Positions 1 through 64,000 of a stretch of DNA of 64,000 nt are shown in pieces. Below the pieces are notes generated by a model. It did no database searches. It was not told the DNA's origin and was given only the letters and a program-made list of their open reading frames with translations. Both the position numbers and the translations under genes were made by a program. The first letter of the stretch is position 1. Each line of letters starts with the position of its first letter. Origin of the DNA: Faecalicatena sp. Marseille-Q4148 (GTDB taxonomy: Bacteria; Bacillota; Clostridia; Lachnospirales; Lachnospiraceae); the NCBI GenBank assembly GCA_018228665.1, contig CP073692.1, forward strand, positions 558,001 to 622,000. Reading direction: 5' to 3'.

Positions 1-439
1 GATGGAAATAGCATATCAAAAGAAAGTGTATACCGGGCAGAAAAGGAAAGCGCTTTTACTGGAAGCCGGTCCATATGCGATTCAGGCAGGGATATTGTTT
101 CACCGGTTTCCGGAATCAGAAACGTATGTGAAGAAGAAAACATTGAGAATCGGTGAACACTTTGATCTTCCAATCAGGATTGGCTTAAAAGAGATCCGGG
201 CATATACATTTTCCGATGCAGAATATGCGGATTCTGAGATTCGCAGGAAAATGACAGAAGAATTTGATCGGTTTTGCAAAGAATTAAAGAAAAAAGGGGT
301 TCAAATTCTTGAAAATAATGTTAAAATATACAAAGATCACGGCAATGCTGTGGCAAAGGGAACTCTGACGGTCATCAAAACTGTCGGGGAGACGGTGCAG
401 GCCGTCAAAGATACTGATCATATAAAAGGAGAGGAATAA
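1..439 (+). CDS. yqfD: YqfD-like sporulation protein, C-terminal part (cut by window edge)
   Basis: Only the last ~145 residues are in the window; the ATG at base 2 is just the first in-frame methionine and the gene surely begins upstream. The visible part is a basic, soluble C-terminal region with a 'GLKEIRAYTFSDAE' stretch and a long helix. YqfD is a conserved sporulation-associated membrane protein of Bacilli and Clostridia, commonly just upstream of phoH, as here. Its TAA (437-439) directly touches the phoH start codon at 440, so the two are translationally coupled. The identification rests on C-terminal similarity as remembered plus gene order; the membrane segment and start cannot be seen. 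Confidence 0.75.
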   Translation, partial: MEIAYQKKVYTGQKRKALLLEAGPYAIQAGILFHRFPESETYVKKKTLRIGEHFDLPIRIGLKEIRAYTFSDAEYADSEIRRKMTEEFDRFCKELKKKGVQILENNVKIYKDHGNAVAKGTLTVIKTVGETVQAVKDTDHIKGEE

Positions 440-1468
440 ATGAGTATTCTCGAAACAATGATAGAAATTCCGAGCGGACATGAGCAAAATGTATTTGGCC
501 AGTTTGATGCAAATGTAAAGAAAATTGAACGGACACTTCATGTCAGCATCATTCCCCGTGCAGATGGAATTAAGATTATCGGTGAGCCGGCGCAGGCGAA
601 CCGTGCAAAGTCTGTGTTAAAAGAATTGACAGAACTTTCTGTGCGCGGCAATGAGATTCAGGAACAAAATGTGAATTATGCACTTGCTCTGTCAATGGAA
701 AATGAAAGCGGTACGCTGGTCGAAATTGATAAAGAGATTATTTGTCATACAATCATGGGAAAACCGGTAAAGCCTAAGACATTAGGACAAAAGAAATATG
801 TGGATGCAATTCGGGATCATATGATTGTATTTGGACTTGGACCGGCGGGAACCGGAAAAACTTATCTGGCAATGGCGATGGCAATTACTGCATTTAAAAA
901 TAATGAGGTGGGAAGGATCATTCTGACAAGACCTGCAATTGAGGCAGGAGAGAAATTGGGATTTCTTCCGGGGGATCTGCAGAGTAAAATTGATCCATAT
1001 TTAAGACCGCTTTACGATGCACTTTATCAGATTATGGGTGCAGACAGTTTTATCAAGAATTCGGAGAAAGGTCTGATAGAAGTTGCGCCTCTTGCCTACA
1101 TGCGGGGACGTACGCTTGATAATGCATTTATTATTTTAGATGAGGCACAGAATACAACACCGGCTCAGATGAAAATGTTTCTGACACGAATTGGCTTTGG
1201 ATCGAAAGTTGTTATTACAGGTGATGCAACACAGAAAGACCTTCCATCCGGTCAGGTATCCGGTCTTGATATCGCAGTGAAGGTCGTAAGTCAGATAGAG
1301 GACATTAAGATATGCAATCTGACAAGTAAAGACGTTGTGCGCCATCCGCTCGTACAAAAGATTGTTCAGGCTTATGAAGCATATGAAACAAAACCGAAAG
1401 CCGGAGCAAAGGAAGGCAGAACAAAGGAGCGGACAAAAGGAAATAAAAAGAATAAAACAAAGGAATAA
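440..1468 (+). CDS. phoH: PhoH family ATPase/helicase-like protein
   Basis: A 342-residue cytoplasmic P-loop ATPase. The Walker A motif GPAGTGKT is at about 134-141 and the Walker B region IILDEAQNTT at 231-240, both typical of PhoH. An N-terminal KH-like region precedes the ATPase domain, and the C-terminus is a lysine-rich tail (from about 318) that looks disordered. PhoH proteins are linked to RNA metabolism and are often next to the rRNA-maturation endonuclease gene ybeY, which follows after 17 nt. The ribosome binding site aaaggagaggaata lies inside the end of yqfD. Precise biochemical role of the family is unsettled. Confidence 0.93.
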   Translation: MSILETMIEIPSGHEQNVFGQFDANVKKIERTLHVSIIPRADGIKIIGEPAQANRAKSVLKELTELSVRGNEIQEQNVNYALALSMENESGTLVEIDKEIICHTIMGKPVKPKTLGQKKYVDAIRDHMIVFGLGPAGTGKTYLAMAMAITAFKNNEVGRIILTRPAIEAGEKLGFLPGDLQSKIDPYLRPLYDALYQIMGADSFIKNSEKGLIEVAPLAYMRGRTLDNAFIILDEAQNTTPAQMKMFLTRIGFGSKVVITGDATQKDLPSGQVSGLDIAVKVVSQIEDIKICNLTSKDVVRHPLVQKIVQAYEAYETKPKAGAKEGRTKERTKGNKKNKTKE

Positions 1469-1485
1469 AAAATAAGGAGACGACC

Positions 1486-1980
1486 ATGACATTATTATTT
1501 GAAGAAGAAGGCGATTTACAACTTCCGCTAGAGACAAAGGAATTAGCAGAAGAAGTAATTGAGGCGGCGCTGGATTATGAGGGATGCCCTTATGAAGCCA
1601 CCGTCAGCCTGCTCTTAACAATGAATAACGAGATTCAGGAAATGAATCGAAACTTCCGGGAAATTGATCGGGCAACAGATGTACTGTCTTTCCCGATGAT
1701 TGCATATGAAGAGGCAGGAACATTTGATTTTCTGGAAGAAGACGATTCTGCGTTTGATCCGGAGAGCGGAGAACTTGTACTTGGAGACATTGTAATTTCA
1801 AAAGAGCGGGTAATCGCTCAGGCAGAAGAATACGGACATTCTATTCGCAGGGAATATGCATTTTTGATTGCCCATAGTATGCTTCATCTGATGGGGTATG
1901 ATCATATGGAAGAGGAAGAGCGTGCAGTCATGGAACAGAAACAGCGTGATATTCTGGAGCAGCTCGGAATTACAAGATAA
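1486..1980 (+). CDS. ybeY: Endoribonuclease YbeY (rRNA maturation factor)
   Basis: A 164-residue protein with the diagnostic zinc motif HxxxHxxxxxH at H130, H134 and H140 (HSMLHLMGYDH). YbeY is a metal-dependent single-strand RNase acting in 16S rRNA 3'-end maturation and ribosome quality control. An insertion of acidic residues (about 74-95) precedes the conserved 'ELVLGDIVIS' segment, as is common in Clostridia. The start is set by aataaggagacgacc ending just before the ATG. It forms an operon with yqfD and phoH; the diacylglycerol kinase and era genes that often follow ybeY elsewhere are absent here. Confidence 0.95.
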   Translation: MTLLFEEEGDLQLPLETKELAEEVIEAALDYEGCPYEATVSLLLTMNNEIQEMNRNFREIDRATDVLSFPMIAYEEAGTFDFLEEDDSAFDPESGELVLGDIVISKERVIAQAEEYGHSIRREYAFLIAHSMLHLMGYDHMEEEERAVMEQKQRDILEQLGITR

Positions 1981-1997
1981 AGTGAAGGGGTAGTTTC

Positions 1998-3656
1998 ATG
2001 GGAAATCGAAAGAAAAAAGAAGGCAGCGGAAGCTTTTTGGCACAGGGAGCAATCCTTGCAGCGGCCGGAATTATTGTAAAATTAATTAGTTTATTATATC
2101 GCGTTCCAATTACGAATATTCTGGGAGACGAAGGGCAGGGGTACTATAGTATCGCATTTGAGATTTACGCATTAGCGTTGCTTCTGACGTCTTACAGTAT
2201 GCCGCTTGCGGTATCCAAACTTGTCTCAGCGCGAGTTGCTAAGGGAGAGCGAAAGAATTCATGGAGACTCTTTCAGACGGCGCTTCTCTTGTCGGTAATT
2301 GTTGGCGGAATTGCAGCCTGTATATTTTATTTTGGAGCAGATTTTATTGCTGCCAATATATTAACATCGCCATACAGTGCATATCCGCTTAGATTTTTGG
2401 CGCCGGGACTTTTTGTCGTAGCAATTCTTGCATCATTCCGCGGATACTTCCAGGGACTTGGAACAATGATCCCGACGGCAGTATCACAGGTACTTGAGCA
2501 GGTTGTGAATGCCATTGCAGCAATTATCGGTGCAACTGCATTTTTGAAAATCGGCGCCGGAATTGCTAAGAGAGAAAATGTAAAAGCGCTGAAGGCAGCT
2601 TACGGTGCAGCAGGAGCAACGCTTGGTCCGGTGCTCGGTGCGGCTACAGCACTTATGTTTCTTCTGATCATTTTCTGGGGATATCGAAAGACGATCCGGA
2701 GACAGCTTTTGCGGGACGGTTCTAAAAAACAGGAGAGTTATGGCGAAATTGTAAAAATTCTCGTTCTAACCTGCGCACCTGTTTTGCTGAGTACTGCGGT
2801 ATATAATATCAGTCAGTCTTTAGATGCGGCAATTTTTACAAAAATCATGTCTGTGCAAGGTGTGGCACGAAAAGAATATATGGAATATTGGGGAATGTTC
2901 AGCGGTAAGTATAATGTATGGATCAACGTACCGCTGGCAATGGCAAATGCGCTTGGCGCATCTATGATTCCAAGTATGACAGGAGCTGTAACGACCGGAA
3001 ATAAGCGATTGATCCATACAAAGATTACGCTTGTTGTTCGTTCGGCAATGTTGATTGCAATCCCAAGTTTTGTAGGACTGACAGTAATGGGAGGACCGAT
3101 CCTTTCACTACTTTACAGCGGAAATGTGGAAGTGCCTACAAAGATGATGCATATTGGAGCGATTAGTATTGTATTTTTCTGCTTGTCTACCGTAACAAAT
3201 GCAGTTCTTCAGGGCATTAATAAAATGACGGTACCTGTGCGGAACGCATCTATCTCGCTGGCAATCCATCTTGTGTGTCTTGTCATCATGATGGTGATGT
3301 TTAAATGGGGAATTTATTCTGTGATTGTCGGTAACATTATTTTCTCCCTGTCCATGTGTATTTTAAATGCGATGTCAATCTACGAAGCGATCGGATATCG
3401 TCAGGAAGTGCGGAAAAGCTTTTTACTTCCGCTGGAAGCGGCAGCGATTATGGGAGTTGTTACATTCCTTGTATACAAATTGCTGTCATTTGTGATAGGA
3501 TCTAACTTTGCAACAATTTTGTCGCTTTTTGTGGCGGTGTTGGTATATGGAATTAGCTTACTGAAACTTGGCGGACTGACGGAAACAGATATGCGTACGC
3601 TTCCGAAAGGGCCGCAGCTCATAAAGATCTGTCGCCGTTTTCATTTATTCAGATAA
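1998..3656 (+). CDS. MOP-superfamily flippase (SpoVB/MurJ-like polysaccharide exporter)
   Basis: A 552-residue integral membrane protein with about 14 hydrophobic segments. The N-terminus (FLAQGAILAAAGIIVKLISL, then YRVPITNILGDEGQGYY) is typical of the SpoVB/YtgP branch of the MOP superfamily, which moves lipid-linked oligosaccharides across the membrane. Members include stage V sporulation protein B and lipid II flippase-like proteins. The ATG follows gaaggggtagtttc. It lies 17 nt after ybeY and 12 nt before the pyridoxal-kinase-like gene, so probably shares their transcript. Which lipid-linked substrate it moves cannot be told from sequence. Confidence 0.85.
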   Translation: MGNRKKKEGSGSFLAQGAILAAAGIIVKLISLLYRVPITNILGDEGQGYYSIAFEIYALALLLTSYSMPLAVSKLVSARVAKGERKNSWRLFQTALLLSVIVGGIAACIFYFGADFIAANILTSPYSAYPLRFLAPGLFVVAILASFRGYFQGLGTMIPTAVSQVLEQVVNAIAAIIGATAFLKIGAGIAKRENVKALKAAYGAAGATLGPVLGAATALMFLLIIFWGYRKTIRRQLLRDGSKKQESYGEIVKILVLTCAPVLLSTAVYNISQSLDAAIFTKIMSVQGVARKEYMEYWGMFSGKYNVWINVPLAMANALGASMIPSMTGAVTTGNKRLIHTKITLVVRSAMLIAIPSFVGLTVMGGPILSLLYSGNVEVPTKMMHIGAISIVFFCLSTVTNAVLQGINKMTVPVRNASISLAIHLVCLVIMMVMFKWGIYSVIVGNIIFSLSMCILNAMSIYEAIGYRQEVRKSFLLPLEAAAIMGVVTFLVYKLLSFVIGSNFATILSLFVAVLVYGISLLKLGGLTETDMRTLPKGPQLIKICRRFHLFR

Positions 3657-3668
3657 GGGAGAGTAGTT

Positions 3669-4502
3669 ATGAAACCAGTCAAAAGAGTAGCGCTGCTTCA
3701 CGATCTGTGTGCAGTGGGAAAGGCAGCGCTTACGAATATGATGCCGATACTTAGTGTGATGGGCATAGAAGCCTGTCCAATCCCGACGATGCTGCTCTCT
3801 ACCCATACCGGAGGGTATGGAAAGCCAGCGGTTACGAAAACGGAAAATGCGTATCTGCATGACTGTGCGAGACATTTCCGGGAACAGCAAATAAGGTTCG
3901 ACGGAATTTTTGTCGGTTATCTTGGGAGCAGGGAGATTATTTCTGCCTGTGAAGCATTTCTTGAATATTTTCCGGAGGTTCCGGTGATTTTTGATCCGAT
4001 TATGGGAGATAATGGGAGTTATTACAGCAATTTTGACAGCAGTTATTGTGAAGAAATGAAGCGGCTTCTAAAACGCTCCGACATTATCATTCCGAATCTG
4101 ACGGAAGCCTGTCTTCTCTGCCAGACGCCATATTGTGAAGAAATGGGCGCGGATCAACTTCGTGAACTTTGTCAGGAGCTCTGTGTACAGATGAAACCGG
4201 AAGGGAAGGTGATTTTGACAAGTGCGCCGGCTCCGGACGGTAAGAAAGCAGTAACATTGTATCAGAATCAAACAGCAGAACAGTTCTTCTTTCCTTCTTG
4301 CGGAGGACATTATCACGGAACCGGAGATGTGTTTGACGGTGTATTTACTGCAGCATGGATGCAGGGAAAAGAAATCTCGGAGTGTGTGCGGATGGCGCAT
4401 GAATTTACAGCATGTTGTATTCAGACAAGCAGCCGGTATGTGTATCCGGAGAGGGACGGACTGCTTCTGGAGACTTGTCTGCCGGCGCTTTTTGAAAAAT
4501 AA
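3669..4502 (+). CDS. Pyridoxamine/pyridoxal kinase family protein (PdxY-like, ribokinase fold)
   Basis: A 277-residue cytoplasmic protein resembling PdxY/PdxK kinases, which phosphorylate vitamin B6 vitamers with ATP. The N-terminus 'VALLHDLCAVGKAAL' matches the usual 'SIQSHVVYGHVGN'-type region only loosely, while FDPIMGDNG (about 117-125), 'IIPNLTEACLL' and the C-terminal GTGDVFDGVF motif, which contains the catalytic Asp of the ribokinase fold, are clear. It follows the flippase by 12 nt with an aagggagagtagtt binding site. In Clostridia these proteins are usually annotated pyridoxamine kinase; true substrate is not provable here. Confidence 0.82.
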   Translation: MKPVKRVALLHDLCAVGKAALTNMMPILSVMGIEACPIPTMLLSTHTGGYGKPAVTKTENAYLHDCARHFREQQIRFDGIFVGYLGSREIISACEAFLEYFPEVPVIFDPIMGDNGSYYSNFDSSYCEEMKRLLKRSDIIIPNLTEACLLCQTPYCEEMGADQLRELCQELCVQMKPEGKVILTSAPAPDGKKAVTLYQNQTAEQFFFPSCGGHYHGTGDVFDGVFTAAWMQGKEISECVRMAHEFTACCIQTSSRYVYPERDGLLLETCLPALFEK

Positions 4503-4533
4503 TTTTTCAGTTTCACAAGTATACGAAAAAAAT

Positions 4534-4597
4534 AAATGCCAATACTATCAGTAAAAAGGAGAGATTGTAATGAAATCCAGATATAGTATTGGCATTT
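4534..4597 (+). promoter_or_regulatory. Perfect 15-bp inverted repeat enclosing the RBS and start codon of the next gene
   Basis: The arm aaatgccaatactat (4534-4548) is perfectly complementary to atagtattggcattt (4583-4597). The 34-nt loop holds the ribosome binding site (aaaaaggagag) and the ATG at 4570, and the 3' arm lies inside the coding sequence and runs into ttttta. Folded, it would look like an intrinsic terminator of the upstream operon whose 3' arm is the beginning of the downstream gene. Whether it ends transcription, hides the start codon or does both is inference. A related hairpin is at 7016-7067. Confidence 0.7.
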
Positions 4598-4929
4598 TTA
4601 TTGCAGCATCCGTCATGATTGCAGGAATCATGCTGCTTTATCAAGATAGCTATCAGCGAACAGAAAAACGGTATCTTTCAGAACAGGAGACAAAGTTAAA
4701 GGAAGAAACTGTCCAGACGGAGGGGACAGCCAAGATCGGTTCAGAATATTATCTGGCAGAAGAAAATGGTTATGTCATTGTATATCTGGCAGATCAAAAG
4801 ACAGTATTTGAGCGAACAAGTATTCCGCTGTCAGGTCTTCCGAAGAAACTTCAAAAAGAGATTCGAGAGAAAAAGAAAATCAGAGATATGAAAACTTTGT
4901 ACGGATTTCTGGAAAATTACTCCAGCTAG
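4570..4929 (+). CDS. Small membrane-anchored protein, BofC C-terminal-like
   Basis: A 119-residue protein with one N-terminal hydrophobic segment (about 8-24, IFIAASVMIAGIMLLY) followed by a charged linker and a small extracytoplasmic domain containing 'YYLAEENGYVIVYLADQKTV' and the end 'LYGFLENYSS'. This resembles the C-terminal domain of BofC, the forespore regulator of sigma-K processing, and similar small proteins occur near miaB in Lachnospiraceae, but the match is from memory and short. The first codons form the 3' arm of a perfect inverted repeat (4583-4597). No clear promoter of its own was found. Confidence 0.6.
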   Translation: MKSRYSIGIFIAASVMIAGIMLLYQDSYQRTEKRYLSEQETKLKEETVQTEGTAKIGSEYYLAEENGYVIVYLADQKTVFERTSIPLSGLPKKLQKEIREKKKIRDMKTLYGFLENYSS

Positions 4930-5044
4930 TACGGTGCAGCGTTTTCTAACATAAATACAAAAGATAAACGTCAGCAGTGGACAATTGGAGTGGAATCCTG
5001 TACAATGAGAAACGGTAGAAAATACGAAAGAGAGGATGATATAC

Positions 5045-5272
5045 ATGGACGAGGCAAAAATTGCGCGAATCAATGAATTATATAGAAAATCAAAAGCAGA
5101 AGGATTAACAAAAGAAGAAGCGAAGGAGCAGCAGGTGCTCCGCCAGGAATATATTGAGGCGATCCGCAGAAACCTGAGAGGACAGCTCAACAATATTTCT
5201 ATCCAGAATCCAGATGGAACGGTTACAGATCTGGGCAAAAAATACGGCAATAAAAATAAACTCACATCATAA
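5045..5272 (+). CDS. DUF896 (YnzC-family) protein
   Basis: A 75-residue soluble helical protein beginning MDEAKIARINELYRKSKAEG, the characteristic DUF896/YnzC opening. The family is small, SOS-associated in Bacillus in some cases, and of unknown function. I chose the ATG at 5045 because gaaagagagga (5026-5036) is correctly spaced from it, while the in-frame ATG at 5036 overlaps that binding site. It is followed after about 19 nt by the DUF4250 gene. Confidence 0.9.
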   Translation: MDEAKIARINELYRKSKAEGLTKEEAKEQQVLRQEYIEAIRRNLRGQLNNISIQNPDGTVTDLGKKYGNKNKLTS

Positions 5273-5291
5273 ATTTTAGGGAGGAAACATC

Positions 5292-5468
5292 ATGTTGCCA
5301 AAAAAAGATCCTGTGATGCTGCTAAGCGCAGTGAATATGAAGCTGAGAGATGTGTATCCGTCATTGGAAGAATTGTGCCGTGCAATGGATGAAGATGCGG
5401 CAGAAATTCAGCGAATCCTTGACGGAATCGATTATAAATATGATGCAGACAGCAATCGTTTTGTTTAG
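5292..5468 (+). CDS. DUF4250 family small protein
   Basis: A 58-residue ORF reading MLPKKDPVMLLSAVNMKLRD and ending IDYKYDADSNRFV, which is the pattern of the DUF4250 family of Firmicutes. It is preceded by a strong binding site (tagggaggaaacatc) and lies between the DUF896 gene and miaB, so it is very probably expressed with them. Function is unknown; it is a small soluble helical protein without a membrane segment. Confidence 0.88.
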   Translation: MLPKKDPVMLLSAVNMKLRDVYPSLEELCRAMDEDAAEIQRILDGIDYKYDADSNRFV

Positions 5469-5519
5469 GCAGGCGGTGCAGTACTTTTATGAATGAAGAT
5501 AAGAAGGAGAGAAATACAT

Positions 5520-6995
5520 ATGCCAGAGTACCATAGAAATACAGAAGAAGAAATGGATGTTCTTCTGGAGAAAATTGATCTGAGTCAGCCGGCGCCGACA
5601 GAAGAACCAATGAGACAGTATTATTTTATTAAAAAGGCAAAAGAGTATGTAAAGAAAGCAGAAGAAGCAGCAGGGCGTCCGTTGACGGCATGCATCACTA
5701 CGTTTGGATGCCAGATGAATGCAAGAGATTCAGAAAAACTGGCAGGAATTCTTGAACAGATTGGGTATCAGGAAACAGAGGATGAAGAACACGCTGATTT
5801 TGTCATTTTTAATACATGTACCGTTCGGGAAAATGCGAATATGAGAGTGTACGGACGGCTTGGACAGTTAAATCATGCAAAAAAGCAAAATCCACATATG
5901 ATGATTGCCCTTTGCGGCTGCATGATGCAGGAGCCGGAAGTTGTAGAAAAACTGAAAAAGAGCTATCGGTTTGTAGATCTGATTTTCGGCACACATAATA
6001 TTTATAAATTTGCAGAGTTGATTGCAACAAGATTTGAATCTGAGCGGATGGTCATTGATATCTGGAAAGATACCGATAAAATTGTAGAAGATCTTCCGAC
6101 TGAGCGAAAGTATTCGTTCAAGTCCGGTGTGAATATTATGTTCGGATGCAACAATTTCTGCAGTTATTGTATTGTACCGTATGTGCGCGGACGGGAGCGG
6201 AGCCGTGATCCGAAAGATATTATCCGGGAAATTGAAAAGCTTGTATCGGACGGTGTTGTAGAAGTAATGCTTCTTGGACAAAATGTAAATTCTTACGGAA
6301 AGACATTGGAGCATCCAATCAGTTTCGCACAGCTTTTGACAGAAATCGAAAAGATTGAAGGACTGGAACGTATTCGTTTTATGACGTCTCATCCGAAAGA
6401 TTTGTCAGATGAGCTGATTGAAGTCATGAAACATTCCAAAAAGATCTGCCGTCATCTCCACCTTCCGGTTCAGTCCGGAAGCAGTCGGATTCTGCAAAAA
6501 ATGAATCGCCGTTATACAAAAGAGAGTTATCTGGAGCTTGTAAGAAAAATTAAAGAAGCAATTCCGGACATTTCGCTGACAACAGATATCATCGTAGGAT
6601 TTCCGGGAGAAACGGAAGAAGATTTTGAAGAAACAATGGACGTAGTCAGAAAAGTAAGATACGATAGTGCATTTACATTTATCTATTCAAAACGTACCGG
6701 AACACCTGCAGCGATTATGGAAGATCAGGTGCCGGAAGAGATTGTGAAAGAACGGTTTGACCGTTTGCTTGCAGAAGTACAGAAGATTTCGGCAGAAGTA
6801 TGTGCGATCCACAGCGGTACGGTTCAGAAAGTTTTGGTAGAATCTGTTAATGCACATGATCCTTCCCTTGTGACAGGACGTTTAAGCAATAACATACTTG
6901 TGCATTTTCCGGGAAATGAAGAGTTGATCGGAACACTTGTAGATGTCAGATTAAATGAATGTAAAGGATTTTATTATATCGGAGAAGCGATTTAA
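5520..6995 (+). CDS. miaB: tRNA-2-methylthio-N6-dimethylallyladenosine synthase MiaB
   Basis: A 491-residue radical SAM methylthiotransferase that adds the methylthio group to i6A37 of tRNAs. It has an N-terminal UPF0004 domain with three cysteines (TFGCQMNARDSE, FNTCTVRE, CGCMMQEPE), a radical SAM CxxxCxxC motif (GCNNFCSYCIVPY) and a C-terminal TRAM region. The start at 5520 is supported by agaaggagag 10 nt upstream; the longer in-frame ATG at 5493 has no binding site. Its substrate is made by MiaA, encoded 30 kb downstream. A hairpin terminator follows the stop codon. Confidence 0.95.
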   Translation: MPEYHRNTEEEMDVLLEKIDLSQPAPTEEPMRQYYFIKKAKEYVKKAEEAAGRPLTACITTFGCQMNARDSEKLAGILEQIGYQETEDEEHADFVIFNTCTVRENANMRVYGRLGQLNHAKKQNPHMMIALCGCMMQEPEVVEKLKKSYRFVDLIFGTHNIYKFAELIATRFESERMVIDIWKDTDKIVEDLPTERKYSFKSGVNIMFGCNNFCSYCIVPYVRGRERSRDPKDIIREIEKLVSDGVVEVMLLGQNVNSYGKTLEHPISFAQLLTEIEKIEGLERIRFMTSHPKDLSDELIEVMKHSKKICRHLHLPVQSGSSRILQKMNRRYTKESYLELVRKIKEAIPDISLTTDIIVGFPGETEEDFEETMDVVRKVRYDSAFTFIYSKRTGTPAAIMEDQVPEEIVKERFDRLLAEVQKISAEVCAIHSGTVQKVLVESVNAHDPSLVTGRLSNNILVHFPGNEELIGTLVDVRLNECKGFYYIGEAI

Positions 6996-7015
6996 GATTC
7001 CTGTTATAAATTCAG

Positions 7016-7067
7016 AAAAAAATGCCAACACTATAGAGAGAATATCTCATAGTGGGGGCATTTTTTT
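7016..7067 (+). terminator. Intrinsic terminator of miaB, overlapping the RBS of the next gene
   Basis: The arm aaaaaaatgccaacactat (7016-7034) pairs with atagtgggggcattttttt (7049-7067), with two internal mismatches and a 14-nt loop, and ends in a run of seven T. The gtggggg of the 3' arm is the only purine-rich stretch upstream of the ATG at 7071. The same core (atgccaayactat) forms the inverted repeat at 4534-4597. Confidence 0.8.
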
Positions 7068-7070
7068 GTT

Positions 7071-7487
7071 ATGAAACGATTCAGTGAATACTTATTTTTA
7101 TTTACCCTCGGAGGGTGCATTTATTATTCTTTTGAAATTCTGTTTCGAGGGTTTTCACATTGGAGCATGTTTTTACTTGGCGGACTGTGTTTTCTCTTCT
7201 GTACCTGGCAGGGACTTCTGTTTGCCTGGCGAGAGCCTCTCTGGAAGCAGGTAATTTATTGTACTGTCTTTGTAACAGCAATGGAATTTTTAACCGGGAT
7301 CTTGGTGAATAAGCTGTGCGGATGGGCAGTGTGGGATTATAGCGACCAGCCGCTTCAGCTCTTCGGACAGATTTGTGTACCATTTATGATTATTTTTGCG
7401 GGATTATGTACCTGCGGTATTTTTCTTGGAGCATATTTGTTGTATGCGGTCTATCGGGAGGAAAAACCGACATGGCATGTGTTATAG
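7071..7487 (+). CDS. CmpB-type putative ABC transporter permease (four-TM membrane protein)
   Basis: A 138-residue membrane protein with four hydrophobic segments (about 7-27, 33-53, 63-83, 105-128). The motif NKLCGWAVWDYSDQPLQLFG after the third segment and the 'GGCIYYSFEILFRGFSHWSMF' style N-terminus are typical of the 'putative ABC transporter type IV, CmpB' family, for which transport activity has not been shown. The start follows the T-run of the miaB terminator by only 3 nt, leaving just gtggggg within the hairpin as binding site. The N-terminus fits the family, so the start is probably right. Confidence 0.75.
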   Translation: MKRFSEYLFLFTLGGCIYYSFEILFRGFSHWSMFLLGGLCFLFCTWQGLLFAWREPLWKQVIYCTVFVTAMEFLTGILVNKLCGWAVWDYSDQPLQLFGQICVPFMIIFAGLCTCGIFLGAYLLYAVYREEKPTWHVL

Positions 7488-7552
7488 AAGCAGTTTGTTG
7501 TTGTAAATCAGTTTAAAATCAACCGTAGATATAATGTAAAATCAACTTGAGA

Positions 7553-7562
7553 TTGGTATAAT
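7553..7562 (+). promoter_or_regulatory. Possible extended -10 promoter of the phospho-signalling operon
   Basis: The 271-nt gap 7488-7758 holds ttggtataat (TGn plus a perfect TATAAT at 7557-7562) without a good -35 box, plus a second perfect TATAAT at 7530-7535. Transcription from here would leave a leader of about 190 nt before the PP2C start. No riboswitch or terminator was recognised in that leader. Confidence 0.4.
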
Positions 7563-7758
7563 TGACATATATAAAAATTCGATGTTCAACGGGAAGCATT
7601 TCATCTACTGATGGATACTGGGCAATGCGATTCGGAAAAGGAAAAAAATGAAAATCCCCCATTATTTTTCGGTGTAAAGTATAGATAACTTAGAAATCCG
7701 CAAGTTGCAAGAGTGTGGGAACGGCGGAGAAATCTATATGATTGAAAGGGGAGAAAAC

Positions 7759-8523
7759 ATGTATCAGAGAATTTGTATTACAGCGGTTACCGATCAGGGC
7801 AGCAGAAAAGAAAATCAAGATAACTTTCAAATTGACACAAAAGTACCTTATATTAGAGAAGATTATGCAGATGCAGTGGAAATGATGGAAGCTGATGAGA
7901 AAATCCATTTTGCCTGTGTCTGCGATGGAATTGGAGGAGAAACACTTGGACGGCTGGCAGCGCTTAGCGTACTGGAGATGACTGCGACTTGTTTAAAAAA
8001 TCAGACTTCTGAAGAAGAGCTTGCTGGTTTCGTAGAAAAAACTATGGATCATATTGCCAGGAAACTGGCACAGGTATATGAAAAGCTCAAGGAACAGGGA
8101 GGAACGACCATCGCAATGTTTGCCTGGAAGCAGGAACAGTTTTGGGCAGTGAACATAGGAGACAGTCCGATCTATCAGATTGGTGAAGATCGTATTACAG
8201 AATTAAGTGAAGCACATACGCTTGCAGGATACAAATTATCGGTCGATATCGTACCGGAAAAAGGCGATGAGCATATACTTTTGAACTATATTGGAAAGAA
8301 AGAACTATCAGGAAGCGAGATGATGCACACTTTTAAGGGAACGCTGCATCTGGGAGATAAATTTTTCCTTTGCTCCGATGGAATTTCAAAGTGTTTTGAC
8401 TGTGAGAAGATTTATCAGACTGTGAAGGAAAAGGGGGCTGACAGTGTTGCTGAATTGACAGAGCAGGCTGCAAAGGCTGAAAATTCCGATAATTGCACTG
8501 CTATGCTGATTGTCGCAGAATAG
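7759..8523 (+). CDS. PP2C-type Ser/Thr protein phosphatase (first of two)
   Basis: A 254-residue cytosolic metal-dependent phosphatase of the PPM family. Motifs in order are RKENQDNF (about 16-23), VCDGIGGE (54-61) with the metal-binding DG, GGTTIAM, NIGDSPIYQI, LCSDGIS and the C-terminal SDNCTAML with its DN pair, so all metal ligands look present. I chose the ATG at 7759 because gaaaggggagaaaac precedes it and the PP2C fold begins right there. It is the first gene of a block that also encodes a kinase, an atypical kinase, a VWA protein and a second PP2C, so it probably opposes one of those kinases. Confidence 0.9.
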   Translation: MYQRICITAVTDQGSRKENQDNFQIDTKVPYIREDYADAVEMMEADEKIHFACVCDGIGGETLGRLAALSVLEMTATCLKNQTSEEELAGFVEKTMDHIARKLAQVYEKLKEQGGTTIAMFAWKQEQFWAVNIGDSPIYQIGEDRITELSEAHTLAGYKLSVDIVPEKGDEHILLNYIGKKELSGSEMMHTFKGTLHLGDKFFLCSDGISKCFDCEKIYQTVKEKGADSVAELTEQAAKAENSDNCTAMLIVAE

Positions 8524-8582
8524 TAATTGATATCAGAAACTAGTATTAGTTTGAATAAAGGAACAGATGAGGAGGGATGAGC

Positions 8583-9620
8583 ATGGACAGGGAAAAGCAG
8601 TTGACTACGAAGATTTTCGATGTGCAGATCAGTCGATGTGAGGATATACAGGAATTTACAGATATGTATGAGGAACATAAATCCCAGTTTGGATCATGGG
8701 AATGCTTTCTTGCACCATATATCAAAAAGAGCGGTTATACCAAAAAGGAAATTGCTGCATTTTGCGGTGTCAATGAAAAAACCGGTCGAAATTTCTTAAA
8801 AAGGATTCCGTCTAAACGAGACAATGTGATCAAACTTGGAATGGTATTTGGCATGACGCGTGAAGAGATTGATTATATGCTTATGCATGAAGCCAGATTT
8901 CATAAGCTATATCCAAAGTCTTATGAGGACGCAATCTGGATTCATATGATCGAGCATAACGGTTGGGAAAAAGACGTGCCGATTCCGGTAGTATATGATG
9001 CCTATCAGAAGCGGTATCAGGATTTATATAAGGCCTATCAGAAAAGAAATGACATTCAGGCGCCTCTGGAGACACAGATCGCACTGTGGAAATTAAAAGA
9101 TACGGTGGAATTTGATCAGGCAATGAAAGAGATCATTCCTTCCATCACAGACGGATACAGAAAGTTGATTGATTTTATTGAGCAGCAGATGCGAAAGATG
9201 GATACATGTATTTCAAAATTTGACTTTCAGAATGATAAAAACAGTGTCAGTCAGATTTATTACCGGGAGATCAAAAATATCCGGGAGGAGCAGAAAATCC
9301 CATCCAGAATTTTTCTGATTGCCCTCGGAATCCACATGAATCTTAATGTGGAGAAGATCAATGAATTATTGGATTATGCAGGAATGATGCCTCTGTACAG
9401 CAAAGACGTTCTGGAATGTCGCTTGATTTTTTATCTGGAGAATCTGTATCTTTGTCATCCGTCCTACTTCGTGTTATCAGAAGAGATGTGCGATCTGATG
9501 GAAGCAGAGGATCATCTCGAAGAAGATGATCTGGTCCAGTATATATATAACCGTCTGGAAGAAGAAGAGATTCGTGCCGGAGAAGATCATATGTTGGAGA
9601 AGATGATGAAATTATTGTAG
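8583..9620 (+). CDS. Protein with two helix-turn-helix-like modules, unknown function
   Basis: A 345-residue soluble protein. I see an N-terminal HTH-like module (about 34-95: FLAPYIKKSGYTKKEIAAFCGVN...) and a second similar one (about 220-280: IREEQKIPSRIFLIALG...) followed by 'NELLDYAGMMPLYSKD', typical of HTH proteins found with bacterial kinases and VWA proteins. The repeated arrangement suggests an internal duplication. The C-terminus is strongly acidic. The start at 8583 is set by gaggaggg six nt upstream; the ATG at 8577 overlaps it. It may be a DNA-binding effector or a scaffold phosphorylated by the neighbouring kinase; neither is shown. Confidence 0.7.
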   Translation: MDREKQLTTKIFDVQISRCEDIQEFTDMYEEHKSQFGSWECFLAPYIKKSGYTKKEIAAFCGVNEKTGRNFLKRIPSKRDNVIKLGMVFGMTREEIDYMLMHEARFHKLYPKSYEDAIWIHMIEHNGWEKDVPIPVVYDAYQKRYQDLYKAYQKRNDIQAPLETQIALWKLKDTVEFDQAMKEIIPSITDGYRKLIDFIEQQMRKMDTCISKFDFQNDKNSVSQIYYREIKNIREEQKIPSRIFLIALGIHMNLNVEKINELLDYAGMMPLYSKDVLECRLIFYLENLYLCHPSYFVLSEEMCDLMEAEDHLEEDDLVQYIYNRLEEEEIRAGEDHMLEKMMKLL

Positions 9621-9651
9621 CAGATACAAAAGTCAAAGGAGAATGAGAGTC

Positions 9652-11115
9652 ATGTTATATGATGAATTGGAAAAATTAGGATATATGAAACCGAATGAGA
9701 GATATTATCTGGTGTTTCATACAAGTATCTTAAATTTTTCTCAGATTATGCTGGATAAGATTGCGAATGAACTGCCCTATAAGTGGCTTCTTCCGGAAAA
9801 TATATTTTATGAATTAACACTGTTAAAGCGTTCGAAGATGTTCGGGAAAAAGGCAGAACAAGTATTGAATCTTGCGAAAAAAAAGGATGCATTTAATGCG
9901 GATGGAAGTCCCAGACTGTGCTGTAATCTGGAGGATTTTTATGCACCGCAAAATGAAATCACACAGCTTGCAGAGAGATATACCTCGCTATGGTTATCTG
10001 CTCCAAATGTAAACTATATATTTATTTTCGGAAGCCAGCTAAAATTAAAAGAATTTCTTACATACGCAGCAGACAAGAAAAATTATTTCGTCTTTTTCCA
10101 TAACCGCTGGTCGCAAGATGGATATTCATCAGAGGATAGCATTACATCTGTTGCAACAGCAAAGAATTGGATCTCGCTTCTGGATTGTGAGCGGTTTGCG
10201 AAAAATGTCATAGAAGAAAAACGTATTTTGAAAAAGCTGGACACGGAGGCTATGCTTACAGCGCGAAATGCGGACGACGGATTTCTCAGATATTATCATA
10301 TGTCAGAAGACATTAACAGTGGTGGAGAGGGGAGGCTTTTCACAGCGGCAGAGGATCAGAATGTGCTCTTAAAGCTATATAAAGAAAAGCTGAGCGCCAA
10401 TCATTTGAAAAAGATTAAGCATTTGATTAAATTTAGTACAATGAATCATCTGGAGACTTATTTGAAATATGTTATGTTTCCAAAAGAGCTATTGTATGTA
10501 GAAGATGAACCGGTCGGTATTGGAATCACAAAAGTCATAGGATGCAGTTTGACGGATACGATTGTAGATCCGGATGCAGAAGCTGATCTGGTAAAAGTAA
10601 TTCAAGATTTGGCATTAATACTTCTGGAATTAAATCTGTGCCATATCCAAATCGCAGATTTAGACATGGATAATCTGATGTTGGATACTCACAGCAATGT
10701 CTATTTGATTGATACAGACAGTTTTCAATATATGCATTATGGTTCAGGAGTTCTGATCAGACCGGATTACAGGCACAAAGATCTCGTCAATAAAAATACC
10801 ATTTTATATTTGCCGATGCATCAGGATTTTGCTTTCTGTGTGCTGTTGTTTAAGCTTCTCGTATGTGGGACAAGTTCTCCCCTTTATCAAAAAGCAGCGA
10901 TTGAAGCCGCAGAGCAAAAACAGCTATTTTGGGGAGACAATTTTGAATTTCCTTATGTGGAAAATGCTTCGGAAAATCCAAATGTGAATCAATATCACAA
11001 CAGACGATGGAAAGATCTTCCGGAGAGACTCCAGCGTGCTTTCGCAGAGGCATTTCATTTCCGGCGTACCTTCAGTATCGGACATTTAATGAAAATCTTT
11101 GATGAAGAAGTATAG
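9652..11115 (+). CDS. Atypical protein-kinase-like protein with N-terminal PIN-like region
   Basis: A 487-residue soluble protein. Residues about 215-370 look like a divergent kinase core: glycine loop SGGEGRLF (223-230), a lysine in VLLKLYK (K241), a catalytic-loop equivalent IADLDMDNLML (D336 and N341 spaced as in HRDxKPxN) and LIDTDSFQY (D354/D356) in place of DFG. The His-Arg and the loop Lys are replaced, as in YegI-type kinase-like proteins. The first ~190 residues have alternating strands and helices with 'YLVFHTSIL' and 'LPENIFYEL', suggestive of a PIN-like fold without clear catalytic acidic residues. Start 9652 is favoured by aaaggaga 10 nt upstream. Confidence 0.7.
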   Translation: MLYDELEKLGYMKPNERYYLVFHTSILNFSQIMLDKIANELPYKWLLPENIFYELTLLKRSKMFGKKAEQVLNLAKKKDAFNADGSPRLCCNLEDFYAPQNEITQLAERYTSLWLSAPNVNYIFIFGSQLKLKEFLTYAADKKNYFVFFHNRWSQDGYSSEDSITSVATAKNWISLLDCERFAKNVIEEKRILKKLDTEAMLTARNADDGFLRYYHMSEDINSGGEGRLFTAAEDQNVLLKLYKEKLSANHLKKIKHLIKFSTMNHLETYLKYVMFPKELLYVEDEPVGIGITKVIGCSLTDTIVDPDAEADLVKVIQDLALILLELNLCHIQIADLDMDNLMLDTHSNVYLIDTDSFQYMHYGSGVLIRPDYRHKDLVNKNTILYLPMHQDFAFCVLLFKLLVCGTSSPLYQKAAIEAAEQKQLFWGDNFEFPYVENASENPNVNQYHNRRWKDLPERLQRAFAEAFHFRRTFSIGHLMKIFDEEV

Positions 11116-11171
11116 TAGTATTATTTGCGGAAAGCATTGTGCATAAAGTGTTTGAAAAGATATGAATAAAA

Positions 11172-11194
11172 ATAGGTGTTTCACAAACGCCTGT
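11172..11194 (+). other. Compact hairpin in the 107-nt gap before the VWA gene
   Basis: The arms ataggtgttt and aaacgcctgt form a 10-bp stem (two G-U pairs) around a 3-nt loop. No T-run follows, so it is not a standard terminator. It may act as an RNA processing or stability element within the operon; this is inference. Confidence 0.4.
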
Positions 11195-11222
11195 CAATAA
11201 ACAGAAGAAAGAGGGAAAAGAT

Positions 11223-11930
11223 ATGGGATGGAATGTAGAAGCTAAAAATTATGGGCCATCAAAGCGTATGCCGATCGGGATTGTGTGTGATATCAGCAGT
11301 TCTATGGAGGATGTAAGAGAGATACTGAATTGCTCTTTGAAAGAACTTTATAACATCGTAAGAGAGACGAAAAAGCTGGAAAAAAGTGTGGATCTGCTTG
11401 TCATTTTTTATAATGGGGAAGCAGAAGTCCGGGTGAATCTTGAGCCAGTGGAATCTATTGATCCTAATCGGTTAAGAATTGACCGGGTGACAGGCTATAC
11501 AGATACAGGAAAAGCTTTATTAAAAGCATTGGAGTTGTTAAATCAGAAGAAAAATGAATACAAATCAAAGATGATAGAGTATTGGCAACCAAACTTATTT
11601 TTGATTACAGACGGATATCCATGTGCATGGATGGGAGCGCCGGATGAGGAATACAGGAAAATTATGCGTTCTTATCAGGCTGCTGCCGAAGAAATCCACC
11701 GCCTGACAGACAATAGAAAACTGCAGTTTGCTGCGGCCGGTATCCAAAGAAATTCAAGATCAGAAACGTCAGCAAATATCCCGAAATTGCGGGAGTTAAG
11801 CGCTAATGTGGTATGTATTTCTGAAGATATTTCCGGAATGAAGACGATCAAAGACTTTATTAAACTAATCGGCGCTACTATGGTAAACAGAGAGACAGAG
11901 ATTGTAGATCTGATTCATCAAATAATGTAG
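11223..11930 (+). CDS. TerY-like von Willebrand factor A domain protein
   Basis: A 235-residue soluble single-domain VWA protein. The metal-ion-dependent adhesion site is intact: D23-I-S25-S-S27 (CDISSSME), a threonine in GYTDTGKALL (about 91-100) and D130 in LITDGYP. TerY proteins form conserved triads with a PP2C phosphatase and a protein kinase ('TerY-P' modules), and exactly such genes follow here, so it is likely a metal-dependent protein-binding partner of this signalling system. The start follows gaaagagggaaaagat. It is 22 nt from the second PP2C gene. No tellurite-resistance TerC/TerD genes are in the window. Confidence 0.88.
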   Translation: MGWNVEAKNYGPSKRMPIGIVCDISSSMEDVREILNCSLKELYNIVRETKKLEKSVDLLVIFYNGEAEVRVNLEPVESIDPNRLRIDRVTGYTDTGKALLKALELLNQKKNEYKSKMIEYWQPNLFLITDGYPCAWMGAPDEEYRKIMRSYQAAAEEIHRLTDNRKLQFAAAGIQRNSRSETSANIPKLRELSANVVCISEDISGMKTIKDFIKLIGATMVNRETEIVDLIHQIM

Positions 11931-11952
11931 AGAGTATGAGGTGAACAGAGCA

Positions 11953-13428
11953 ATGAAAATTTTACGATTTCTCCGAAAAGGGATCGCACATGAAGAATCC
12001 GGGACGGAATGTCAGGATGCGGCTGCATACATGCAGTACGAAGAGGATCTTGCAGTTCTGGTAATTTCTGATGGCGCAAGCCAGGCCGGATATGCTCGGA
12101 TCGGAGCAGAGTGTAATGTACATGCAGTTTTAGAACTGTTTCGTCAGATATCTGTGGAAGAATTTTTGGCAAAGACAGAAGCAGAACAAAAGCAAATGAT
12201 TTTGGGGCAGTGTCTTCGTGAAATTGCAGGAAAAGCGGATAATGTGCAGTGTTATGATCTGCGTCAGTTTTCTGCGACACTGGTATTTGCAGTGATCACA
12301 AAGGATCTGGTGCTCACAGGACATTTGGGCGACGGCGCAATTTATATGACAAATGCAAAACATCAGAGTTGCTTTTCATCAGAACCCGAGAATATCCAGG
12401 TGTCTTACCGTACCTATTTCACTGTCAGTAAGGACGCCTATGAGCATCTATTTCTTCAGACAGTCAAAAGAGACGAACTTCATCCGGCTATGGTTGTCAT
12501 GATGTCAGATGGTCCACAGCTGATGTTTAAAGACAGAGGCTTTGGAAGACCGGAAGAAACGGCAGAGGAGATGTCTCCGTTTCTTGTAAAAGGACAAGTA
12601 ACGTCGGATGAAGATCTGGGAGAGCTTTTAGACGCCATGACAGAACTGGAATCTGAGAAAATGGATGATTGGTCAATGTTGGCGGCAATACTTGAGGAGC
12701 AGGAACCTGAACCGGAGTCCGTAGTACCATGTGCAGAAGAACAGATGAAAGAACATGAAGAATTAAAAGAGGGAAAAAGAGAAGCTGTTCAAGAACAGAA
12801 GGAACCTGAAAAAGAGACACAGGAGAAACTGTTCCGGGAGAAAGCGTCTCAGGAAGGCTCTATTCAGAAAGAAACACCGAAGAAAGAACGCCGGGAAGAC
12901 AGGACAGAAGCGGCAAAACATGTGATCGCAGTTTCGGAAGCGCTGTATAAACATTATCGAACGACAATTGAAGATCCACAGGTGTTGGAAAAAATTCTGA
13001 AATATAATCACAAAGAATATCGGATCCTTAACAGAATATACAAAAGGAAGGATACATATGAATATACTGCACGCTGTGGAGCGGATCGCTATTATATTGT
13101 AATGATCCTAATGGATCGATATTTACAAAAATATCCGAAAACAGACTGGAAGAACCGACATGAGTTGGAAACACAACGCATTAGAGAAACATTTGCAGCA
13201 TTAAAGGAAGAAAATTTGAGGCAGAATAAGGAAACAGAATTAGATTTCTTAGAAGTCAGAATTAAGAACACAGACTGGGTATGGATGTTTTTGTTGATAG
13301 AAAAGAATACCGTTGTTCCAAAATCGATGCAGAACAGTTTTTCCATCGAGAGAGAACAGAGATGTATGTCAATCGAAGAAATATTTGTACATATGGAGAA
13401 AATTTTTAAAAATATGCTTAATCTGTAA
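11953..13428 (+). CDS. PP2C-family phosphatase with charged linker and C-terminal unknown domain
   Basis: A 491-residue soluble protein in three parts. Residues 1-235 are a PP2C-like domain (PP2C_2 type) with GTECQDAAAY, VISDGASQAGYA (D40, G41), SATLVFAV, GHLGDGAIYM, MMSDGPQL and DDWSMLAAIL, retaining the metal aspartates. Residues about 240-315 are a low-complexity Glu/Lys/Gln linker. Residues about 320-491 are a mixed alpha/beta domain with no family I recognise, containing 'YKHYRTTIEDPQVLEKIL' and 'TDWVWMFLLIEKN'. Start 11953 is preferred over GTG 11941 because gaggtg sits 10 nt upstream. It lies between the VWA and kinase genes, as in TerY triads. Confidence 0.8.
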   Translation: MKILRFLRKGIAHEESGTECQDAAAYMQYEEDLAVLVISDGASQAGYARIGAECNVHAVLELFRQISVEEFLAKTEAEQKQMILGQCLREIAGKADNVQCYDLRQFSATLVFAVITKDLVLTGHLGDGAIYMTNAKHQSCFSSEPENIQVSYRTYFTVSKDAYEHLFLQTVKRDELHPAMVVMMSDGPQLMFKDRGFGRPEETAEEMSPFLVKGQVTSDEDLGELLDAMTELESEKMDDWSMLAAILEEQEPEPESVVPCAEEQMKEHEELKEGKREAVQEQKEPEKETQEKLFREKASQEGSIQKETPKKERREDRTEAAKHVIAVSEALYKHYRTTIEDPQVLEKILKYNHKEYRILNRIYKRKDTYEYTARCGADRYYIVMILMDRYLQKYPKTDWKNRHELETQRIRETFAALKEENLRQNKETELDFLEVRIKNTDWVWMFLLIEKNTVVPKSMQNSFSIEREQRCMSIEEIFVHMEKIFKNMLNL

Positions 13429-13472
13429 GAAAAATGGAATGCTGCCGTCTGTGCAGCAGAATGGAGCACAGT

Positions 13473-14936
13473 ATGACAAGAGAAAAAATCAGTGAGATTT
13501 TAAAACAATATATAACCCCGGCGCTTGCCTTAGGGGATAAACTCGGGCAAGGTGCAATGGGAGAAGTGTATGACATAAAAGGACATTCCTGTGATGCGAT
13601 TTTGAAAGTGATTGACATTGAAGCGGCATTAGAAGAGCTACTGAAGGACATCAGCGGCTCTATCAGAGAAGTTGTATATCAGGATTATTACAAAAGGCTT
13701 TTAGAAAATACAAGAAAAGAAGTAAATTTCTTAAAGGAGCTACAGGGATGTGAGGGAATTACGAAACTGATCGCTGCATATGAGTTGGATGCTCCCCAAA
13801 AGTGTTTTTTTATTCTTCAGGAAAAATATCAGGAACTGGATATGTTTATCAGTACACAGAATCTGACACAGGGACTTTTGATTCAAATGGCGACAGATAT
13901 CCTGGAAACATTGGTGATCTTAGAGAAAAAACAGGTTTTGCACCGTGATATCAAACCTGCCAATATTTTTATTAAATGGGAATACGGCGCACCTAAATTT
14001 GTTCTTGGAGATTTCGGGCTTGCACGGACGGTATTATTTAAGGACGGGGAGGTAACAATATGTGGTACTCCGGCATTTATGGCGCCGGAATTGGAGCGTG
14101 GAATGATCCACGGTTATAACAGTGATATTTTCAGTCTGGGTGCGAGTCTGTTCTATATTATGACACAGGGCGACCTGCCGCAGAGATTTCATATGCGAAA
14201 TAAAACTCCATGTATCGAACAGGGTTCCAAAGAATTCCGGAATATTATCCTTAAGGCAATCAGGGTGGATCCGCGGGATCGATATCAGCACCCGTCTGAA
14301 ATGCTTCAGGCACTCCGCTCTTTATCGAATGCAGAGTATACGAGACCGATTATCTATAATAGATATGTATCTTTGGCCAAACAGGCAATTCTGGACGGAG
14401 ATCTCAAAACGGCGCAGCAAATTGCTGTGAAGGGATGCCATAACTGCAACAGTGCGAAAGAAGCGACGGCATGTTTTCGTATTTATATGTACATCAAAAT
14501 GAAAATAGAAAATGATTATGATCGGTTTCCGGAAAGTGAAGTGGTTCGCTTGAAAAAAATAGCAGACCGTGGTGATGCAGTGGCACAATATCTCTATGGA
14601 TTATATTTATTTGATACGAGGAGAGAAACAGATGGCATCGCATACATGCATCAATCGGCAGAAAACGGCTGTGAAATAGGCGGGTATGTCTACGGAAGAA
14701 TGCTTTGTCAGGGGTTTGTAAAACCGCCGGTAAACATTGCAGTGGACAGAGTGCATGGTATCAAGTATTTAGAGCATGCTGCGTTAAAGGGTTATATTCC
14801 GGCTATCCGGTATTTAAAGAGACTAAAAGAACAGCATTTGGACTACGTTCCGGATCGCGAAATTCAATCGCTGCTTCAAGTTGAGATTTTCCATTATGAT
14901 GAACTGAAGCAAATGTATATGATACCATTTCTATAA
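13473..14936 (+). CDS. Soluble Ser/Thr protein kinase with C-terminal Sel1-like repeats
   Basis: A Hanks-type kinase of 487 residues with all catalytic motifs: GQGAMGEVY (about 25-33), ATP-binding K45 (AILKVI), HRDIKPANIF (157-166), DFGLAR (180-185) and GTPAFMAPE (198-206). The C-terminal third has Sel1/TPR-like helical repeats (AQYLYGLYLFD..., GGYVYGRMLCQ..., GIKYLEHAALKGY). There is no transmembrane segment and no PASTA domain, unlike PrkC/PknB/Stk1. Start 13473 is favoured by ggag six nt upstream; ATGs at 13434 and 13461 are possible. A terminator follows, ending the first block of the signalling locus. Confidence 0.9.
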   Translation: MTREKISEILKQYITPALALGDKLGQGAMGEVYDIKGHSCDAILKVIDIEAALEELLKDISGSIREVVYQDYYKRLLENTRKEVNFLKELQGCEGITKLIAAYELDAPQKCFFILQEKYQELDMFISTQNLTQGLLIQMATDILETLVILEKKQVLHRDIKPANIFIKWEYGAPKFVLGDFGLARTVLFKDGEVTICGTPAFMAPELERGMIHGYNSDIFSLGASLFYIMTQGDLPQRFHMRNKTPCIEQGSKEFRNIILKAIRVDPRDRYQHPSEMLQALRSLSNAEYTRPIIYNRYVSLAKQAILDGDLKTAQQIAVKGCHNCNSAKEATACFRIYMYIKMKIENDYDRFPESEVVRLKKIADRGDAVAQYLYGLYLFDTRRETDGIAYMHQSAENGCEIGGYVYGRMLCQGFVKPPVNIAVDRVHGIKYLEHAALKGYIPAIRYLKRLKEQHLDYVPDREIQSLLQVEIFHYDELKQMYMIPFL

Positions 14937-15018
14937 TTGGGAAAGCAAAACGATATGTATTAGAGCGATTCGGTTTAGAAAATGACAGCACAGTAAAATT
15001 CAAGAAAGGATATTTTTA

Positions 15019-15073
15019 AAAATAACACTTCCGGATGTTCGGTTATCATACAGACAATCGGAGGTGTTATTTT
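15019..15073 (+). terminator. Intrinsic terminator after the kinase gene
   Basis: aaaataacacttccg (15019-15033) pairs with cggaggtgttatttt (15059-15073) over 15 bp including two G-U pairs, with a 25-nt loop and an AT-rich 3' side. It separates the phosphatase/kinase block from the FHA/SEDS/PBP block. Confidence 0.75.
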
Positions 15074-15140
15074 ATATTAATTGTGTTTTATGTTTTCTGC
15101 ATAGAAATGATTCCGACAGGTCTATGCAACAAGGTATTTT

Positions 15141-15169
15141 TTAACAGAAAAGATTTTTAGTTATGTTAT
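15141..15169 (+). promoter_or_regulatory. Possible promoter of the FHA-SEDS-PBP operon
   Basis: ttaaca (15141-15146) and tgttat (15164-15169) are separated by 17 nt, about 40 nt before the FHA start. Both boxes are moderate matches to sigma-A consensus. The terminator just upstream makes a promoter in this gap necessary. Confidence 0.4.
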
Positions 15170-15208
15170 CATGGAGATATCAAAAACAACAGAAAGAAGG
15201 TATGATTT

Positions 15209-15826
15209 ATGTCAACATTTATTTCTCAAATTGCAGTACTTGCGATTATTATTATCATTATGGTAGTGATTTTGTCGCTATTTGGTGTGATCCGCCCGAA
15301 AACAAAACAGGATGTATTGAAACAGATGGAAGGTTTGAAGAAGGGATCTGAAAAAGAGAAGAAAATGGAATTAGAAAAGGAGATATTTTCGGCTGATTTG
15401 AAAACAGAAATTATGTCCTTTTGGGTTCTGGAACAGTTAAACAGCGAAGATAAAGTAGTGAAAAGTTTTCATATTACGAAAATTCCGAAAGAAGGATTGA
15501 TTCTTGGAATCGGAGATGACTGTGATATCCAATTAGAGCCTTACAAATATATCGGTCATCGGCACGCTGTGCTTGGTCAGGATGAAAAAGGGATGTTCCT
15601 TCAGGATATGAATTCCACAAACGGAGTTTACAACAGTGAGCAGAAGAAAGTACAACAGTTGGACGTCAAAGATGGAGTTGTATTTTATCTTGGCAATGCA
15701 AAAATGCAATTTCGAGCAGTAAATCCGTTTAAGCGTGAACCAAGCGACAGGAATCTAAAAAAAACAGTTGATCCGACATCAGGATTTGAACAGGAAGAAA
15801 CAGTTGTCCGGGTAAAACGACTTTAA
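15209..15826 (+). CDS. Membrane-anchored FHA-domain protein
   Basis: A 205-residue protein: one N-terminal transmembrane helix (about 7-28), a charged linker, an FHA domain (about 86-170) and a tail ending in EETVVRVKRL. The FHA motifs HRHA (117-120) and NSTNG (135-139) are clear. However, the usual GR arginine is replaced (GIGDDCDI) and the usual serine of SRRH is glycine (GHRH), so canonical phosphothreonine binding is doubtful. FHA proteins usually recruit phosphorylated partners; here it would sit at the cytoplasmic membrane face beside the SEDS/PBP pair encoded next. Start follows agaaagaagg by 8 nt. Confidence 0.88.
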   Translation: MSTFISQIAVLAIIIIIMVVILSLFGVIRPKTKQDVLKQMEGLKKGSEKEKKMELEKEIFSADLKTEIMSFWVLEQLNSEDKVVKSFHITKIPKEGLILGIGDDCDIQLEPYKYIGHRHAVLGQDEKGMFLQDMNSTNGVYNSEQKKVQQLDVKDGVVFYLGNAKMQFRAVNPFKREPSDRNLKKTVDPTSGFEQEETVVRVKRL

Positions 15827-15877
15827 TTAAGAATTTTTCGGAAGAGATTTTGGAAGAGACGAAGGGAGAGAAAAGAC

Positions 15878-17290
15878 ATGCCAAAGATGAATTTAACATA
15901 TTATTGGACGAATTTAAAAACAGAAATGCAGGATCCGACTTTCAGAAAAAATCTTCTGGCGCTGATTGCCGTAAAAATTATGCTTTTGTGTCTCGCGGCC
16001 GCGAAGGGAGTGTTGGATAGTTATGCGACAATCTTTTTGCCCGCCGGTATCGTCTCACTTCTCCTACTTTTTGGTACCGCCGCATTAAGATCTGATCAGA
16101 AGATTACTGTTTTGGTTCTCATTCTGCAGGAAATTGGGACATTTATACAAGTATTCGTCTACAAAGGTTCGCTGACCAAATACATTCTTCTGCAGATCAT
16201 TGCTTTTTTTGGGGGAGTGCTTTTATGTGCTGCTGTTATCCTTTTACAGAAACGAGTCACATACAAACAGCAATGGATGCTTTGTCTCATTACGGTTACG
16301 GCTCTGTATCTTGTATTATTTCTCTTTGGAAGTAATATCAATGGTACGCGGGCATGGATCTATATCGGCGGTATGTCTTTTCAGATTACAGAGTTTACAA
16401 AATATCTCAGTATTTGTGGGATGGCGGCAGCACTTTTGGGAGAGGAAGAAGAGAAGAAGAAATTATTCAGAATGTTCGCTTTTGTATTATTGAATGGAAT
16501 CTGTCTTACAATGATCAAAGAATTGGGAACGCTGTTTTTGATTCTTCTATGCTTTTTCTTATTTACATTTTTATTTATCCGTCAGTTAAAATATTTCTTC
16601 ATTTCGTTCTTTACAATGGTCGGACTTCTGGCGGCAGGTATTGGGGGAGTATATTTTCTTTCTCGATATGACCACCCGGGAAAAGTAGATTTCGTATTTG
16701 TGGAAATGGCAGCTGCCGTTTGGGGGAAACTCAAAAACCGCATTACAATTTTGACAGCGCCAGAAAGCATGGATCCATTCGGCAGTGTACAGCAGGCATT
16801 GACAGCACAGAAGGCAATCCGGCTTGGGGGGATTCTCGGATCTTCTTATGAACTGCAGATACCAGTACAAGAAAGTGAGTATGTGTTTGTTGCAATGATA
16901 TTAAAATTAGGACTTTTGATGGCTATCGTTGTACTGATTTTATTTTTACTGTTTCTTTTTGCAGGTATCAAAAATTCAGAATATCATGTATCGCACAAGA
17001 AAACAGTATGGGATGCTCCCGGTGCGATTGAAGAAATGACTGCCAATGGATTTGTGTATACCATTTATCTTCAGTCGTTAATTGCAATGCTAGGGACAAC
17101 AAATGCGTTTCTTATCATAGGCGTAGCAATTCCGTTTCTTTCGGCAGGTGGATCAAGTCAGATGGTGGCATTTGCTATGGTGTGCTATCTCATCTACACA
17201 CGGAGAGCGATTTCTCATGCCGCTTACGATAAAACAAAAGAAAGGAGGGAGGCTGTATGCAGACGAAAAAAAGTAACGCTCAACGAGTAA
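15878..17290 (+). CDS. SEDS family glycosyltransferase (RodA/FtsW-like), signalling-linked
   Basis: A 470-residue polytopic protein with about ten membrane helices. SEDS hallmarks are GTRAWIYIGGMSFQITEFTK (family norm G..RWI.lG...fQPSE..K) and PFLSAGGSS near the C-terminus. SEDS proteins polymerise glycan strands from lipid II together with a class B PBP, and such a PBP is encoded next with a 34-nt overlap. At the position of the conserved extracellular Asp (TDFIF in the other RodA of this window) it has Glu (SEYVF, E334), and the following Glu pair is absent. It is therefore a divergent SEDS protein; a gene pair with the PBP is certain, activity is inferred. Confidence 0.87.
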   Translation: MPKMNLTYYWTNLKTEMQDPTFRKNLLALIAVKIMLLCLAAAKGVLDSYATIFLPAGIVSLLLLFGTAALRSDQKITVLVLILQEIGTFIQVFVYKGSLTKYILLQIIAFFGGVLLCAAVILLQKRVTYKQQWMLCLITVTALYLVLFLFGSNINGTRAWIYIGGMSFQITEFTKYLSICGMAAALLGEEEEKKKLFRMFAFVLLNGICLTMIKELGTLFLILLCFFLFTFLFIRQLKYFFISFFTMVGLLAAGIGGVYFLSRYDHPGKVDFVFVEMAAAVWGKLKNRITILTAPESMDPFGSVQQALTAQKAIRLGGILGSSYELQIPVQESEYVFVAMILKLGLLMAIVVLILFLLFLFAGIKNSEYHVSHKKTVWDAPGAIEEMTANGFVYTIYLQSLIAMLGTTNAFLIIGVAIPFLSAGGSSQMVAFAMVCYLIYTRRAISHAAYDKTKERREAVCRRKKVTLNE

Positions 17291-18606
17291 AAGCGGTTCT
17301 GTCCGTGATTTTGTTTATCATTGTGTGTTTTCTCTATTACCTGATCATCGAGTCCGGTGTGATTCCGGGAGCGGACAAAGATGTGGATGCCAAGATCGCA
17401 CAATTAAAACAGACAGAAGAGGCAAAAAAAACAGTGGAGGGCGCCATCATCGACCGCAATCAGGAAGCAATCACACAAGCAGAAGAGCCTGGAACTCCGG
17501 CGATTTGTTTGTTTCCGGAAGCCTATTCTTCTCTTATCGGTTATCAGTCTCACAGATACGGCAATTCAGGGATCCGAAAAATCTATTCTTCGGAACTGCT
17601 GCTGGGCGGAAAAGATGAGGCAGGGGCAACAATCGAATTGACAACAGACAATGCTCTGCAGACATTTTGCTATCAACTATTAGGAAATCAGGTTGGAAGT
17701 ATTGTGATCATGGAGAATCAGTCTTCGCAGATTCTGTCAATGGTCAACCGCTCCGATGAAACAATCGAATATAATGTAAATGAAATCGATAAGCTTTTTG
17801 ATACCTATAAGGAGATTCCGGAATTCTTTTATCATAGAGCATTGCTGGCCCAGGATCCTCCGGGCTCTACCTGGAAAATAGTTACGGCTGCAGCCATGCT
17901 TGAAAATGGAATGGATGATTTTGTTTATGAAGACACGACCGGAGAATATCATGGAATCCGAAATGCAGGTCAAGTACCGCAGGGACGAACCGATTTGGAA
18001 AAAGCACTTGTGACCTCTTCCAACACCTATTTTGCTAAGGCCGGACATATTCTCGGCGGTGCAGCGTTAGAAGAAAGCGCTTCCAAATTTCTTGTCGGTG
18101 AGACGCTTCCGTTGGATTTTACTGTGCTGACCTCGCAGCTTGATCTTGAATTCTATCAGCGTGAGCTTACAGAGCAGACAGCGTTCGGGCAGGGAAGAAC
18201 GACGATCTCACCTCTTCAGATTGCCATGATTCTTCAGGCAGTTGTGAACGATGGTAAGATGCAAAAACCGTATCTGATCAGCAAGATCACAGACGATGGG
18301 AAGGTCATTCGGGAAGGAAAAAGAGAGATCTTGAGTACCGCAGTCGCAGAGAAAACAGCAGACAGGCTCAAGGAATATCTTCGAAAGACAGCCGAGAGTT
18401 ATGGCTATGAGGAAGATGCCTACGGAACGGTTTATGCGAAGACCGGAACGGCTCAAATCTCATCCAAGCAGTATAATCATATTTATCTGGTGTTCGCAAC
18501 AGAAGAATATACCGGAATCATTTCTATGGACCGTTCTTCAAAAAGCAGCAGTTCTTTAATCCCGCTGAGTCAGGAACTGCTTGATTATCTTCAGAAAAAT
18601 ATGTAA
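17257..18606 (+). CDS. Class B penicillin-binding protein (PbpA-like transpeptidase)
   Basis: A 449-residue protein with one N-terminal membrane helix (about 13-32), a short N-terminal domain and a transpeptidase domain. The catalytic motifs are S204-T-W-K207, S254-S-N256 and K395-T-G-T398. The size and short N-terminal part recall actinobacterial PbpA, which pairs with RodA in the pknA/pknB locus, rather than the 978-residue PBP2 encoded at 44.5 kb. It crosslinks peptidoglycan outside the membrane. Start at 17257 follows gaaaggagggaggctgt and overlaps the SEDS gene by 34 nt, implying coupled translation. Confidence 0.92.
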   Translation: MQTKKSNAQRVKAVLSVILFIIVCFLYYLIIESGVIPGADKDVDAKIAQLKQTEEAKKTVEGAIIDRNQEAITQAEEPGTPAICLFPEAYSSLIGYQSHRYGNSGIRKIYSSELLLGGKDEAGATIELTTDNALQTFCYQLLGNQVGSIVIMENQSSQILSMVNRSDETIEYNVNEIDKLFDTYKEIPEFFYHRALLAQDPPGSTWKIVTAAAMLENGMDDFVYEDTTGEYHGIRNAGQVPQGRTDLEKALVTSSNTYFAKAGHILGGAALEESASKFLVGETLPLDFTVLTSQLDLEFYQRELTEQTAFGQGRTTISPLQIAMILQAVVNDGKMQKPYLISKITDDGKVIREGKREILSTAVAEKTADRLKEYLRKTAESYGYEEDAYGTVYAKTGTAQISSKQYNHIYLVFATEEYTGIISMDRSSKSSSSLIPLSQELLDYLQKNM

Positions 18607-18620
18607 AAGGGGAAAATGCT

Positions 18621-19319
18621 ATGTTATTTGTTACAGGGGACACTCACGGCGATCATGACAGATTTTTTAAAGAGAATGAAAAACCGGGAACAGGAGATAC
18701 ATTAATCATCTGTGGGGATTTCGGATATCTGTTCAGTGGCAGTAAGCGGGAACAGGAGTATCTGAATACGCTTACCTCCCTTCCATATCAGATACTTTTT
18801 GTGGATGGAAACCACGAGAACTTTGACCTTCTGGAAACGTATCCGGTACAGAAGTGGTGTGGAGGGAAGGTTCACATGCTTCGACAGGACAAGCACGGAA
18901 TCCCGAAAGTCATCCATCTGATGCGCGGGCAGGTTTTTGAAATGAAAGGGAAAAAGATATTTACCTTTGGCGGCGCTTATTCTATTGATAAATATAGCCG
19001 AAATCCCGGTGTGAGTTGGTGGAGCCAGGAAATGCCGACCGATGAAGAAATGCAAGAGGCAATCAAGAATTTAAAAAGGCATCATTTTCAGGTGGATTAT
19101 ATTGTAACCCACACTGCTCCGGAAGATACGATGACAAGATTTCATCCATATCATCCGGAGGAGCAGCGGTTAAATAATTTTTTAGAGTGGGTAAGGGAAA
19201 ATACCGCCTACAGTCACTGGTATTTTGGACATCTTCATCAAGATAAAGACCTATGGAGGAATCAAAGTGTTCTGTATCAGGAGATTAGAAATATGGAGAC
19301 AAATGAGAAGATTGTCTGA
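18621..19319 (+). CDS. Calcineurin-like metallophosphoesterase
   Basis: A 232-residue soluble protein with the metallophosphoesterase motif series GDTHGDHDRF (6-15), CGDFGYLF (31-38), DGNHENFD (about 61-68), THTAP and GHLHQD. These supply the two-metal site. The family includes protein phosphatases, nucleotide hydrolases and phosphodiesterases, and the substrate is not readable here. It lies 14 nt downstream of the PBP gene, so is probably co-transcribed with the FHA/SEDS/PBP genes; a third phosphatase in this locus is possible but unproven. Confidence 0.85.
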   Translation: MLFVTGDTHGDHDRFFKENEKPGTGDTLIICGDFGYLFSGSKREQEYLNTLTSLPYQILFVDGNHENFDLLETYPVQKWCGGKVHMLRQDKHGIPKVIHLMRGQVFEMKGKKIFTFGGAYSIDKYSRNPGVSWWSQEMPTDEEMQEAIKNLKRHHFQVDYIVTHTAPEDTMTRFHPYHPEEQRLNNFLEWVRENTAYSHWYFGHLHQDKDLWRNQSVLYQEIRNMETNEKIV

Positions 19320-19376
19320 AGAATGAAGTAAATATTAAAAAATAGTGAAAATATGCACTGCTTATTTTAAATTATA

Positions 19377-19405
19377 TGTACACATTATATAAAATTTGAT
19401 AAAAT
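19377..19405 (+). promoter_or_regulatory. Probable sigma-A promoter of the ABC transporter island
   Basis: tgtaca (19377-19382) and taaaat (19400-19405) are 17 nt apart, with a TGn extension (ttgataaaat). The gap 19320-19437 is very AT-rich and ends in the strong binding site gaaggaggcgg. Confidence 0.5.
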
Positions 19406-19437
19406 AATTAAAACAAAACAGAAGGAGGCGGAGAGAT

Positions 19438-21570
19438 ATGAAGTTAATAAATATTTCAAAAATATATCACAATAAGCATTCTGATGTAACTGCACTAAAT
19501 CATTTGAATTTAGAAATAAATCAAATGGGGATTACCGCAATTATCGGTCCGAGTGGTTGTGGAAAGACAACGTTACTTCATATCTTGAGCGGGCGGGAAA
19601 CTGATTTTGAAGGGGAAAGAATTGTCCAGGGTAATATTGAGGTAATTGAACAGGATATTATACTGTTTGAAAAAATGAGCGTTTTAGACAATTTGAAGAT
19701 GGTTAGCGATAATTTCGAAGAAACGGAGCAGTTATTAACACATTTTCAAATGGAAGAGCATAAAGAGAAGAAAATAAAGAACTTATCTGTTGGACAAAAA
19801 AAGCGAGTACAGATTATTCGTTCACTGCTAAATCATCCGGACTACCTACTGTGCGATGAACCAACCTCTTCATTGGATTATGAGAATGCAGAGGCTGTAA
19901 TGCAGATGCTTTGTGAAATTAGTCAGGAGATCAGTGTTGTTATTGTAACGCACGACAGAGCCATTGTCGATCATTATGCCGATCAGGTTATCAAAATGCA
20001 AAAAGGATGTATTGAAAGGATCGAGGTTAAAAATGTAAAACAGCAATTTGTACCGGTAAATCATGCAGTCGAAAAAAAGTCAGTAAGGAAACACTTCGAT
20101 TTGTTTTGTAAGATTATTTGCTCAAGAGTTGGTGAAATACTTTTTTTGACTATACTTATATTTCTGATGTGTATTTCTCTTTTTAGCTCATCATTATTCC
20201 AGAGTGTGAATCAAACCGTGAATGATAAAGGAAAGTGGCGAACTGGAGAAAATATAATTACATCACAGCCAAACAAAGGAAATAATATTTTTCGAGATTC
20301 TATTGATGAAAACGATATTGAGAAACTTGAATATTCTTCAGGAGCATTTTACTATGATTTGTATTCAGCAGATGATATTCAACTTGTGAAAGACAATGTG
20401 GAAGAAGTGATCGGATATCGGTGTGGGTGGAATATACACTTATTTAGTCAGCATGGAACATGGATGCCTCGTATTTACTATGATCGTATCATTGAATTGG
20501 TAAAACAAGCAGATTCGGAGGTAGAAAAAACCGGACGATCTTATACAGAATATGAACTTTATTTAAAAAAATATGTGGATTCGATGAGTGAAGAAGAAAA
20601 ACGTAATGCCAGCCAATATTATACGACGGATTTTAGAAATCAGGAAAGAATCAATAATCATACAGAAGTATATTTAGAAGATGAATTTCTTAGATTTGCA
20701 CCATTTTCATCAGGAGAACAAGTCGCGTTTTATCAAATATTTGATCAATACCAATTACCGATACGATATGGAAGGTGGATGGAGAGTGATCAGGAAATCG
20801 TTGTACCTTATAATGTTGCTGTACAGATGCAGGAATTGAACAATCTGTCATCTCCGGAAGAGATTATAGGACAGTCTTATCCGGTGTATTTGCCGAAGAA
20901 TACAATAGGCGTACCGAGTAATGAAGATAAAATTAAAAAAGTATGCTCTTTTACAGTTGTAGGAATTACATATTATGGGCATGAAGATGAAAAACAAATT
21001 TTTTTACGAGAAGGTATTTGGGACAGACTGCGTTCAGATTTTTATGAATTTCAAGATGATGTACAGTATCAGTATGTAGATTTTATCGTAGATGAAACTG
21101 CAAAGGCAGAGGAAGTAGCTGGGAGAATAGATAGTCTATTAGAAAGTGAGGAAAGTCATTTTGTGACAAAATCCGGCTCCCAAATTATCAAAGAAGATTA
21201 TCAAAATGCATCGATATTCCGTATTTTTGTATGGCTGTTATGTATGGGAATGGTAATATTTTTAATTATAAGCCATATTGTCATTCGAAAAAGAGAGAAA
21301 AAAGAAGCTGCATTAATGAGGATATATGGTTACCGGCCGATTCTTATTACACTTTGGAAGGTATTTGGAATATTTGCAGTTGTGGGAATTCTTCAAATCT
21401 TATGCTTACCATTTATCAGTGAAACTTTGAATACATTTGCTTCATCACTTGGGTTTGAATATATGCTGAATAAAGATGTGCGAGGATATCTATTTGCATG
21501 GAGCATCAGCCTTATCCTTGTTCTTTTGATTGAATTATTCTTTCAGAGAAAACGAAGTGGAGGTGAGTAG
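19438..21570 (+). CDS. MacB-like ABC transporter: ATPase fused to four-TM permease
   Basis: A 710-residue protein. The N-terminal ATPase has Walker A GPSGCGKT (37-44), signature LSVGQ (116-120) and DEPTSSLD (140-147). One membrane helix follows at about 231-254, then a large extracytoplasmic domain (about 255-590) and three further helices near the C-terminus, the topology of MacB/FtsX-type mechanotransmission transporters. The next gene, starting immediately after this stop codon, has the same layout, so they likely form a heterodimer. Such transporters export peptides or lipoproteins or give antimicrobial resistance. The gene is AT-rich compared with upstream genes. Confidence 0.85.
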   Translation: MKLINISKIYHNKHSDVTALNHLNLEINQMGITAIIGPSGCGKTTLLHILSGRETDFEGERIVQGNIEVIEQDIILFEKMSVLDNLKMVSDNFEETEQLLTHFQMEEHKEKKIKNLSVGQKKRVQIIRSLLNHPDYLLCDEPTSSLDYENAEAVMQMLCEISQEISVVIVTHDRAIVDHYADQVIKMQKGCIERIEVKNVKQQFVPVNHAVEKKSVRKHFDLFCKIICSRVGEILFLTILIFLMCISLFSSSLFQSVNQTVNDKGKWRTGENIITSQPNKGNNIFRDSIDENDIEKLEYSSGAFYYDLYSADDIQLVKDNVEEVIGYRCGWNIHLFSQHGTWMPRIYYDRIIELVKQADSEVEKTGRSYTEYELYLKKYVDSMSEEEKRNASQYYTTDFRNQERINNHTEVYLEDEFLRFAPFSSGEQVAFYQIFDQYQLPIRYGRWMESDQEIVVPYNVAVQMQELNNLSSPEEIIGQSYPVYLPKNTIGVPSNEDKIKKVCSFTVVGITYYGHEDEKQIFLREGIWDRLRSDFYEFQDDVQYQYVDFIVDETAKAEEVAGRIDSLLESEESHFVTKSGSQIIKEDYQNASIFRIFVWLLCMGMVIFLIISHIVIRKREKKEAALMRIYGYRPILITLWKVFGIFAVVGILQILCLPFISETLNTFASSLGFEYMLNKDVRGYLFAWSISLILVLLIELFFQRKRSGGE

Positions 21571-23361
21571 ATGTTTTTGAAATTACACAATGTACACAAA
21601 CATTTTGGAAAAACATTTCTCTTTCAAAATGTAAATCTTGAATTTTCAAAATGTGGACTTTACTTTTTGACAGGGGAAAGCGGAAGTGGGAAAACTACAC
21701 TTTTAAATATCATTGCCGGATATGAAAGAGCGGATGGTGAACGAATACTTTCTGATGATATTTCCATTGCCTGCATTTTTCAAAGTTATGAACTGATAGA
21801 AGAATTAACTGTCCGTGACAATCTATATCTTTATCAAAATGTGTTTCGGGAAGGAGAAACGGAGTATTCAAAAGAAATCATAGAAGAACTTGGACTTGAA
21901 GAAGTGCTGGAGCACTATCCAAAAGAGCTTTCCGGCGGACAAAAACAACGTGTCGGAATTGCGAGGGCATTGCTATTGCACCCCAATATGATTATATGCG
22001 ATGAACCAACAGAAGCGTTAGATGTTGAAAACAAAGAAAAAGTTTTACAATTATTAAAAAAGCTTTCGCGTCATATGATTGTTCTCATTGCTTCACATGA
22101 AAAAGCAATTTTAGAAGAATATTATGACTACCATTATGAAATTTTAGATAAAAATGTTATATGTACGGAGAAACGGGTTGCGGGAGAAGAATGTATTGCT
22201 TCGAAAATGAATGAAGTCCTTGATCTTAAAAAAGTGGATGTATATCTTTGGAAAATGATAAGAAAAAGTACAGTTATGTATTCTGCAATCTTTGGTGTGG
22301 TTTTGCTTGTTACCGTGATTTTTGCACAGGTAAATCATCAGATTTTCAAAGAAAGAAAACAGATAAGTTCCTTGAATTATGATGTTGTGTATCTTTCTGA
22401 CGAAGGCGGTGATAATGAAACATTGAAAAAGGAACTGCCGCTGGATTCTATTAAAAATTCGTATCTTCAGATACCGTTCTCATTTTGGTTTTATGAAGGA
22501 AAAGCTTACAAGCCGAAAATATTTCCATATATCAGTAACCGGAGTAACGTTGAAATACTGGGAAAGGCGAGATTAAATGAAAATGAGATTTTAATCAATG
22601 GGTATGCCGCAGACAAAATGAAAGAAACATTGAAATGTAGTTCACAAGATCTTTTAGGAAGAAAACTTGAATTGAGTTATATTATTGAGAAAGAGGAGTA
22701 CCCGATTATTTTTGAAATCGCAGGAATTGTGCAGGAAGAAGATGTCAATGGCAGAATGAATCTATATTATAATTATGACTATCTAAAGCAGTTCCTGCAG
22801 GAGAAAGAATACTTTACAGGAATGAGTCAATATGACTATTTATGTAAATATCATAGAGAATATGCTTTGGAAGTAAATGAAAAGACTGTTTGCCGGACAT
22901 TTTATGATCAATTGACTTCGATAGACATGAAAGTTTATCACAGCATTTTTTCCAATATGGATGAATTGGGAAAACAAAAAGAAATTTATCAATTGGTATT
23001 TCAAGTCATTCAAATCATTTTATTCATCTTTACTATATTATATGTACTCTTTTATAGTTTGAAAGACACAAGAAAAAATAGGAAGAATCTAAGTATTTTA
23101 ATATCTATGCATATACCAATGCGTGTAATAAAGAAAAGGTATTTTATAAAAAAAGTAATTACTATGACAATCGCAATGATATTAGTTATGGGAGAAATAG
23201 TCAGCTATACACTGATTTCTCGTGAGAACACTATGTTCTTTCAATATATTAGCTATGTAATTGGAGTCTATGTGTTCTATATCATTACACTCATAATATC
23301 ATTAAAATCATTTAGAATCTCCAAAGTTTCAGATATACTAAAAGATAGTAAGGATAATTGA
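21571..23361 (+). CDS. MacB-like ABC transporter, second half (ATPase-permease fusion)
   Basis: A 596-residue partner of the preceding protein. Walker A is GESGSGKT (35-42), the signature LSGGQKQRVGIARAL and Walker B MIICDEPTEALD. A membrane helix lies at about 230-252 (VMYSAIFGVVLLVTVIFAQ), followed by a ~230-residue extracytoplasmic domain and three C-terminal helices. The ATG abuts the TAG of the upstream gene (21568-21570) and gtggaggtgag lies in its end, so both are translated together. Lactococcin-972-type bacteriocin loci carry related ATPase/permease pairs; no precursor peptide was found here. Confidence 0.85.
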   Translation: MFLKLHNVHKHFGKTFLFQNVNLEFSKCGLYFLTGESGSGKTTLLNIIAGYERADGERILSDDISIACIFQSYELIEELTVRDNLYLYQNVFREGETEYSKEIIEELGLEEVLEHYPKELSGGQKQRVGIARALLLHPNMIICDEPTEALDVENKEKVLQLLKKLSRHMIVLIASHEKAILEEYYDYHYEILDKNVICTEKRVAGEECIASKMNEVLDLKKVDVYLWKMIRKSTVMYSAIFGVVLLVTVIFAQVNHQIFKERKQISSLNYDVVYLSDEGGDNETLKKELPLDSIKNSYLQIPFSFWFYEGKAYKPKIFPYISNRSNVEILGKARLNENEILINGYAADKMKETLKCSSQDLLGRKLELSYIIEKEEYPIIFEIAGIVQEEDVNGRMNLYYNYDYLKQFLQEKEYFTGMSQYDYLCKYHREYALEVNEKTVCRTFYDQLTSIDMKVYHSIFSNMDELGKQKEIYQLVFQVIQIILFIFTILYVLFYSLKDTRKNRKNLSILISMHIPMRVIKKRYFIKKVITMTIAMILVMGEIVSYTLISRENTMFFQYISYVIGVYVFYIITLIISLKSFRISKVSDILKDSKDN

Positions 23362-23465
23362 TTTTATAAGTTACTTTTAAAATGGGAAGAAAGAATGTAA
23401 GAAAAATTGTTGCTGTTCCACTGGGAAGAAGATATAAAATAACCAAAACGAAAGGAGAATACCCC

Positions 23466-24215
23466 ATGAAACATAAGTTAGGTAAGATTCTTTTTATAAG
23501 CATAATGATCGTCATGGTAGCAGTCATCCTTATTTTTCTTGGTAGTAAAGTAATTGAAAATCCTTTTGTAAAGAATAATGTCCTGATAAAACAAACCAAA
23601 AAAGAAAATAAGGAACCTATAAAAAATAGTGTTGAGACTTCTGCAGATACCGGAAAACTGCCATCTGCTCCACAAGTTGGAGTGTTACCTTATGAAGAAA
23701 ATATCGTTGAAATTGGAAAGGTTTTTCAATATCCAGGATACAATCTGGATATTGTGATTGATGAGGTGAACGTAACAAAAGAAAATGTGGATTCAGATGC
23801 ACCATACCACGCAATGGATGATGAAAATTATCCGATGAAATTTGATGAAAATTATAATCTAGTGAATGATTTCAGCTATGTTACAGTGCGCTTAACATTA
23901 AAAAATCTGGAACCTTCTCCACAGAAAGTGCGTCTTAATACATTTCGGTATTTTATTATGGAACATGAGTCCGGAAAATATGTAAGTCCATTTTATATGG
24001 GAGATATGAGAGGATATAAAACGCAGGCAGATCCCTATGTGCCGGATAAATCATATGCATTAGTCGAAATCCCTGCAGAAAGTGACTTTTCCTGCAATCT
24101 TGTCTACATTGAACCAGACGAGGACATTAATGGAAAGGATGCTTATATACAAGTGGATTTTACAGGAAATGTCGATCCGGAAAATCAGTTAAGAAGATAT
24201 GTGAGGTTGTGGTAG
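23466..24215 (+). CDS. Membrane-anchored extracytoplasmic protein of unknown function
   Basis: A 249-residue protein with an N-terminal hydrophobic helix (about 9-29) and a Lys/Glu/Pro linker, then a beta-rich domain with 'YVTVRLTLKNLEPSPQKV', the kind of immunoglobulin-like fold seen in DUF4352/DUF5028-type proteins. No lipobox is visible, so it is probably tethered by its helix. Start 23466 is set by cgaaaggagaatacccc; the upstream in-frame ATG at 23382 lacks a binding site. A shorter protein of similar plan is encoded at 27206, on the other side of the ABC-2 cassette. Confidence 0.65.
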   Translation: MKHKLGKILFISIMIVMVAVILIFLGSKVIENPFVKNNVLIKQTKKENKEPIKNSVETSADTGKLPSAPQVGVLPYEENIVEIGKVFQYPGYNLDIVIDEVNVTKENVDSDAPYHAMDDENYPMKFDENYNLVNDFSYVTVRLTLKNLEPSPQKVRLNTFRYFIMEHESGKYVSPFYMGDMRGYKTQADPYVPDKSYALVEIPAESDFSCNLVYIEPDEDINGKDAYIQVDFTGNVDPENQLRRYVRLW

Positions 24216-24217
24216 AT

Positions 24218-25042
24218 ATGAGTAAGAACAGTAAGATCGAATGGAAGAGAGCCTTTATGAACCGGAAAACAGCGGTAACTCTAGTAATCGGCTGCGTTAT
24301 TGCTGTTGTTCACATGTTTCATATACTTCCAATGATAATTTCAGTAAATTCAGCTCCTGTTAAAAGTAACATGCAGTATCCGATCAATCTTTTTACCGGA
24401 TGGCTTGGAGGAGATCCTTCAAGCTTAGAAGGACTACTGTATTATATACTTATTCCTATTCTGGCAGTACTTCCTTACAGCATATCTTATCTGGAAGATA
24501 AAGAAACCGGATATGTGAAACAAATATATACACGTGACCAGAGAATGGGTTATCTGAAAGCAAAATTTTTAAGCGTGTTTTGTGTTGGCGGAACAGTTTG
24601 TGTTGTACCGTTAATTTTAAATCTGATGCTATGTGCAACGATTCTTCCGGCGCTATATCCACAAAATCTGGCAGGTACATTTATTAACGCAAATGTTCTT
24701 TGGTTTGGAATCCATGAAACACATCCGCTGTTGTATGCTATGATTTTTATACTGATTGATTTTATTTATGCAGGATTTATGGCAGTCCTTCCGCTAGCGT
24801 TCAGTTTTTTTTCGACAAAAAAATTTGTAATACTGCTGATGCCTTTTGTCATTCATATATTTACCTATTCTCTTTCGATGATGTTGCCAATGTCTGATTC
24901 CGTAGAGTATTCTCCTATTATATTTTTAAGACCGGCTAATGGGTGTCCGACGTTATGGCTGCTGCTCGGATATGGTCTGTTATTTTTTATAGTAGGAGGT
25001 CTGTTGTTTTGGAAAATGGGAAAAGAAGAAGATATTTTTTAA
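24218..25042 (+). CDS. ABC-2-like permease subunit (first of three)
   Basis: A 274-residue integral membrane protein with about six helices: one near the N-terminus (about 19-39), one around 75-95, and four further on. The segment YLEDKETGYVKQIYTRDQR following the second helix is typical of ABC-2 permeases. I prefer the ATG at 24218 (gaggt 10 nt upstream) over GTG 24209. It is the first of three permease genes followed by one ATPase gene, an order resembling lantibiotic-immunity LanFEG or bacitracin-type BcrAB transporters. Confidence 0.78.
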   Translation: MSKNSKIEWKRAFMNRKTAVTLVIGCVIAVVHMFHILPMIISVNSAPVKSNMQYPINLFTGWLGGDPSSLEGLLYYILIPILAVLPYSISYLEDKETGYVKQIYTRDQRMGYLKAKFLSVFCVGGTVCVVPLILNLMLCATILPALYPQNLAGTFINANVLWFGIHETHPLLYAMIFILIDFIYAGFMAVLPLAFSFFSTKKFVILLMPFVIHIFTYSLSMMLPMSDSVEYSPIIFLRPANGCPTLWLLLGYGLLFFIVGGLLFWKMGKEEDIF

Positions 25043-25776
25043 TAAAACGAAGCGAAATGACAGTAGTGATTTTATATAGTCTTGGCATGTCAATCGTATT
25101 GTTTTTTCTATTGGCAAGAGCAGTTCGCTTTTTGAATGTAATGGGATGGAATTACTGTATGCTAGATTGTCTTCATGAAATGGAAGATGCACAGAATTTC
25201 GGAATATTTTATTTCCTCATAACAGTTTCGCTGATTGTTGGAAAGCAGAGAAGTTTACATGAACCTGCATTTGTTGTCTGTTACAGCAGTACTAAGGTAA
25301 TCTGGAAGCAGATGTTTGGGAATCTTTTGAAATGGTCAGCAGTTTTTTCGGGAATTTATTGCGGACTTGTCTGTCTGTTTTCTGCTCTTTCTTCTTATGA
25401 GGCAAATAACTGGCATGTAAAATATAGTATGTTCCATAATGTGACAGGAACATTGTATGAAGGTTCCACCGTTCTGGTCATTACAGCATTTATTGTGTTT
25501 GCTTTTATAAAAACTGTAATCGGAGCAGCTATTTTGAGTCTTTTGGAATATGGAGTGGGCGGCGTTATGATCGGTTATGTGATCATTCTGATTCCTGTAG
25601 CAGTTGAGTGGTTTGGAAGTGAGTTTGTTCTCTTTTTTAATTTATTTTCCATTTCACAAGATAAGTTTATAGATCCGGGAAAAATATTCATACTGATAGG
25701 TATCGGCGCAATTGCTGTATTTGGAATATATCTGGCTGGCTGTAAAATCTGGAGGGAAAAAGAGTTTTATGGATAG
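25009..25776 (+). CDS. ABC-2-like permease subunit (second), TTG start
   Basis: A 255-residue membrane protein with about six helices. No ATG is well placed; the TTG at 25009 has a perfect aggaggt eight nt upstream (24993-24999) and gives the N-terminus M-ENGKRRRYFLIKRSEM, a basic start before the first helix. This start overlaps the preceding permease by 34 nt. The ATG at 25057 is a poorer alternative without a binding site. It shares general topology, but little obvious sequence, with its two neighbours. Confidence 0.72.
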   Translation: MENGKRRRYFLIKRSEMTVVILYSLGMSIVLFFLLARAVRFLNVMGWNYCMLDCLHEMEDAQNFGIFYFLITVSLIVGKQRSLHEPAFVVCYSSTKVIWKQMFGNLLKWSAVFSGIYCGLVCLFSALSSYEANNWHVKYSMFHNVTGTLYEGSTVLVITAFIVFAFIKTVIGAAILSLLEYGVGGVMIGYVIILIPVAVEWFGSEFVLFFNLFSISQDKFIDPGKIFILIGIGAIAVFGIYLAGCKIWREKEFYG

Positions 25777-26560
25777 GATAAAACAAAGAAAACGGCTTTT
25801 TTTATATGAATGCCGTCAGACTATTATAAGCAAAAGTTATCAGTTTCTCATACCGGCACTTGTTGCGCTTCAGGGATGTTTTGTTTCGCTGAATATGTGG
25901 AAAGAAGAGCTTACCACTCCCGTATTATATAGTAGCTTTCTGGAGGGAATGCAGCAAATATCAGGGATGTTGTTAGGACCTGAGCGTTTCCTCATTCCCG
26001 GAGACTGGTGTGTGTTTGTTTTTTTCTTTTTGTATATAATAGGCAGGGACGCAAAAAACTATACTGCTGGCACCGGTTTACAGCTATTGCTGAGAACAGA
26101 ACGGGTAGAAAATATCTGGTATGTGAAGTGTTTTACGAGTCTGATTCAGGCAATATTGTATTTCGGAACTGCGTATTTTGTAATATTGTTGTTTATAATT
26201 TGGAAATATGGAATTTCAGCGGAAATGCTTTTACCGGTGGAGGAGTTTCTGAAACAATTTTTGATTCCCGTCATAACCGCATGGACAATTGCAGTGTGGC
26301 AAATGGTAATTTCTATGAAGATAAATACAATTTCCGGGGTAATTTTTATGGTTGGGCTTGTTGTTTCTTCAGCGTATGCACAGAAATGGTATTTAATCGG
26401 AAACTATTTGATGAAACTACGGGTAACAGCACTGATTGATTCTGGATTTTCGTATGGGAAAATACTTATATTTCTAATGATACTTTTAGTGACTGGAATA
26501 ATAGTTGGAAATATTTTGATAAGGCGGATAGATTATTTACGGGCAAAGGGGGATTTGTAA
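25769..26560 (+). CDS. ABC-2-like permease subunit (third)
   Basis: A 263-residue membrane protein with about six helices and a basic start (MDRIKQRKRLFLYECRQTI), typical of the cytoplasmic lead-in of ABC-2 permeases. Start 25769 follows ctggagggaaaaagag and overlaps the previous gene by 8 nt. Its stop codon overlaps the ATPase start at 26560 (taatg). Three different permease subunits for one ATPase is one more than the usual LanE/LanG pair. Confidence 0.74.
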   Translation: MDRIKQRKRLFLYECRQTIISKSYQFLIPALVALQGCFVSLNMWKEELTTPVLYSSFLEGMQQISGMLLGPERFLIPGDWCVFVFFFLYIIGRDAKNYTAGTGLQLLLRTERVENIWYVKCFTSLIQAILYFGTAYFVILLFIIWKYGISAEMLLPVEEFLKQFLIPVITAWTIAVWQMVISMKINTISGVIFMVGLVVSSAYAQKWYLIGNYLMKLRVTALIDSGFSYGKILIFLMILLVTGIIVGNILIRRIDYLRAKGDL

Positions 26561-27219
26561 TGCAAATAGAAGTGAACGATATTTCAAAACAGATAGGAAA
26601 TCAGACAGTATTAGATCATATTTCTCTTCATTTGGAATCGGGACATATATATGGATTAAAAGGAAGAAATGGTTCAGGAAAGACAATGCTGATGCGTGCA
26701 CTCTGTGGTCTGATCAAATGTACATCCGGCGAAGTTATTATTGATGGACAGGTACTCCGAAGAGATATTTCCTTTCCAAAAAGTGTTGGGGTACTGATTG
26801 AAGGACCTGGATTTATCAGCAATTATTCAGGATATGAAAATTTGAAAACGATTGCATCAATCAAAGGGATTGCAGAAGAAAAACAAATCCGGATAAGAAT
26901 GAGTGAGCTTGGTTTGGATCCGGATGAAAAGAAGGCATATCGCAAATACTCACTTGGTATGAAACAAAAACTTGGGATTGTGGCGGCAGTTATGGAAGAA
27001 CCGGAACTGATCATTCTCGATGAACCGACCAATGCACTTGATGAAAAAACGCGGGAGCAGTTGCGAAAGATTCTGCTTGAAATGAGGGCAAAAGGGAAAT
27101 TGATCGTGATCAGTTGTCACGATACGGAAGATCTCGAAGAATTATCTGATGAGATTATTGAGATTAAAGAAGGAAAAGTGGTTTCGCAGTGGAGTGTGAA
27201 CGCAGATGAAGAAAAATAA
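26560..27219 (+). CDS. ABC transporter ATPase (BcrA/LanF-like)
   Basis: A 219-residue ATPase with Walker A GRNGSGKT (about 38-45), signature YSLGMKQKLGIVAAV and Walker B LIILDEPTNALD. The SLGMKQ signature is characteristic of BcrA/LanF-type ATPases, which power ABC-2 permeases for antibiotic self-protection and related export. Its start shares a base with the preceding permease stop, and it overlaps the next gene by 14 nt. It almost certainly serves the three permeases upstream; the substrate is unknown. Confidence 0.88.
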   Translation: MQIEVNDISKQIGNQTVLDHISLHLESGHIYGLKGRNGSGKTMLMRALCGLIKCTSGEVIIDGQVLRRDISFPKSVGVLIEGPGFISNYSGYENLKTIASIKGIAEEKQIRIRMSELGLDPDEKKAYRKYSLGMKQKLGIVAAVMEEPELIILDEPTNALDEKTREQLRKILLEMRAKGKLIVISCHDTEDLEELSDEIIEIKEGKVVSQWSVNADEEK

Positions 27220-27781
27220 AAAAGAAGTGTTAAAAATTATGGGAATAGCGTTTGTGGTCATCTTGCTGGCAATATGGGGAATTCAGGTTTATCGTATGAA
27301 TCAGAAAATACCGCAGGTTCAGACAGAAGTCACAGAAGCAAGGGAATGGTTTCAGTGGAAGAAAAATGTAAAACTTCGGACAGAAGGAGCTCGGTTTATG
27401 GAAAATGATGAAATCCGATATTTATATAGGTTGGATGAAGATGAAACAGAACCATTTCCAGGAATGATATTAAAACTTATGTGGGTAACGGTCAGTTTAA
27501 AAAATGACAGCAGTGAATCTGCAGATATTGATATTTTAGATATTGGTGCATCCACATCCGGATGGAGTAATATCCCAGATTATGATTTTTATTACAAGAT
27601 TGGAAATCCAGAACGTCCGCATCACTTTGAATTAAAACCTCAGGAAGAAGTGAGAATGGATTTACCATATCTTTTTGTAAAACCTAACTTCCGTAATGGA
27701 CAATGGGAAAAAATCGAAGAAAAAGAGTATTTCCTTGTAACTTCACTATATCCAATGAAACATGTGCTAAAGATCCAATGA
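27206..27781 (+). CDS. Membrane-anchored extracytoplasmic protein, DUF5028-like
   Basis: A 191-residue protein with an N-terminal membrane helix (about 10-27, IMGIAFVVILLAIWGIQV) and a beta-rich outer domain including 'MWVTVSLKNDSSESADIDIL'. This resembles small anchored proteins annotated DUF5028 or DUF4352-like in Clostridia, though I cannot confirm the family. It overlaps the ATPase gene by 14 nt and so belongs to the ABC-2 cassette. By position it could be an accessory or immunity-type protein; this is inference. Confidence 0.62.
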   Translation: MKKNKKEVLKIMGIAFVVILLAIWGIQVYRMNQKIPQVQTEVTEAREWFQWKKNVKLRTEGARFMENDEIRYLYRLDEDETEPFPGMILKLMWVTVSLKNDSSESADIDILDIGASTSGWSNIPDYDFYYKIGNPERPHHFELKPQEEVRMDLPYLFVKPNFRNGQWEKIEEKEYFLVTSLYPMKHVLKIQ

Positions 27782-27864
27782 TTTCGCATCCCCAGTAATG
27801 AGTTGCTATTTGGCATTTAGATTGAAAACGAAATTATTTATTGAAAAATAAACGGAGAAAAAAT

Positions 27865-29691
27865 ATGGGGCAAAATCATACAACACTGCAAAATGTAATT
27901 TTTACTCATAAATATTTACTAAAAGGTTTTTATTTCAAATATATCTTTTTTGCACTATTTGTTGTTGTCAGTGATGTCGCAACAACATTTTTGTTCATGG
28001 CTTTACCGGCAGTTACGATTAAACTGTTACAGACATCGTACAATTTATACGCTATAATAGCCCAAATGACTTCTTTATTGGTTGGAACATTTCTTTTATC
28101 AATTATTGCTAAACGACTGGAACATAACATCAACAAGGAAACTAACAGTCGTCGGATGAGCAAAACAAAAGATTACTATTTAAACATTATATCAATGGAC
28201 TATGAGAAAGTAGAGAATCATGTTAACAAGAAATTATTTGACGCAGGGCTTACCTCATTTTATGATGGGTATCATGAAGGATTTCATCACATTATAATTG
28301 ATTCACGAAAGCTTTTGGTTAATGTGCTTGGATTGATTGTGTATATTTTCTTTACGATAAAAATTAACTATATTGTTGCATTTATGCTTGTTTCTATATC
28401 AGCTCTTTCTATTTTTATAAATCATTATTATAAGAAATGGATTACAAAAAATGAATGGAATTGGCTAGAGCAGGATTCCAAAATAAAATATGTATCAAGA
28501 GAAGCGATTGTATTGAGAAATGCAAAAGATGTTAAAGTCTATGGAATCAAAGAATGGTTTGGAAATCTATATGACGAATTTACATTTTTAAGACAACATT
28601 GGCATCAGAAAGAACTGCTATTTTTATGCATTGTTAAAATAGGAGATCGCTTTCTGGCAGCAGCAAAGTATTTCATCGCATATTTGAGTGTATTTTATAA
28701 ATTACTTCATGGAATGGAAGTTAGTGAGTTCATATTTTCAATCGGATTAATTATGGGACTTAATAGTTGGGTTTCTGGAATTTTTGAGAATATACAGTTT
28801 CTTCAATTAAATGCAGTTCATGTAGAAAACTCCAGGAAAGTTTTTTCTATGCAAAAAGATAATATATTGAGCCGGGAACCGGATCTAGCAAGTGCAGGGT
28901 TTGACCGAGTAGAAATTAAATTTGTTGATGTGACTTTTAAGTTTCCCGAGTCAGAAAAAGTCATTCTGGAACATTTCAATCTTACAATTTCAGCAGGAGA
29001 ACGGGTAGGAATCGTCGGAATAAATGGTGCTGGAAAAAGTACTCTGATAAAACTCATGTGTGGGTTATATCATCCGACATCAGGAAAAATACTGTTAAAT
29101 GGTTATGATATCAAAGCTTTTCCTTCAAACACTGTTTACAAGTTATTCTCAGCGGTTTTTCAAGACTATGGAATCTTGTCAGCAAAAATTTCTGAAAATA
29201 TTTCCTGTATACCAGAAAAAGATACTGACATGAAAAGGGTTATGGAGTGTCTCCGTAAGGTCGGTCTATATGAAAAAGTTCAGCGCCTCCCAAAGGGAAG
29301 TTCCTCTTTACTGACAAAAGAAATTAATCAGGAGGGGATTATTCTGTCCGGCGGAGAATATCAAAAATTGTTACTTGCACGGTGTCTCTACCATGATAGA
29401 CCAATATATTTACTTGATGAGCCGACAGCGGCGTTAGATGCAATCTCAGAAAATGAGATTTATGAATTATATGATAAATTCTCAGATGGAAAAACATGTA
29501 TCTATGTTTCTCATCGCTTAAATTCTACAAAATTCTGTGACAGGATTGTTTTACTGAAAGATGGAAAAATTATTGAAGAGGGTACTCATGAACAATTAAT
29601 GAAGAAGCAGGGAGAGTATGCAAACATGTACCAAATTCAATCTTCTTATTATAAAAAGGAGACTAACTATGAAGAAGGAAAAACTTTCTAA
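27865..29691 (+). CDS. ABC exporter half-transporter (membrane domain plus ATPase)
   Basis: A 608-residue half-transporter. The N-terminal ~320 residues hold six membrane helices, then an ATPase with Walker A GINGAGKST, signature ILSGGEYQKLLLARCL and Walker B IYLLDEPTAALD. There is no N-terminal peptidase domain, so it would not trim a leader peptide. Start 27865 has acggag 7 nt upstream; the TTG at 27841 is an alternative. The next gene encodes a similar half-transporter overlapping by 23 nt, so a heterodimeric exporter is likely. The segment 27782-27864 has no other supported gene. Confidence 0.88.
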   Translation: MGQNHTTLQNVIFTHKYLLKGFYFKYIFFALFVVVSDVATTFLFMALPAVTIKLLQTSYNLYAIIAQMTSLLVGTFLLSIIAKRLEHNINKETNSRRMSKTKDYYLNIISMDYEKVENHVNKKLFDAGLTSFYDGYHEGFHHIIIDSRKLLVNVLGLIVYIFFTIKINYIVAFMLVSISALSIFINHYYKKWITKNEWNWLEQDSKIKYVSREAIVLRNAKDVKVYGIKEWFGNLYDEFTFLRQHWHQKELLFLCIVKIGDRFLAAAKYFIAYLSVFYKLLHGMEVSEFIFSIGLIMGLNSWVSGIFENIQFLQLNAVHVENSRKVFSMQKDNILSREPDLASAGFDRVEIKFVDVTFKFPESEKVILEHFNLTISAGERVGIVGINGAGKSTLIKLMCGLYHPTSGKILLNGYDIKAFPSNTVYKLFSAVFQDYGILSAKISENISCIPEKDTDMKRVMECLRKVGLYEKVQRLPKGSSSLLTKEINQEGIILSGGEYQKLLLARCLYHDRPIYLLDEPTAALDAISENEIYELYDKFSDGKTCIYVSHRLNSTKFCDRIVLLKDGKIIEEGTHEQLMKKQGEYANMYQIQSSYYKKETNYEEGKTF

Positions 29692-31558
29692 TATTAAGTG
29701 CCATAAATATGCGATACTTGGGCTAAAAAAAATGGGTACAATTGATCGATATATCATTCCACTGTCTATTTTGCAGTCTGTTTTAAATGCATTTTTTCCA
29801 TATGTTGAATTATATTTTTCTACATATATCATAAATTCTCTTTTAGAATCGGATTATCGGCAAGGAATCTTATTCGTTTTATATCTGATCATAATAAATC
29901 TATTACTCGGTAGTATGATTGATATTTTGGATAAATCCACGTCATATCGTGCAAAAAAAATTCACCAGTTCATGTTGAAGCAAATTGATCAAAAAGTCAT
30001 GGAATTAGACTTTGAAGAATTGGAAAATACAAATTTACTGCAGCAGGTAACAGATGCTATTTATGTAACAGAGCATATTGGTGGATATGACGTTTTTATC
30101 CTATATTATCGTCAATTTGTTGAAAGTATTATTCAGACAATAGCATCATTTATGATCATTTGTTCTTTATGTCTAAAACTCCCACAGTCTTTTCAAGGGG
30201 ATTTTCTATCCATTGTTTTAGAATGTATTCTTCCTTTTTTAGTTATTGTGGGAACTGCTGTGATGAATATCATTACCAGTAAAAAAGCTTCCAATTTATT
30301 TCGTATGCGTTCTTTAGAAGGATATAAAAAGAAAATGAATGTGGAGCGGATTTTGAATTACTATGCATCTGATGTTTACATGAATTATTCTATGGGAAAA
30401 GATATCCGTCTTTTTGGAATGAAAGATTTGATTCTTGATTATCATGAAAATGCATTAGAAGAATCTGTCGCATTTTATCAGAAATATTATGCGGATGCAG
30501 GAAAAAACAAAGAGACGATTATGGGCATAAGTCATGCCCTTTGTACATTTACAGCATATTTGATCGTGATAAAAAAAGTTGTAGAAAAAGCAGTTACAAT
30601 TGGCGAGTTTTCGAAATATGTAGGTGCAGTTACACTCTTAAATAAATCTATGAGTAAAATTATAGACGTAAATAACAAAATTATTCTTCAAACAGAATTT
30701 ATTAAAATATTTGATGATGTTTTAAATTTGAGTAATCCAAAAGACACTGGTACACGAAAAGTAGAATTGAATACGAAAAAAGAAAACATCATAGAATTTC
30801 ATAACGTATCGTACCGTTATTCGGGAAACAATGAAGATTCCTTGAAAAATATTTCTTGCAAAATCGTATTTGGAACACATACTGCACTTGTAGGGAGAAA
30901 TGGATCTGGAAAGACAACTTTTGTAAAATTACTATGCAGATTATATGATCCGACAGAAGGATATATTACTTTAAACGGAATTAATATTAAAGAATTCCGC
31001 TATAAAGAATACCTGGAATTATTTTCAATTGTATTTCAGGACTTTAAATTATTTGCATTTACGCTTCAGGAAAATATTACTTTAACGAAAAAGTATGACT
31101 CTTCTAAAATTGAAACATGCCTGAAAAAAGCAGGGATAAAAGAATATGTTGAGCAATTGCCGGAAGGGCTTCATACAATTATGTTTCAATATACAGGGAA
31201 TGGAGTTAATTTTAGTGGAGGCGAACAACAAAAAATTGCTATTGCACGGGCTCTGTATAAAGATTCACCCATTGTGATTTTTGATGAGCCAACCGCTGCA
31301 TTAGATCCAATCAGCGAATATCATGTTTATAACAATTTAAGAAAAATGGTAGAAGGGAAAACGAGTATTTCTATTTCTCACAGGATGGGAAGCTGCAAAT
31401 CCTGTGAAAAAATATTAGTATTTGATGATGGAAAACTTATTCAAAAAGGAACCCATGAAGAACTTGTTTCTAAAAAACAAGGACGATATTATGAGCTTTA
31501 TCAGGCTCAGAAAAAATATTATATACATGGGGAAGATTCAAACGGAACAAGATTTTAA
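29669..31558 (+). CDS. ABC exporter half-transporter, partner of the preceding gene
   Basis: A 629-residue half-transporter with six N-terminal membrane helices and a C-terminal ATPase: Walker A GRNGSGKT, signature FSGGEQQKIAIARAL, Walker B IVIFDEPTAALD. ATG 29669 is preceded by aaaaaggagactaact inside the previous gene. No C39 peptidase domain is present. Pairs of this type in Lachnospiraceae often sit beside peptide-natural-product genes, but no maturation enzyme is nearby. It ends 14 nt before the small gene at 31573. Confidence 0.88.
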   Translation: MKKEKLSNIKCHKYAILGLKKMGTIDRYIIPLSILQSVLNAFFPYVELYFSTYIINSLLESDYRQGILFVLYLIIINLLLGSMIDILDKSTSYRAKKIHQFMLKQIDQKVMELDFEELENTNLLQQVTDAIYVTEHIGGYDVFILYYRQFVESIIQTIASFMIICSLCLKLPQSFQGDFLSIVLECILPFLVIVGTAVMNIITSKKASNLFRMRSLEGYKKKMNVERILNYYASDVYMNYSMGKDIRLFGMKDLILDYHENALEESVAFYQKYYADAGKNKETIMGISHALCTFTAYLIVIKKVVEKAVTIGEFSKYVGAVTLLNKSMSKIIDVNNKIILQTEFIKIFDDVLNLSNPKDTGTRKVELNTKKENIIEFHNVSYRYSGNNEDSLKNISCKIVFGTHTALVGRNGSGKTTFVKLLCRLYDPTEGYITLNGINIKEFRYKEYLELFSIVFQDFKLFAFTLQENITLTKKYDSSKIETCLKKAGIKEYVEQLPEGLHTIMFQYTGNGVNFSGGEQQKIAIARALYKDSPIVIFDEPTAALDPISEYHVYNNLRKMVEGKTSISISHRMGSCKSCEKILVFDDGKLIQKGTHEELVSKKQGRYYELYQAQKKYYIHGEDSNGTRF

Positions 31559-31572
31559 GGAGGCTTTAGAAT

Positions 31573-31797
31573 ATGTGTTATCTAATTGCAAAAAACATTG
31601 ATGATGTTGGCTGTGTTGCTTTAAGAACAACACATGGAAAGCATCTTTCATCATTTAAAAGAAGTATTGAGTCAAAAGTTGGCTATGATAAAATTCAGCT
31701 TGTGACTATCAGTAGGCCGTCCGCGTATGGTGAGTATGAGCCATATCATTTTGTAAACACAGAAAAAGAATTTGTGCATGCCGTAGAGGCAATGTAA
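31573..31797 (+). CDS. Small conserved protein (DUF6718-like)
   Basis: A 74-residue soluble protein beginning MCYLIAKNIDDVGCVALRTT and containing 'YDKIQLVTISRPSAYGEY'. I recall near-identical small proteins in Lachnospiraceae, labelled DUF6718, without known function; the family name is uncertain. A strong aaggaggc site precedes the ATG and it lies 14 nt after the exporter pair, before the terminator, so it is the last gene of the island. No leader-peptide or bacteriocin features (double-Gly, Cys/Ser-rich core) are visible, so I do not call it a precursor. Confidence 0.65.
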   Translation: MCYLIAKNIDDVGCVALRTTHGKHLSSFKRSIESKVGYDKIQLVTISRPSAYGEYEPYHFVNTEKEFVHAVEAM

Positions 31798-31804
31798 AGA
31801 AATT

Positions 31805-31839
31805 ATGGATAGTACGGGATAGTGCTGTCCATTTTCTTT
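31805..31839 (+). terminator. Intrinsic terminator closing the ABC island
   Basis: atggatagtac (31805-31815) pairs with gtgctgtccat at 31822-31832 over 11 bp with two G-U pairs and a 6-nt loop, followed by tttctttatt. It sits 8 nt after the small-protein stop codon. Confidence 0.7.
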
Positions 31840-31946
31840 ATTGTACTTCACAGAAGAACTAAAAAAAGTAAGCAAATTCATCTGCAAATATTATATAGGA
31901 AATTTTATTCGGTTAGTAGGATTGCAATGTCATATTCGGTTTTTTC

Positions 31947-31975
31947 TTGAAAATATAAAATAAGTCTGCTAAAAT
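31947..31975 (+). promoter_or_regulatory. Promoter of mutS-mutL-miaA
   Basis: ttgaaa (31947-31952), a 17-nt spacer and taaaat (31970-31975) with a TGn extension (tgctaaaat). This is the best sigma-A-like promoter in the window. Confidence 0.75.
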
Positions 31976-32058
31976 GAAAACCGAAATATAACCTGTATCC
32001 TTATTTCTGAAAAATAAGAGATGGGTAGGATTCATATAGAAAAACTAAAAAGGGAAAA

Positions 32059-32101
32059 AGTATTAGGACGTTGCAGACTGATGACAACGTCCTAAAATAC
32101 T
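32059..32101 (+). promoter_or_regulatory. Leader hairpin upstream of mutS
   Basis: agtattaggacgttg (32059-32073) pairs with caacgtcctaaaatact (32085-32101), a 15-bp stem with a 2-nt bulge and an 11-nt loop. No T-run follows and the mutS binding site lies just after the stem, so it is not a terminator. Stabilisation or translational control of the mRNA is possible. Confidence 0.55.
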
Positions 32102-32117
32102 GATAAACAAAGGGAAC

Positions 32118-34778
32118 ATGAAAGATAGTAATACATTAACACCAATGATGCAGCAATACATGGAAACAAAGAAAGAATATAAAGATTGTATTCTTTTTTA
32201 TCGTCTTGGTGATTTTTATGAAATGTTCTTTGATGATGCATTGACGGCATCAAGAGAACTTGAAATTACGTTAACAGGAAAAAACTGTGGATTGGAAGAA
32301 CGCGCGCCGATGTGCGGAATTCCATATCATGCAGTAGATGGATATTTGAATAAATTAGTATCAAAGGGCTATAAAGTTGCAATTTGTGAACAGGTAGAGG
32401 ATCCGAAACAGGCAAAAGGCATTGTGAAACGAGAAGTTGTTCGTATTGTGACGCCGGGAACGAATTTGAATACGCAGGCGCTTGATGAGACAAAGAACAA
32501 TTATATCATGTGTATTGTCTATATTGCTGACCGGTACGGCTTGTCTGTTGCAGATGTTACAACTGGAGACTATCTTGTAACAGAGATTGACAGCAGTACG
32601 AAGCTCAGAGATGAAATTTACAAATTTATGCCTTCGGAGATTATTTGCAACGAAGCATTTTATATGAGCGGCATGGATTTGGACGATATGAAAAATCGCC
32701 TCGGCATTACGATTTATTCACTGGATGCATGGTATTTTGATGATGCAATCTGTGAGCGAACGCTGAAGGAACATTTTCATGTGTCTTCATTAGAGGGGCT
32801 TGGTCTGAAGGATTATGACTGTGGTGTGATCGCATCGGGAGCATTGCTGCAGTATCTTCTGGAAACACAGAAAAATGACCTGACGCACTTGAGCCGTCTG
32901 ACGGGATATGTTACTGGAAAATATATGTTGCTTGACAGTTCTACGAGACGGAATCTGGAACTATGTGAGACGCTTCGTGAAAAACAAAAGAGAGGTTCGC
33001 TGCTCTGGGTTCTTGATAAAACACGCACAGCAATGGGCGGGCGTACGCTCCGAAAATATGTGGAGCAGCCTTTGATCGATGCAGAGAGTATTGAGGAACG
33101 TTTAAATTCCGTTGAAGAATTAAAAAATAACGCCATTTGCCGGGAAGAAATCCGGGAATATCTGGGAGCAATTTATGACCTGGAACGATTAATGAGCCGT
33201 GTGACATATCAGTCGGCAAATCCGAGAGATTTAATCGCGCTGAAGAGTTCACTTGCGATGCTGCCGCCAATTCATTGTATTTTAGCGGATATGAGTACAA
33301 AAGGGTTGTGTGATATCCGTGAGCAGATGGATACACTGGAAGATCTTTGCAGCCTGATTACAGAGGCAATCCAGGAGGAACCGCCGTTGGCGATGAAAGA
33401 AGGCGGAATTATCCGGGAAGGATATTCTGAAGAAGTAGACCGGTTGCGAAATGCCAAATCAGACGGAAAGACGTGGCTTGCAGAGCTGGAAGCAAAGGAG
33501 CGGGAGAAAACAGGTATTCGCACACTGAAGGTAAAATTCAATAAAGTATTCGGTTATTATCTGGAAGTGACGAATTCATTTAAAGATCAGGTGCCGGAAT
33601 ACTATACACGCAGGCAGACATTAGCCAATGCAGAGCGCTATACGATTCCGGAGTTAAAAGAACTGGAAGATACGATTCTTGGTGCAGAAGACAAACTGTA
33701 TGCATTGGAATACCAACTCTATTGTGAAGTGCGTGATAAGATTGCGGCAGAAGTTGTGCGGATTCAGAAGACGGCGAAAGCGGTGGCAAAACTGGATGTA
33801 TTTGCATCTTTAGCAGTTGTGGCGGAGCGCAATAATTATGTGCGTCCGAAGATCAATGAAAAAGGTGTGATTGATATAAAAAATGGACGTCATCCGGTTG
33901 TAGAGAAAATGATTCCAAACGATATGTTTATTGCAAATGATACTTATCTGGATGATAAAAAGAACCGGATTGCAATTATTACCGGTCCGAATATGGCTGG
34001 AAAATCTACCTATATGCGCCAAAGCGCGTTAATTGTATTGATGGCACAGATTGGTTCCTTTGTTCCGGCGAAAAGTGCAAATATTGGACTTGTGGACAGA
34101 ATTTTTACCCGTGTCGGAGCGTCTGATGATCTGGCATCCGGACAGAGTACTTTTATGGTGGAGATGACAGAGGTTGCCAATATTCTTCGCAATGCAACGA
34201 GTAAGAGCCTGCTGATATTGGATGAGATCGGCCGCGGAACAAGTACATTTGACGGACTTTCTATTGCCTGGGCGGTGGTAGAGCATATCAGCAACGGCAA
34301 ATTGCTTGGAGCAAAGACATTGTTTGCCACACATTACCATGAATTGACTGAGTTGGAAGGAAAGATTAGTAATGTCAATAACTACTGTATTGCAGTAAAA
34401 GAAAATGGAGATGATATTGTTTTCCTTCGCAAAATCGTAAAAGGTGGCGCTGATAAGAGTTATGGAATACAGGTAGCAAAGCTTGCAGGAGTGCCGGACA
34501 GTGTTATTGCCAGAGCGAAAGAAATTGCAGAGGAACTAAGTGATTCGGATATTGCGCTTCGGATCAATGAGGCTGCGTCAGCGGAAACAGAACCGAAGCC
34601 AAAGGCAAAAGCGCCGCGCTATGATGAGGTGGATCTTGCGCAGTTTTCACTTTTTGATACAGTAAAAGATGATGATGTGTTGGAAGAATTGAAAGAAATG
34701 GATGTTGCGCATATGACGCCGATGGATGCGCTGAATGCCATTTATCGTCTGCAGAATAAACTGAAGAATCGGTGGTAG
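32118..34778 (+). CDS. mutS: DNA mismatch repair protein MutS
   Basis: A full-length 886-residue MutS. The N-terminal mismatch-binding domain has 'DFYEMFFDDA' (the Phe-x-Glu region), and the ATPase has Walker A GPNMAGKSTYMRQ and LDEIGRGTSTFDG, followed by ATHYHELTEL. A lysine/proline-rich linker lies near the C-terminus before the dimerisation helices. MutS recognises mispairs and recruits MutL, encoded 6 nt downstream. Start 32118 follows caaagggaac. It heads the mutS-mutL-miaA operon and has its own promoter and structured leader. Confidence 0.97.
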   Translation: MKDSNTLTPMMQQYMETKKEYKDCILFYRLGDFYEMFFDDALTASRELEITLTGKNCGLEERAPMCGIPYHAVDGYLNKLVSKGYKVAICEQVEDPKQAKGIVKREVVRIVTPGTNLNTQALDETKNNYIMCIVYIADRYGLSVADVTTGDYLVTEIDSSTKLRDEIYKFMPSEIICNEAFYMSGMDLDDMKNRLGITIYSLDAWYFDDAICERTLKEHFHVSSLEGLGLKDYDCGVIASGALLQYLLETQKNDLTHLSRLTGYVTGKYMLLDSSTRRNLELCETLREKQKRGSLLWVLDKTRTAMGGRTLRKYVEQPLIDAESIEERLNSVEELKNNAICREEIREYLGAIYDLERLMSRVTYQSANPRDLIALKSSLAMLPPIHCILADMSTKGLCDIREQMDTLEDLCSLITEAIQEEPPLAMKEGGIIREGYSEEVDRLRNAKSDGKTWLAELEAKEREKTGIRTLKVKFNKVFGYYLEVTNSFKDQVPEYYTRRQTLANAERYTIPELKELEDTILGAEDKLYALEYQLYCEVRDKIAAEVVRIQKTAKAVAKLDVFASLAVVAERNNYVRPKINEKGVIDIKNGRHPVVEKMIPNDMFIANDTYLDDKKNRIAIITGPNMAGKSTYMRQSALIVLMAQIGSFVPAKSANIGLVDRIFTRVGASDDLASGQSTFMVEMTEVANILRNATSKSLLILDEIGRGTSTFDGLSIAWAVVEHISNGKLLGAKTLFATHYHELTELEGKISNVNNYCIAVKENGDDIVFLRKIVKGGADKSYGIQVAKLAGVPDSVIARAKEIAEELSDSDIALRINEAASAETEPKPKAKAPRYDEVDLAQFSLFDTVKDDDVLEELKEMDVAHMTPMDALNAIYRLQNKLKNRW

Positions 34779-34784
34779 GATATT

Positions 34785-36809
34785 ATGGGACAGATACAAG
34801 TACTGGATAAAATTACAATTGATAAGATCGCAGCCGGTGAAGTAATCGAACGCCCGGCTTCTGTTGTGAAAGAACTTGTAGAGAACGCGATTGATGCCGG
34901 AGCAACTGCCGTTGTGGCAGAAATCCAGGAAGGCGGGATCTCTTTCATCCGTATTACAGATAATGGATGCGGAATTGCAAAGGAAGATATTCCCAATGCA
35001 TTTTTGCGCCATTCAACAAGTAAGATCCGTCAGGTGGAAGACCTTCTTCATATTCATTCCCTCGGATTCCGGGGCGAGGCGCTTTCAAGTATTTCAGCTG
35101 TTTCGCAAGTGGAATTAAATACAAAGCGACAGGAAGATGACTATGGAAACTGCTATCGCATTGAAGGGGGAGAAGAAGTTTCTTTTGAAACGGCAGGAGT
35201 TCCGGACGGAACAACCTTTCTTGTACGTCAGTTGTTCTATAATACTCCGGCAAGACGAAAGTTTTTGAAGACGCCAATGACGGAGGCAAGCCATGTCAGT
35301 GAGCTGCTGACAAGACTGGCATTGTCACATCCGGAAGTATCTTTTCAATTTATAAATAATGGTCAGACGAAAATACATACATCCGGAAACGGAAATCTCA
35401 AGGATGTTATTTATCATATCTATGGGCGGGAAATCGCAATGAATCTGATTGAGATTTCAGCAGAACAACATGGAATGAAAATTTCCGGATTTCTCGGGAA
35501 ACCGATTATTACCAGGGGAAACCGAAATTATGAAAATTATTTTATTAATGGAAGATACATTAAAAATCAAATAGTAGCGAAAGCGATTGAAGATGCGTAC
35601 AAAGATTTTTCGATGCAGCATAAATATCCGTTTACTGTTCTTCATCTGGAGATGCCGGGAGAAAACATTGATGTGAATGTACATCCAACAAAGATGGAGC
35701 TTCGTTTTAGTAATCAACAGGAAGTATACCGATTTCTTTATGAGACTGTAAATGCACATTTGCATGGAAAAGAGCTGATTCCGGAGGCTGAACTTCCGGA
35801 GCCAAAACTTCCGAAATCGAATGTTCCGGAAGTGAATGATACGAATTCAAAGGCTCCAAAATCAGGTCTTCCGAAAAGAGATTTCACGAAATCAGACAGA
35901 ATAACAGAAGAGCCTTTGTCAAAAGAGGCATCAGACGGAACAAAACTGGATTATTTTATGCAGAAGATGCGGGATCGGGTATTGTCGTATCACAACCAGA
36001 ATTCTCAGGCAGAGGTGGCAGGAAAGAGCGCCTTTGCAAAACCACAATTTCAGGCAGACCGGATTCGCGAGGCTGTGAATTATCGAAAGCAGACGGAACA
36101 ACTATCTGCGGAACCAAAGCTGGTACCAAAAGCGGAATCAAAGCAAGCTCCGGAAGGAAGGAAAGCGGAAGATAGTTCTGTGCAGCAGTTGGATCTTTTT
36201 TCGGAAAATCTTCTGAAACGGGAAACACTTGCACAGTATGAAATCGTCGGTCAGGTATTTGACACTTATTGGATCGTGCAGCTGCAAGATAAAATGTATA
36301 TCATCGATCAGCATGCAGCCCATGAAAGAGTATTGTATGAAAGAACGCTTCGGGGAATGCGTACAAGAGAGTATACCTCTCAGTACATTAGTCCGCCGAT
36401 TATTTTGAATCTGACAATGCAGGAATCAGAATTGTTTTGTCGATATCTGGATCAATTCACGAGAATCGGATTTGAAATTGAACCATTTGGCGGTGATTCC
36501 TTTGCAGTGAGAGCTGTTCCGGATAACCTTTTTGGCATTGCTAAGAAAGAACTTCTGATGGAAATGATTGATTCTCTTTCGGATGAAGTGGGACCAAATC
36601 TCACCCCGGAGCTTATTGATGAGAAAATTGCCTCCATGTCATGTAAGGCCGCAGTAAAAGGAAACTCCAAATTATCATCGGCCGAAGTACATGCATTGAT
36701 TGGAGAACTTTTGAAATTGGAGAATCCATATCACTGCCCGCACGGGCGTCCGACGATTATTGAGATGAGCCGTCGGGAACTGGAGAAGAAATTTAAGAGG
36801 ATTGTATAA
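34785..36809 (+). CDS. mutL: DNA mismatch repair endonuclease MutL
   Basis: A 674-residue MutL. The N-terminal GHKL ATPase shows ELVENAIDAG, DNGCGI and GFRGEALSSI. The C-terminal domain carries the endonuclease motif DQHAAHERVLYE and the CPHGRP metal-site motif, so it is a nicking-type MutL as usual in Firmicutes without MutH. Between them (about residues 330-470) lies a Pro/Lys/Ser-rich linker with repeated 'LPxxxLPK'-like units. Start 34785 is 6 nt after mutS; miaA follows directly. Confidence 0.96.
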   Translation: MGQIQVLDKITIDKIAAGEVIERPASVVKELVENAIDAGATAVVAEIQEGGISFIRITDNGCGIAKEDIPNAFLRHSTSKIRQVEDLLHIHSLGFRGEALSSISAVSQVELNTKRQEDDYGNCYRIEGGEEVSFETAGVPDGTTFLVRQLFYNTPARRKFLKTPMTEASHVSELLTRLALSHPEVSFQFINNGQTKIHTSGNGNLKDVIYHIYGREIAMNLIEISAEQHGMKISGFLGKPIITRGNRNYENYFINGRYIKNQIVAKAIEDAYKDFSMQHKYPFTVLHLEMPGENIDVNVHPTKMELRFSNQQEVYRFLYETVNAHLHGKELIPEAELPEPKLPKSNVPEVNDTNSKAPKSGLPKRDFTKSDRITEEPLSKEASDGTKLDYFMQKMRDRVLSYHNQNSQAEVAGKSAFAKPQFQADRIREAVNYRKQTEQLSAEPKLVPKAESKQAPEGRKAEDSSVQQLDLFSENLLKRETLAQYEIVGQVFDTYWIVQLQDKMYIIDQHAAHERVLYERTLRGMRTREYTSQYISPPIILNLTMQESELFCRYLDQFTRIGFEIEPFGGDSFAVRAVPDNLFGIAKKELLMEMIDSLSDEVGPNLTPELIDEKIASMSCKAAVKGNSKLSSAEVHALIGELLKLENPYHCPHGRPTIIEMSRRELEKKFKRIV

Positions 36810-36810
36810 G

Positions 36811-37773
36811 ATGAAGAAGCCGTTAATTATTTTAACAGGACCGACTGCGGTCGGAAAAACAAAAGCATCTATCGGACTTGCAAAAAAAATCGGCGGAGAA
36901 ATTATCTCCGCTGATTCTATGCAAGTTTATAAATATATGGATATCGGATCTGCTAAGATCCGGCAGGAGGAGATGGACGGAGTTACACATCATTTGATCG
37001 ATGTTCTTATGCCGGAAGAAGAATTTAATGTCGTGCGTTTCCAGAGCCTGGCAAAAAAGGCAATGGAAGAAATTTATGCAAAAGGACATATTCCAATTGT
37101 TGTGGGGGGAACTGGATTTTATATTCAGGCGCTTCTGTATGATATTGATTTTACAGCAAATGAAGAAGAAACATCGTATCGAAATGAGTTGGAAACATAC
37201 GCAAAGTTGAACGGCGCTGAGGCGCTGCATGAGAAATTAAAGGAAGTAGATCCGATCTCTGCCCAGACAATTCACGCAAACAACATCAAACGAGTAATCC
37301 GTGCACTGGAATTTTACCATCAGACCGGACAGAAAATCTCGGAGCACAATGCACAGGAACGTCAAAAGGAATCGCCGTATGCATTTGCATATTTTGTGTT
37401 GAACGATGATCGTAAGGTTCTTTACAACAGGATTGAAAAACGGATTGACCAGATGTTAGAAGAAGGACTTGTAGAAGAAGTCAGAGCGCTGAAAGAGCGT
37501 GGATGTACGAGAGAGCTTGTTTCGATGCAGGGGCTGGGATACAAGGAAATTCTGGCTTATCTGGAAGGTGAGATCACATTGTCTGAAGCAGTGTATCTCC
37601 TGAAAAGAGATACGAGACATTTTGCTAAACGCCAGCTGACATGGTTTCGGAGGGAACGGGATGTTATCTGGATTGAGAAGCAGGAGTTTCATAATGATGA
37701 GACTTTGATTTTAAATGAGATACTTCGGATTTTGAAGGAAAAGAAAATTACTGCAGCTGCAGATGGAATATAA
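36811..37773 (+). CDS. miaA: tRNA dimethylallyltransferase MiaA
   Basis: A 320-residue enzyme that transfers dimethylallyl to A37 of tRNAs reading UNN codons, making the substrate of MiaB (encoded at 5.5 kb). Walker-type loop GPTAVGKTKAS (about 9-19), ISADSMQVYKYMDIGSAK and VGGTGFYIQALL are typical. Start 36811 begins one base after the mutL stop; aagagga in the end of mutL serves as binding site, and the TTG at 36802 is less likely. Third gene of the mutS operon. Confidence 0.96.
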   Translation: MKKPLIILTGPTAVGKTKASIGLAKKIGGEIISADSMQVYKYMDIGSAKIRQEEMDGVTHHLIDVLMPEEEFNVVRFQSLAKKAMEEIYAKGHIPIVVGGTGFYIQALLYDIDFTANEEETSYRNELETYAKLNGAEALHEKLKEVDPISAQTIHANNIKRVIRALEFYHQTGQKISEHNAQERQKESPYAFAYFVLNDDRKVLYNRIEKRIDQMLEEGLVEEVRALKERGCTRELVSMQGLGYKEILAYLEGEITLSEAVYLLKRDTRHFAKRQLTWFRRERDVIWIEKQEFHNDETLILNEILRILKEKKITAAADGI

Positions 37774-37806
37774 GATAGCATTACAAAGAGAAATGAGGAA
37801 AAGAAT

Positions 37807-39090
37807 ATGACAGAAATAACAACTATGTATCAGGCGCTTGGAATTTCTGAACCGGTTCTGAGATTTGGGCGCGAGGTAGAGGCAAAATTAAAGGAACGGT
37901 TCGAGGAAATTGACCGGATTACAGAATATAATCAATTGAAAGTAATTAAGGGAATGCAGGACTGTATGGTCAGCGCAGAGTGTTTTAATTATGTGAGTGG
38001 TTATGGCTATAATGATTTTGGACGTGATAAACTGGAAGAAGTTTATGCGAAAGTATTTCACACAGAGGACGCCCTTGTCAGACCGCAGATTACATGCGGT
38101 ACACATGCGCTTGCGCTTGCACTCAGTGCAAATCTCCGGCCGGGCGATGAAATGCTTTCTATCTCCGGAAAACCATACGATACGCTGGAAGAAGTGATTG
38201 GAATTCGGCCGTCTCGCGGATCGCTTGCAGAATATGGCGTAACATATCAGCAAGTAGATCTGTTAGAAAATGGCGATTTTGATTTTGAAGGCATTCGTTC
38301 GGCTATCAATGAGCGGACAAAATTAATCGAAATTCAGAGATCAAAAGGTTATCAGACACGTCCGACACTTTCGGTTGCAAAGATAGGAGAGGCGATCTCC
38401 TTTGTAAAATCAATCAATCCACACATCATCTGTATGGTAGATAATTGTTATGGAGAATTTGTAGAAATGCAGGAGCCTAGTGATGTGGGGGCAGATATGA
38501 TTGTAGGTTCTCTGATTAAAAATCCGGGAGGCGGACTTGCACCGATCGGAGGTTATATTGCAGGCACTCATGAATGTATTGAAAATTGTGCAGTTCGTTT
38601 GACATCCCCTGGACTTGGAAAAGAGGTTGGAGCTACACTTGGCGTTATGAAAGATTTTTACCAGGGATTTTTCTTAGCACCGACAGTTGTAAATGGCGCT
38701 TTGAAGGGGGCTGTGTTTGCTGCAAATATTTACGAACAGTTAGGCTTTGCTGTTGTGCCAAATGGAAGTGAAAGCCGTCATGATATCATTCAGGCAGTTA
38801 CATTTGGGACACCGGAAGGTGTCATTGCGTTTTGTCAGGGAATTCAGGCAGCAGCGCCGGTGGACAGCTATGTCACACCGGAACCGTGGGCAATGCCTGG
38901 CTATGACAGCGATGTCATTATGGCAGCGGGCGCATTTGTACAGGGCTCTTCTATTGAGTTGAGTGCAGATGGTCCGATCAAACCTCCGTATGCAGTGTAT
39001 TTCCAGGGAGGATTGACATGGGAACATGCAAAATTTGGTATTTTAATGTCATTGCAGAAACTTGTTGATGCCGGTATGGTTACATTGTAA
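37807..39090 (+). CDS. ynbB: YnbB-type PLP-dependent protein (methionine gamma-lyase family / 'aluminium resistance')
   Basis: A 427-residue fold-type I PLP enzyme of the YnbB group, usually annotated 'methionine gamma-lyase family protein' or aluminium resistance protein; its actual reaction is unknown. Typical sequence includes QDCMVSAECFNYVSGYGYND, QITCGTHALALALS and VGSLIKNPGGGLAPIGGY, the latter containing the PLP lysine in SLIKNPGGG. It follows miaA by 33 nt with gaggaaaagaat before the ATG, an order also seen in Bacillus and Clostridia where ynbB sits near hfq/miaA. Confidence 0.9.
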   Translation: MTEITTMYQALGISEPVLRFGREVEAKLKERFEEIDRITEYNQLKVIKGMQDCMVSAECFNYVSGYGYNDFGRDKLEEVYAKVFHTEDALVRPQITCGTHALALALSANLRPGDEMLSISGKPYDTLEEVIGIRPSRGSLAEYGVTYQQVDLLENGDFDFEGIRSAINERTKLIEIQRSKGYQTRPTLSVAKIGEAISFVKSINPHIICMVDNCYGEFVEMQEPSDVGADMIVGSLIKNPGGGLAPIGGYIAGTHECIENCAVRLTSPGLGKEVGATLGVMKDFYQGFFLAPTVVNGALKGAVFAANIYEQLGFAVVPNGSESRHDIIQAVTFGTPEGVIAFCQGIQAAAPVDSYVTPEPWAMPGYDSDVIMAAGAFVQGSSIELSADGPIKPPYAVYFQGGLTWEHAKFGILMSLQKLVDAGMVTL

Positions 39091-39100
39091 AAGGAGTTTT

Positions 39101-40342
39101 ATGAGACAGATAGTAATTGTCGGTGCAGGGGCGGCCGGTATGATGGCTGCCATTGCTGCGTCAAAGGCTGGCGCCCGAGTACTTTTGTTAGAGCAAAAAG
39201 ACCGGATAGGAAAGAAAATTTTATCTACCGGAAATGGAAGATGTAATTTTACAAATACATATCAGACGCCGGAATGTTACCGCAGTCAGAATCCGGAATT
39301 TCCATGGAAAGTGATTCAGACATTTCCGGTGGAGCAGACGATTTCTTTTTTTGATCGTCTTGGTGTTTATGCCAAAGACAGAAATGGATATCTCTATCCA
39401 AACTCAGATCAGGCATCAGCGGTACTGGACGTGCTTCGAATGGAGCTGACGCGGCTAAAAGTGGATATCCATACCGAAGAGAAGGTATTAGAGATTAAGC
39501 CTTCCGGAAAGGGAGCTTCAAGAAGATTCCGGATTCGAACAGGGCAAAGATGTTATGAAGCAGATGCGGTTATCCTGACGGCCGGTTCTAAAGCTGCACC
39601 AAATACAGGTTCTGACGGAAGCGGCTATCCGTTAGCTCAGAAACTCGGTCATCGGATTGTTCCTGTAGTACCGGCGCTTGTACAACTTTGCTGTAAAGAA
39701 TCTTTCTATAAAATCATATCAGGTGTGCGGGTGCAGGGGCGTGTTTCCATATGGTCCGGCGGGAAGATGCTTGCAGAAGACAGCGGAGAACTGCAATTGA
39801 CCAATTATGGAATATCAGGCATTCCGGTATTTCAGGTAAGCAGATATGCTGCTTATGCGCTTTTAGATAAAAAACAGGTATGGGCAGAGCTTGATTTTCT
39901 TCCGGGACTTACAGATCAGGAAGTTATGCGGCTTTTAAAAAGGCGGATTCATAATCATCCGGAACAGACGGTAGAAGAGCTGTTCATTGGCTTGTTTCAC
40001 AAAAAACTGGCACAGGTACTTGTACAGGAAAGCCGGATTTCAAGAAAAACATTGGGAAAAGAACTAACAGAAAAACAAATTTTGATGCTTATAGAGAAAA
40101 TAAAGCATTTTAAGACAGAAGTAATAAAAACAAACCCATTTGAACAGGCTCAAATCTGTGCAGGCGGCGTAGATACAAGAGAGATCCATTCTGCAACAAT
40201 GGAATCCAAACGTATCTCCGGATTGTATTTTGCCGGGGAGATTGTGGATGTAGACGGTATTTGCGGCGGATATAATCTCCAATGGGCGTGGTCAAGCGGT
40301 TATCTGGCAGGACAGAGCGCGGCAGAAAGGAAAAATATATGA
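39101..40342 (+). CDS. FAD-dependent oxidoreductase, BaiN/HI0933-like
   Basis: A 413-residue flavoprotein. The N-terminal dinucleotide motif is VIVGAGAAGMMAAIAAS, followed by KKILSTGNGRCNFTN, TAGSKAAPNTGSDGSGY and a C-terminal IVDVDGICGGYNLQWAWSSG, all hallmarks of the HI0933/BaiN family (NAD(P)/FAD-dependent). Some members reduce bile-acid intermediates, but most have no known substrate, and the neighbourhood gives no bile-acid genes. Start 39101 follows aaaaggagtttt; it overlaps the next gene by 4 nt (ATGA). Confidence 0.9.
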   Translation: MRQIVIVGAGAAGMMAAIAASKAGARVLLLEQKDRIGKKILSTGNGRCNFTNTYQTPECYRSQNPEFPWKVIQTFPVEQTISFFDRLGVYAKDRNGYLYPNSDQASAVLDVLRMELTRLKVDIHTEEKVLEIKPSGKGASRRFRIRTGQRCYEADAVILTAGSKAAPNTGSDGSGYPLAQKLGHRIVPVVPALVQLCCKESFYKIISGVRVQGRVSIWSGGKMLAEDSGELQLTNYGISGIPVFQVSRYAAYALLDKKQVWAELDFLPGLTDQEVMRLLKRRIHNHPEQTVEELFIGLFHKKLAQVLVQESRISRKTLGKELTEKQILMLIEKIKHFKTEVIKTNPFEQAQICAGGVDTREIHSATMESKRISGLYFAGEIVDVDGICGGYNLQWAWSSGYLAGQSAAERKNI

Positions 40343-41964
40343 TTCGAGTTCATCAAGTAAAACTTCCCATTCCTCACAGTGAGGAACAATTCCGAAAAAA
40401 ACTGGCGCAGACGCTTCGGGTTCCGGAAGGACAGATTCAGAAGTATGAGATCCGTAAGCAGTCGCTTGATGCGCGCAAAAAACCGCAGCTTTTTTACAGT
40501 TATACTGTAGATGTATCGGTTCCGAAAGAAGCGCAGGTATTAAAACGGCTGAAAGAATCTGTAGCTGGGAAGGCTCCGGAGAAGAGATATCAGTTTCCGG
40601 AAAGCGGTACAGAAATGCTGCGCCATCGTCCGGTTATTGTTGGATGCGGGCCGGCAGGTTTGTTTTGCGGGTATATGCTTGCGCTTCATGGATATCGACC
40701 GATTTTAATCGAGAGAGGGGCGCCGGTAGAGGAACGGATGAAAGACGTGGAAATGTTTTGGCAGACAGGATATTTAGATCCAGATTCTAATGTACAGTTT
40801 GGAGAAGGCGGAGCAGGAACATTTTCTGATGGAAAACTCAATACACTTGTGAAAGATCCGGATGGAAGAGGAGCTGAAGTATTGAGGGTTTTTGCCGAAC
40901 ACGGTGCGCCGGAAGATATTTGTTATGTAAATAAACCGCATATCGGAACTGATATTTTGACGAAGGTAGTCAGAAATATGAGGGAATTTATTCTTAAACA
41001 TGGCGGAGATGTATTTTTTCATACACAGATGACAGATATTGACATAAATCGAGGTCAGGTGTGTGGTATAATGGTGAAACATCTTCCAGAGGGAAAAGAT
41101 TCCTACATAGAAACAGAAGTATTGATCCTTGCTCCGGGACACAGTGCAAGAGATACTTTCTTTCGTCTTTATGAAAGAGGGGTGGCAATGGAACCGAAGT
41201 CTTTCGCGGTAGGAGTGCGTGCAGAGCATCCACAGAAGATGATTAATATGGCTCAGTATGGAGATCAGCCGGAAGAAATACAGCAATATCTTGGAGCGGC
41301 TGCTTATAAAGTGACAGCAAATCTGGAGAATGGAAGAGGTGTTTATTCCTTTTGTATGTGTCCGGGCGGTTATGTTGTGAATGCTTCTTCGGAAGAAGGA
41401 ATGCTTGCTGTGAACGGTATGAGTTACCGAGACCGGGCAGGAGAGAATGCCAACAGCGCTATTGTAGTGACGGTATCTCCGGAAGATTACGGTGCAGAAG
41501 ATGCATTGGCTGGAATTCGTTTTCAAAGAGAACTGGAGCGGCGGGCATATGAAGCGGGCAAAGGAAAGATTCCGGTGGAGCGTTTGGAAGATTTTCTTTC
41601 AAAAACAAAAACGCCGCAGGAAGTGGCGGAGAACCTTGTCCATCCACAGATGAAAGGCGAATACTGTGTTGCAGATGTACGAGGAATTTTACCGGAGTTT
41701 ATCGGAGATGCGATTGCCGAGGGGATGAACACATTTGGACAAAAGATTCGTGGCTTTGATCATCCGGATACATTGCTTTCCGGTGTAGAAAGCAGAACAT
41801 CATCACCGGTGCGGATTCCGCGAGATGCTGATATGCAGCATCAGATAAGAGGGTTGTTTCCTTGTGGAGAGGGCGCCGGATATGCCGGAGGAATCACTTC
41901 AGCAGCAATAGACGGCTTAAAAATTGCGGAAATGATTGCAGCACGTTTTCAAAAATGGATGTAG
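40339..41964 (+). CDS. FAD-dependent dehydrogenase (COG2509-like)
   Basis: A 541-residue protein. The first ~95 residues form a small alpha/beta domain, then an FAD-binding motif PVIVGCGPAGLFCGYMLA, a conserved QFGEGGAGTFSDGKLNTL and a C-terminal CGEGAGYAGGITSAAIDGLK. This layout matches the 'NAD(P)/FAD-dependent oxidoreductase' COG2509 family common in Firmicutes; substrate unknown. Start 40339 overlaps the upstream flavoprotein gene by 4 nt and has aaaggaaaaat before it, so the two are coupled. Confidence 0.88.
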   Translation: MIRVHQVKLPIPHSEEQFRKKLAQTLRVPEGQIQKYEIRKQSLDARKKPQLFYSYTVDVSVPKEAQVLKRLKESVAGKAPEKRYQFPESGTEMLRHRPVIVGCGPAGLFCGYMLALHGYRPILIERGAPVEERMKDVEMFWQTGYLDPDSNVQFGEGGAGTFSDGKLNTLVKDPDGRGAEVLRVFAEHGAPEDICYVNKPHIGTDILTKVVRNMREFILKHGGDVFFHTQMTDIDINRGQVCGIMVKHLPEGKDSYIETEVLILAPGHSARDTFFRLYERGVAMEPKSFAVGVRAEHPQKMINMAQYGDQPEEIQQYLGAAAYKVTANLENGRGVYSFCMCPGGYVVNASSEEGMLAVNGMSYRDRAGENANSAIVVTVSPEDYGAEDALAGIRFQRELERRAYEAGKGKIPVERLEDFLSKTKTPQEVAENLVHPQMKGEYCVADVRGILPEFIGDAIAEGMNTFGQKIRGFDHPDTLLSGVESRTSSPVRIPRDADMQHQIRGLFPCGEGAGYAGGITSAAIDGLKIAEMIAARFQKWM

Positions 41965-42027
41965 TTTTTACAGCAAAAAGTGACTTTGGAGTTAAGAAAA
42001 ATTTAATGATAAAGTTTTTGCAAAGTA

Positions 42028-42056
42028 TATACACTATTTTTTAAATATGCTAAAAT
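42028..42056 (+). promoter_or_regulatory. Probable promoter of the cell-shape cluster
   Basis: tataca (42028-42033) and taaaat (42051-42056) are 17 nt apart with a TGn extension (tgctaaaat). It lies about 40 nt before the DUF4321 gene. The -10 region matches that of the mutS promoter over tgctaaaatgaa. Confidence 0.5.
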
Positions 42057-42098
42057 GAACTAAGTTTGTGAAAGAAATGGATTAGAGGAGGAGTATCA

Positions 42099-42359
42099 AT
42101 GAGAGGTTCAGGAAGCAAAAATTCATGGGCTTTATTTTTGTTGATATTGACAGGAATTGTGCTTGGGGGCTTTATCGGAATGCTTGCGGATGGTGTGTCA
42201 TTCTTGAGCTGGCTGTCATATGGACAGGCATTTGGACTTCAGAATCCCGTTGTACTGAATCTTGGGGTAATGTCAATTACATTTGGACTCAGCATCGAGA
42301 TTAACATTGCCAGCATTCTGGGCATGATTTTGTCTATTATTATATATCGCTTCTTATAA
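42099..42359 (+). CDS. DUF4321 small membrane protein
   Basis: An 86-residue protein with two hydrophobic segments (about 11-30 and 64-84) and the sequence 'NPVVLNLGVMSITFGLSIEI' typical of DUF4321. The family is frequently found upstream of radC-mreB-mreC in Clostridia, as here, suggesting a link with cell-envelope growth that has not been shown. The binding site is tagaggaggagtatca. Confidence 0.88.
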   Translation: MRGSGSKNSWALFLLILTGIVLGGFIGMLADGVSFLSWLSYGQAFGLQNPVVLNLGVMSITFGLSIEINIASILGMILSIIIYRFL

Positions 42360-42395
42360 TATCTGCTGTCTCATGGCGGCGTCTGCAAAAGAATT

Positions 42396-43091
42396 ATGAA
42401 TCAGACTTGTACAATGAAAGAAATGTTAAAAGAAGATCGGCCATATGAAAAATGTGAGCAGAACGGAGCAAAGTTTCTTACAGACAGTGAACTGCTCTCT
42501 GTTTTACTGAGGACAGGAACAAAGGGAATCACTTCTCTTGAACTGGCAAGAATGCTCCTGCATCCGGGAGGACCAAAGGAAGGACTGCTGGCTGTTCATA
42601 CATGGTCTTATGAAGCGCTTCTTAAAATCCCCGGAATCGGAAGAGTAAAAGCGCTTCAGATCCTCTGTCTCTCAGAACTGGCAAAACGACTGGCAAAAGC
42701 AGAGGCGGAGGAATCTCTTTGTTTTGACAATCCGTCTTCCATTGCGGCTTACTATATGGAAGAATTTCGACATCAGGAACAGGAACTTTTGATGCTGCTG
42801 CTTCTAAATACAAAATCTAAGCTGATCGGAGAACGGATTATTTCTAAAGGGACGGTAAATTCTGCGATTATTTCTCCGCGGGAACTGATGATTGAAGCAT
42901 TGAGGTATCAGGCTGTTTCTATGATTCTGGTTCACAATCATCCGAGCGGAGACGCATCGCCCAGTCATGCAGATATTATGGTAACACAGCAGATTGCAAA
43001 AGCGGGTGCGCTGATCGGCATTGAGCTTTTGGATCACATCATTTTGGGTGATCGCTGTTATGTCAGTATGGCAGAACAGAAGCTGCTGTAG
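42396..43091 (+). CDS. radC: RadC/JAB-domain protein
   Basis: A 231-residue protein of the RadC family. It has an N-terminal helix-hairpin-helix region (LLKIPGIGRVKALQILCLSEL) and a C-terminal JAB/MPN-like metal motif HNHPSGDASPSHAD. The family is named for DNA repair but its role is disputed. Gene order radC-mreB/C is widespread; mreB is absent between radC and mreC here. The binding site before 42396 is weak (tgcaaaagaatt), so the start is slightly uncertain. Confidence 0.92.
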   Translation: MNQTCTMKEMLKEDRPYEKCEQNGAKFLTDSELLSVLLRTGTKGITSLELARMLLHPGGPKEGLLAVHTWSYEALLKIPGIGRVKALQILCLSELAKRLAKAEAEESLCFDNPSSIAAYYMEEFRHQEQELLMLLLLNTKSKLIGERIISKGTVNSAIISPRELMIEALRYQAVSMILVHNHPSGDASPSHADIMVTQQIAKAGALIGIELLDHIILGDRCYVSMAEQKLL

Positions 43092-43152
43092 CAAAAATAT
43101 TATGAATGCAACTAGATTTTTAATCAGATTATTATGGTAGGTGGATGATAGC

Positions 43153-44016
43153 ATGAAAAAGCGAAATAAATCGTCATTGTCAAATAAATACTGGGTACTG
43201 ATCCTGTGCCTGATCTGTATTTTAATGATGGGGCTGTCCCTGTTATCCAGCAAGGCAAGCGGACCGCTCCGTTTTATTGCCGGATATACAGTTGTGCCGA
43301 TGCAGAAAGGGATTAATACGATAGGAGTATGGCTCAGCGATCTGACGGATAATTTCGAGACGCTTCAGGAATTAAAAGCAGAAAATGAGACGTTAAAAGA
43401 GCAGATAGATGCATTAACTCTGGAACGCAATAGTCTGCAGCAGCAGCAATCGGAGTTGGAACGTCTTCAGGCTCTGTATAAATTGGATCAGAACTATTCA
43501 GATTATGAGAAGATAGGCGCCCGGGTTATCGCTAATAACGGGAGCAACTGGTTTAATTCTTTTACGATCGATAAAGGCTCCAATGATGGAATCAAAACAG
43601 ATATGAATGTGATTGCAGGAAGCGGACTTGTAGGAATCGTTACCGAGGTTGGGCCTAATTGGGCGGAAGTGCGTTCAATTATTGATGATGAAAGTAAAGT
43701 CAGCGCCATGATGCTCTCTACCTCCGATAATTGTATTGTGAATGGCGATCTAAAATTAATGAATGACGGACGAATTCGCTTTGAACGTTTGCCGAATACA
43801 GGCAAAGAAATTGCAGCCGGAGAATATGTAGTAACATCTGCTATCAGCAGTCGATATGTCCAGGGAATTCTCGTTGGCTATGTAGATTCTATCGAAGAAG
43901 ATTCGAATAATCTTACTTGTTCAGGATATCTGACTCCGGCAGTGGATTTCCAGCATTTGCAGGAAGTACTTGTTATTTTAACAACGAAACAGGAATTAAC
44001 CGGAAAAGAAGAATAA
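43153..44016 (+). CDS. mreC: Rod shape-determining protein MreC
   Basis: A 287-residue protein with an N-terminal membrane helix (about 11-30), a coiled coil (about 60-105, rich in Leu/Glu/Gln) and a beta-rich outer domain with ARVIANNGSNWFNSFTIDKG and SGLVGIVTEVGPNWA, characteristic of MreC. It is the extracytoplasmic scaffold of the elongasome and binds PBP2. Start 43153 is supported by aggtgg 9 nt upstream. No mreB is in this window, so mreB must be elsewhere. Confidence 0.94.
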   Translation: MKKRNKSSLSNKYWVLILCLICILMMGLSLLSSKASGPLRFIAGYTVVPMQKGINTIGVWLSDLTDNFETLQELKAENETLKEQIDALTLERNSLQQQQSELERLQALYKLDQNYSDYEKIGARVIANNGSNWFNSFTIDKGSNDGIKTDMNVIAGSGLVGIVTEVGPNWAEVRSIIDDESKVSAMMLSTSDNCIVNGDLKLMNDGRIRFERLPNTGKEIAAGEYVVTSAISSRYVQGILVGYVDSIEEDSNNLTCSGYLTPAVDFQHLQEVLVILTTKQELTGKEE

Positions 44017-44049
44017 CGGCGGGGTTATCAGAAAGGAGCGCGTATCAAC

Positions 44050-44574
44050 GTGAAAAGAAAAATTGTAACAGCAGTTTTTATCGTAGTATTTTTCCTGCTG
44101 CAGACAACCGTATTTCAGCATTTGGCTTTTGCTTCCATTTCTCCGAATTTTATGATTATTCTGGCATCTTCTTATGGGTTCATGCGTGGTAAAAAAGAAG
44201 GAATGATTGTTGGATTTGTTTCCGGTCTTTTCATGGATGTATTTTATGGAGTTGGTTCCATGATCGGCGCTTACGCATTGATTTATCTGTTGATCGGATA
44301 CTGTAATGGCTTTTTTAACAGAATGTTTTTTGAAGATGATATCAAACTTCCGATTCTGTTGATTTCTGCAAGTGAGTTTGTATTCGGACTTTGTAATTAT
44401 ATTTTCCTTTACATGATGCGGAGTAAATTTGATTTTTGGTATTATTTCTGGAATATTATCGTGCCGGAACTTGTATATACGATCATTATTACATTGTTTT
44501 TATATCCATTGATTTTATATGTAAATCAACGCTTGGACGATGACGAAAAAAGGGGTGCTGGTAAGCTTGTTTAA
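44050..44574 (+). CDS. mreD: Rod shape-determining protein MreD
   Basis: A 174-residue membrane protein with five or six helices, GTG start preceded by gaaaggagcg. The order mreC-mreD-PBP2 and the pattern 'QTTVFQHLAFASISPNFMIIL' followed by 'GKKEGMIVGFVSGLFMDVFYG' identify MreD, a membrane component of the elongasome. The 3' end overlaps the PBP2 reading frame by about 35 nt if PBP2 starts at 44540. Confidence 0.9.
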   Translation: MKRKIVTAVFIVVFFLLQTTVFQHLAFASISPNFMIILASSYGFMRGKKEGMIVGFVSGLFMDVFYGVGSMIGAYALIYLLIGYCNGFFNRMFFEDDIKLPILLISASEFVFGLCNYIFLYMMRSKFDFWYYFWNIIVPELVYTIIITLFLYPLILYVNQRLDDDEKRGAGKLV

Positions 44575-47476
44575 CCGGATCAAAATTACATTTAAAAATG
44601 TTATAAAATCCAGAGGTTTTGTTTTGATTATTGCATTCTGCATATTATTTTCCACACTGATTTACCGTGTGTTTGACTTGCAGATTGTAAATGGGCAGAA
44701 CTATTTGGAAGATTATAAATTATTAATACAGAAGAAAAAAGAACTCAAGGGAACAAGGGGACGGATCTATGACCGTAATGGTAATGTACTTGCGGATAAT
44801 AAGCTTGCCTATGCAGTTACCATTGAAGATGACGGATCATTTGATGCAGAAACACGGGCAGAAAAAAATGATGTGATCAATGAGACGATTTTGAATGTCA
44901 TTGATATTGTAGAATCCAATGGAGACAGTATTGTGAATGACTTCAATATCCTTGTAAACAGCAATGGAGAATATGAATTTGCCATGAGCGAGGGAACGCG
45001 GAGACAGCGTTTCATTGCCGATGTGTACGGGAAGCGGACCATTGATGAACTGAGTACGAAACAAAAGAATGCTACTGCACAGGATATTATGGATTTTCTC
45101 TGTGAAGACGAAAAAAGCGGTTACAATATTGATCAGAAAAAATATGACAAGGCAACGGTAGTAAAGCTGACAACGATTCGTTATGCTATGCATTTGAACA
45201 GTTACCAGAAATACATTCCGGTAACGATTGCCACAGATATTAAAGATGTGACAGTAGCTGCGATTGAGGAGCATCTCGATACGCTTTATGGCATTGATAT
45301 TGCAGAAGATTCTGTCCGTACCTATCCGGATGGAATGTATTTTGCACCGCTGCTTGGCTATACGGGCAAAATCTCCCAGTCAGAATATGAAACACTGTCA
45401 GAAGAGAAGGATAGTAATTACTCTCTGACAGATATTGTTGGAAAAGCCGGGATTGAGCAGTCTATGGATCAATATCTGCAAGGTACAAAAGGAGAAGAAA
45501 CTGTCTATGTAGATAATGTGGGAAAAGTTGTAGAGTCTCAGAAAGTGTCTGCAGCGAAAGCAGGAAATGATCTCTATCTTTCCATTGATAAGAATCTTCA
45601 GATCGCAGCATATCGCGTGATCGAAGAAAAGTTAGCGGGTATTTTACTGAGTAAGATCCAAAATATTATGAACTATACGCCGGATCCGGAAAGTGATTCA
45701 AAAAATGTTATTATTCCAATTGATGATGTGTATTTTGCGCTGATCAACAACAGTATCCTTGATATGGATCATATTGCGCTTGCAGAAGCCGGGGCAAATG
45801 AACAGGCGATTTACGGTGCTTTCCAGGTACGGCTGGAGCAGTCTCTTGCAGAACTGTCTGCACAGCTTTCCAACCCGCAGGCGCCTGCATATAGTGAACT
45901 TTCAAAAGAAATGCAGGCGTATATGAATTATATTGCAACCACATTGCTGACGACGAATATCGGAATTATACAGAAAGACAAAATTGATACAAATGATGAA
46001 ATGTACAAAGCATGGATGGAAGACGAATCCATCAACCTTTATACGTATTTGAATCATGCAATTTCGAAAAACTGGATTGATACATCTGTGTTACAAAATT
46101 ATATGTCTGCAGATGCGAAATATTCCGATGCCTCTGAGATTTATCAGGCAATCCTGACATTTACACTGGACCACTTAAAAACAGATGATGCTTTTGCAAA
46201 ACTGGTATATCGCTATATGATTAAAGACGGTACAATCAGCGGAACCGAACTTTGCCTTGCTTTGTTTGAACAAAACGTTCTGGCGAGAGATGAGGCTTCG
46301 ATAAATGGACTGTTAGATGGATCGCTGTCATCCTACGACTTCATTCGCGCAAAGATTCAGTCGCTCGAGCTGACGCCGGGAGCGCTGGGACTTGAGCCGT
46401 GTACCGGTTCTATTGTTATGACAGACGTAAATACCGGAAGTACAATTGCCTGTGTCTCTTACCCTGGGTATGATAATAACCGTCTGGCAAATACAATGGA
46501 TACTGCTTATTATTATGAGCTTCAGACAAGTTCTTCAAGACCGTTTTATAATAAGGCGACACAAGAGCGAACTGCTCCCGGATCTACGTTCAAAATGGTT
46601 TCTTCTGCAGCAGGTCTGACAGAAGGCGTTATTGACGGAGGTACAAAAATTAATTGTTCCGGTGTGTATACAAAGGTAACACCGAGTCCGAAATGTTGGA
46701 TATACAGTGGGGCACACGGCAGTATCGGAGTAGAGCGGGCAATTGATGTATCATGTAACTGCTATTTTTATGAAGTCGGTCATTTACTGGGAGAAACGGT
46801 TTCTTATAACACAGAAACAAAAGAAAATGAAACTTCCTACTCAGACAGTCTTGGAGTTAATAAACTGGCGTCTTACGCGGCAGAATTTGGTTTAGACAAG
46901 AAGAGCGGACTTGAGATTCCTGAATCAGAGCCGAACATTTCTGATACGGATGCCGTTCGTTCTGCTATTGGTCAGGGTACTAATATTTATACGGTAAGTC
47001 AGCTGGCTCGTTATGTGACTGCAGTTGCCAGCCGGGGCAATGTGTATTCGCTGTCACTTTTGGATCATACGCAGGATCTGGACGGCAATGTCATTGAAAC
47101 ATTTACACCAGAACTCCTGACAAAAATGGAGAATATTTCCTCCTCCAGCTGGAATCTGATCCAGGATGGTATGGCGGATATGGTTAAAAATTCGTCTACT
47201 TTTTCTGATATGAGATCTTTGGATTTTGAAATGTCCGGCAAGACCGGAACCGCACAGCAGAGTACGACTCACGCGGATCATGCACTTTTTGTAGGATATG
47301 CACCAAGTGTGAATCCGGAGATTGCACTTGCCGTTCGAATTGCAAATGGATACAGCTCTTCTTATGCTGCAGAGATTGGAAGAGATGTTGTCAAATACTA
47401 TTATCATCTTGTTGATGAATCGTCATTGATCCATAACCAGGCTGCCGAGCTTGGAGCTGCCATTGCAGGAGATTAA
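44540..47476 (+). CDS. mrdA: Penicillin-binding protein 2 (elongation-specific class B PBP), large form
   Basis: A 978-residue class B PBP. One membrane helix (about 27-47), a dimerisation/anchor domain with KGTRGRIYDRNGNVLADNK and RTYPDGMYFAPLLGYTG, then a transpeptidase domain with S682-T-F-K, SCN and KTGTAQQ. A helical insertion of about 250 residues (roughly 368-620) splits the transpeptidase region and makes the protein much longer than the usual 600-720. The exact start is uncertain: ATG 44540 overlaps mreD, while GTG 44555 or TTG 44566 downstream of aaaaagggg are possible. It works with RodA (49184) and MreCD. Confidence 0.92.
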   Translation: MTKKGVLVSLFNRIKITFKNVIKSRGFVLIIAFCILFSTLIYRVFDLQIVNGQNYLEDYKLLIQKKKELKGTRGRIYDRNGNVLADNKLAYAVTIEDDGSFDAETRAEKNDVINETILNVIDIVESNGDSIVNDFNILVNSNGEYEFAMSEGTRRQRFIADVYGKRTIDELSTKQKNATAQDIMDFLCEDEKSGYNIDQKKYDKATVVKLTTIRYAMHLNSYQKYIPVTIATDIKDVTVAAIEEHLDTLYGIDIAEDSVRTYPDGMYFAPLLGYTGKISQSEYETLSEEKDSNYSLTDIVGKAGIEQSMDQYLQGTKGEETVYVDNVGKVVESQKVSAAKAGNDLYLSIDKNLQIAAYRVIEEKLAGILLSKIQNIMNYTPDPESDSKNVIIPIDDVYFALINNSILDMDHIALAEAGANEQAIYGAFQVRLEQSLAELSAQLSNPQAPAYSELSKEMQAYMNYIATTLLTTNIGIIQKDKIDTNDEMYKAWMEDESINLYTYLNHAISKNWIDTSVLQNYMSADAKYSDASEIYQAILTFTLDHLKTDDAFAKLVYRYMIKDGTISGTELCLALFEQNVLARDEASINGLLDGSLSSYDFIRAKIQSLELTPGALGLEPCTGSIVMTDVNTGSTIACVSYPGYDNNRLANTMDTAYYYELQTSSSRPFYNKATQERTAPGSTFKMVSSAAGLTEGVIDGGTKINCSGVYTKVTPSPKCWIYSGAHGSIGVERAIDVSCNCYFYEVGHLLGETVSYNTETKENETSYSDSLGVNKLASYAAEFGLDKKSGLEIPESEPNISDTDAVRSAIGQGTNIYTVSQLARYVTAVASRGNVYSLSLLDHTQDLDGNVIETFTPELLTKMENISSSSWNLIQDGMADMVKNSSTFSDMRSLDFEMSGKTGTAQQSTTHADHALFVGYAPSVNPEIALAVRIANGYSSSYAAEIGRDVVKYYYHLVDESSLIHNQAAELGAAIAGD

Positions 47477-47498
47477 TGCGAAAGAAGGTATAAGTATA

Positions 47499-48152
47499 AT
47501 GAAACCCTCCGTAATCATCAAAAGCAGCAGATATGGCATTCTTGTACACCTGGATCGGGAAATTCCTTTCCCGGAGCTTCTTGACCGGGTGGAAGAGAAA
47601 TTTGCATCTTCTGCGAAATTTTTCAAAGAGGCAAAAATGGCGGTCTCATTTGAAGGCCGTCCTTTGAGTCAGGCACAGGAAGAAGCATTGATCAGCCGAA
47701 TTTCTGAAGCAGGTAAAGTAAATATTATCTGCATCGTTGATCAGTCGGAACATACAGAGCTTGCATACCGCAATGTGATTAATAACTGCATTGCTGATTT
47801 TGCAAGACAGGATGGACAGTTTTACAAAGGAACACTGAAAAGACATCAGATATTGGAGTCCGAGACGAGTATTGTCATTCTCGGAAATGTGGAGGAAGGC
47901 GCCCGTGTCGCTGCAAAAGGGAATGTGATCATACTCGGAACAGCTTCCGGGCATATTCATGCCGGAATTGCGGGAGATCAAGAGGCTTTTATTGCGGCTC
48001 TTGCATTTTGTCCGGGACGCCTGAAAATTGCCGGGCGTGGGATTAGATATTCCCGCTGCTCTGAAAAAGAAGAAATTACATTCTGTCCGCAAATTGCAGT
48101 TCTTCAGAATGCAAAAATTAAAATGTTCCCGCTTGCGGGAATGGGACAGTAA
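47499..48152 (+). CDS. minC: Septum site-determining protein MinC
   Basis: A 217-residue MinC. The N-terminal domain (about 1-100) has 'SSRYGILVHLDREIPFPELL' and the C-terminal beta-helical domain has SETSIVILGNVEEGARVAAKGNVIILGTASG, the typical FtsZ/MinD-interacting fold. With MinD it inhibits FtsZ assembly away from midcell. Start 47499 has gaaggt 9 nt upstream; in-frame ATG 47451 lies in the end of the PBP2 gene without a site. Confidence 0.93.
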   Translation: MKPSVIIKSSRYGILVHLDREIPFPELLDRVEEKFASSAKFFKEAKMAVSFEGRPLSQAQEEALISRISEAGKVNIICIVDQSEHTELAYRNVINNCIADFARQDGQFYKGTLKRHQILESETSIVILGNVEEGARVAAKGNVIILGTASGHIHAGIAGDQEAFIAALAFCPGRLKIAGRGIRYSRCSEKEEITFCPQIAVLQNAKIKMFPLAGMGQ

Positions 48153-48169
48153 GATCAGGAGGAATCGAA

Positions 48170-48961
48170 ATGGGTGAAATTATTGTTGTAACATCAGGAA
48201 AAGGCGGTGTCGGAAAGACAACAACTACCGCAAATATCGGTGTCGGTCTGGCACAAAGTGGAAAAAAAGTTATTGTAATCGATACTGATCTTGGGCTTCG
48301 CAATCTGGATGTAGTAATGGGGCTTGAGAATCGGATTGTTTATAATCTTGTCGATGTGATTGAAGGAAAATGTCGGTTAAAGCAGGCATTGATTCATGAT
48401 AAACGCTATGAAAATCTGTATCTGCTGCCATCTGCACAGACGAAAGACAAATCTGCGGTTTCTCCGGAACAAATGAAAAAGCTGACGGGAGAGTTAAAAG
48501 AAGAATATGATTATGTGCTTTTGGACTGTCCTGCCGGAATCGAGCAGGGATTTCAAAATGCGATCGCAGGTGCAGACAGAGCGCTTGTCGTAACAACGCC
48601 GGAAGTTTCGGCGATTCGAGATGCAGATCGGATCATCGGTCTTTTAGAAACAAATCAGATCCGTAAGATTGATCTGATTATCAATCGAATTCGCATTGAT
48701 ATGGTAAAGAGAGGGGATATGATGTCTGTCGATGATGTGAATGAGATTCTGTCTGTTCATCTGATCGGAGCGATTCCGGATGATGAGCAGGTAGTAATTG
48801 CGACAAATCAGGGAGAGTCTGTCATCGATCAGGATTCTCTGGCAGGACAGGCTTACCGGAATATCTGTAAACGAATTGGCGGAGAAGAAGTTCCGTTTTT
48901 AGATCTGGAACAAGGCGGCGGGATTTTCCAGAAACTAATGCATGCATTAAAAAAGCATTAG
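48170..48961 (+). CDS. minD: Septum site-determining ATPase MinD
   Basis: A 263-residue deviant Walker ATPase: GKGGVGKTTTTANIG (about 10-24), DTDLGLRNLDVVMGLENR and LLDCPAGIEQGF. The C-terminal residues (GGIFQKLMHALKKH) form the amphipathic membrane-targeting helix. MinD recruits MinC to the membrane and is cycled by MinE, encoded 13 nt downstream. Binding site gatcaggaggaatcgaa. Confidence 0.97.
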   Translation: MGEIIVVTSGKGGVGKTTTTANIGVGLAQSGKKVIVIDTDLGLRNLDVVMGLENRIVYNLVDVIEGKCRLKQALIHDKRYENLYLLPSAQTKDKSAVSPEQMKKLTGELKEEYDYVLLDCPAGIEQGFQNAIAGADRALVVTTPEVSAIRDADRIIGLLETNQIRKIDLIINRIRIDMVKRGDMMSVDDVNEILSVHLIGAIPDDEQVVIATNQGESVIDQDSLAGQAYRNICKRIGGEEVPFLDLEQGGGIFQKLMHALKKH

Positions 48962-48974
48962 GGAGGAAAGAAAT

Positions 48975-49187
48975 ATGAAAAAAAGAGCTTCAGTTCCAAT
49001 CGCAAAAGAACGCTTGAGATCACTGCTGATTTCAGACCGGATCTGCTGTACAGAGACTGCAATGGAGCAGCTGGAAAAAGAGTTATATCTGATTCTTTCC
49101 AGATATATAGAAATTACAAAAGAGGAATTTGAAGTTCAGGTAACACATACACACATACATATCAAACTTACAGGAGAAGAAATTTGA
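48975..49187 (+). CDS. minE: Cell division topological specificity factor MinE (short)
   Basis: A 70-residue protein directly after minD. It keeps the N-terminal 'AKERLRSLLISDR' region that stimulates MinD and a C-terminal beta-strand with 'YIEITKEEFEVQVTHTHIHIKL', but is shorter than the common 85-90 residues. MinE drives MinD release from the membrane. Its TGA overlaps the rodA TTG start (ttga, 49184-49187). Confidence 0.9.
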   Translation: MKKRASVPIAKERLRSLLISDRICCTETAMEQLEKELYLILSRYIEITKEEFEVQVTHTHIHIKLTGEEI

Positions 49188-50314
49188 AATTAACAAAACC
49201 GTATCATTTGAAAGATTACAAATTTAATCTGGTAGTGCTTGTCATTGCAATTTCTATTATAGGAGTTCTTGCAGTTGGCAGTGCACAGAAATCTTCACAG
49301 CCAAAACAGATTTTCGGAGTGATTCTGGGTATCGTTGTTATGGTAATTGTGTCATTGATTGATTATAACTGGGTGCTGAAATTCTATTGGGTCATGTATG
49401 TCGTGAATCTGCTTCTGCTTGTTGCGGTAAGATTTTTCGGAGTTTCCGTGAACGGCGCAAAGCGTTGGCTGGATCTGGGCTTTACAAGAATTCAGCCTTC
49501 TGACTTAACAAAACTTCTTATGATTTTGTTTTTTGCTCAATTTTTGATGAAGCGTGAAGAAGTATTTAAGAATTGTAAAGGGCTTTTAAATAAGACACTC
49601 TGGGAAGGCGTTGCATTGATTCTGCCGTCTCTGGTTCTGATTTATCTGCAGCCGAATCTTTCTAATACCATCTGTCTTGCAGCATTATTTTGTGCTCTTT
49701 TATATCTTGGGGGGCTGCATTATCGTTTCATCGGAACAGTACTGGTCATTGTGATTCCTATTTCAGTGATTTTTTTAAGCATTGTTGTGCAGCCGGACCA
49801 GAAACTGATTAAACCATATCAGCAGAAACGTATTCTTGCATGGCTGCATCCGGATGAATATAGAGATGGAACGGGATATCAGCAGAGCAACTCTATTATG
49901 GCGATTGGTTCCGGACAGCTGACAGGAAAGGGACTTGATAATAATACAACTACTTCTGTAAAAAATGGTAACTTTATTTCAGAGCCTCAGACGGATTTTA
50001 TTTTTGCAATTATTGGAGAAGAATTAGGTTTTGTGGGTTGTTGTATCGTAATAATTTTGTTATTATTAATAGTAGTGGAATGTATTTTAATCGGACTACG
50101 GGCGCAAAATCTGGCAGGTATGATTATCTGCGGCGGCGTCGCCTCACTGATTGGGATTCAGACATTTATTAATATTAGTGTGGCAACGGGAATTTTCCCG
50201 AATACAGGTTTGTCATTACCGTTCATAAGTTACGGTCTGTCCTCTCTTATTTGTTTATATATGGGAATCGGATTTGTGCTTAATGTAGGATTGCAGCCGA
50301 AAAAATATCAATAA
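49184..50314 (+). CDS. rodA: Rod shape-determining glycosyltransferase RodA (SEDS), TTG start
   Basis: A 376-residue SEDS protein with about ten membrane helices. Hallmarks: VNGAKRWLDLGFTRIQPSDLTK, EPQTDFIFAIIGEELGF with the conserved extracellular Asp, and LPFISYGLSS. It polymerises glycan strands with PBP2 in the elongasome. The TTG start is supported by aggagaag just upstream and by the 4-nt overlap with minE. This is the canonical counterpart of the divergent SEDS protein at 15878. Confidence 0.93.
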   Translation: MKLTKPYHLKDYKFNLVVLVIAISIIGVLAVGSAQKSSQPKQIFGVILGIVVMVIVSLIDYNWVLKFYWVMYVVNLLLLVAVRFFGVSVNGAKRWLDLGFTRIQPSDLTKLLMILFFAQFLMKREEVFKNCKGLLNKTLWEGVALILPSLVLIYLQPNLSNTICLAALFCALLYLGGLHYRFIGTVLVIVIPISVIFLSIVVQPDQKLIKPYQQKRILAWLHPDEYRDGTGYQQSNSIMAIGSGQLTGKGLDNNTTTSVKNGNFISEPQTDFIFAIIGEELGFVGCCIVIILLLLIVVECILIGLRAQNLAGMIICGGVASLIGIQTFINISVATGIFPNTGLSLPFISYGLSSLICLYMGIGFVLNVGLQPKKYQ

Positions 50315-50326
50315 GGAGAGACAGAG

Positions 50327-50722
50327 ATGAATATCGGATTAATTGCACATGATGCAAAGAAAACACTTATGCAGAATTTCTGTATCGCGTATAGGGGAAT
50401 CCTAAGCAAGCACTCTCTATATGCAACCGGAACAACCGGAAGACTGATCGAGGAAGTTACGAACCTTTCTATCCATAAATATCTCGCCGGACCGCTGGGG
50501 GGAATGCAGCAGCTCGGTGCACAGATTGAGCAGAATGGAATCGATGCGCTTATATTTTTCAGGGATCCGCTGACTCCAAAGTCAAACGAACCAAATGTAA
50601 ATGATGTTGTCAGATTATGTGATACTTACAATATTCCAATGGCAACCAATATTGCAACAGCGGAACTAATCATTCATGCACTTGACAGGGGAGACTTAGA
50701 TTGGCGTGAAATGTATAAATAA
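50327..50722 (+). CDS. mgsA: Methylglyoxal synthase homologue with altered active site
   Basis: A 131-residue protein clearly homologous to MgsA: IGLIAHDAKK, LYATGTTGRLIEEV, AGPLGG, FFRDPLTP and IPMATNIATAELII. MgsA converts dihydroxyacetone phosphate to methylglyoxal. But the catalytic Asp (E. coli D71, in GPMGGDQQ) is Met60 here (GPLGGMQQ), and E. coli H98 and D101 correspond to Asn87 and Asn90. D80 (E. coli D91) and the phosphate-binding TGTTG are kept. Function as a synthase is therefore doubtful. It follows rodA by 12 nt, its common neighbour in Clostridia. Confidence 0.85.
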   Translation: MNIGLIAHDAKKTLMQNFCIAYRGILSKHSLYATGTTGRLIEEVTNLSIHKYLAGPLGGMQQLGAQIEQNGIDALIFFRDPLTPKSNEPNVNDVVRLCDTYNIPMATNIATAELIIHALDRGDLDWREMYK

Positions 50723-51677
50723 TAAAATTATCAAAATGAGTTGTATCCTTCTTTGCTGTATTACCTGTTCAGGATGTGCTAAGCCGGAACCATCCGAAGC
50801 AATTACGGAATATGAGCTTGACACATACCGCAAAGACTTATATCGCGGATCATTATTTGCAGATGAGCTTTGTGTGACAGCTGAGAATATTGGAAATCCG
50901 TCTGTTTCAGAAGATACAATGTTACATGGAGCAGGTCTTTTCGGAGTAAATGAACAAAAGGTATTATATTCTTATCGAATTCATGACCGACTTTTTCCGG
51001 CAAGCACAACAAAGATACTGACTGCATTGTTGGCACTGGAATCCGGACGCCTGGATGAGGTTGTAACGGTCAGTCAGACTGCGGTAAATGTGCCGTCAGA
51101 TTCTTCAAAAGCATTTTTGCAGACAGGAGATCAATTAACGCTTCGTGATCTTTTGTATGGATTAATGCTTCCATCCGGAAATGATGCAGCTGTTGCAATC
51201 GCAGAGTTTCTTAGTGGAAGTGAAGAGGCTTTTGCCCAGATGATGAATGAAAAAGCTCAATCTCTTGGAGCTACAAACTCGCACTTCGTGAATTCAAACG
51301 GATATCAGCATGAAGAACACTACACTACGGCATATGATCTGTATTTGATTTTTAATGAATGTATTAAGAATCCTGTGTTTCAGGAGATCGTTTCTACCAG
51401 TGAATATACGGCATCGATTACTATGGCGGATGGAACGATTCGAAGTCAGATATGGAAACAGAGCAATCAATTTGTAAATGGAATGTATCCCGTGCCGGCG
51501 AATGTTTCTGTTGTTGGAGGTAAGACCGGAACAACGAATGAAGCAGGTGCATGCCTGATTTTGTACAGTCAAAATGCTTCTGGCAGCCCATACATTTCTA
51601 TTGTTATGGGAGCTGATACGCGGCCGGTACTGTATGCAGATATGACCTCACTGTTAGAAGCAGTACCTGCACTTTAA
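50706..51677 (+). CDS. D-alanyl-D-alanine carboxypeptidase (DacF/PBP5-like), short lipoprotein-like form
   Basis: A 323-residue serine peptidase. Motifs: S-T-T-K in PASTTKILTALLAL, SGN in LPSGNDAAVAIAEF and KTG in GGKTGTTNEAGAC. It trims the terminal D-Ala of peptidoglycan stem peptides. The N-terminus (CILLCCITCSGCAKPEPSE) looks like a lipoprotein signal, though the -3 residue of the lipobox is unusual. The C-terminal PBP5_C domain is missing. GTG 50706 (aggggag 12 nt upstream, 17-nt overlap with mgsA) is the likely start; ATG 50736 has no binding site. Confidence 0.87.
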   Translation: MKCINNKIIKMSCILLCCITCSGCAKPEPSEAITEYELDTYRKDLYRGSLFADELCVTAENIGNPSVSEDTMLHGAGLFGVNEQKVLYSYRIHDRLFPASTTKILTALLALESGRLDEVVTVSQTAVNVPSDSSKAFLQTGDQLTLRDLLYGLMLPSGNDAAVAIAEFLSGSEEAFAQMMNEKAQSLGATNSHFVNSNGYQHEEHYTTAYDLYLIFNECIKNPVFQEIVSTSEYTASITMADGTIRSQIWKQSNQFVNGMYPVPANVSVVGGKTGTTNEAGACLILYSQNASGSPYISIVMGADTRPVLYADMTSLLEAVPAL

Positions 51678-51690
51678 TGACTGCATTACA

Positions 51691-51725
51691 AAAGAAGAGG
51701 GGAAATTCCCTCTTCTTTCTTTTAT
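51691..51725 (+). terminator. Terminator after the carboxypeptidase gene
   Basis: aaagaagaggg (51691-51701) and ccctcttcttt (51708-51718) form an 11-bp stem with a 6-nt loop followed by cttttat. It lies between convergent genes and may serve both strands. Confidence 0.8.
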
Positions 51726-51761
51726 GTGTGGCGTTTATGTGTTTGACTTTTGGGAAATAGC

Positions 51762-51959
51762 TTACATTTCCTGAATTCGTCCAAAAAGACTAATCAGATA
51801 CAGCCCGCATAATCCGACAATAGTATAGATGATTCTGGAAAGTACAGACATGTTTCCAAATAGAAAAGCCACAAGATCCAGATGAAATATACCAATTAAG
51901 AGCCAATTCACTGCACCGATAATAACAATCGTTAATGCTGTGTTATCGAACCATTTCAT
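51762..51959 (-). CDS. DUF378 (YuzA-like) small membrane protein
   Basis: A 65-residue protein on the minus strand with two membrane helices (about 8-25 and 38-57). The sequence NTALTIVIIGAVNWLLIGIF is the signature start of the DUF378/YuzA family. Function unknown. A strong aaaggaggatatc binding site precedes the ATG. It is one of only three minus-strand genes in the window and stands alone between two + strand operons. Confidence 0.9.
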   Translation of the reverse strand: MKWFDNTALTIVIIGAVNWLLIGIFHLDLVAFLFGNMSVLSRIIYTIVGLCGLYLISLFGRIQEM

Positions 51960-52040
51960 ATGATATCCTCCTTTACTCGATAGTTATAGTATATCCCGGA
52001 TGCAGTTGGTTATTCACATATAAAGGAAGTTTTTTACAAT

Positions 52041-52988
52041 ATGAATGAAAATAAATATTATCGTGTGTATTCTGAATATTTAAAAAAAATTTATCATCAG
52101 AAAGTCTATAAGCTTCCGGTAAATCTTCCAATTACCTGCCCAAATCGTCTGGGTGGACGTAAGGGGTGTGCCTTTTGCGCAGAAGTCGGAACCGGATTTG
52201 AAGCAATGAATTCCAGCATCAGTGTCAGAGAACAGCTTGAAACTACGAAAGAGAAGATTCAACGCAAATATAAAGCGGAAAAATTCATTGCTTATTTTCA
52301 AAATTATACAAATACATTTATGCCGTTGGACCAATTCGAAACATATATGCGGGAAGCCGCATCCTTTCCGGATATTGTGGAACTTTCCATTTCTACCAGA
52401 CCGGATTGTATTCGTGATGACTATCTTGAGCTGCTGCATAAAATTCAATTGGAATACGATGTAAGAATTACGATTGAACTTGGGCTTCAGACGGCAAATT
52501 ATCATACGCTGGCTCAAATTCAAAGAGGACATGGACTGGCAGAATATATTGACAGTGTACTAAGGATTCACCGCTATCCTTTTGAAGTATGTACCCATCT
52601 TATTTTAAATCTTCCGGGAGATACGATGCAGGATGTCATTGAAACAGCTAAGATTGTTTCTGTTCTTGGATCAGAGATAGTAAAACTGCATTCTCTTTAT
52701 ATTGCTCGGAACACTGTATTGTCCAAAGCATATGAAAATGGTACAATACAAATATGTTCAAAAGAAGAATATCTTGAACGATTACTTACATTTATTGCAT
52801 ATTTAGATCCAACGATTGTTGTGGAGAGGCTTTTTAGCCGGGTTCCGGAGGAAGAAGCCATTTTTTCGAATTGGAATACAAGTTGGTGGAAGCTAAAAGA
52901 CGAGGCGCTTACACGGATGGAAGAACGGGGAATTTATCAGGGAAAAGAATTCCATTACCGTAATGGTCCGGCACTTTCTAAGATTTAA
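52041..52988 (+). CDS. Radical SAM protein, TIGR01212/YhcC-YtqA family
   Basis: A 315-residue radical SAM protein. The cluster motif is CPNRLGGRKGCAFCAEVG, where the first cysteine and the CAFC pair are separated by a longer insert, as in the YhcC/YtqA family. Further family sequence is ISTRPDCIRDDYLELL and IELGLQTANYHTLAQIQRGH. The biochemical reaction is not established for most members. Binding site aaaggaagttttttacaat. It runs into the HlyD-like gene after 18 nt. Confidence 0.9.
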   Translation: MNENKYYRVYSEYLKKIYHQKVYKLPVNLPITCPNRLGGRKGCAFCAEVGTGFEAMNSSISVREQLETTKEKIQRKYKAEKFIAYFQNYTNTFMPLDQFETYMREAASFPDIVELSISTRPDCIRDDYLELLHKIQLEYDVRITIELGLQTANYHTLAQIQRGHGLAEYIDSVLRIHRYPFEVCTHLILNLPGDTMQDVIETAKIVSVLGSEIVKLHSLYIARNTVLSKAYENGTIQICSKEEYLERLLTFIAYLDPTIVVERLFSRVPEEEAIFSNWNTSWWKLKDEALTRMEERGIYQGKEFHYRNGPALSKI

Positions 52989-53006
52989 TACAGGAGGCAT
53001 TGCCAG

Positions 53007-54407
53007 GTGGCTGGAAAACTGAAAGAATATTCAAATATCAGAACATTTAAAAAGAGAAACAAGCAATTTAATATCGGACTGTTAATTTTTGGAGTGATTT
53101 TTATTTATCTAATTGTGACGGTATTTACTTATCTAACGAAGAATCATGTGATTAGATATGAAGTACGGGAAGGCTCTATTTTGAAAGATAATTCATACAG
53201 TGGTCTTGTTCTTAGAGAAGAAATCATCATTCCGGCAGCGGCGGGAGGTTATCTTAATTATTACGCAGCGGAAGGAAGTAAGGTTGCCGTCGGACAGAAT
53301 ATTTATACGATCTCAGAAGAAAAGATTCCTTATGATGAGAATGTTTCACAGTCAGAAGAAGCTGTTTTGGATCAGGAAGATACGGCACAGTTTCTTATGC
53401 AAACACAGAATTTTGTGGAGAGCTATGATCCAAATCGTTTTTCAGAAACATATAGTTTAAAGACAGGATTGGAAAGTATTTTGCAGAGCAATTCTTCTAT
53501 CGGCAAACAGATGTATCTTGATTCCTTAATTCAGGGAGGAAGTATTGCCGGGTTGAGCCTGTTTCAGACGCCGGATGACGGTATCATACAGTTTTCACAA
53601 GATGGCTATGAAGGACTAACTGCAGAGCAGGTTACATTTGATCATCTGCAAAAGAAAGATTACAGTCGCCAGGAATTTATGAACAATCAGAAGGTACAAG
53701 CCGGGGATCCGGTCTGCCGGCTGATCACTTCCGAGTCATGGCAGATTGTGACGGTGTTGTCAGCAGATACTGCGAAAACCCTTCTGGAATCAGAAGCGAA
53801 TACGGTAAAGCTTAAAATGCTGAAAGACAACGAAAATATTTGGGCCGGAATCCGGATTGAGAAGAAAGATGATGCTTATTTTGCGTATCTGACATTTGAT
53901 CATTCGATGATTCGCTATGCCGGCGACAGATATCTTGATTTTGAACTCATTCTGGAAGATCAGTCAGGACTTAAGATTCCAAAATCAGCAGTTGTGGAAA
54001 AGAAGTTTTATATTGTTCCGACAGAATATATTACGGAAAGCGGAAAGACAAATGAGAGCGGCGTATTGAAAGAGAAAAAGAAAAATACAACAGAATTTGT
54101 TTCGGCGGATGTCTATTATGCAAATGAAGAAGAAGGTATTTCTTATCTGGAACAGAGCTTATTTGAAAAGGGAGATGTAATTCTCGAGCCGGAATCTCAG
54201 GATACTTATGTCATTGGCGAGACGAAGACGTTAAAGGGCGTATATAATGTCAATAAAGGCTATGCGGTTTTTAAACAAATCCATGTATTGGCAGAGAGTG
54301 AAGAATATTATGTAATTCAGTCCGGAAGTGCCTACGGGTTATCCAATTATGACCAGATTGCCTTGTACGGAGACACTGTCCGGGAAAATGAAATTGTCTT
54401 AGAATAA
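53007..54407 (+). CDS. HlyD-like membrane-anchored adaptor protein, upstream of sepF
   Basis: A 466-residue protein with one N-terminal membrane helix (about 23-45) and an outer region with barrel-sandwich-like stretches (GGYLNYYAAEGSKVAVGQNIYTIS). It is usually annotated 'HlyD family efflux transporter periplasmic adaptor'. No transporter gene is adjacent, and this protein is consistently found before yggS-sepF in Lachnospiraceae, so an envelope or division role is as likely as efflux. GTG start 53007 is set by caggagg 9 nt upstream. Confidence 0.78.
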   Translation: MAGKLKEYSNIRTFKKRNKQFNIGLLIFGVIFIYLIVTVFTYLTKNHVIRYEVREGSILKDNSYSGLVLREEIIIPAAAGGYLNYYAAEGSKVAVGQNIYTISEEKIPYDENVSQSEEAVLDQEDTAQFLMQTQNFVESYDPNRFSETYSLKTGLESILQSNSSIGKQMYLDSLIQGGSIAGLSLFQTPDDGIIQFSQDGYEGLTAEQVTFDHLQKKDYSRQEFMNNQKVQAGDPVCRLITSESWQIVTVLSADTAKTLLESEANTVKLKMLKDNENIWAGIRIEKKDDAYFAYLTFDHSMIRYAGDRYLDFELILEDQSGLKIPKSAVVEKKFYIVPTEYITESGKTNESGVLKEKKKNTTEFVSADVYYANEEEGISYLEQSLFEKGDVILEPESQDTYVIGETKTLKGVYNVNKGYAVFKQIHVLAESEEYYVIQSGSAYGLSNYDQIALYGDTVRENEIVLE

Positions 54408-54421
54408 AGGAGCGTGAGATC

Positions 54422-55117
54422 ATGTTAGAAGAAAACTTGAAGAAAGTAGAAGCAAATATTCAGGCTGCATGTGAACGATGCGGCCGAAAACGAGAAGAAG
54501 TAACGCTGATTGCGGTCAGCAAAACAAAACCGGTTTCTATGTTAAAGGAAGTATATGACTGTGGGATAAGAGATTTTGGTGAAAATAAAGTGCAGGAGCT
54601 GACAGACAAATATGATCAGCTTCCGTCAGATATTAAGTGGCATATGATCGGTCATCTGCAGCGCAATAAAATTAAATATATTATTGGGAAAACAGCATTG
54701 ATTCATTCGGTGGATTCGCTGCGCCTTGCAGAAGCAATTGAAGCAGAATCGGCAAAAAAAGGCTGTATAACAGATGTTCTTCTTGAAGTAAATGTAGCGC
54801 AAGAAGAAAGTAAATTCGGATTTTCAGCGGAAGAATTACTGAAAGAAATTGATCATTTTGCAGATTTTTCTCATATTCGCGTAAAGGGACTTATGACCAT
54901 TGCACCATATGTAGAAAATCCTGAAGAAAATCGGATATATTTTGCAAAATTAAAGCAATTATCTGTTGACATCACAGCAAAAAAAGTTAATAATGTTACT
55001 ATGAGTATTTTCTCAATGGGTATGACCAACGACTATGAAGTTGCGATCGAAGAAGGTGCTACAATTGTTCGTGTAGGAACAGGCATCTTCGGTGAGAGAA
55101 ATTACGACAGAACATAA
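54422..55117 (+). CDS. yggS: YggS/PLPBP family pyridoxal-phosphate homeostasis protein
   Basis: A 231-residue single-domain PLP-binding TIM-barrel protein. Typical motifs: LIAVSKTKPVSMLKE with the PLP lysine, DFGENKVQEL, WHMIGHLQRNK, SMGMTNDYEVAIEEGATIVRVG and GTGIFGERNY. The family buffers PLP and affects amino-acid metabolism rather than catalysing a known reaction. It precedes sepF as in most Gram-positive yggS(ylmE)-sepF(ylmF) clusters. Binding site aaaggagcgtgagatc. Confidence 0.95.
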   Translation: MLEENLKKVEANIQAACERCGRKREEVTLIAVSKTKPVSMLKEVYDCGIRDFGENKVQELTDKYDQLPSDIKWHMIGHLQRNKIKYIIGKTALIHSVDSLRLAEAIEAESAKKGCITDVLLEVNVAQEESKFGFSAEELLKEIDHFADFSHIRVKGLMTIAPYVENPEENRIYFAKLKQLSVDITAKKVNNVTMSIFSMGMTNDYEVAIEEGATIVRVGTGIFGERNYDRT

Positions 55118-55138
55118 GATAGGAGTGTATAAAATAAC

Positions 55139-55672
55139 ATGGGAGTATTAGATAAGTTTCTTTCCATCATGAAGTTAGATGAAGATGATTATGATGATGA
55201 CGATTTCATGGATGATGACGAAGAATTTGATGATTATGATGATAAATCAAAGAAAAATGCATTTGGAAAAAAAGACAGCACAGAAGAGGAAGAAGATTAC
55301 AGTGACAGTCATTCCAAATCTTCAAGAATGTCTAATAATAAAGTAACTCCGATGCGTCCAACAGCAAGAAAAAGTGCACCTAGCATGGAGGTTTGCGTGA
55401 TTAAGCCGAATTCTGTAGATAATTCAAGAGATATTACAGAGACGCTGTTAGAAGGACGTACGGTCATTTTGAATCTGGAAGGACTGGATCTTGAGATTGC
55501 ACAGCGGATTATTGACTTCACATCCGGAGCTGCATTTGCAATCAGTGGCAATCTTCAGAAGATTTCCAACTATATTTTCCTTGTAACACCAACGAATGTT
55601 GAAATTTCCGGGGATTTACAGGATTTACTGAACTCTTCATTTGATGTTCCTTCTATTCGTACACGTTTTTAA
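55139..55672 (+). CDS. sepF: Cell division protein SepF
   Basis: A 177-residue SepF: N-terminal amphipathic membrane helix (MGVLDKFLSIMKL), a very Asp-rich stretch (about 14-36), a disordered linker and a C-terminal core with 'VIKPNSVDNSRDITETLLEG' and 'IDFTSGAAFAISGNLQKIS'. SepF anchors FtsZ to the membrane and forms rings at the septum. It is followed by ylmH, lspA and rluD. Binding site gataggagtgtataaaataac. Confidence 0.94.
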   Translation: MGVLDKFLSIMKLDEDDYDDDDFMDDDEEFDDYDDKSKKNAFGKKDSTEEEEDYSDSHSKSSRMSNNKVTPMRPTARKSAPSMEVCVIKPNSVDNSRDITETLLEGRTVILNLEGLDLEIAQRIIDFTSGAAFAISGNLQKISNYIFLVTPTNVEISGDLQDLLNSSFDVPSIRTRF

Positions 55673-55682
55673 GGAAAGATTT

Positions 55683-56450
55683 ATGCAAAAAGAAGAATTA
55701 ATGTTACAGAAGCGCCTGATAGAGCTGTCGCGGACAGCATATCGGCGCGGTATCATTTACTATTCAGATTTTTTGAATTTGAATGAACTAAATATTTTAC
55801 ATACGACACCGCACAATGAATTTGACACGATGTATTGTTCCAGCGGAGGATATATGTATTCAGAGCGTCAGATGGTTGCATTTCTACCTGATGCTTTTTC
55901 TTTGTATCCGGTAGAAGAGATCGACTTTCCGTATGAAACAATAGCAATTGTACCGCTCCAAAAGAAATTCGCAGAAGAATTGTCACATCGAGATGTGCTT
56001 GGTGCAGTTTTACATTTGGGACTGGAACGGTGTAAATTGGGTGATATTCTTGTAGAACAGGATCGGGCTATTTTATTTGCACATCGTTCCATTGCACAAT
56101 ACATTTGTGACAATCTAACACGGATACGTCATACAACTGTTCAGGCACAGAGGATCTTAAAAGAAGAATTTCATTATGAACCGAAATTAGAGTCGATTCG
56201 CGGAACAGTTGCCTCTGTGCGCCTGGATAGTCTGCTTGCGCTGGCATTTTCAGCGTCCAGAAGTAAATTGACCGGGCAGATTGAAGGTGGAAAAGTGTTT
56301 GTGAATGGAAAGCTGATCACTTCAAATGGTTATCAAGTAAAAGAAGGGGACATTATTTCCGTTCGGGGACTTGGACGCTTTCGTTTCTGTGAGGCATCCG
56401 GCAGAACGAAAAAAGGACGGATCAGTGTATGCATCAATAAATATATTTAA
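55683..56450 (+). CDS. ylmH: YlmH-like S4-domain RNA-binding protein
   Basis: A 255-residue protein. The first two thirds include 'GVLGALLNLG'-like sequence (DVLGAVLHLGLERCKLGDIL) and QDRAILFAHRSIAQYICDNL, the pattern of YlmH; the C-terminal S4 domain (LDSLLALAFSASRSKLTGQIEGGKVFVNGKL) binds RNA. YlmH is associated with cell division and, more recently, rescue of stalled ribosomal subunits. Start 55683 follows aaggaaagatt directly after sepF; in-frame ATG 55641 lies within sepF. Confidence 0.92.
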   Translation: MQKEELMLQKRLIELSRTAYRRGIIYYSDFLNLNELNILHTTPHNEFDTMYCSSGGYMYSERQMVAFLPDAFSLYPVEEIDFPYETIAIVPLQKKFAEELSHRDVLGAVLHLGLERCKLGDILVEQDRAILFAHRSIAQYICDNLTRIRHTTVQAQRILKEEFHYEPKLESIRGTVASVRLDSLLALAFSASRSKLTGQIEGGKVFVNGKLITSNGYQVKEGDIISVRGLGRFRFCEASGRTKKGRISVCINKYI

Positions 56451-56497
56451 GCAAATGTATTTCATTGTAAAACAATTTAAAGAAAGAAGTGTATTTC

Positions 56498-57037
56498 ATG
56501 ACAAATGTTTTAAAAAGGCGGTGCTATTCCCTCGGTATGCTTGCATTTCTGGCGGGGGTAGTAATGGATCAGGTTACCAAATATCTGGCTGTAGTAAATT
56601 TAAAAGATAAGGAACCTGTTATTTTGATTAAAAATGTATTTCAATTGCAATATCTGGAAAACAGAGGAGCTGCATTTGGCATATTTCAAAATCAAAAAGT
56701 GTTTTTTGTTCTCATTGGTGTTTTTATGCTGATGATCGGGATGTTCTTTTTCACGAAAATGCCATTTGAAAAACGCTACACTCCGCTGCGGTGGTGTCTT
56801 GTTTTCATTATGACGGGTGCAGTTGGAAATATGATTGATCGCGTCTGCCATAATTATGTAATTGATTTTTTATATCTTTCGCTGATTAACTTTCCGATTT
56901 TTAATGTTGCGGATATTTTTGTTACAGTAGCTACTTTTATACTCCTTTGTCTGATCCTGTTTTATTACAAAGAGGAAGATATGGATTTAATGACAGATTT
57001 ACTTCTGCATAGAAAGAAAGGGACTACAAATGAATAA
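56498..57037 (+). CDS. lspA: Lipoprotein signal peptidase LspA
   Basis: A 179-residue polytopic protease with four membrane helices. Catalytic aspartates lie in AVGNMIDRVCHNYVIDF and FNVADIFVTVA; the MDQVTKYL motif and ENRGAAFGIF are standard. It removes signal peptides from prolipoproteins. Start 56498 is preferred (aaagaaag upstream); GTG 56489 is possible. It overlaps rluD by 8 nt. Confidence 0.95.
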   Translation: MTNVLKRRCYSLGMLAFLAGVVMDQVTKYLAVVNLKDKEPVILIKNVFQLQYLENRGAAFGIFQNQKVFFVLIGVFMLMIGMFFFTKMPFEKRYTPLRWCLVFIMTGAVGNMIDRVCHNYVIDFLYLSLINFPIFNVADIFVTVATFILLCLILFYYKEEDMDLMTDLLLHRKKGTTNE

Positions 57038-57938
57038 TCTGGAAGTATTTGTTGTAGAAGAACAGTCCAATGATCGGATTGATAAGTTTTTAGCGCAGGA
57101 AATGGAGATGTATTCTCGTTCCTATATCCAGAAATTACTAAAAGACGGCCTTGTTTCTGTAAACGGCATGACTGTGAAAGCCAACTATAAAGTATCTCCG
57201 GATGATCGGATTGAAGTACAGATTCCAGAACTTCAAGAACCGGATATTGTCCCGGAAGATATTCCGTTGGATATTCTTTACGAAGACGATGATATTTTAA
57301 TCGTAAATAAGCCAAAAGGAATGGTCGTTCATCCTGCAGCCGGACATTACAGTCACACCCTCGTCAATGCGGTTCTTTATCACTGTCAGGGGCATTTGTC
57401 CGGGATTAATGGAGTAATGCGTCCCGGAATCGTTCACCGGATTGATATGGATACAACAGGTTCCCTTATTGTCTGCAAAAATGACGCGGCGCATCAAAAC
57501 CTGGCAGAGCAGCTCAAGGAGCATAGTATTCGCCGAATCTATCATGCGATTGTGCATGGCGTGATTAAAGAAGATTCCGGAACGATTGACGCTCCAATCG
57601 GCCGTCATCCTATTGATCGGAAAAAAATGGCTGTAAATTATAATCGTGGACGGGAAGCGGTAACACATTATAAAGTATTGAAACGTTTTGCGCAGTATAC
57701 TTACATTCAATGCCAATTGGAAACAGGAAGAACACATCAGATCAGAGTACATATGGCATCAATCTATCACCCGCTTCTTGGAGATCAAGTGTATGGTCCG
57801 GCAAAATGTCCATATAAACTTCAGGGACAGACACTTCACGCAAAAATACTAGGAATTCATCATCCATCTACAGGAGAATATATGGAGTTTGATGCACCTT
57901 TACCAAAATATTTCGAGGATTTATTGCGTAAATTGTAA
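57030..57938 (+). CDS. rluD: RluD-type 23S rRNA pseudouridine synthase
   Basis: A 302-residue pseudouridine synthase with an N-terminal S4 domain (RIDKFLAQEMEMYSRSYIQKLL) and a catalytic domain with VHRIDMDTTGSLIVCK, containing the catalytic Asp, and ETGRTHQIRVH. It follows lspA with an 8-nt overlap, the standard lspA-rluD pair of Firmicutes. Target specificity (RluD versus YlyB type) is not certain. Confidence 0.93.
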   Translation: MNNLEVFVVEEQSNDRIDKFLAQEMEMYSRSYIQKLLKDGLVSVNGMTVKANYKVSPDDRIEVQIPELQEPDIVPEDIPLDILYEDDDILIVNKPKGMVVHPAAGHYSHTLVNAVLYHCQGHLSGINGVMRPGIVHRIDMDTTGSLIVCKNDAAHQNLAEQLKEHSIRRIYHAIVHGVIKEDSGTIDAPIGRHPIDRKKMAVNYNRGREAVTHYKVLKRFAQYTYIQCQLETGRTHQIRVHMASIYHPLLGDQVYGPAKCPYKLQGQTLHAKILGIHHPSTGEYMEFDAPLPKYFEDLLRKL

Positions 57939-57952
57939 AAATAGTATATAAT
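57924..57952 (+). promoter_or_regulatory. Probable promoter of the cytidylate kinase-like gene
   Basis: ttgcgt (57924-57929, inside the end of rluD) and a perfect tataat (57947-57952) are 17 nt apart, about 32 nt before the start codon at 57984. Confidence 0.5.
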
Positions 57953-57983
57953 TGTCATATCATCTAAAAAGGAGAGTGGCATT

Positions 57984-58631
57984 ATGAGTGAAATGAATAC
58001 AATAATTACAATTGGAAGACAATTTGGAAGTGGTGGACACGAAATCGGAAAGAGACTCGCCGCTCACTATGGAATCGGTTTCTACGATAAAGAAATGCTG
58101 CAGCGCGCAGCCAAAGAAAGCGGTATTTGCAAAGAGCTATTTGAAAGCCATGACGAGAAGCCTACAAACAGCTTTCTGTACTCTCTCGTGATGGATACGT
58201 ATTCTTATGGATTTGCATCATCTGCATATTCAGATATGCCGCTGAATCAAAAGATCTTTCTTGCACAGTTTGATACGATTAAGAAGATAGCATCAGAAGG
58301 TCCTTGTGTTCTTGTAGGACGTTGTGCAGATTATGCTTTGGAAGAATTTCCAAATCGTGTCAGTGTATTTATACACGCGGAATTAGATGCGCGTATTCAG
58401 CGGATTGCGAGGACAGAGGATTTGACAGATGCAGCTGCAAAGGATAAGATTTTAAAAGCAGATAAGAAACGTGCAAGCTATTATAATTATTACACGAGCA
58501 AGCGTTGGGGAGATGCGTCTAGCTATGACCTCTGTCTGTCCAGTTCTAAGCTTGGAATCGACAAGACCGTAGAAGCAATTATTCGTTATGTTGACGCATT
58601 TAACAATCAAAAAACAGTAGAAGCAATTTAA
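57984..58631 (+). CDS. Cytidylate kinase-like family protein
   Basis: A 215-residue P-loop protein of the 'cytidylate kinase-like family' with TIGRQFGSGGHEIGKRLA (about 9-26), MLQRAAKES and CVLVGRCADYAL. Unlike true Cmk its role is unknown and the members are widespread in Clostridia. It has its own probable promoter and ends at a hairpin terminator. Binding site aaaaaggagagtggcatt. Confidence 0.9.
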   Translation: MSEMNTIITIGRQFGSGGHEIGKRLAAHYGIGFYDKEMLQRAAKESGICKELFESHDEKPTNSFLYSLVMDTYSYGFASSAYSDMPLNQKIFLAQFDTIKKIASEGPCVLVGRCADYALEEFPNRVSVFIHAELDARIQRIARTEDLTDAAAKDKILKADKKRASYYNYYTSKRWGDASSYDLCLSSSKLGIDKTVEAIIRYVDAFNNQKTVEAI

Positions 58632-58684
58632 GATTTGTTTTGAGTTGCCGGATCTGCCATCCGGTGTGCATTGAAACGAATCAG

Positions 58685-58740
58685 AAAGCTCCGACAGAGA
58701 ACTCTCTTTATGTTTAAAGAAGTATTTCTGCCGGAGCTTT
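58685..58740. terminator. Bidirectional terminator between convergent genes
   Basis: aaagctccgacaga (58685-58698) pairs with tctgccggagcttt (58727-58740) with one mismatch and a 28-nt loop, flanked by A- and T-rich ends. It serves the kinase-like gene (+) and the TtcA-like gene (-). Confidence 0.7.
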
Positions 58741-58757
58741 ATTTACGCTCTGAAAAA

Positions 58758-59516
58758 CTATTCAGTTTCTTTCTTTTGCTGGATGCGCGGGTGAAGTGTG
58801 CGCGGCGGCCAGCTGCTAATATTTCCATTTAAGATTGCGGTAAACATCCGTTCCTTTGCTCCCGGATTTTCTGTATTAATCTGGTGTAGCAGCTCTTTGG
58901 CATATTGGCGTTTGGTCAGTCCGTCAATCGGACAACGGCTGCTTGATACCGGTAACTGATATTTGCGGCTGAAACCGATAATATCCGCTTCATTAATAAA
59001 CATCAATGGGCGAATCACGGTAATTTCTCTTCGATCCAGGAACGTTTTCGGAGAAAATGAATGAAAGCGGCCTTCAAAAATCATTGATAAAAGCATTGTT
59101 TCGATAATATCATCTTTATGATGCCCATATGCCACTTTATTGCATCCAAGTTTTAATATTTCTTCATTTAGGGCGCCTTTACGCATTTTTGCACAGAGCG
59201 AACAAGGATTCGTCTCTTTACGTTCTTCGAACAGGATATGTGCGATATCTGTTTTTACTACATGATAAGGCACATGAAGTTCTTCACAAAGCTTTGCAAT
59301 GGGTTCTGTACTAAACTTCTCATAGCCTAAATCTACGGTTATTGCACTTAGTTTAAAATGATTCGGATAGAATCTTTGAAGCCCCTGCAGTGCATAGAGA
59401 AGAGCCAGACTATCTTTTCCGCCGGAAATACCAACAGCAATATGGTCACCTTCCTGAATCATTTCATATTCATCAACTGCTTTTCGTGTCAAGCTTAATA
59501 ATTGTTGTAGTTTCAT
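58758..59516 (-). CDS. TtcA-like tRNA 2-thiocytidine biosynthesis protein
   Basis: A 252-residue ATP-pyrophosphatase with PP-loop GISGGKDSLALLYAL (SGGKDS at 31-36) and an adenylation domain. Cysteines C105 and C108 (NPCSLCAKMRKG) and a third in SSSRCPIDG match the Fe-S/TtcA arrangement. TtcA thiolates C32 of some tRNAs; the branch in Clostridia may have other substrates. The start at 59516 is supported by ggcaggaatacag just upstream; the longer in-frame ATG at 59540 lacks a site. Confidence 0.88.
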   Translation of the reverse strand: MKLQQLLSLTRKAVDEYEMIQEGDHIAVGISGGKDSLALLYALQGLQRFYPNHFKLSAITVDLGYEKFSTEPIAKLCEELHVPYHVVKTDIAHILFEERKETNPCSLCAKMRKGALNEEILKLGCNKVAYGHHKDDIIETMLLSMIFEGRFHSFSPKTFLDRREITVIRPLMFINEADIIGFSRKYQLPVSSSRCPIDGLTKRQYAKELLHQINTENPGAKERMFTAILNGNISSWPPRTLHPRIQQKKETE

Positions 59517-59564
59517 CTGTATTCCTGCCTTTACTATCAATACTAAATACTATTAATCATCGTT

Positions 59565-59593
59565 ATGTTAGCTTATTTTCTGCGGAAATGCAA
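59565..59593 (-). promoter_or_regulatory. Promoter of the TtcA-like gene
   Basis: On the minus strand, ttgcat (59588-59593) and taacat (59565-59570) are separated by exactly 17 nt, about 49 nt before the start codon. Confidence 0.6.
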
Positions 59594-59612
59594 CACTTTT
59601 CTGAGACGATTC

Positions 59613-59641
59613 TTGTGTGAAGCCAGTAGGTTTGCTATAAT
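59613..59641 (+). promoter_or_regulatory. Promoter of dtd
   Basis: ttgtgt (59613-59618), 17-nt spacer and perfect tataat (59636-59641) with a TGn extension, 38 nt before the dtd start. It is divergent from the TtcA-like promoter, about 20 nt apart. Confidence 0.65.
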
Positions 59642-59679
59642 AAAAAAATAACAAATAGGAACTTTAGGAGGAAATGATT

Positions 59680-60126
59680 ATGAAATTTGTAATTCAGCGT
59701 GTGACACATGCTTCGGTAACAGTAGAAGGGAAGATGATAGGAAAAATCAATAAAGGATTTCTTGTTTTAATCGGTGTGACACATGATGATACAAAAGAAA
59801 TTGCAGATAAAATGGTAAAAAAGATGACAGGGCTTCGCATTTTTGAAGACGAACAGGGAAAAACAAACTTATCTCTTGCCGATGTTGATGGAGAACTTCT
59901 CCTTGTCTCTCAATTTACACTTTATGCAAATTGTAAACGGGGATATCGTCCGGGCTTTACAGATGCAGGAGCTCCGGATATGGCAAATGCGATGTATCAG
60001 TATATTATTTCAGAATGTAAAAAAGTTATTCCGGTTGTCCAGACAGGAGAATTTGGCGCCGATATGAAAGTGGATTTATTGAATGACGGACCATTTACAA
60101 TCATTCTGGATTCTAAAGAATTATAA
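59680..60126 (+). CDS. dtd: D-aminoacyl-tRNA deacylase
   Basis: A 148-residue Dtd. The two diagnostic motifs are present: [20 protein letters not shown] and the NxGPxT-type motif NDGPFTIIL near the C-terminus. It hydrolyses D-aminoacyl-tRNAs and mischarged Gly-tRNA(Ala). Start 59680 is set by taggagg 8 nt upstream; the ATG at 59674 is too close to the site. The 102-nt gap after it contains two small perfect hairpins (catgca/tgcatg and atgtgt/acacat) but no T-run. Confidence 0.96.
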
Positions 60127-60228
60127 TGCTAAGCTGAAGGAAACAAAAAAGCAGATGTCTATTGCGTCATGCATTGTTGTGCATGTATTGATACAAATGT
60201 GTGAATACACATAAAAGATGGTGGAGTT

Positions 60229-61464
60229 ATGAAAATTTCAAAAAAACGTAAGATAACAGGATGTATTTTGCTTGGACTCGCATTTTTATGCGAAATACTT
60301 ACATGGACAGATATTTTTTTGCTGAAGTATTATCAGATCACATATAGAATCCCATGGCTTAGAAGTCTTTTAGCTGCGCTGGCGTTTGCACTTCTTGCGG
60401 CAGGCTGCCTTGTTTTTTACTGGGTGTCGGAACGGCCGTGGAGAAATATGTGGATTTTATTTGCCGGAGCCGGATTGACTACATTTATACTGGGAGGCTT
60501 TTTTACTGATGACCTGAAAATCCAAGTGTCGTATGAGCTATCCTCCTCACTCGATGATCCGAAGACCATCACATGGCGTGATCCGGTGCATGATACGACT
60601 ATGATCTGGCATCCTTATAAACATTTTTTTGTAAAACAGCAGCCATTTCCAAAAGATCCTGTATTAAACGAAGAGATCTCTTCTTTGGATGAGGAACAGC
60701 TTGATGCGGATTCAGAGATTGTCTGTCAGATGCAGCAATTGCTGGCAGCGGATCCAACGCTGGAAACACTGGAGAGTACTATTGCCGGAAGCTTTCGGAT
60801 AGCCGGAAGCTATTCTGATAGAAACTGGTTGATCAAGAATAGTTTGGAACGATATGCGTTATCCCGACGTACAGACGGAGCAGATCGTTATATTCAATTA
60901 GAGACAGTGAAAATTACAGCGGGAACAGATAGCGATTTTCTGGCACAGGTTACGTTTACAGAGCAATATACGGTTCCGGCGGTCAATGGCCAGCCGCTTT
61001 TGGCAGAAGATACTTCTGTTTGTTTGAATTTTAGAATTATGCAGGGACAAGACTGTTATGCTGTATATCCGTTCACTGAGGAACAAAATGGAATGTACCG
61101 CTTGGAAATGATTGCGGAACCAGAAACACTGTCATTTTCTGAAAATGATATGTACCATATCTTTATGCCGGGAGATTATATCGCTGCTGGATTTTCTGCA
61201 TTGGAATATGATCCCCGAAATGCTGTGCAGATATTATTTGCTTCACATTTTCAGAGTGTTTATCCGGAAGCTGTTTTTTTAACAGACAATCCACAAATTG
61301 GTTATTGGCTTGGAGGACAACAGCATTTGTTATTTGATGGTATGACAAATGATCGACAGTACTTAAGATTTTGGCATTATGACGGGGCATCAGGCTACCC
61401 GGTTACGATTTCATATTATTTAATGCCGCTTGGCTCCAATGAAGTGATACAGAATACCCCATAA
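60229..61464 (+). CDS. Membrane protein of unknown function with large outer domain
   Basis: A 411-residue protein I do not recognise. The first ~95 residues form three membrane helices (about 10-34, 44-66, 73-92), followed by a ~315-residue acidic, probably extracytoplasmic domain with alternating beta-rich stretches and no cysteine motif. Binding site agatggtggagtt before the ATG. It is followed after 26 nt by a HelD-like helicase gene, with which it may be co-transcribed. No enzymatic motif was seen. Confidence 0.65.
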   Translation: MKISKKRKITGCILLGLAFLCEILTWTDIFLLKYYQITYRIPWLRSLLAALAFALLAAGCLVFYWVSERPWRNMWILFAGAGLTTFILGGFFTDDLKIQVSYELSSSLDDPKTITWRDPVHDTTMIWHPYKHFFVKQQPFPKDPVLNEEISSLDEEQLDADSEIVCQMQQLLAADPTLETLESTIAGSFRIAGSYSDRNWLIKNSLERYALSRRTDGADRYIQLETVKITAGTDSDFLAQVTFTEQYTVPAVNGQPLLAEDTSVCLNFRIMQGQDCYAVYPFTEEQNGMYRLEMIAEPETLSFSENDMYHIFMPGDYIAAGFSALEYDPRNAVQILFASHFQSVYPEAVFLTDNPQIGYWLGGQQHLLFDGMTNDRQYLRFWHYDGASGYPVTISYYLMPLGSNEVIQNTP

Positions 61465-61490
61465 GACTAGAGCAACAGGAGTGAGTAATT

Positions 61491-63542
61491 ATGAACGAGA
61501 TTACTACAAATACATCAGAAGAATATCTTTTTTTCGTACTTTCAAAATTACAGAAGAGAATTCAGGAATTGGATCAGAAGATTGCCGATGGTCAGAAAGA
61601 TATTGACCGTATGCATGACTATTATTGGGAAAGCTATACAGAAATGGATGAATATGGCTACGAGAATTATGATAATCAGCAAGCATTATTTCAACAGATG
61701 AATAGTACGAGAGAGCAGCGGCTTTTTCGACGGCGTCTTCGCAAAATGCTAGATTCCCCTTATTTTGGGAGAGTAGATTTTCAATATGACGGTGAGGATG
61801 ATGCAGAAGCCTTTTATATCGGGATTGCCAGTTTTTCAGAGGGAAGCGGACAGATTCCATTAATCTATGACTGGCGTGCTCCGGTCAGCAGTTTATTCTA
61901 TGATTATGATAAAGGACCGGCATCCTATCTGGCACCTGGTGGAAAAATGAGTGGTGAAGTAGTTTCAAAATGGCAGTACAAAATCCGAAATAGTAAGCTG
62001 ATCTATGCATTTGAAAGTGATATTAAAATAGACGATGATATTTTAAAAGCAGAGCTTGGAATGAATGGAGACATTCATCTGAAAAATATTATCAGAACAA
62101 TCCAAAAAGAACAAAATGAAATTATTAGAAATACGAAAGATCGAATTATGATTATTCAAGGAGCTGCCGGAAGTGGAAAAACTTCGATTGCACTTCATAG
62201 AATAGCGTATTTACTTTATCATGATCGCAAACACTTGAAATCTTCCAATATTTTAATCTTATCTCCAAACACAGTGTTTTCAGACTATATTTCTCAAATT
62301 TTGCCGGAATTGGGAGAAGAACCAATTCAGGAAATGAGTTTTGATCTTTTTGCTTATCGAGAGCTTCTGCCGTATATCAATGATTGTGAGGATCAGTATG
62401 ATCTTCTGGAACAACAGCTTTTTGCACCAGAAGCCGGTTCTAAATTTCATGAAAAACAATCTGCTGATTTTATCGGTATGATGGAAGGGTATTTCGCTAT
62501 TTTAGAAGATAGTCTTGTTCAATTTCATAAAATTCACTGGAAAGGCTATGAAAAAAGCGAATATGAATTGATTCACCTGTTTTATGATAAATTTACTCAG
62601 ATCCCCTTACTATCAAGAATGGATTCTGTTATGGAATATGTAATAGATGAATATGAAACATTACGTGGAAAAGATCTGACGGAAGAAGAGCGGGCAGTCA
62701 TTACAGAAGAATTCCAAAAAATGTATGAAACAAAAGATCTCTATGTAATCTATTCTCAATTTTTAGAGATGTTTGGCTTTGAACCACTTCCGGAACTTCC
62801 TCAGAAAGAACGTTTTCTCCGATATGAGGATGTATTTCCGATGCTGTATATGAAATATCGTCTTTGCAGCGTTCGTCAGCATAAACACATTAAACACCTT
62901 GTTGTCGATGAAATGCAGGATTACTCATATCTGCAGTACTGTATCCTTGAAACGATGTTTTCCTGCCGTATGACAATTCTTGGCGATAAAGCGCAGACAA
63001 TGGATGAAGAACAGCAGGATGTACTTCAGTTTCTTCCTAAAATATATGGAAGACAGATTCGGAAAATTGTTCTAAACAAAAGTTATCGAAACACAGTAGA
63101 AATTACTGAATATGCAAATCGTCTTATTGGATTATCCGGTATCAGTGTTTTTCAGCGACATGGAACGCCGATAAAAGAAGCAATATTTCACAGTAGAGAG
63201 GAAGCACTGCAATCTTGTTTGGAATATCTCTATCCGGATTCTAAGGAAGTATTAGTCAACGGATATGAAACAGCAGCAATCCTTACAAAAACAGAGAGAG
63301 AAGCTCTCTGGATTTATGAGCATCTGAAAGAATATGCTGCAGTAACATATCTTGATCGAAACAGCAGTTCATTTCAAAAAGGCCTTACCGTCACGACATT
63401 TTATCTTGCAAAAGGACTGGAATTTGACTGTGTTTGTTCCTGGCAGCAAGAAATTCCAAATCAGAAACTGGCACGACAGGCAGAATATATCTGTGCAACA
63501 AGAGCATTACATGAGCTTTCCATATTGCATATAGAAAATTAA
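61491..63542 (+). CDS. helD: HelD-like UvrD/Rep-family helicase
   Basis: A 683-residue superfamily 1 helicase-like protein. The N-terminus is a coiled coil (about 15-75), then Walker A GAAGSGKTSIALHRIAYLLY, LVVDEMQDYSYLQYCIL (DEMQD Walker B) and ILGDKAQTMD. The C-terminal domain includes VTTFYLAKGLEFDCV. HelD of Gram-positives binds RNA polymerase and removes it from DNA; the long coiled coil supports this assignment rather than UvrD. Binding site caacaggagtgagtaatt. Confidence 0.9.
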   Translation: MNEITTNTSEEYLFFVLSKLQKRIQELDQKIADGQKDIDRMHDYYWESYTEMDEYGYENYDNQQALFQQMNSTREQRLFRRRLRKMLDSPYFGRVDFQYDGEDDAEAFYIGIASFSEGSGQIPLIYDWRAPVSSLFYDYDKGPASYLAPGGKMSGEVVSKWQYKIRNSKLIYAFESDIKIDDDILKAELGMNGDIHLKNIIRTIQKEQNEIIRNTKDRIMIIQGAAGSGKTSIALHRIAYLLYHDRKHLKSSNILILSPNTVFSDYISQILPELGEEPIQEMSFDLFAYRELLPYINDCEDQYDLLEQQLFAPEAGSKFHEKQSADFIGMMEGYFAILEDSLVQFHKIHWKGYEKSEYELIHLFYDKFTQIPLLSRMDSVMEYVIDEYETLRGKDLTEEERAVITEEFQKMYETKDLYVIYSQFLEMFGFEPLPELPQKERFLRYEDVFPMLYMKYRLCSVRQHKHIKHLVVDEMQDYSYLQYCILETMFSCRMTILGDKAQTMDEEQQDVLQFLPKIYGRQIRKIVLNKSYRNTVEITEYANRLIGLSGISVFQRHGTPIKEAIFHSREEALQSCLEYLYPDSKEVLVNGYETAAILTKTEREALWIYEHLKEYAAVTYLDRNSSSFQKGLTVTTFYLAKGLEFDCVCSWQQEIPNQKLARQAEYICATRALHELSILHIEN

Positions 63543-63601
63543 CGAATGAATTATTTTCGTGAAAACCAATAAGTAATCTAGCAGATAAAGCTAAAGTCAG
63601 G

Positions 63602-64000
63602 TTATTCTTCCCGGAGTTTTACGGCACTGGCAGCCTGCCTGCGACGAAGATCGTCTATGGCTGCATAGTGTTTCCGGGTTGTATTAACATCTTTATGCCC
63701 TAATACATCTGCTACAAGATAAATATCTCCTGTTTCTTTATAGAGAGAAGTACCATATGTACTGCGCAGCTTATGCGGTGTAATTTTTTTATTTGGAGTT
63801 ACTTGTCGCGCATATTTCTTTACCATATTCTCAACTGCCTGCACACCCATACGTTTTCGCTGAGTAGATAAGAAGAGGGCTTCTTCATTTCCCGGAAGAG
63901 GATTCTGGAGTTTTCGATCATGCTCGAGATAATTAAGAAGAGCTTTTTCAACTTCACGTCCAAAATAGACAACCATCTCGTTTCCGCCTTTTCTAGTTAC
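63602..64000 (-). CDS. Tyrosine recombinase (XerC/D-like), C-terminal part cut by window edge
   Basis: On the minus strand, ~132 C-terminal residues of a tyrosine recombinase; the reading frame stays open to the window edge (VTRKGGNE precedes the ATG at 63976), so the gene begins outside. Catalytic residues visible: HKLRSTYGTSLY (His-x-x-Arg), GHKDVNTTRKHYA (His and nucleophile Tyr). Chromosomal Xer-type recombinases and integrases of mobile elements share these motifs, so which it is cannot be decided here. It converges on the HelD-like gene with 59 nt between. Confidence 0.85.
   Translation of the reverse strand, partial: VTRKGGNEMVVYFGREVEKALLNYLEHDRKLQNPLPGNEEALFLSTQRKRMGVQAVENMVKKYARQVTPNKKITPHKLRSTYGTSLYKETGDIYLVADVLGHKDVNTTRKHYAAIDDLRRRQAASAVKLREE

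Follow-up and report, generated by a model that had tools for sequence, protein, structure and literature searches.

Introduction

The signalling route from protein kinases to SEDS-PBP synthases is a central question of wall biology. According to the excerpts of PMC6554272 used here, this link has been studied largely in essential actinobacterial loci; the locus described there, and in excerpts of PMC11898655, is fhaA-fhaB-pstP-rodA-pbpA-pknA-pknB. Accessory SEDS proteins are described for Listeria, in which FtsW2/RodA3 are induced by some wall-acting antibiotics (excerpts of PMC6686043).

Kinase and PP2C phosphatase also meet in the TerY-P triad, which adds a VWA protein to the two, and the excerpted text of PMC11090510 describes TerY-P modules as conflict systems. 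DO-GTPase systems are described likewise in section 29 of PMC7159879, and the same section describes a kinase+PP2C+vWA theme with DO-GTPase for actinobacteria. The main text of PMC7159879 contains none of the terms RodA, FtsW, transpeptidase and penicillin.

In the gut bacterium Faecalicatena sp. Marseille-Q4148 (Lachnospiraceae), an extra cell-wall synthase pair adjoins its own kinases and phosphatases. Judged from the genes and their relatives, it is reasonably probable that an accessory SEDS-PBP wall synthase, controlled by a kinase/phosphatase switch, is encoded here.

The Locus and Its Signalling Genes

The window is the whole stretch of 64,000 nucleotides that was analysed, and the locus of ten genes, all on the + strand, is confirmed at positions 7759..19319. 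The first-pass annotation had described the same ten genes, and Pfam matches and motifs bear out its descriptions, save the Sel1-repeat label of the kinase g6, which is without Pfam support. It had also placed a terminator between two blocks of genes, and a terminator-like hairpin does lie there (15019..15073, + strand, -24.8 kcal/mol, z -5.68), so that co-transcription of the two blocks is not required.

The first core gene, g1 (7759..8523), encodes a soluble PP2C phosphatase (PF13672, 8.2e-11) with the motifs DGIGG, SDG and DN. A PP2C profile from three distant loci (G333, G189 and G461, introduced below) matches it at 1.2e-18, the sole match at E<=0.1 among the 182 ORFs of the window. The next core gene, g2 (8577..9620), encodes an all-helical HTH-like protein with homologues P0011-P0017 and an HTH profile match at 1.4e-13; in a fold search its best match was no better than E 0.77. 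In the homologue P0017, a PP2C domain and the g2 domain form a single chain. Kinases are found near relatives of g2, and one such locus, L137, has a g2-FHA-kinase run, its FHA recognised by eye.

The third, g6 (13473..14936), encodes a soluble Ser/Thr kinase (PF00069, 1e-28) with a full set of catalytic motifs and a repeat-like C-terminus, and the kinase profile of the distant loci matches it at 1.1e-9. The earlier view of g6 as a soluble kinase lacking PASTA domains agrees with the sequence: it has no TM-like segment, and Pfam gave no PASTA match in either g6 or g3. This sets it apart from the actinobacterial locus, just as the two window phosphatases, g1 and g5, differ from actinobacterial PstP in having no TM-like segment.

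Recurrence in Distant Genomes

The genes of G333, G189 and G461 are ~23-33% identical to those of the window. When profiles built from the three loci were run against the 182 window ORFs, they matched the g1 PP2C, the g2 HTH-like protein, the g6 kinase, the g8 SEDS protein and the g9 PBP, and none of g3, g4 and g5; the shared core is therefore g1-g2-g6-(g7)-g8-g9. As read from these profiles, the core is PP2C, HTH-like protein, kinase, membrane FHA, SEDS and PBP. The three distant loci share one gene order, which differs from that of the window. Ten genes as one conserved unit are ruled out, with g3, g4, g5 and g10 unmatched in the distant loci.

The association of phospho-signalling with FHA-SEDS-PBP, proposed earlier from the window alone, recurs in these three distant genomes. 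G189 and G461 were reached via SEDS profiles blind to neighbouring genes; for the window and G333, the signalling genes themselves guided the choice. All four loci that could be read in the signal-linked SEDS clade contain signalling genes, and G189 and G461 alone among them make up the unbiased test. The SEDS proteins of these loci form one clade (support 100/100), to which the SEDS-PbpA pair common in Lachnospiraceae does not belong. The position of G333 within the clade is weakly supported (71/47). The PBP tree has long branches and was not relied on.

The common pair resembles the window pair in that a SEDS gene adjoins or overlaps a PbpA-type PBP gene. It differs in its separate SEDS clade and in its surroundings: BLAST matches to the PP2C, VWA and HTH-like proteins were found in 0/20 loci around PbpA-type PBPs, as in 0/19 other SEDS-match loci (some of these stretches being short). 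No FHA pattern was seen in the two ORFs upstream of the common pair in those 19 of the 20 PbpA-type loci that have a SEDS gene; the upstream genes are presumably ZapA-like and U32-peptidase-like.

An alternative is that two or three unrelated modules became neighbours by chance in a variable miaB-mutS stretch. The modules do occur separately, which limits the co-occurrence expected from the first reading of the window: common SEDS-PbpA pairs, TerY-P-like triads and HTH-like-kinase modules each exist apart from the rest. In the stretches read, no SEDS gene was found near TerY-P-like triads in 5/5 fetched loci (L144-L148) or near HTH-like modules in 14/15 loci (L129-L143), Monoglobus has FHA-SEDS-PBP without annotated protein kinases, and the hairpin between the blocks points the same way. 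Against chance stand the core set in three genomes at such low identity, two of which were reached by SEDS searches only, and the separate clade of their SEDS proteins. The alternative is accordingly very improbable as a whole: for the core it is largely refuted, for g3-g5 it is possible, and for g10 it is likely.

In place of g3-g4-g5, the three distant loci have a GTPase-like gene, a gene for a large protein and another VWA gene, and they thereby combine GTPase-like gene, kinase, PP2C and VWA as the DO-GTPase / GAP1-N2 systems do. The DO-GTPase2 match is sub-threshold in G333 and G461 and absent at 0.01 in G189, and for G333 and G461 Pfam gave no GAP1 match in the large protein. The window, in contrast to such systems, has no GTPase of this kind: profiles built from the GTPase-like and the large proteins (three of each) gave 0 matches among its 182 ORFs. 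A second locus of the window type may exist, as suggested by the homologues P0003, P0012 and P0019, each of which is assigned to a single contig 12,008 bases long.

The TerY-P-like Triad

The genes g3, g4 and g5 are, by their sequence features, a TerY-P-like triad embedded in the shared core. The idea of an actinobacterial locus fused with a TerY-P system is thus half right: a TerY-P-like unit is present, but the core is g1-g2-g6-(g7)-g8-g9 instead, and the triad stands separate inside it. As in the TerY-P triad of the excerpted description, a kinase (g3), a VWA protein with a MIDAS motif (g4) and a PP2C (g5) are consecutive.

The AlphaFold model of g3 (9643..11115) has a TerY-P-type kinase fold at residues ~200-490 behind an extra N-terminal domain, and the TM-like stretch of the protein falls inside the kinase fold. 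Pfam gave no match for the N-terminal domain; its strand and helix order, read from the predicted secondary structure, may be PIN-like. A PIN entry is absent among the fold matches listed for g3, lists that are dominated by kinases. Compared with the TerY-P kinase as excerpted, g3 lacks Pfam matches to a C-terminal zinc ribbon or OB fold, its kinase fold reaching the C-terminus; the extra N-terminal domain and the union of the triad with a wall synthase are further differences.

None of the genomes searched contained a full-length g3; in the family, 16/397 genomes match it in the kinase part only. The stronger distant matches adjoin VWA and PP2C genes, and in 5/16 genomes with such matches, chosen among the stronger ones, VWA and PP2C occur in the same stretch. 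Several weak g3 matches among the family genomes resemble g6 more. Further genomes gave 0/16 and 0/50, and a g3 profile search of genome contigs gave no match.

The protein encoded by g4 (11223..11930) is a TerY/YegL-like VWA (PF00092, 1e-5) with the MIDAS motif DISSS/TDTG/TDG; tblastn finds plasmid VWA genes at <35% identity, some annotated yegL or TerY-C. The triad phosphatase g5 (11941..13428; PF13672, 3.8e-29) carries a C-terminal extension of ~280 aa and is not matched by the core PP2C profile from G333/G189/G461.

The FHA-like Protein, the Synthase Pair and g10

The second block begins with g7 (15209..15826), which has a TM-like N-terminus (residues 1-33) and a degenerate FHA domain (PF00498, 4.5e-8). 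Its TM-plus-FHA layout is like that of actinobacterial FhaB, although the FhaB model scores below its cut-off (5.7e-10, 39.5 bits, cut-off 125). Similarity of g7 to the distant loci is weak (1e-3, G333 only), and their FHA profile misses it. The FHA phosphothreonine triplet is defined in excerpts of PMC4157861, which lists 3poa (the same sequence as 3po8) as Rv0020c. At the positions of Arg-Ser-Arg in 3po8, g7 has Ile101/Gly116/His117, and by this alignment the binding triplet (Arg-Ser-Arg/Lys) is lost. Canonical phosphothreonine reading by g7 is ruled out by the missing triplet, and a kinase mark read by FHA is therefore probably inapplicable here.

The SEDS polymerase g8 (15878..17290; PF01098, 2e-22) is divergent, and a protein search with it scored 7,998 candidates. 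Its Glu334, at the position of the catalytic Asp of extracellular loop 4, aligns in the column of D255 of 6bar/6bas. An Asp occupies this column in 33/35 aligned SEDS proteins, and Glu is confined to g8 and to P0018, a 99% copy of it, with Asp in the relative P0019. FtsW D297A is inactive in the excerpts of PMC8765783, in which FtsW D297E was not found. As Glu334 replaces an otherwise conserved Asp and the Ala variant of FtsW is inactive, g8 may be weak or inactive.

The class B PBP g9 (17257..18606; PF00905, 1.2e-39) overlaps g8 by 34 nt, has a short N-terminal domain, carries the motifs PGSTWK, SSN and KTGT, and is 33% identical to the G333 PBP. The PbpA dimerisation domain PF21922 scores 0.028 in g9 (below cut-off), 3e-10 in the G333 PBP and 0.053 in G461, with none at 0.01 in G189.

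The restriction of Glu to g8 and P0018, with Asp in P0019, could also mean a degenerating or regulatory locus, with a g8 that is no longer a glycan polymerase and acts only as PBP partner or sensor. Neither g8 nor P0018, however, has an interrupted reading frame, and no PBP motif is missing, so this reading is improbable.

Genes of this kind are in surplus: the window holds a further SEDS gene (49184-50314) and a further class B PBP gene (44540-47476), and G461 also has a common SEDS-PbpA pair, and for these reasons g8-g9 is taken as an extra pair. Listeria FtsW2/RodA3 are likewise additional to a housekeeping set, but are described as belonging to the CesR two-component regulon, and adjoining Ser/Thr kinase genes are not described in the excerpts concerned.

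The last gene, g10 (18621..19319; PF00149, 3.6e-13), encodes a calcineurin-like metallophosphoesterase. Its earlier casting as a third phosphoesterase of the system is not supported: BLAST against the genes of G333, G189 and G461 gave nothing at E<=0.1, and g10 is probably a passenger.

The window and the actinobacterial locus, as excerpted, both bring together PP2C, Ser/Thr kinase, FHA and adjacent SEDS and class B PBP. Apart from the kinase and phosphatase differences, the window has lost the FHA triplet, has additional HTH-like, VWA and triad genes, and holds a pair that is not its sole SEDS-PBP in a locus that is rare. Two features speak against a mere replica of the PknB/FHA circuit of actinobacteria: g7 lacks the phosphothreonine triplet, and g8 has Glu334 for the catalytic Asp.

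Genomic Setting and Distribution

In the window, miaB and mutS bound the 25 kb stretch that contains the locus. In relatives, these genes are <=1.5 kb apart in 36/80 loci and farther apart in 10; mutS was not seen after miaB in 34/80, and in 18 of these the sequence ran on for 10 kb beyond miaB. The linkage is common, not general, and an insertion between miaB and mutS is partly supported. No direct repeats were seen at the borders of the region.

By sequence surveys the locus appears rare and patchy. The SEDS profile found 2/397 family genomes at E<=1e-36 (G333 itself being in the profile), and among 392 genomes surveyed in the order two, G333 and G461, were clear members, all lower bounds given strict thresholds and ~four candidates scored per genome, from overlapping samples.

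This distribution, the miaB-mutS setting and the description of TerY-P modules and DO-GTPase systems as conflict systems (excerpts of PMC11090510 and PMC7159879) would suit a defence system in which the TerY-P-like triad or GTPase-like module is the sensor or switch, and SEDS-PBP the effector that remodels or seals the wall upon detection of phage or of a wall-attacking toxin. PADLOC models, however, gave no match at 0.01 for g1-g5 and g7-g9. The kinase g6 matches 36 families (best among the matches listed, mad6, 2.6e-35) and g10 matches PDC-S10 (2e-11), but these models seem to capture kinases and phosphoesterases in general, and the partner genes that would accompany them were not found as a set at the locus. 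The SEDS-PBP motifs indicate synthesis rather than killing, and limited searches found no relatives of g3 or g2 in viral contigs. Nor did such searches find g3 in phage records or g8 in plasmid records, and they gave no support for an origin from phage or plasmid. Such a defence role seems unlikely, if conceivable.

Proposed Mechanism and Significance

For the accessory synthase favoured here, g8 and g9 would form a dedicated accessory peptidoglycan synthase, held in the membrane together with the TM-anchored degenerate FHA protein g7 as a scaffold. The soluble kinase/phosphatase pair g6/g1 would set its activity via the helical HTH-like partner g2. The TerY-P-like triad would be a second input added in this lineage, a place that in the distant relatives may be taken by another VWA together with the GTPase-like gene and the large protein. 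Alongside the housekeeping SEDS-PBP pairs, the locus would probably build or repair wall when the envelope is stressed or attacked, and its purpose is probably envelope stress or defence. In this scheme we infer the formation of a complex, the direction of signalling, the stimulus and polymerisation by g8 with Glu for Asp.

More tentatively, the locus may stand for a new accessory class, in which a SEDS-PBP synthase is the effector of a conflict-type phospho-switch with exchangeable inputs (a TerY-P-like triad here, a GTPase-like module elsewhere) and the FHA-like anchor is a plain dock that does not read phosphothreonine. The lost FHA triplet and the SEDS Asp-to-Glu change are sharp, testable deviations from the textbook model. 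The finding would unite conflict-type kinase/VWA/GTPase systems with peptidoglycan synthesis, fields unconnected in the literature searched by keywords, a brittle method. The kinase-synthase link would become testable by simple removal of genes in a locus that is rare, probably dispensable and equipped with a synthase, a kinase and phosphatases of its own.

Organization of the locus

Ten open reading frames, all on the + strand, span positions 7759–19319 of the window. Genes g1 to g6 (PP2C, HTH-like, kinase, VWA, PP2C and kinase) are consecutive, with intergenic gaps of 10–107 nt. After a g6–g7 spacing of 272 nt, which contains a strong hairpin, a second block follows, composed of g7 (a transmembrane FHA protein, TM-FHA), g8 (SEDS), g9 (class B PBP) and g10 (phosphoesterase); the g8 and g9 reading frames overlap by 34 nt. 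The ten-gene set of the first-pass annotation was borne out by the ten + strand frames, the Pfam domains above cut-off and the catalytic motifs, except for the Sel1-repeat label, which Pfam does not support. According to its predicted model and fold, g3 is a protein kinase; its kinase domain gave no Pfam match in g3 itself, and Pkinase was matched by 4 of the 10 rows of the g3 family alignment. Residues 1–190 of g3 (9643–10212), also without a Pfam match, show an alpha/beta order resembling that of a PIN domain; His26 and Glu57 are conserved in every row of the ten-row alignment. PIN domains usually carry a set of acidic residues, which this N-terminal region lacks. Elsewhere, a homologous protein of 564 aa (P0017) carries PP2C and a g2-type HTH-like domain in a single chain.

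Recurrence in distant genomes

A search for the g2 family in 397 family genomes gave 15 matches at E <1e-19, spread over 14 genomes, and all 15 were fetched with 7–20 kb of surroundings. In 12 of these loci the g2-family gene has a g6-type kinase no more than three ORFs away, and one of the 15, L143 of genome G333, also bears FHA, SEDS, PBP, PP2C, kinase and VWA genes. At a threshold of 1e-36, a SEDS profile with g8 and its G333 counterpart among its members matched 2 of the 397 genomes, G333 and, newly, G189. In G189 the gene order is GTPase-like, large protein, HTH-like, TM-FHA (assigned by eye, with no Pfam match), SEDS, PBP, reverse-strand kinase, PP2C, kinase and VWA. When extended with the G189 protein (1e-33), the profile matched 81 of 392 order genomes, among which the SEDS of G461 stood out beside G333 at 4e-68; its locus agrees with that of G189 in gene content and order. 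One gene order is thus common to G333, G189 and G461, and the order in the window differs. All three distant loci carry a further small kinase-like gene, encoded on the opposite strand and located between PBP and PP2C (L143, 14519–15250; L153, 6693–7529; L204, 11845–12666).

Per-gene profiles from these three genomes were compared with all 182 window ORFs of at least 60 aa (E<=0.1). The PP2C, kinase and HTH-like profiles each matched one ORF: g1 (1.2e-18), g6 (1.1e-9) and g2 (1.4e-13). The SEDS profile matched g8 (2.2e-38) and a second window SEDS at 49184–50314 (4.1e-21), and the PBP profile matched g9 (1.6e-78) and a second class B PBP at 44540–47476 (2.7e-24). Therefore, g1, g2, g6, g8 and g9 form a shared core. 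The VWA, FHA, GTPase, reverse kinase and large-protein profiles had zero matches among the 182 ORFs at this threshold. g7, which matched the G333 FHA alone (1e-3), is also counted in the core, by its position and TM-FHA layout.

Apart from this core, g3-g4-g5 is a TerY-P-like triad (VWA, PP2C and kinase). The g3 kinase domain was matched in 16 of 397 family genomes; in five of the stronger matches, fetched with their surroundings (L144–L148), VWA and PP2C matches occur in all five and SEDS in none. The linkage of the two blocks proposed earlier recurs in G333, G189 and G461. As stated, the idea of an actinobacterial wall-growth locus simply fused to a TerY-P triad is not supported: the profiles place signalling genes g1, g2 and g6 in the shared core, and the triad is a separate unit inside it.

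Control loci and SEDS phylogeny

As controls, 20 of the strongest matches in the order-wide SEDS list were fetched; the 19 other stretches of this list gave SEDS and PBP matches only, some stretches being short (4–16 kb). A second control used the PbpA dimerisation domain, present in 293 of 299 genomes. Among 20 of the listed PbpA-domain matches, picked by hand, none had PP2C, VWA or HTH-like matches (BLAST, 1e-3), and one (L157) had a kinase match at the stretch edge. L156 ends short of SEDS; in the 19 SEDS-bearing PbpA loci, the two ORFs upstream showed no FHA pattern. Single ORFs of 998 aa (L169, G061) and 936 aa (L173, G235) match both SEDS and PBP queries and are apparent natural SEDS–class B PBP fusions. 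Another protein, P0035 (576 aa), joins FHA and SEDS domains within one chain.

In a 56-row SEDS tree, g8, the G333, G189 and G461 proteins, and P0019 and P0020, the last two assigned to the signal-linked group by sequence alone, form one clade (support 100/100). All 200 bootstrap trees recover this clade, and its support was 98–99 in a preliminary quick tree. The exact root is unsure because the branches are long. Outside this clade falls the SEDS of a Monoglobus FHA-SEDS-PBP operon, a three-gene run of FHA, FtsW/RodA and PBP (L224, 12362–15347) in a record filed as plasmid. No protein kinase or PP2C is annotated in its surroundings (29 kb, gene table incomplete), and its FHA retains Arg and Ser, by eye.

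Chromosomal position

About 25 kb of the window separate the end of miaB (6995) from the start of mutS (32118), and the g1–g10 locus and a low-GC ABC-transporter cluster lie in this interval. Among the best 80 of 590 MiaB matches (Lachnospiraceae-type records, identity <=83%), 36 loci have mutS no more than 1.5 kb away from miaB and 10 have it at a greater distance; the other 34 showed no mutS, and 18 of these extended for 10 kb beyond miaB. Since the spacing is 25 kb here and 1.7–9 kb in ten relatives (L005, L007, L028 and L048 among them), the junction looks like a variable-cargo site. No relatives of g1–g8 or g10 were found in the 80 miaB stretches, 3–22 kb each (tblastn, 1e-4); g9 was matched in seven, all common SEDS-PbpA pairs. 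The ABC transporter cluster (19438–31558) was probably acquired separately; between 20 and 32 kb, GC measured per 2 kb is 0.31–0.37, compared with about 0.39–0.45 in the surroundings.

Departures from canonical FHA and SEDS residues

Aligned with 3po8 (TB39.8/Rv0020c, the FhaA protein), g7 has Arg replaced by Ile, Ser by Gly and the next Arg by His. By eye, the G333 FHA keeps Arg and has Ser changed to Ala, and both residues are altered in G189 and G461, the latter aligning poorly. TB39.8 is listed as Rv0020c in PMC4157861, which also gives the role of the FHA Arg-Ser-Arg/Lys triplet in pThr binding.

In g8, Glu334 occupies the column of Asp255 of 6bar, which is Ala in 6bas, the D255A form judging by the two sequences. 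The 99% copy of g8 (P0018) likewise has Glu at this catalytic column, where 33 of 35 aligned SEDS have Asp. An FtsW D297A variant is inactive, according to PMC8765783.

Proposed function

Exact-word searches of open-licence literature found no report combining as many as three of TerY, FtsW, PP2C and vWA, nor one of an operon of FHA domain, FtsW, PBP and kinase in Lachnospiraceae. Kinase, PP2C and vWA genes beside DO-GTPases in actinobacteria are described in PMC7159879 (section 29), whose main text nowhere mentions RodA, FtsW, transpeptidase or penicillin.

A kinase/PP2C pair with full motifs adjoins a PBP with full motifs and a membrane FHA-like anchor, and sequence comparison indicates that these parts stayed together in evolution. 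g6 and g1 would set the phosphorylation state of g2 and/or of cytoplasmic parts of g7/g8, thereby switching the g8-g9 synthase. g7 may act as a tether for the parts, without phosphothreonine reading, and the g3-g4-g5 triad may provide a second input. Triad and GTPase-like modules are described as conflict systems in PMC11090510 and PMC7159879. Because of this link, and of the rare and patchy spread of the set, a role in stress or defence is likelier than one in housekeeping growth.
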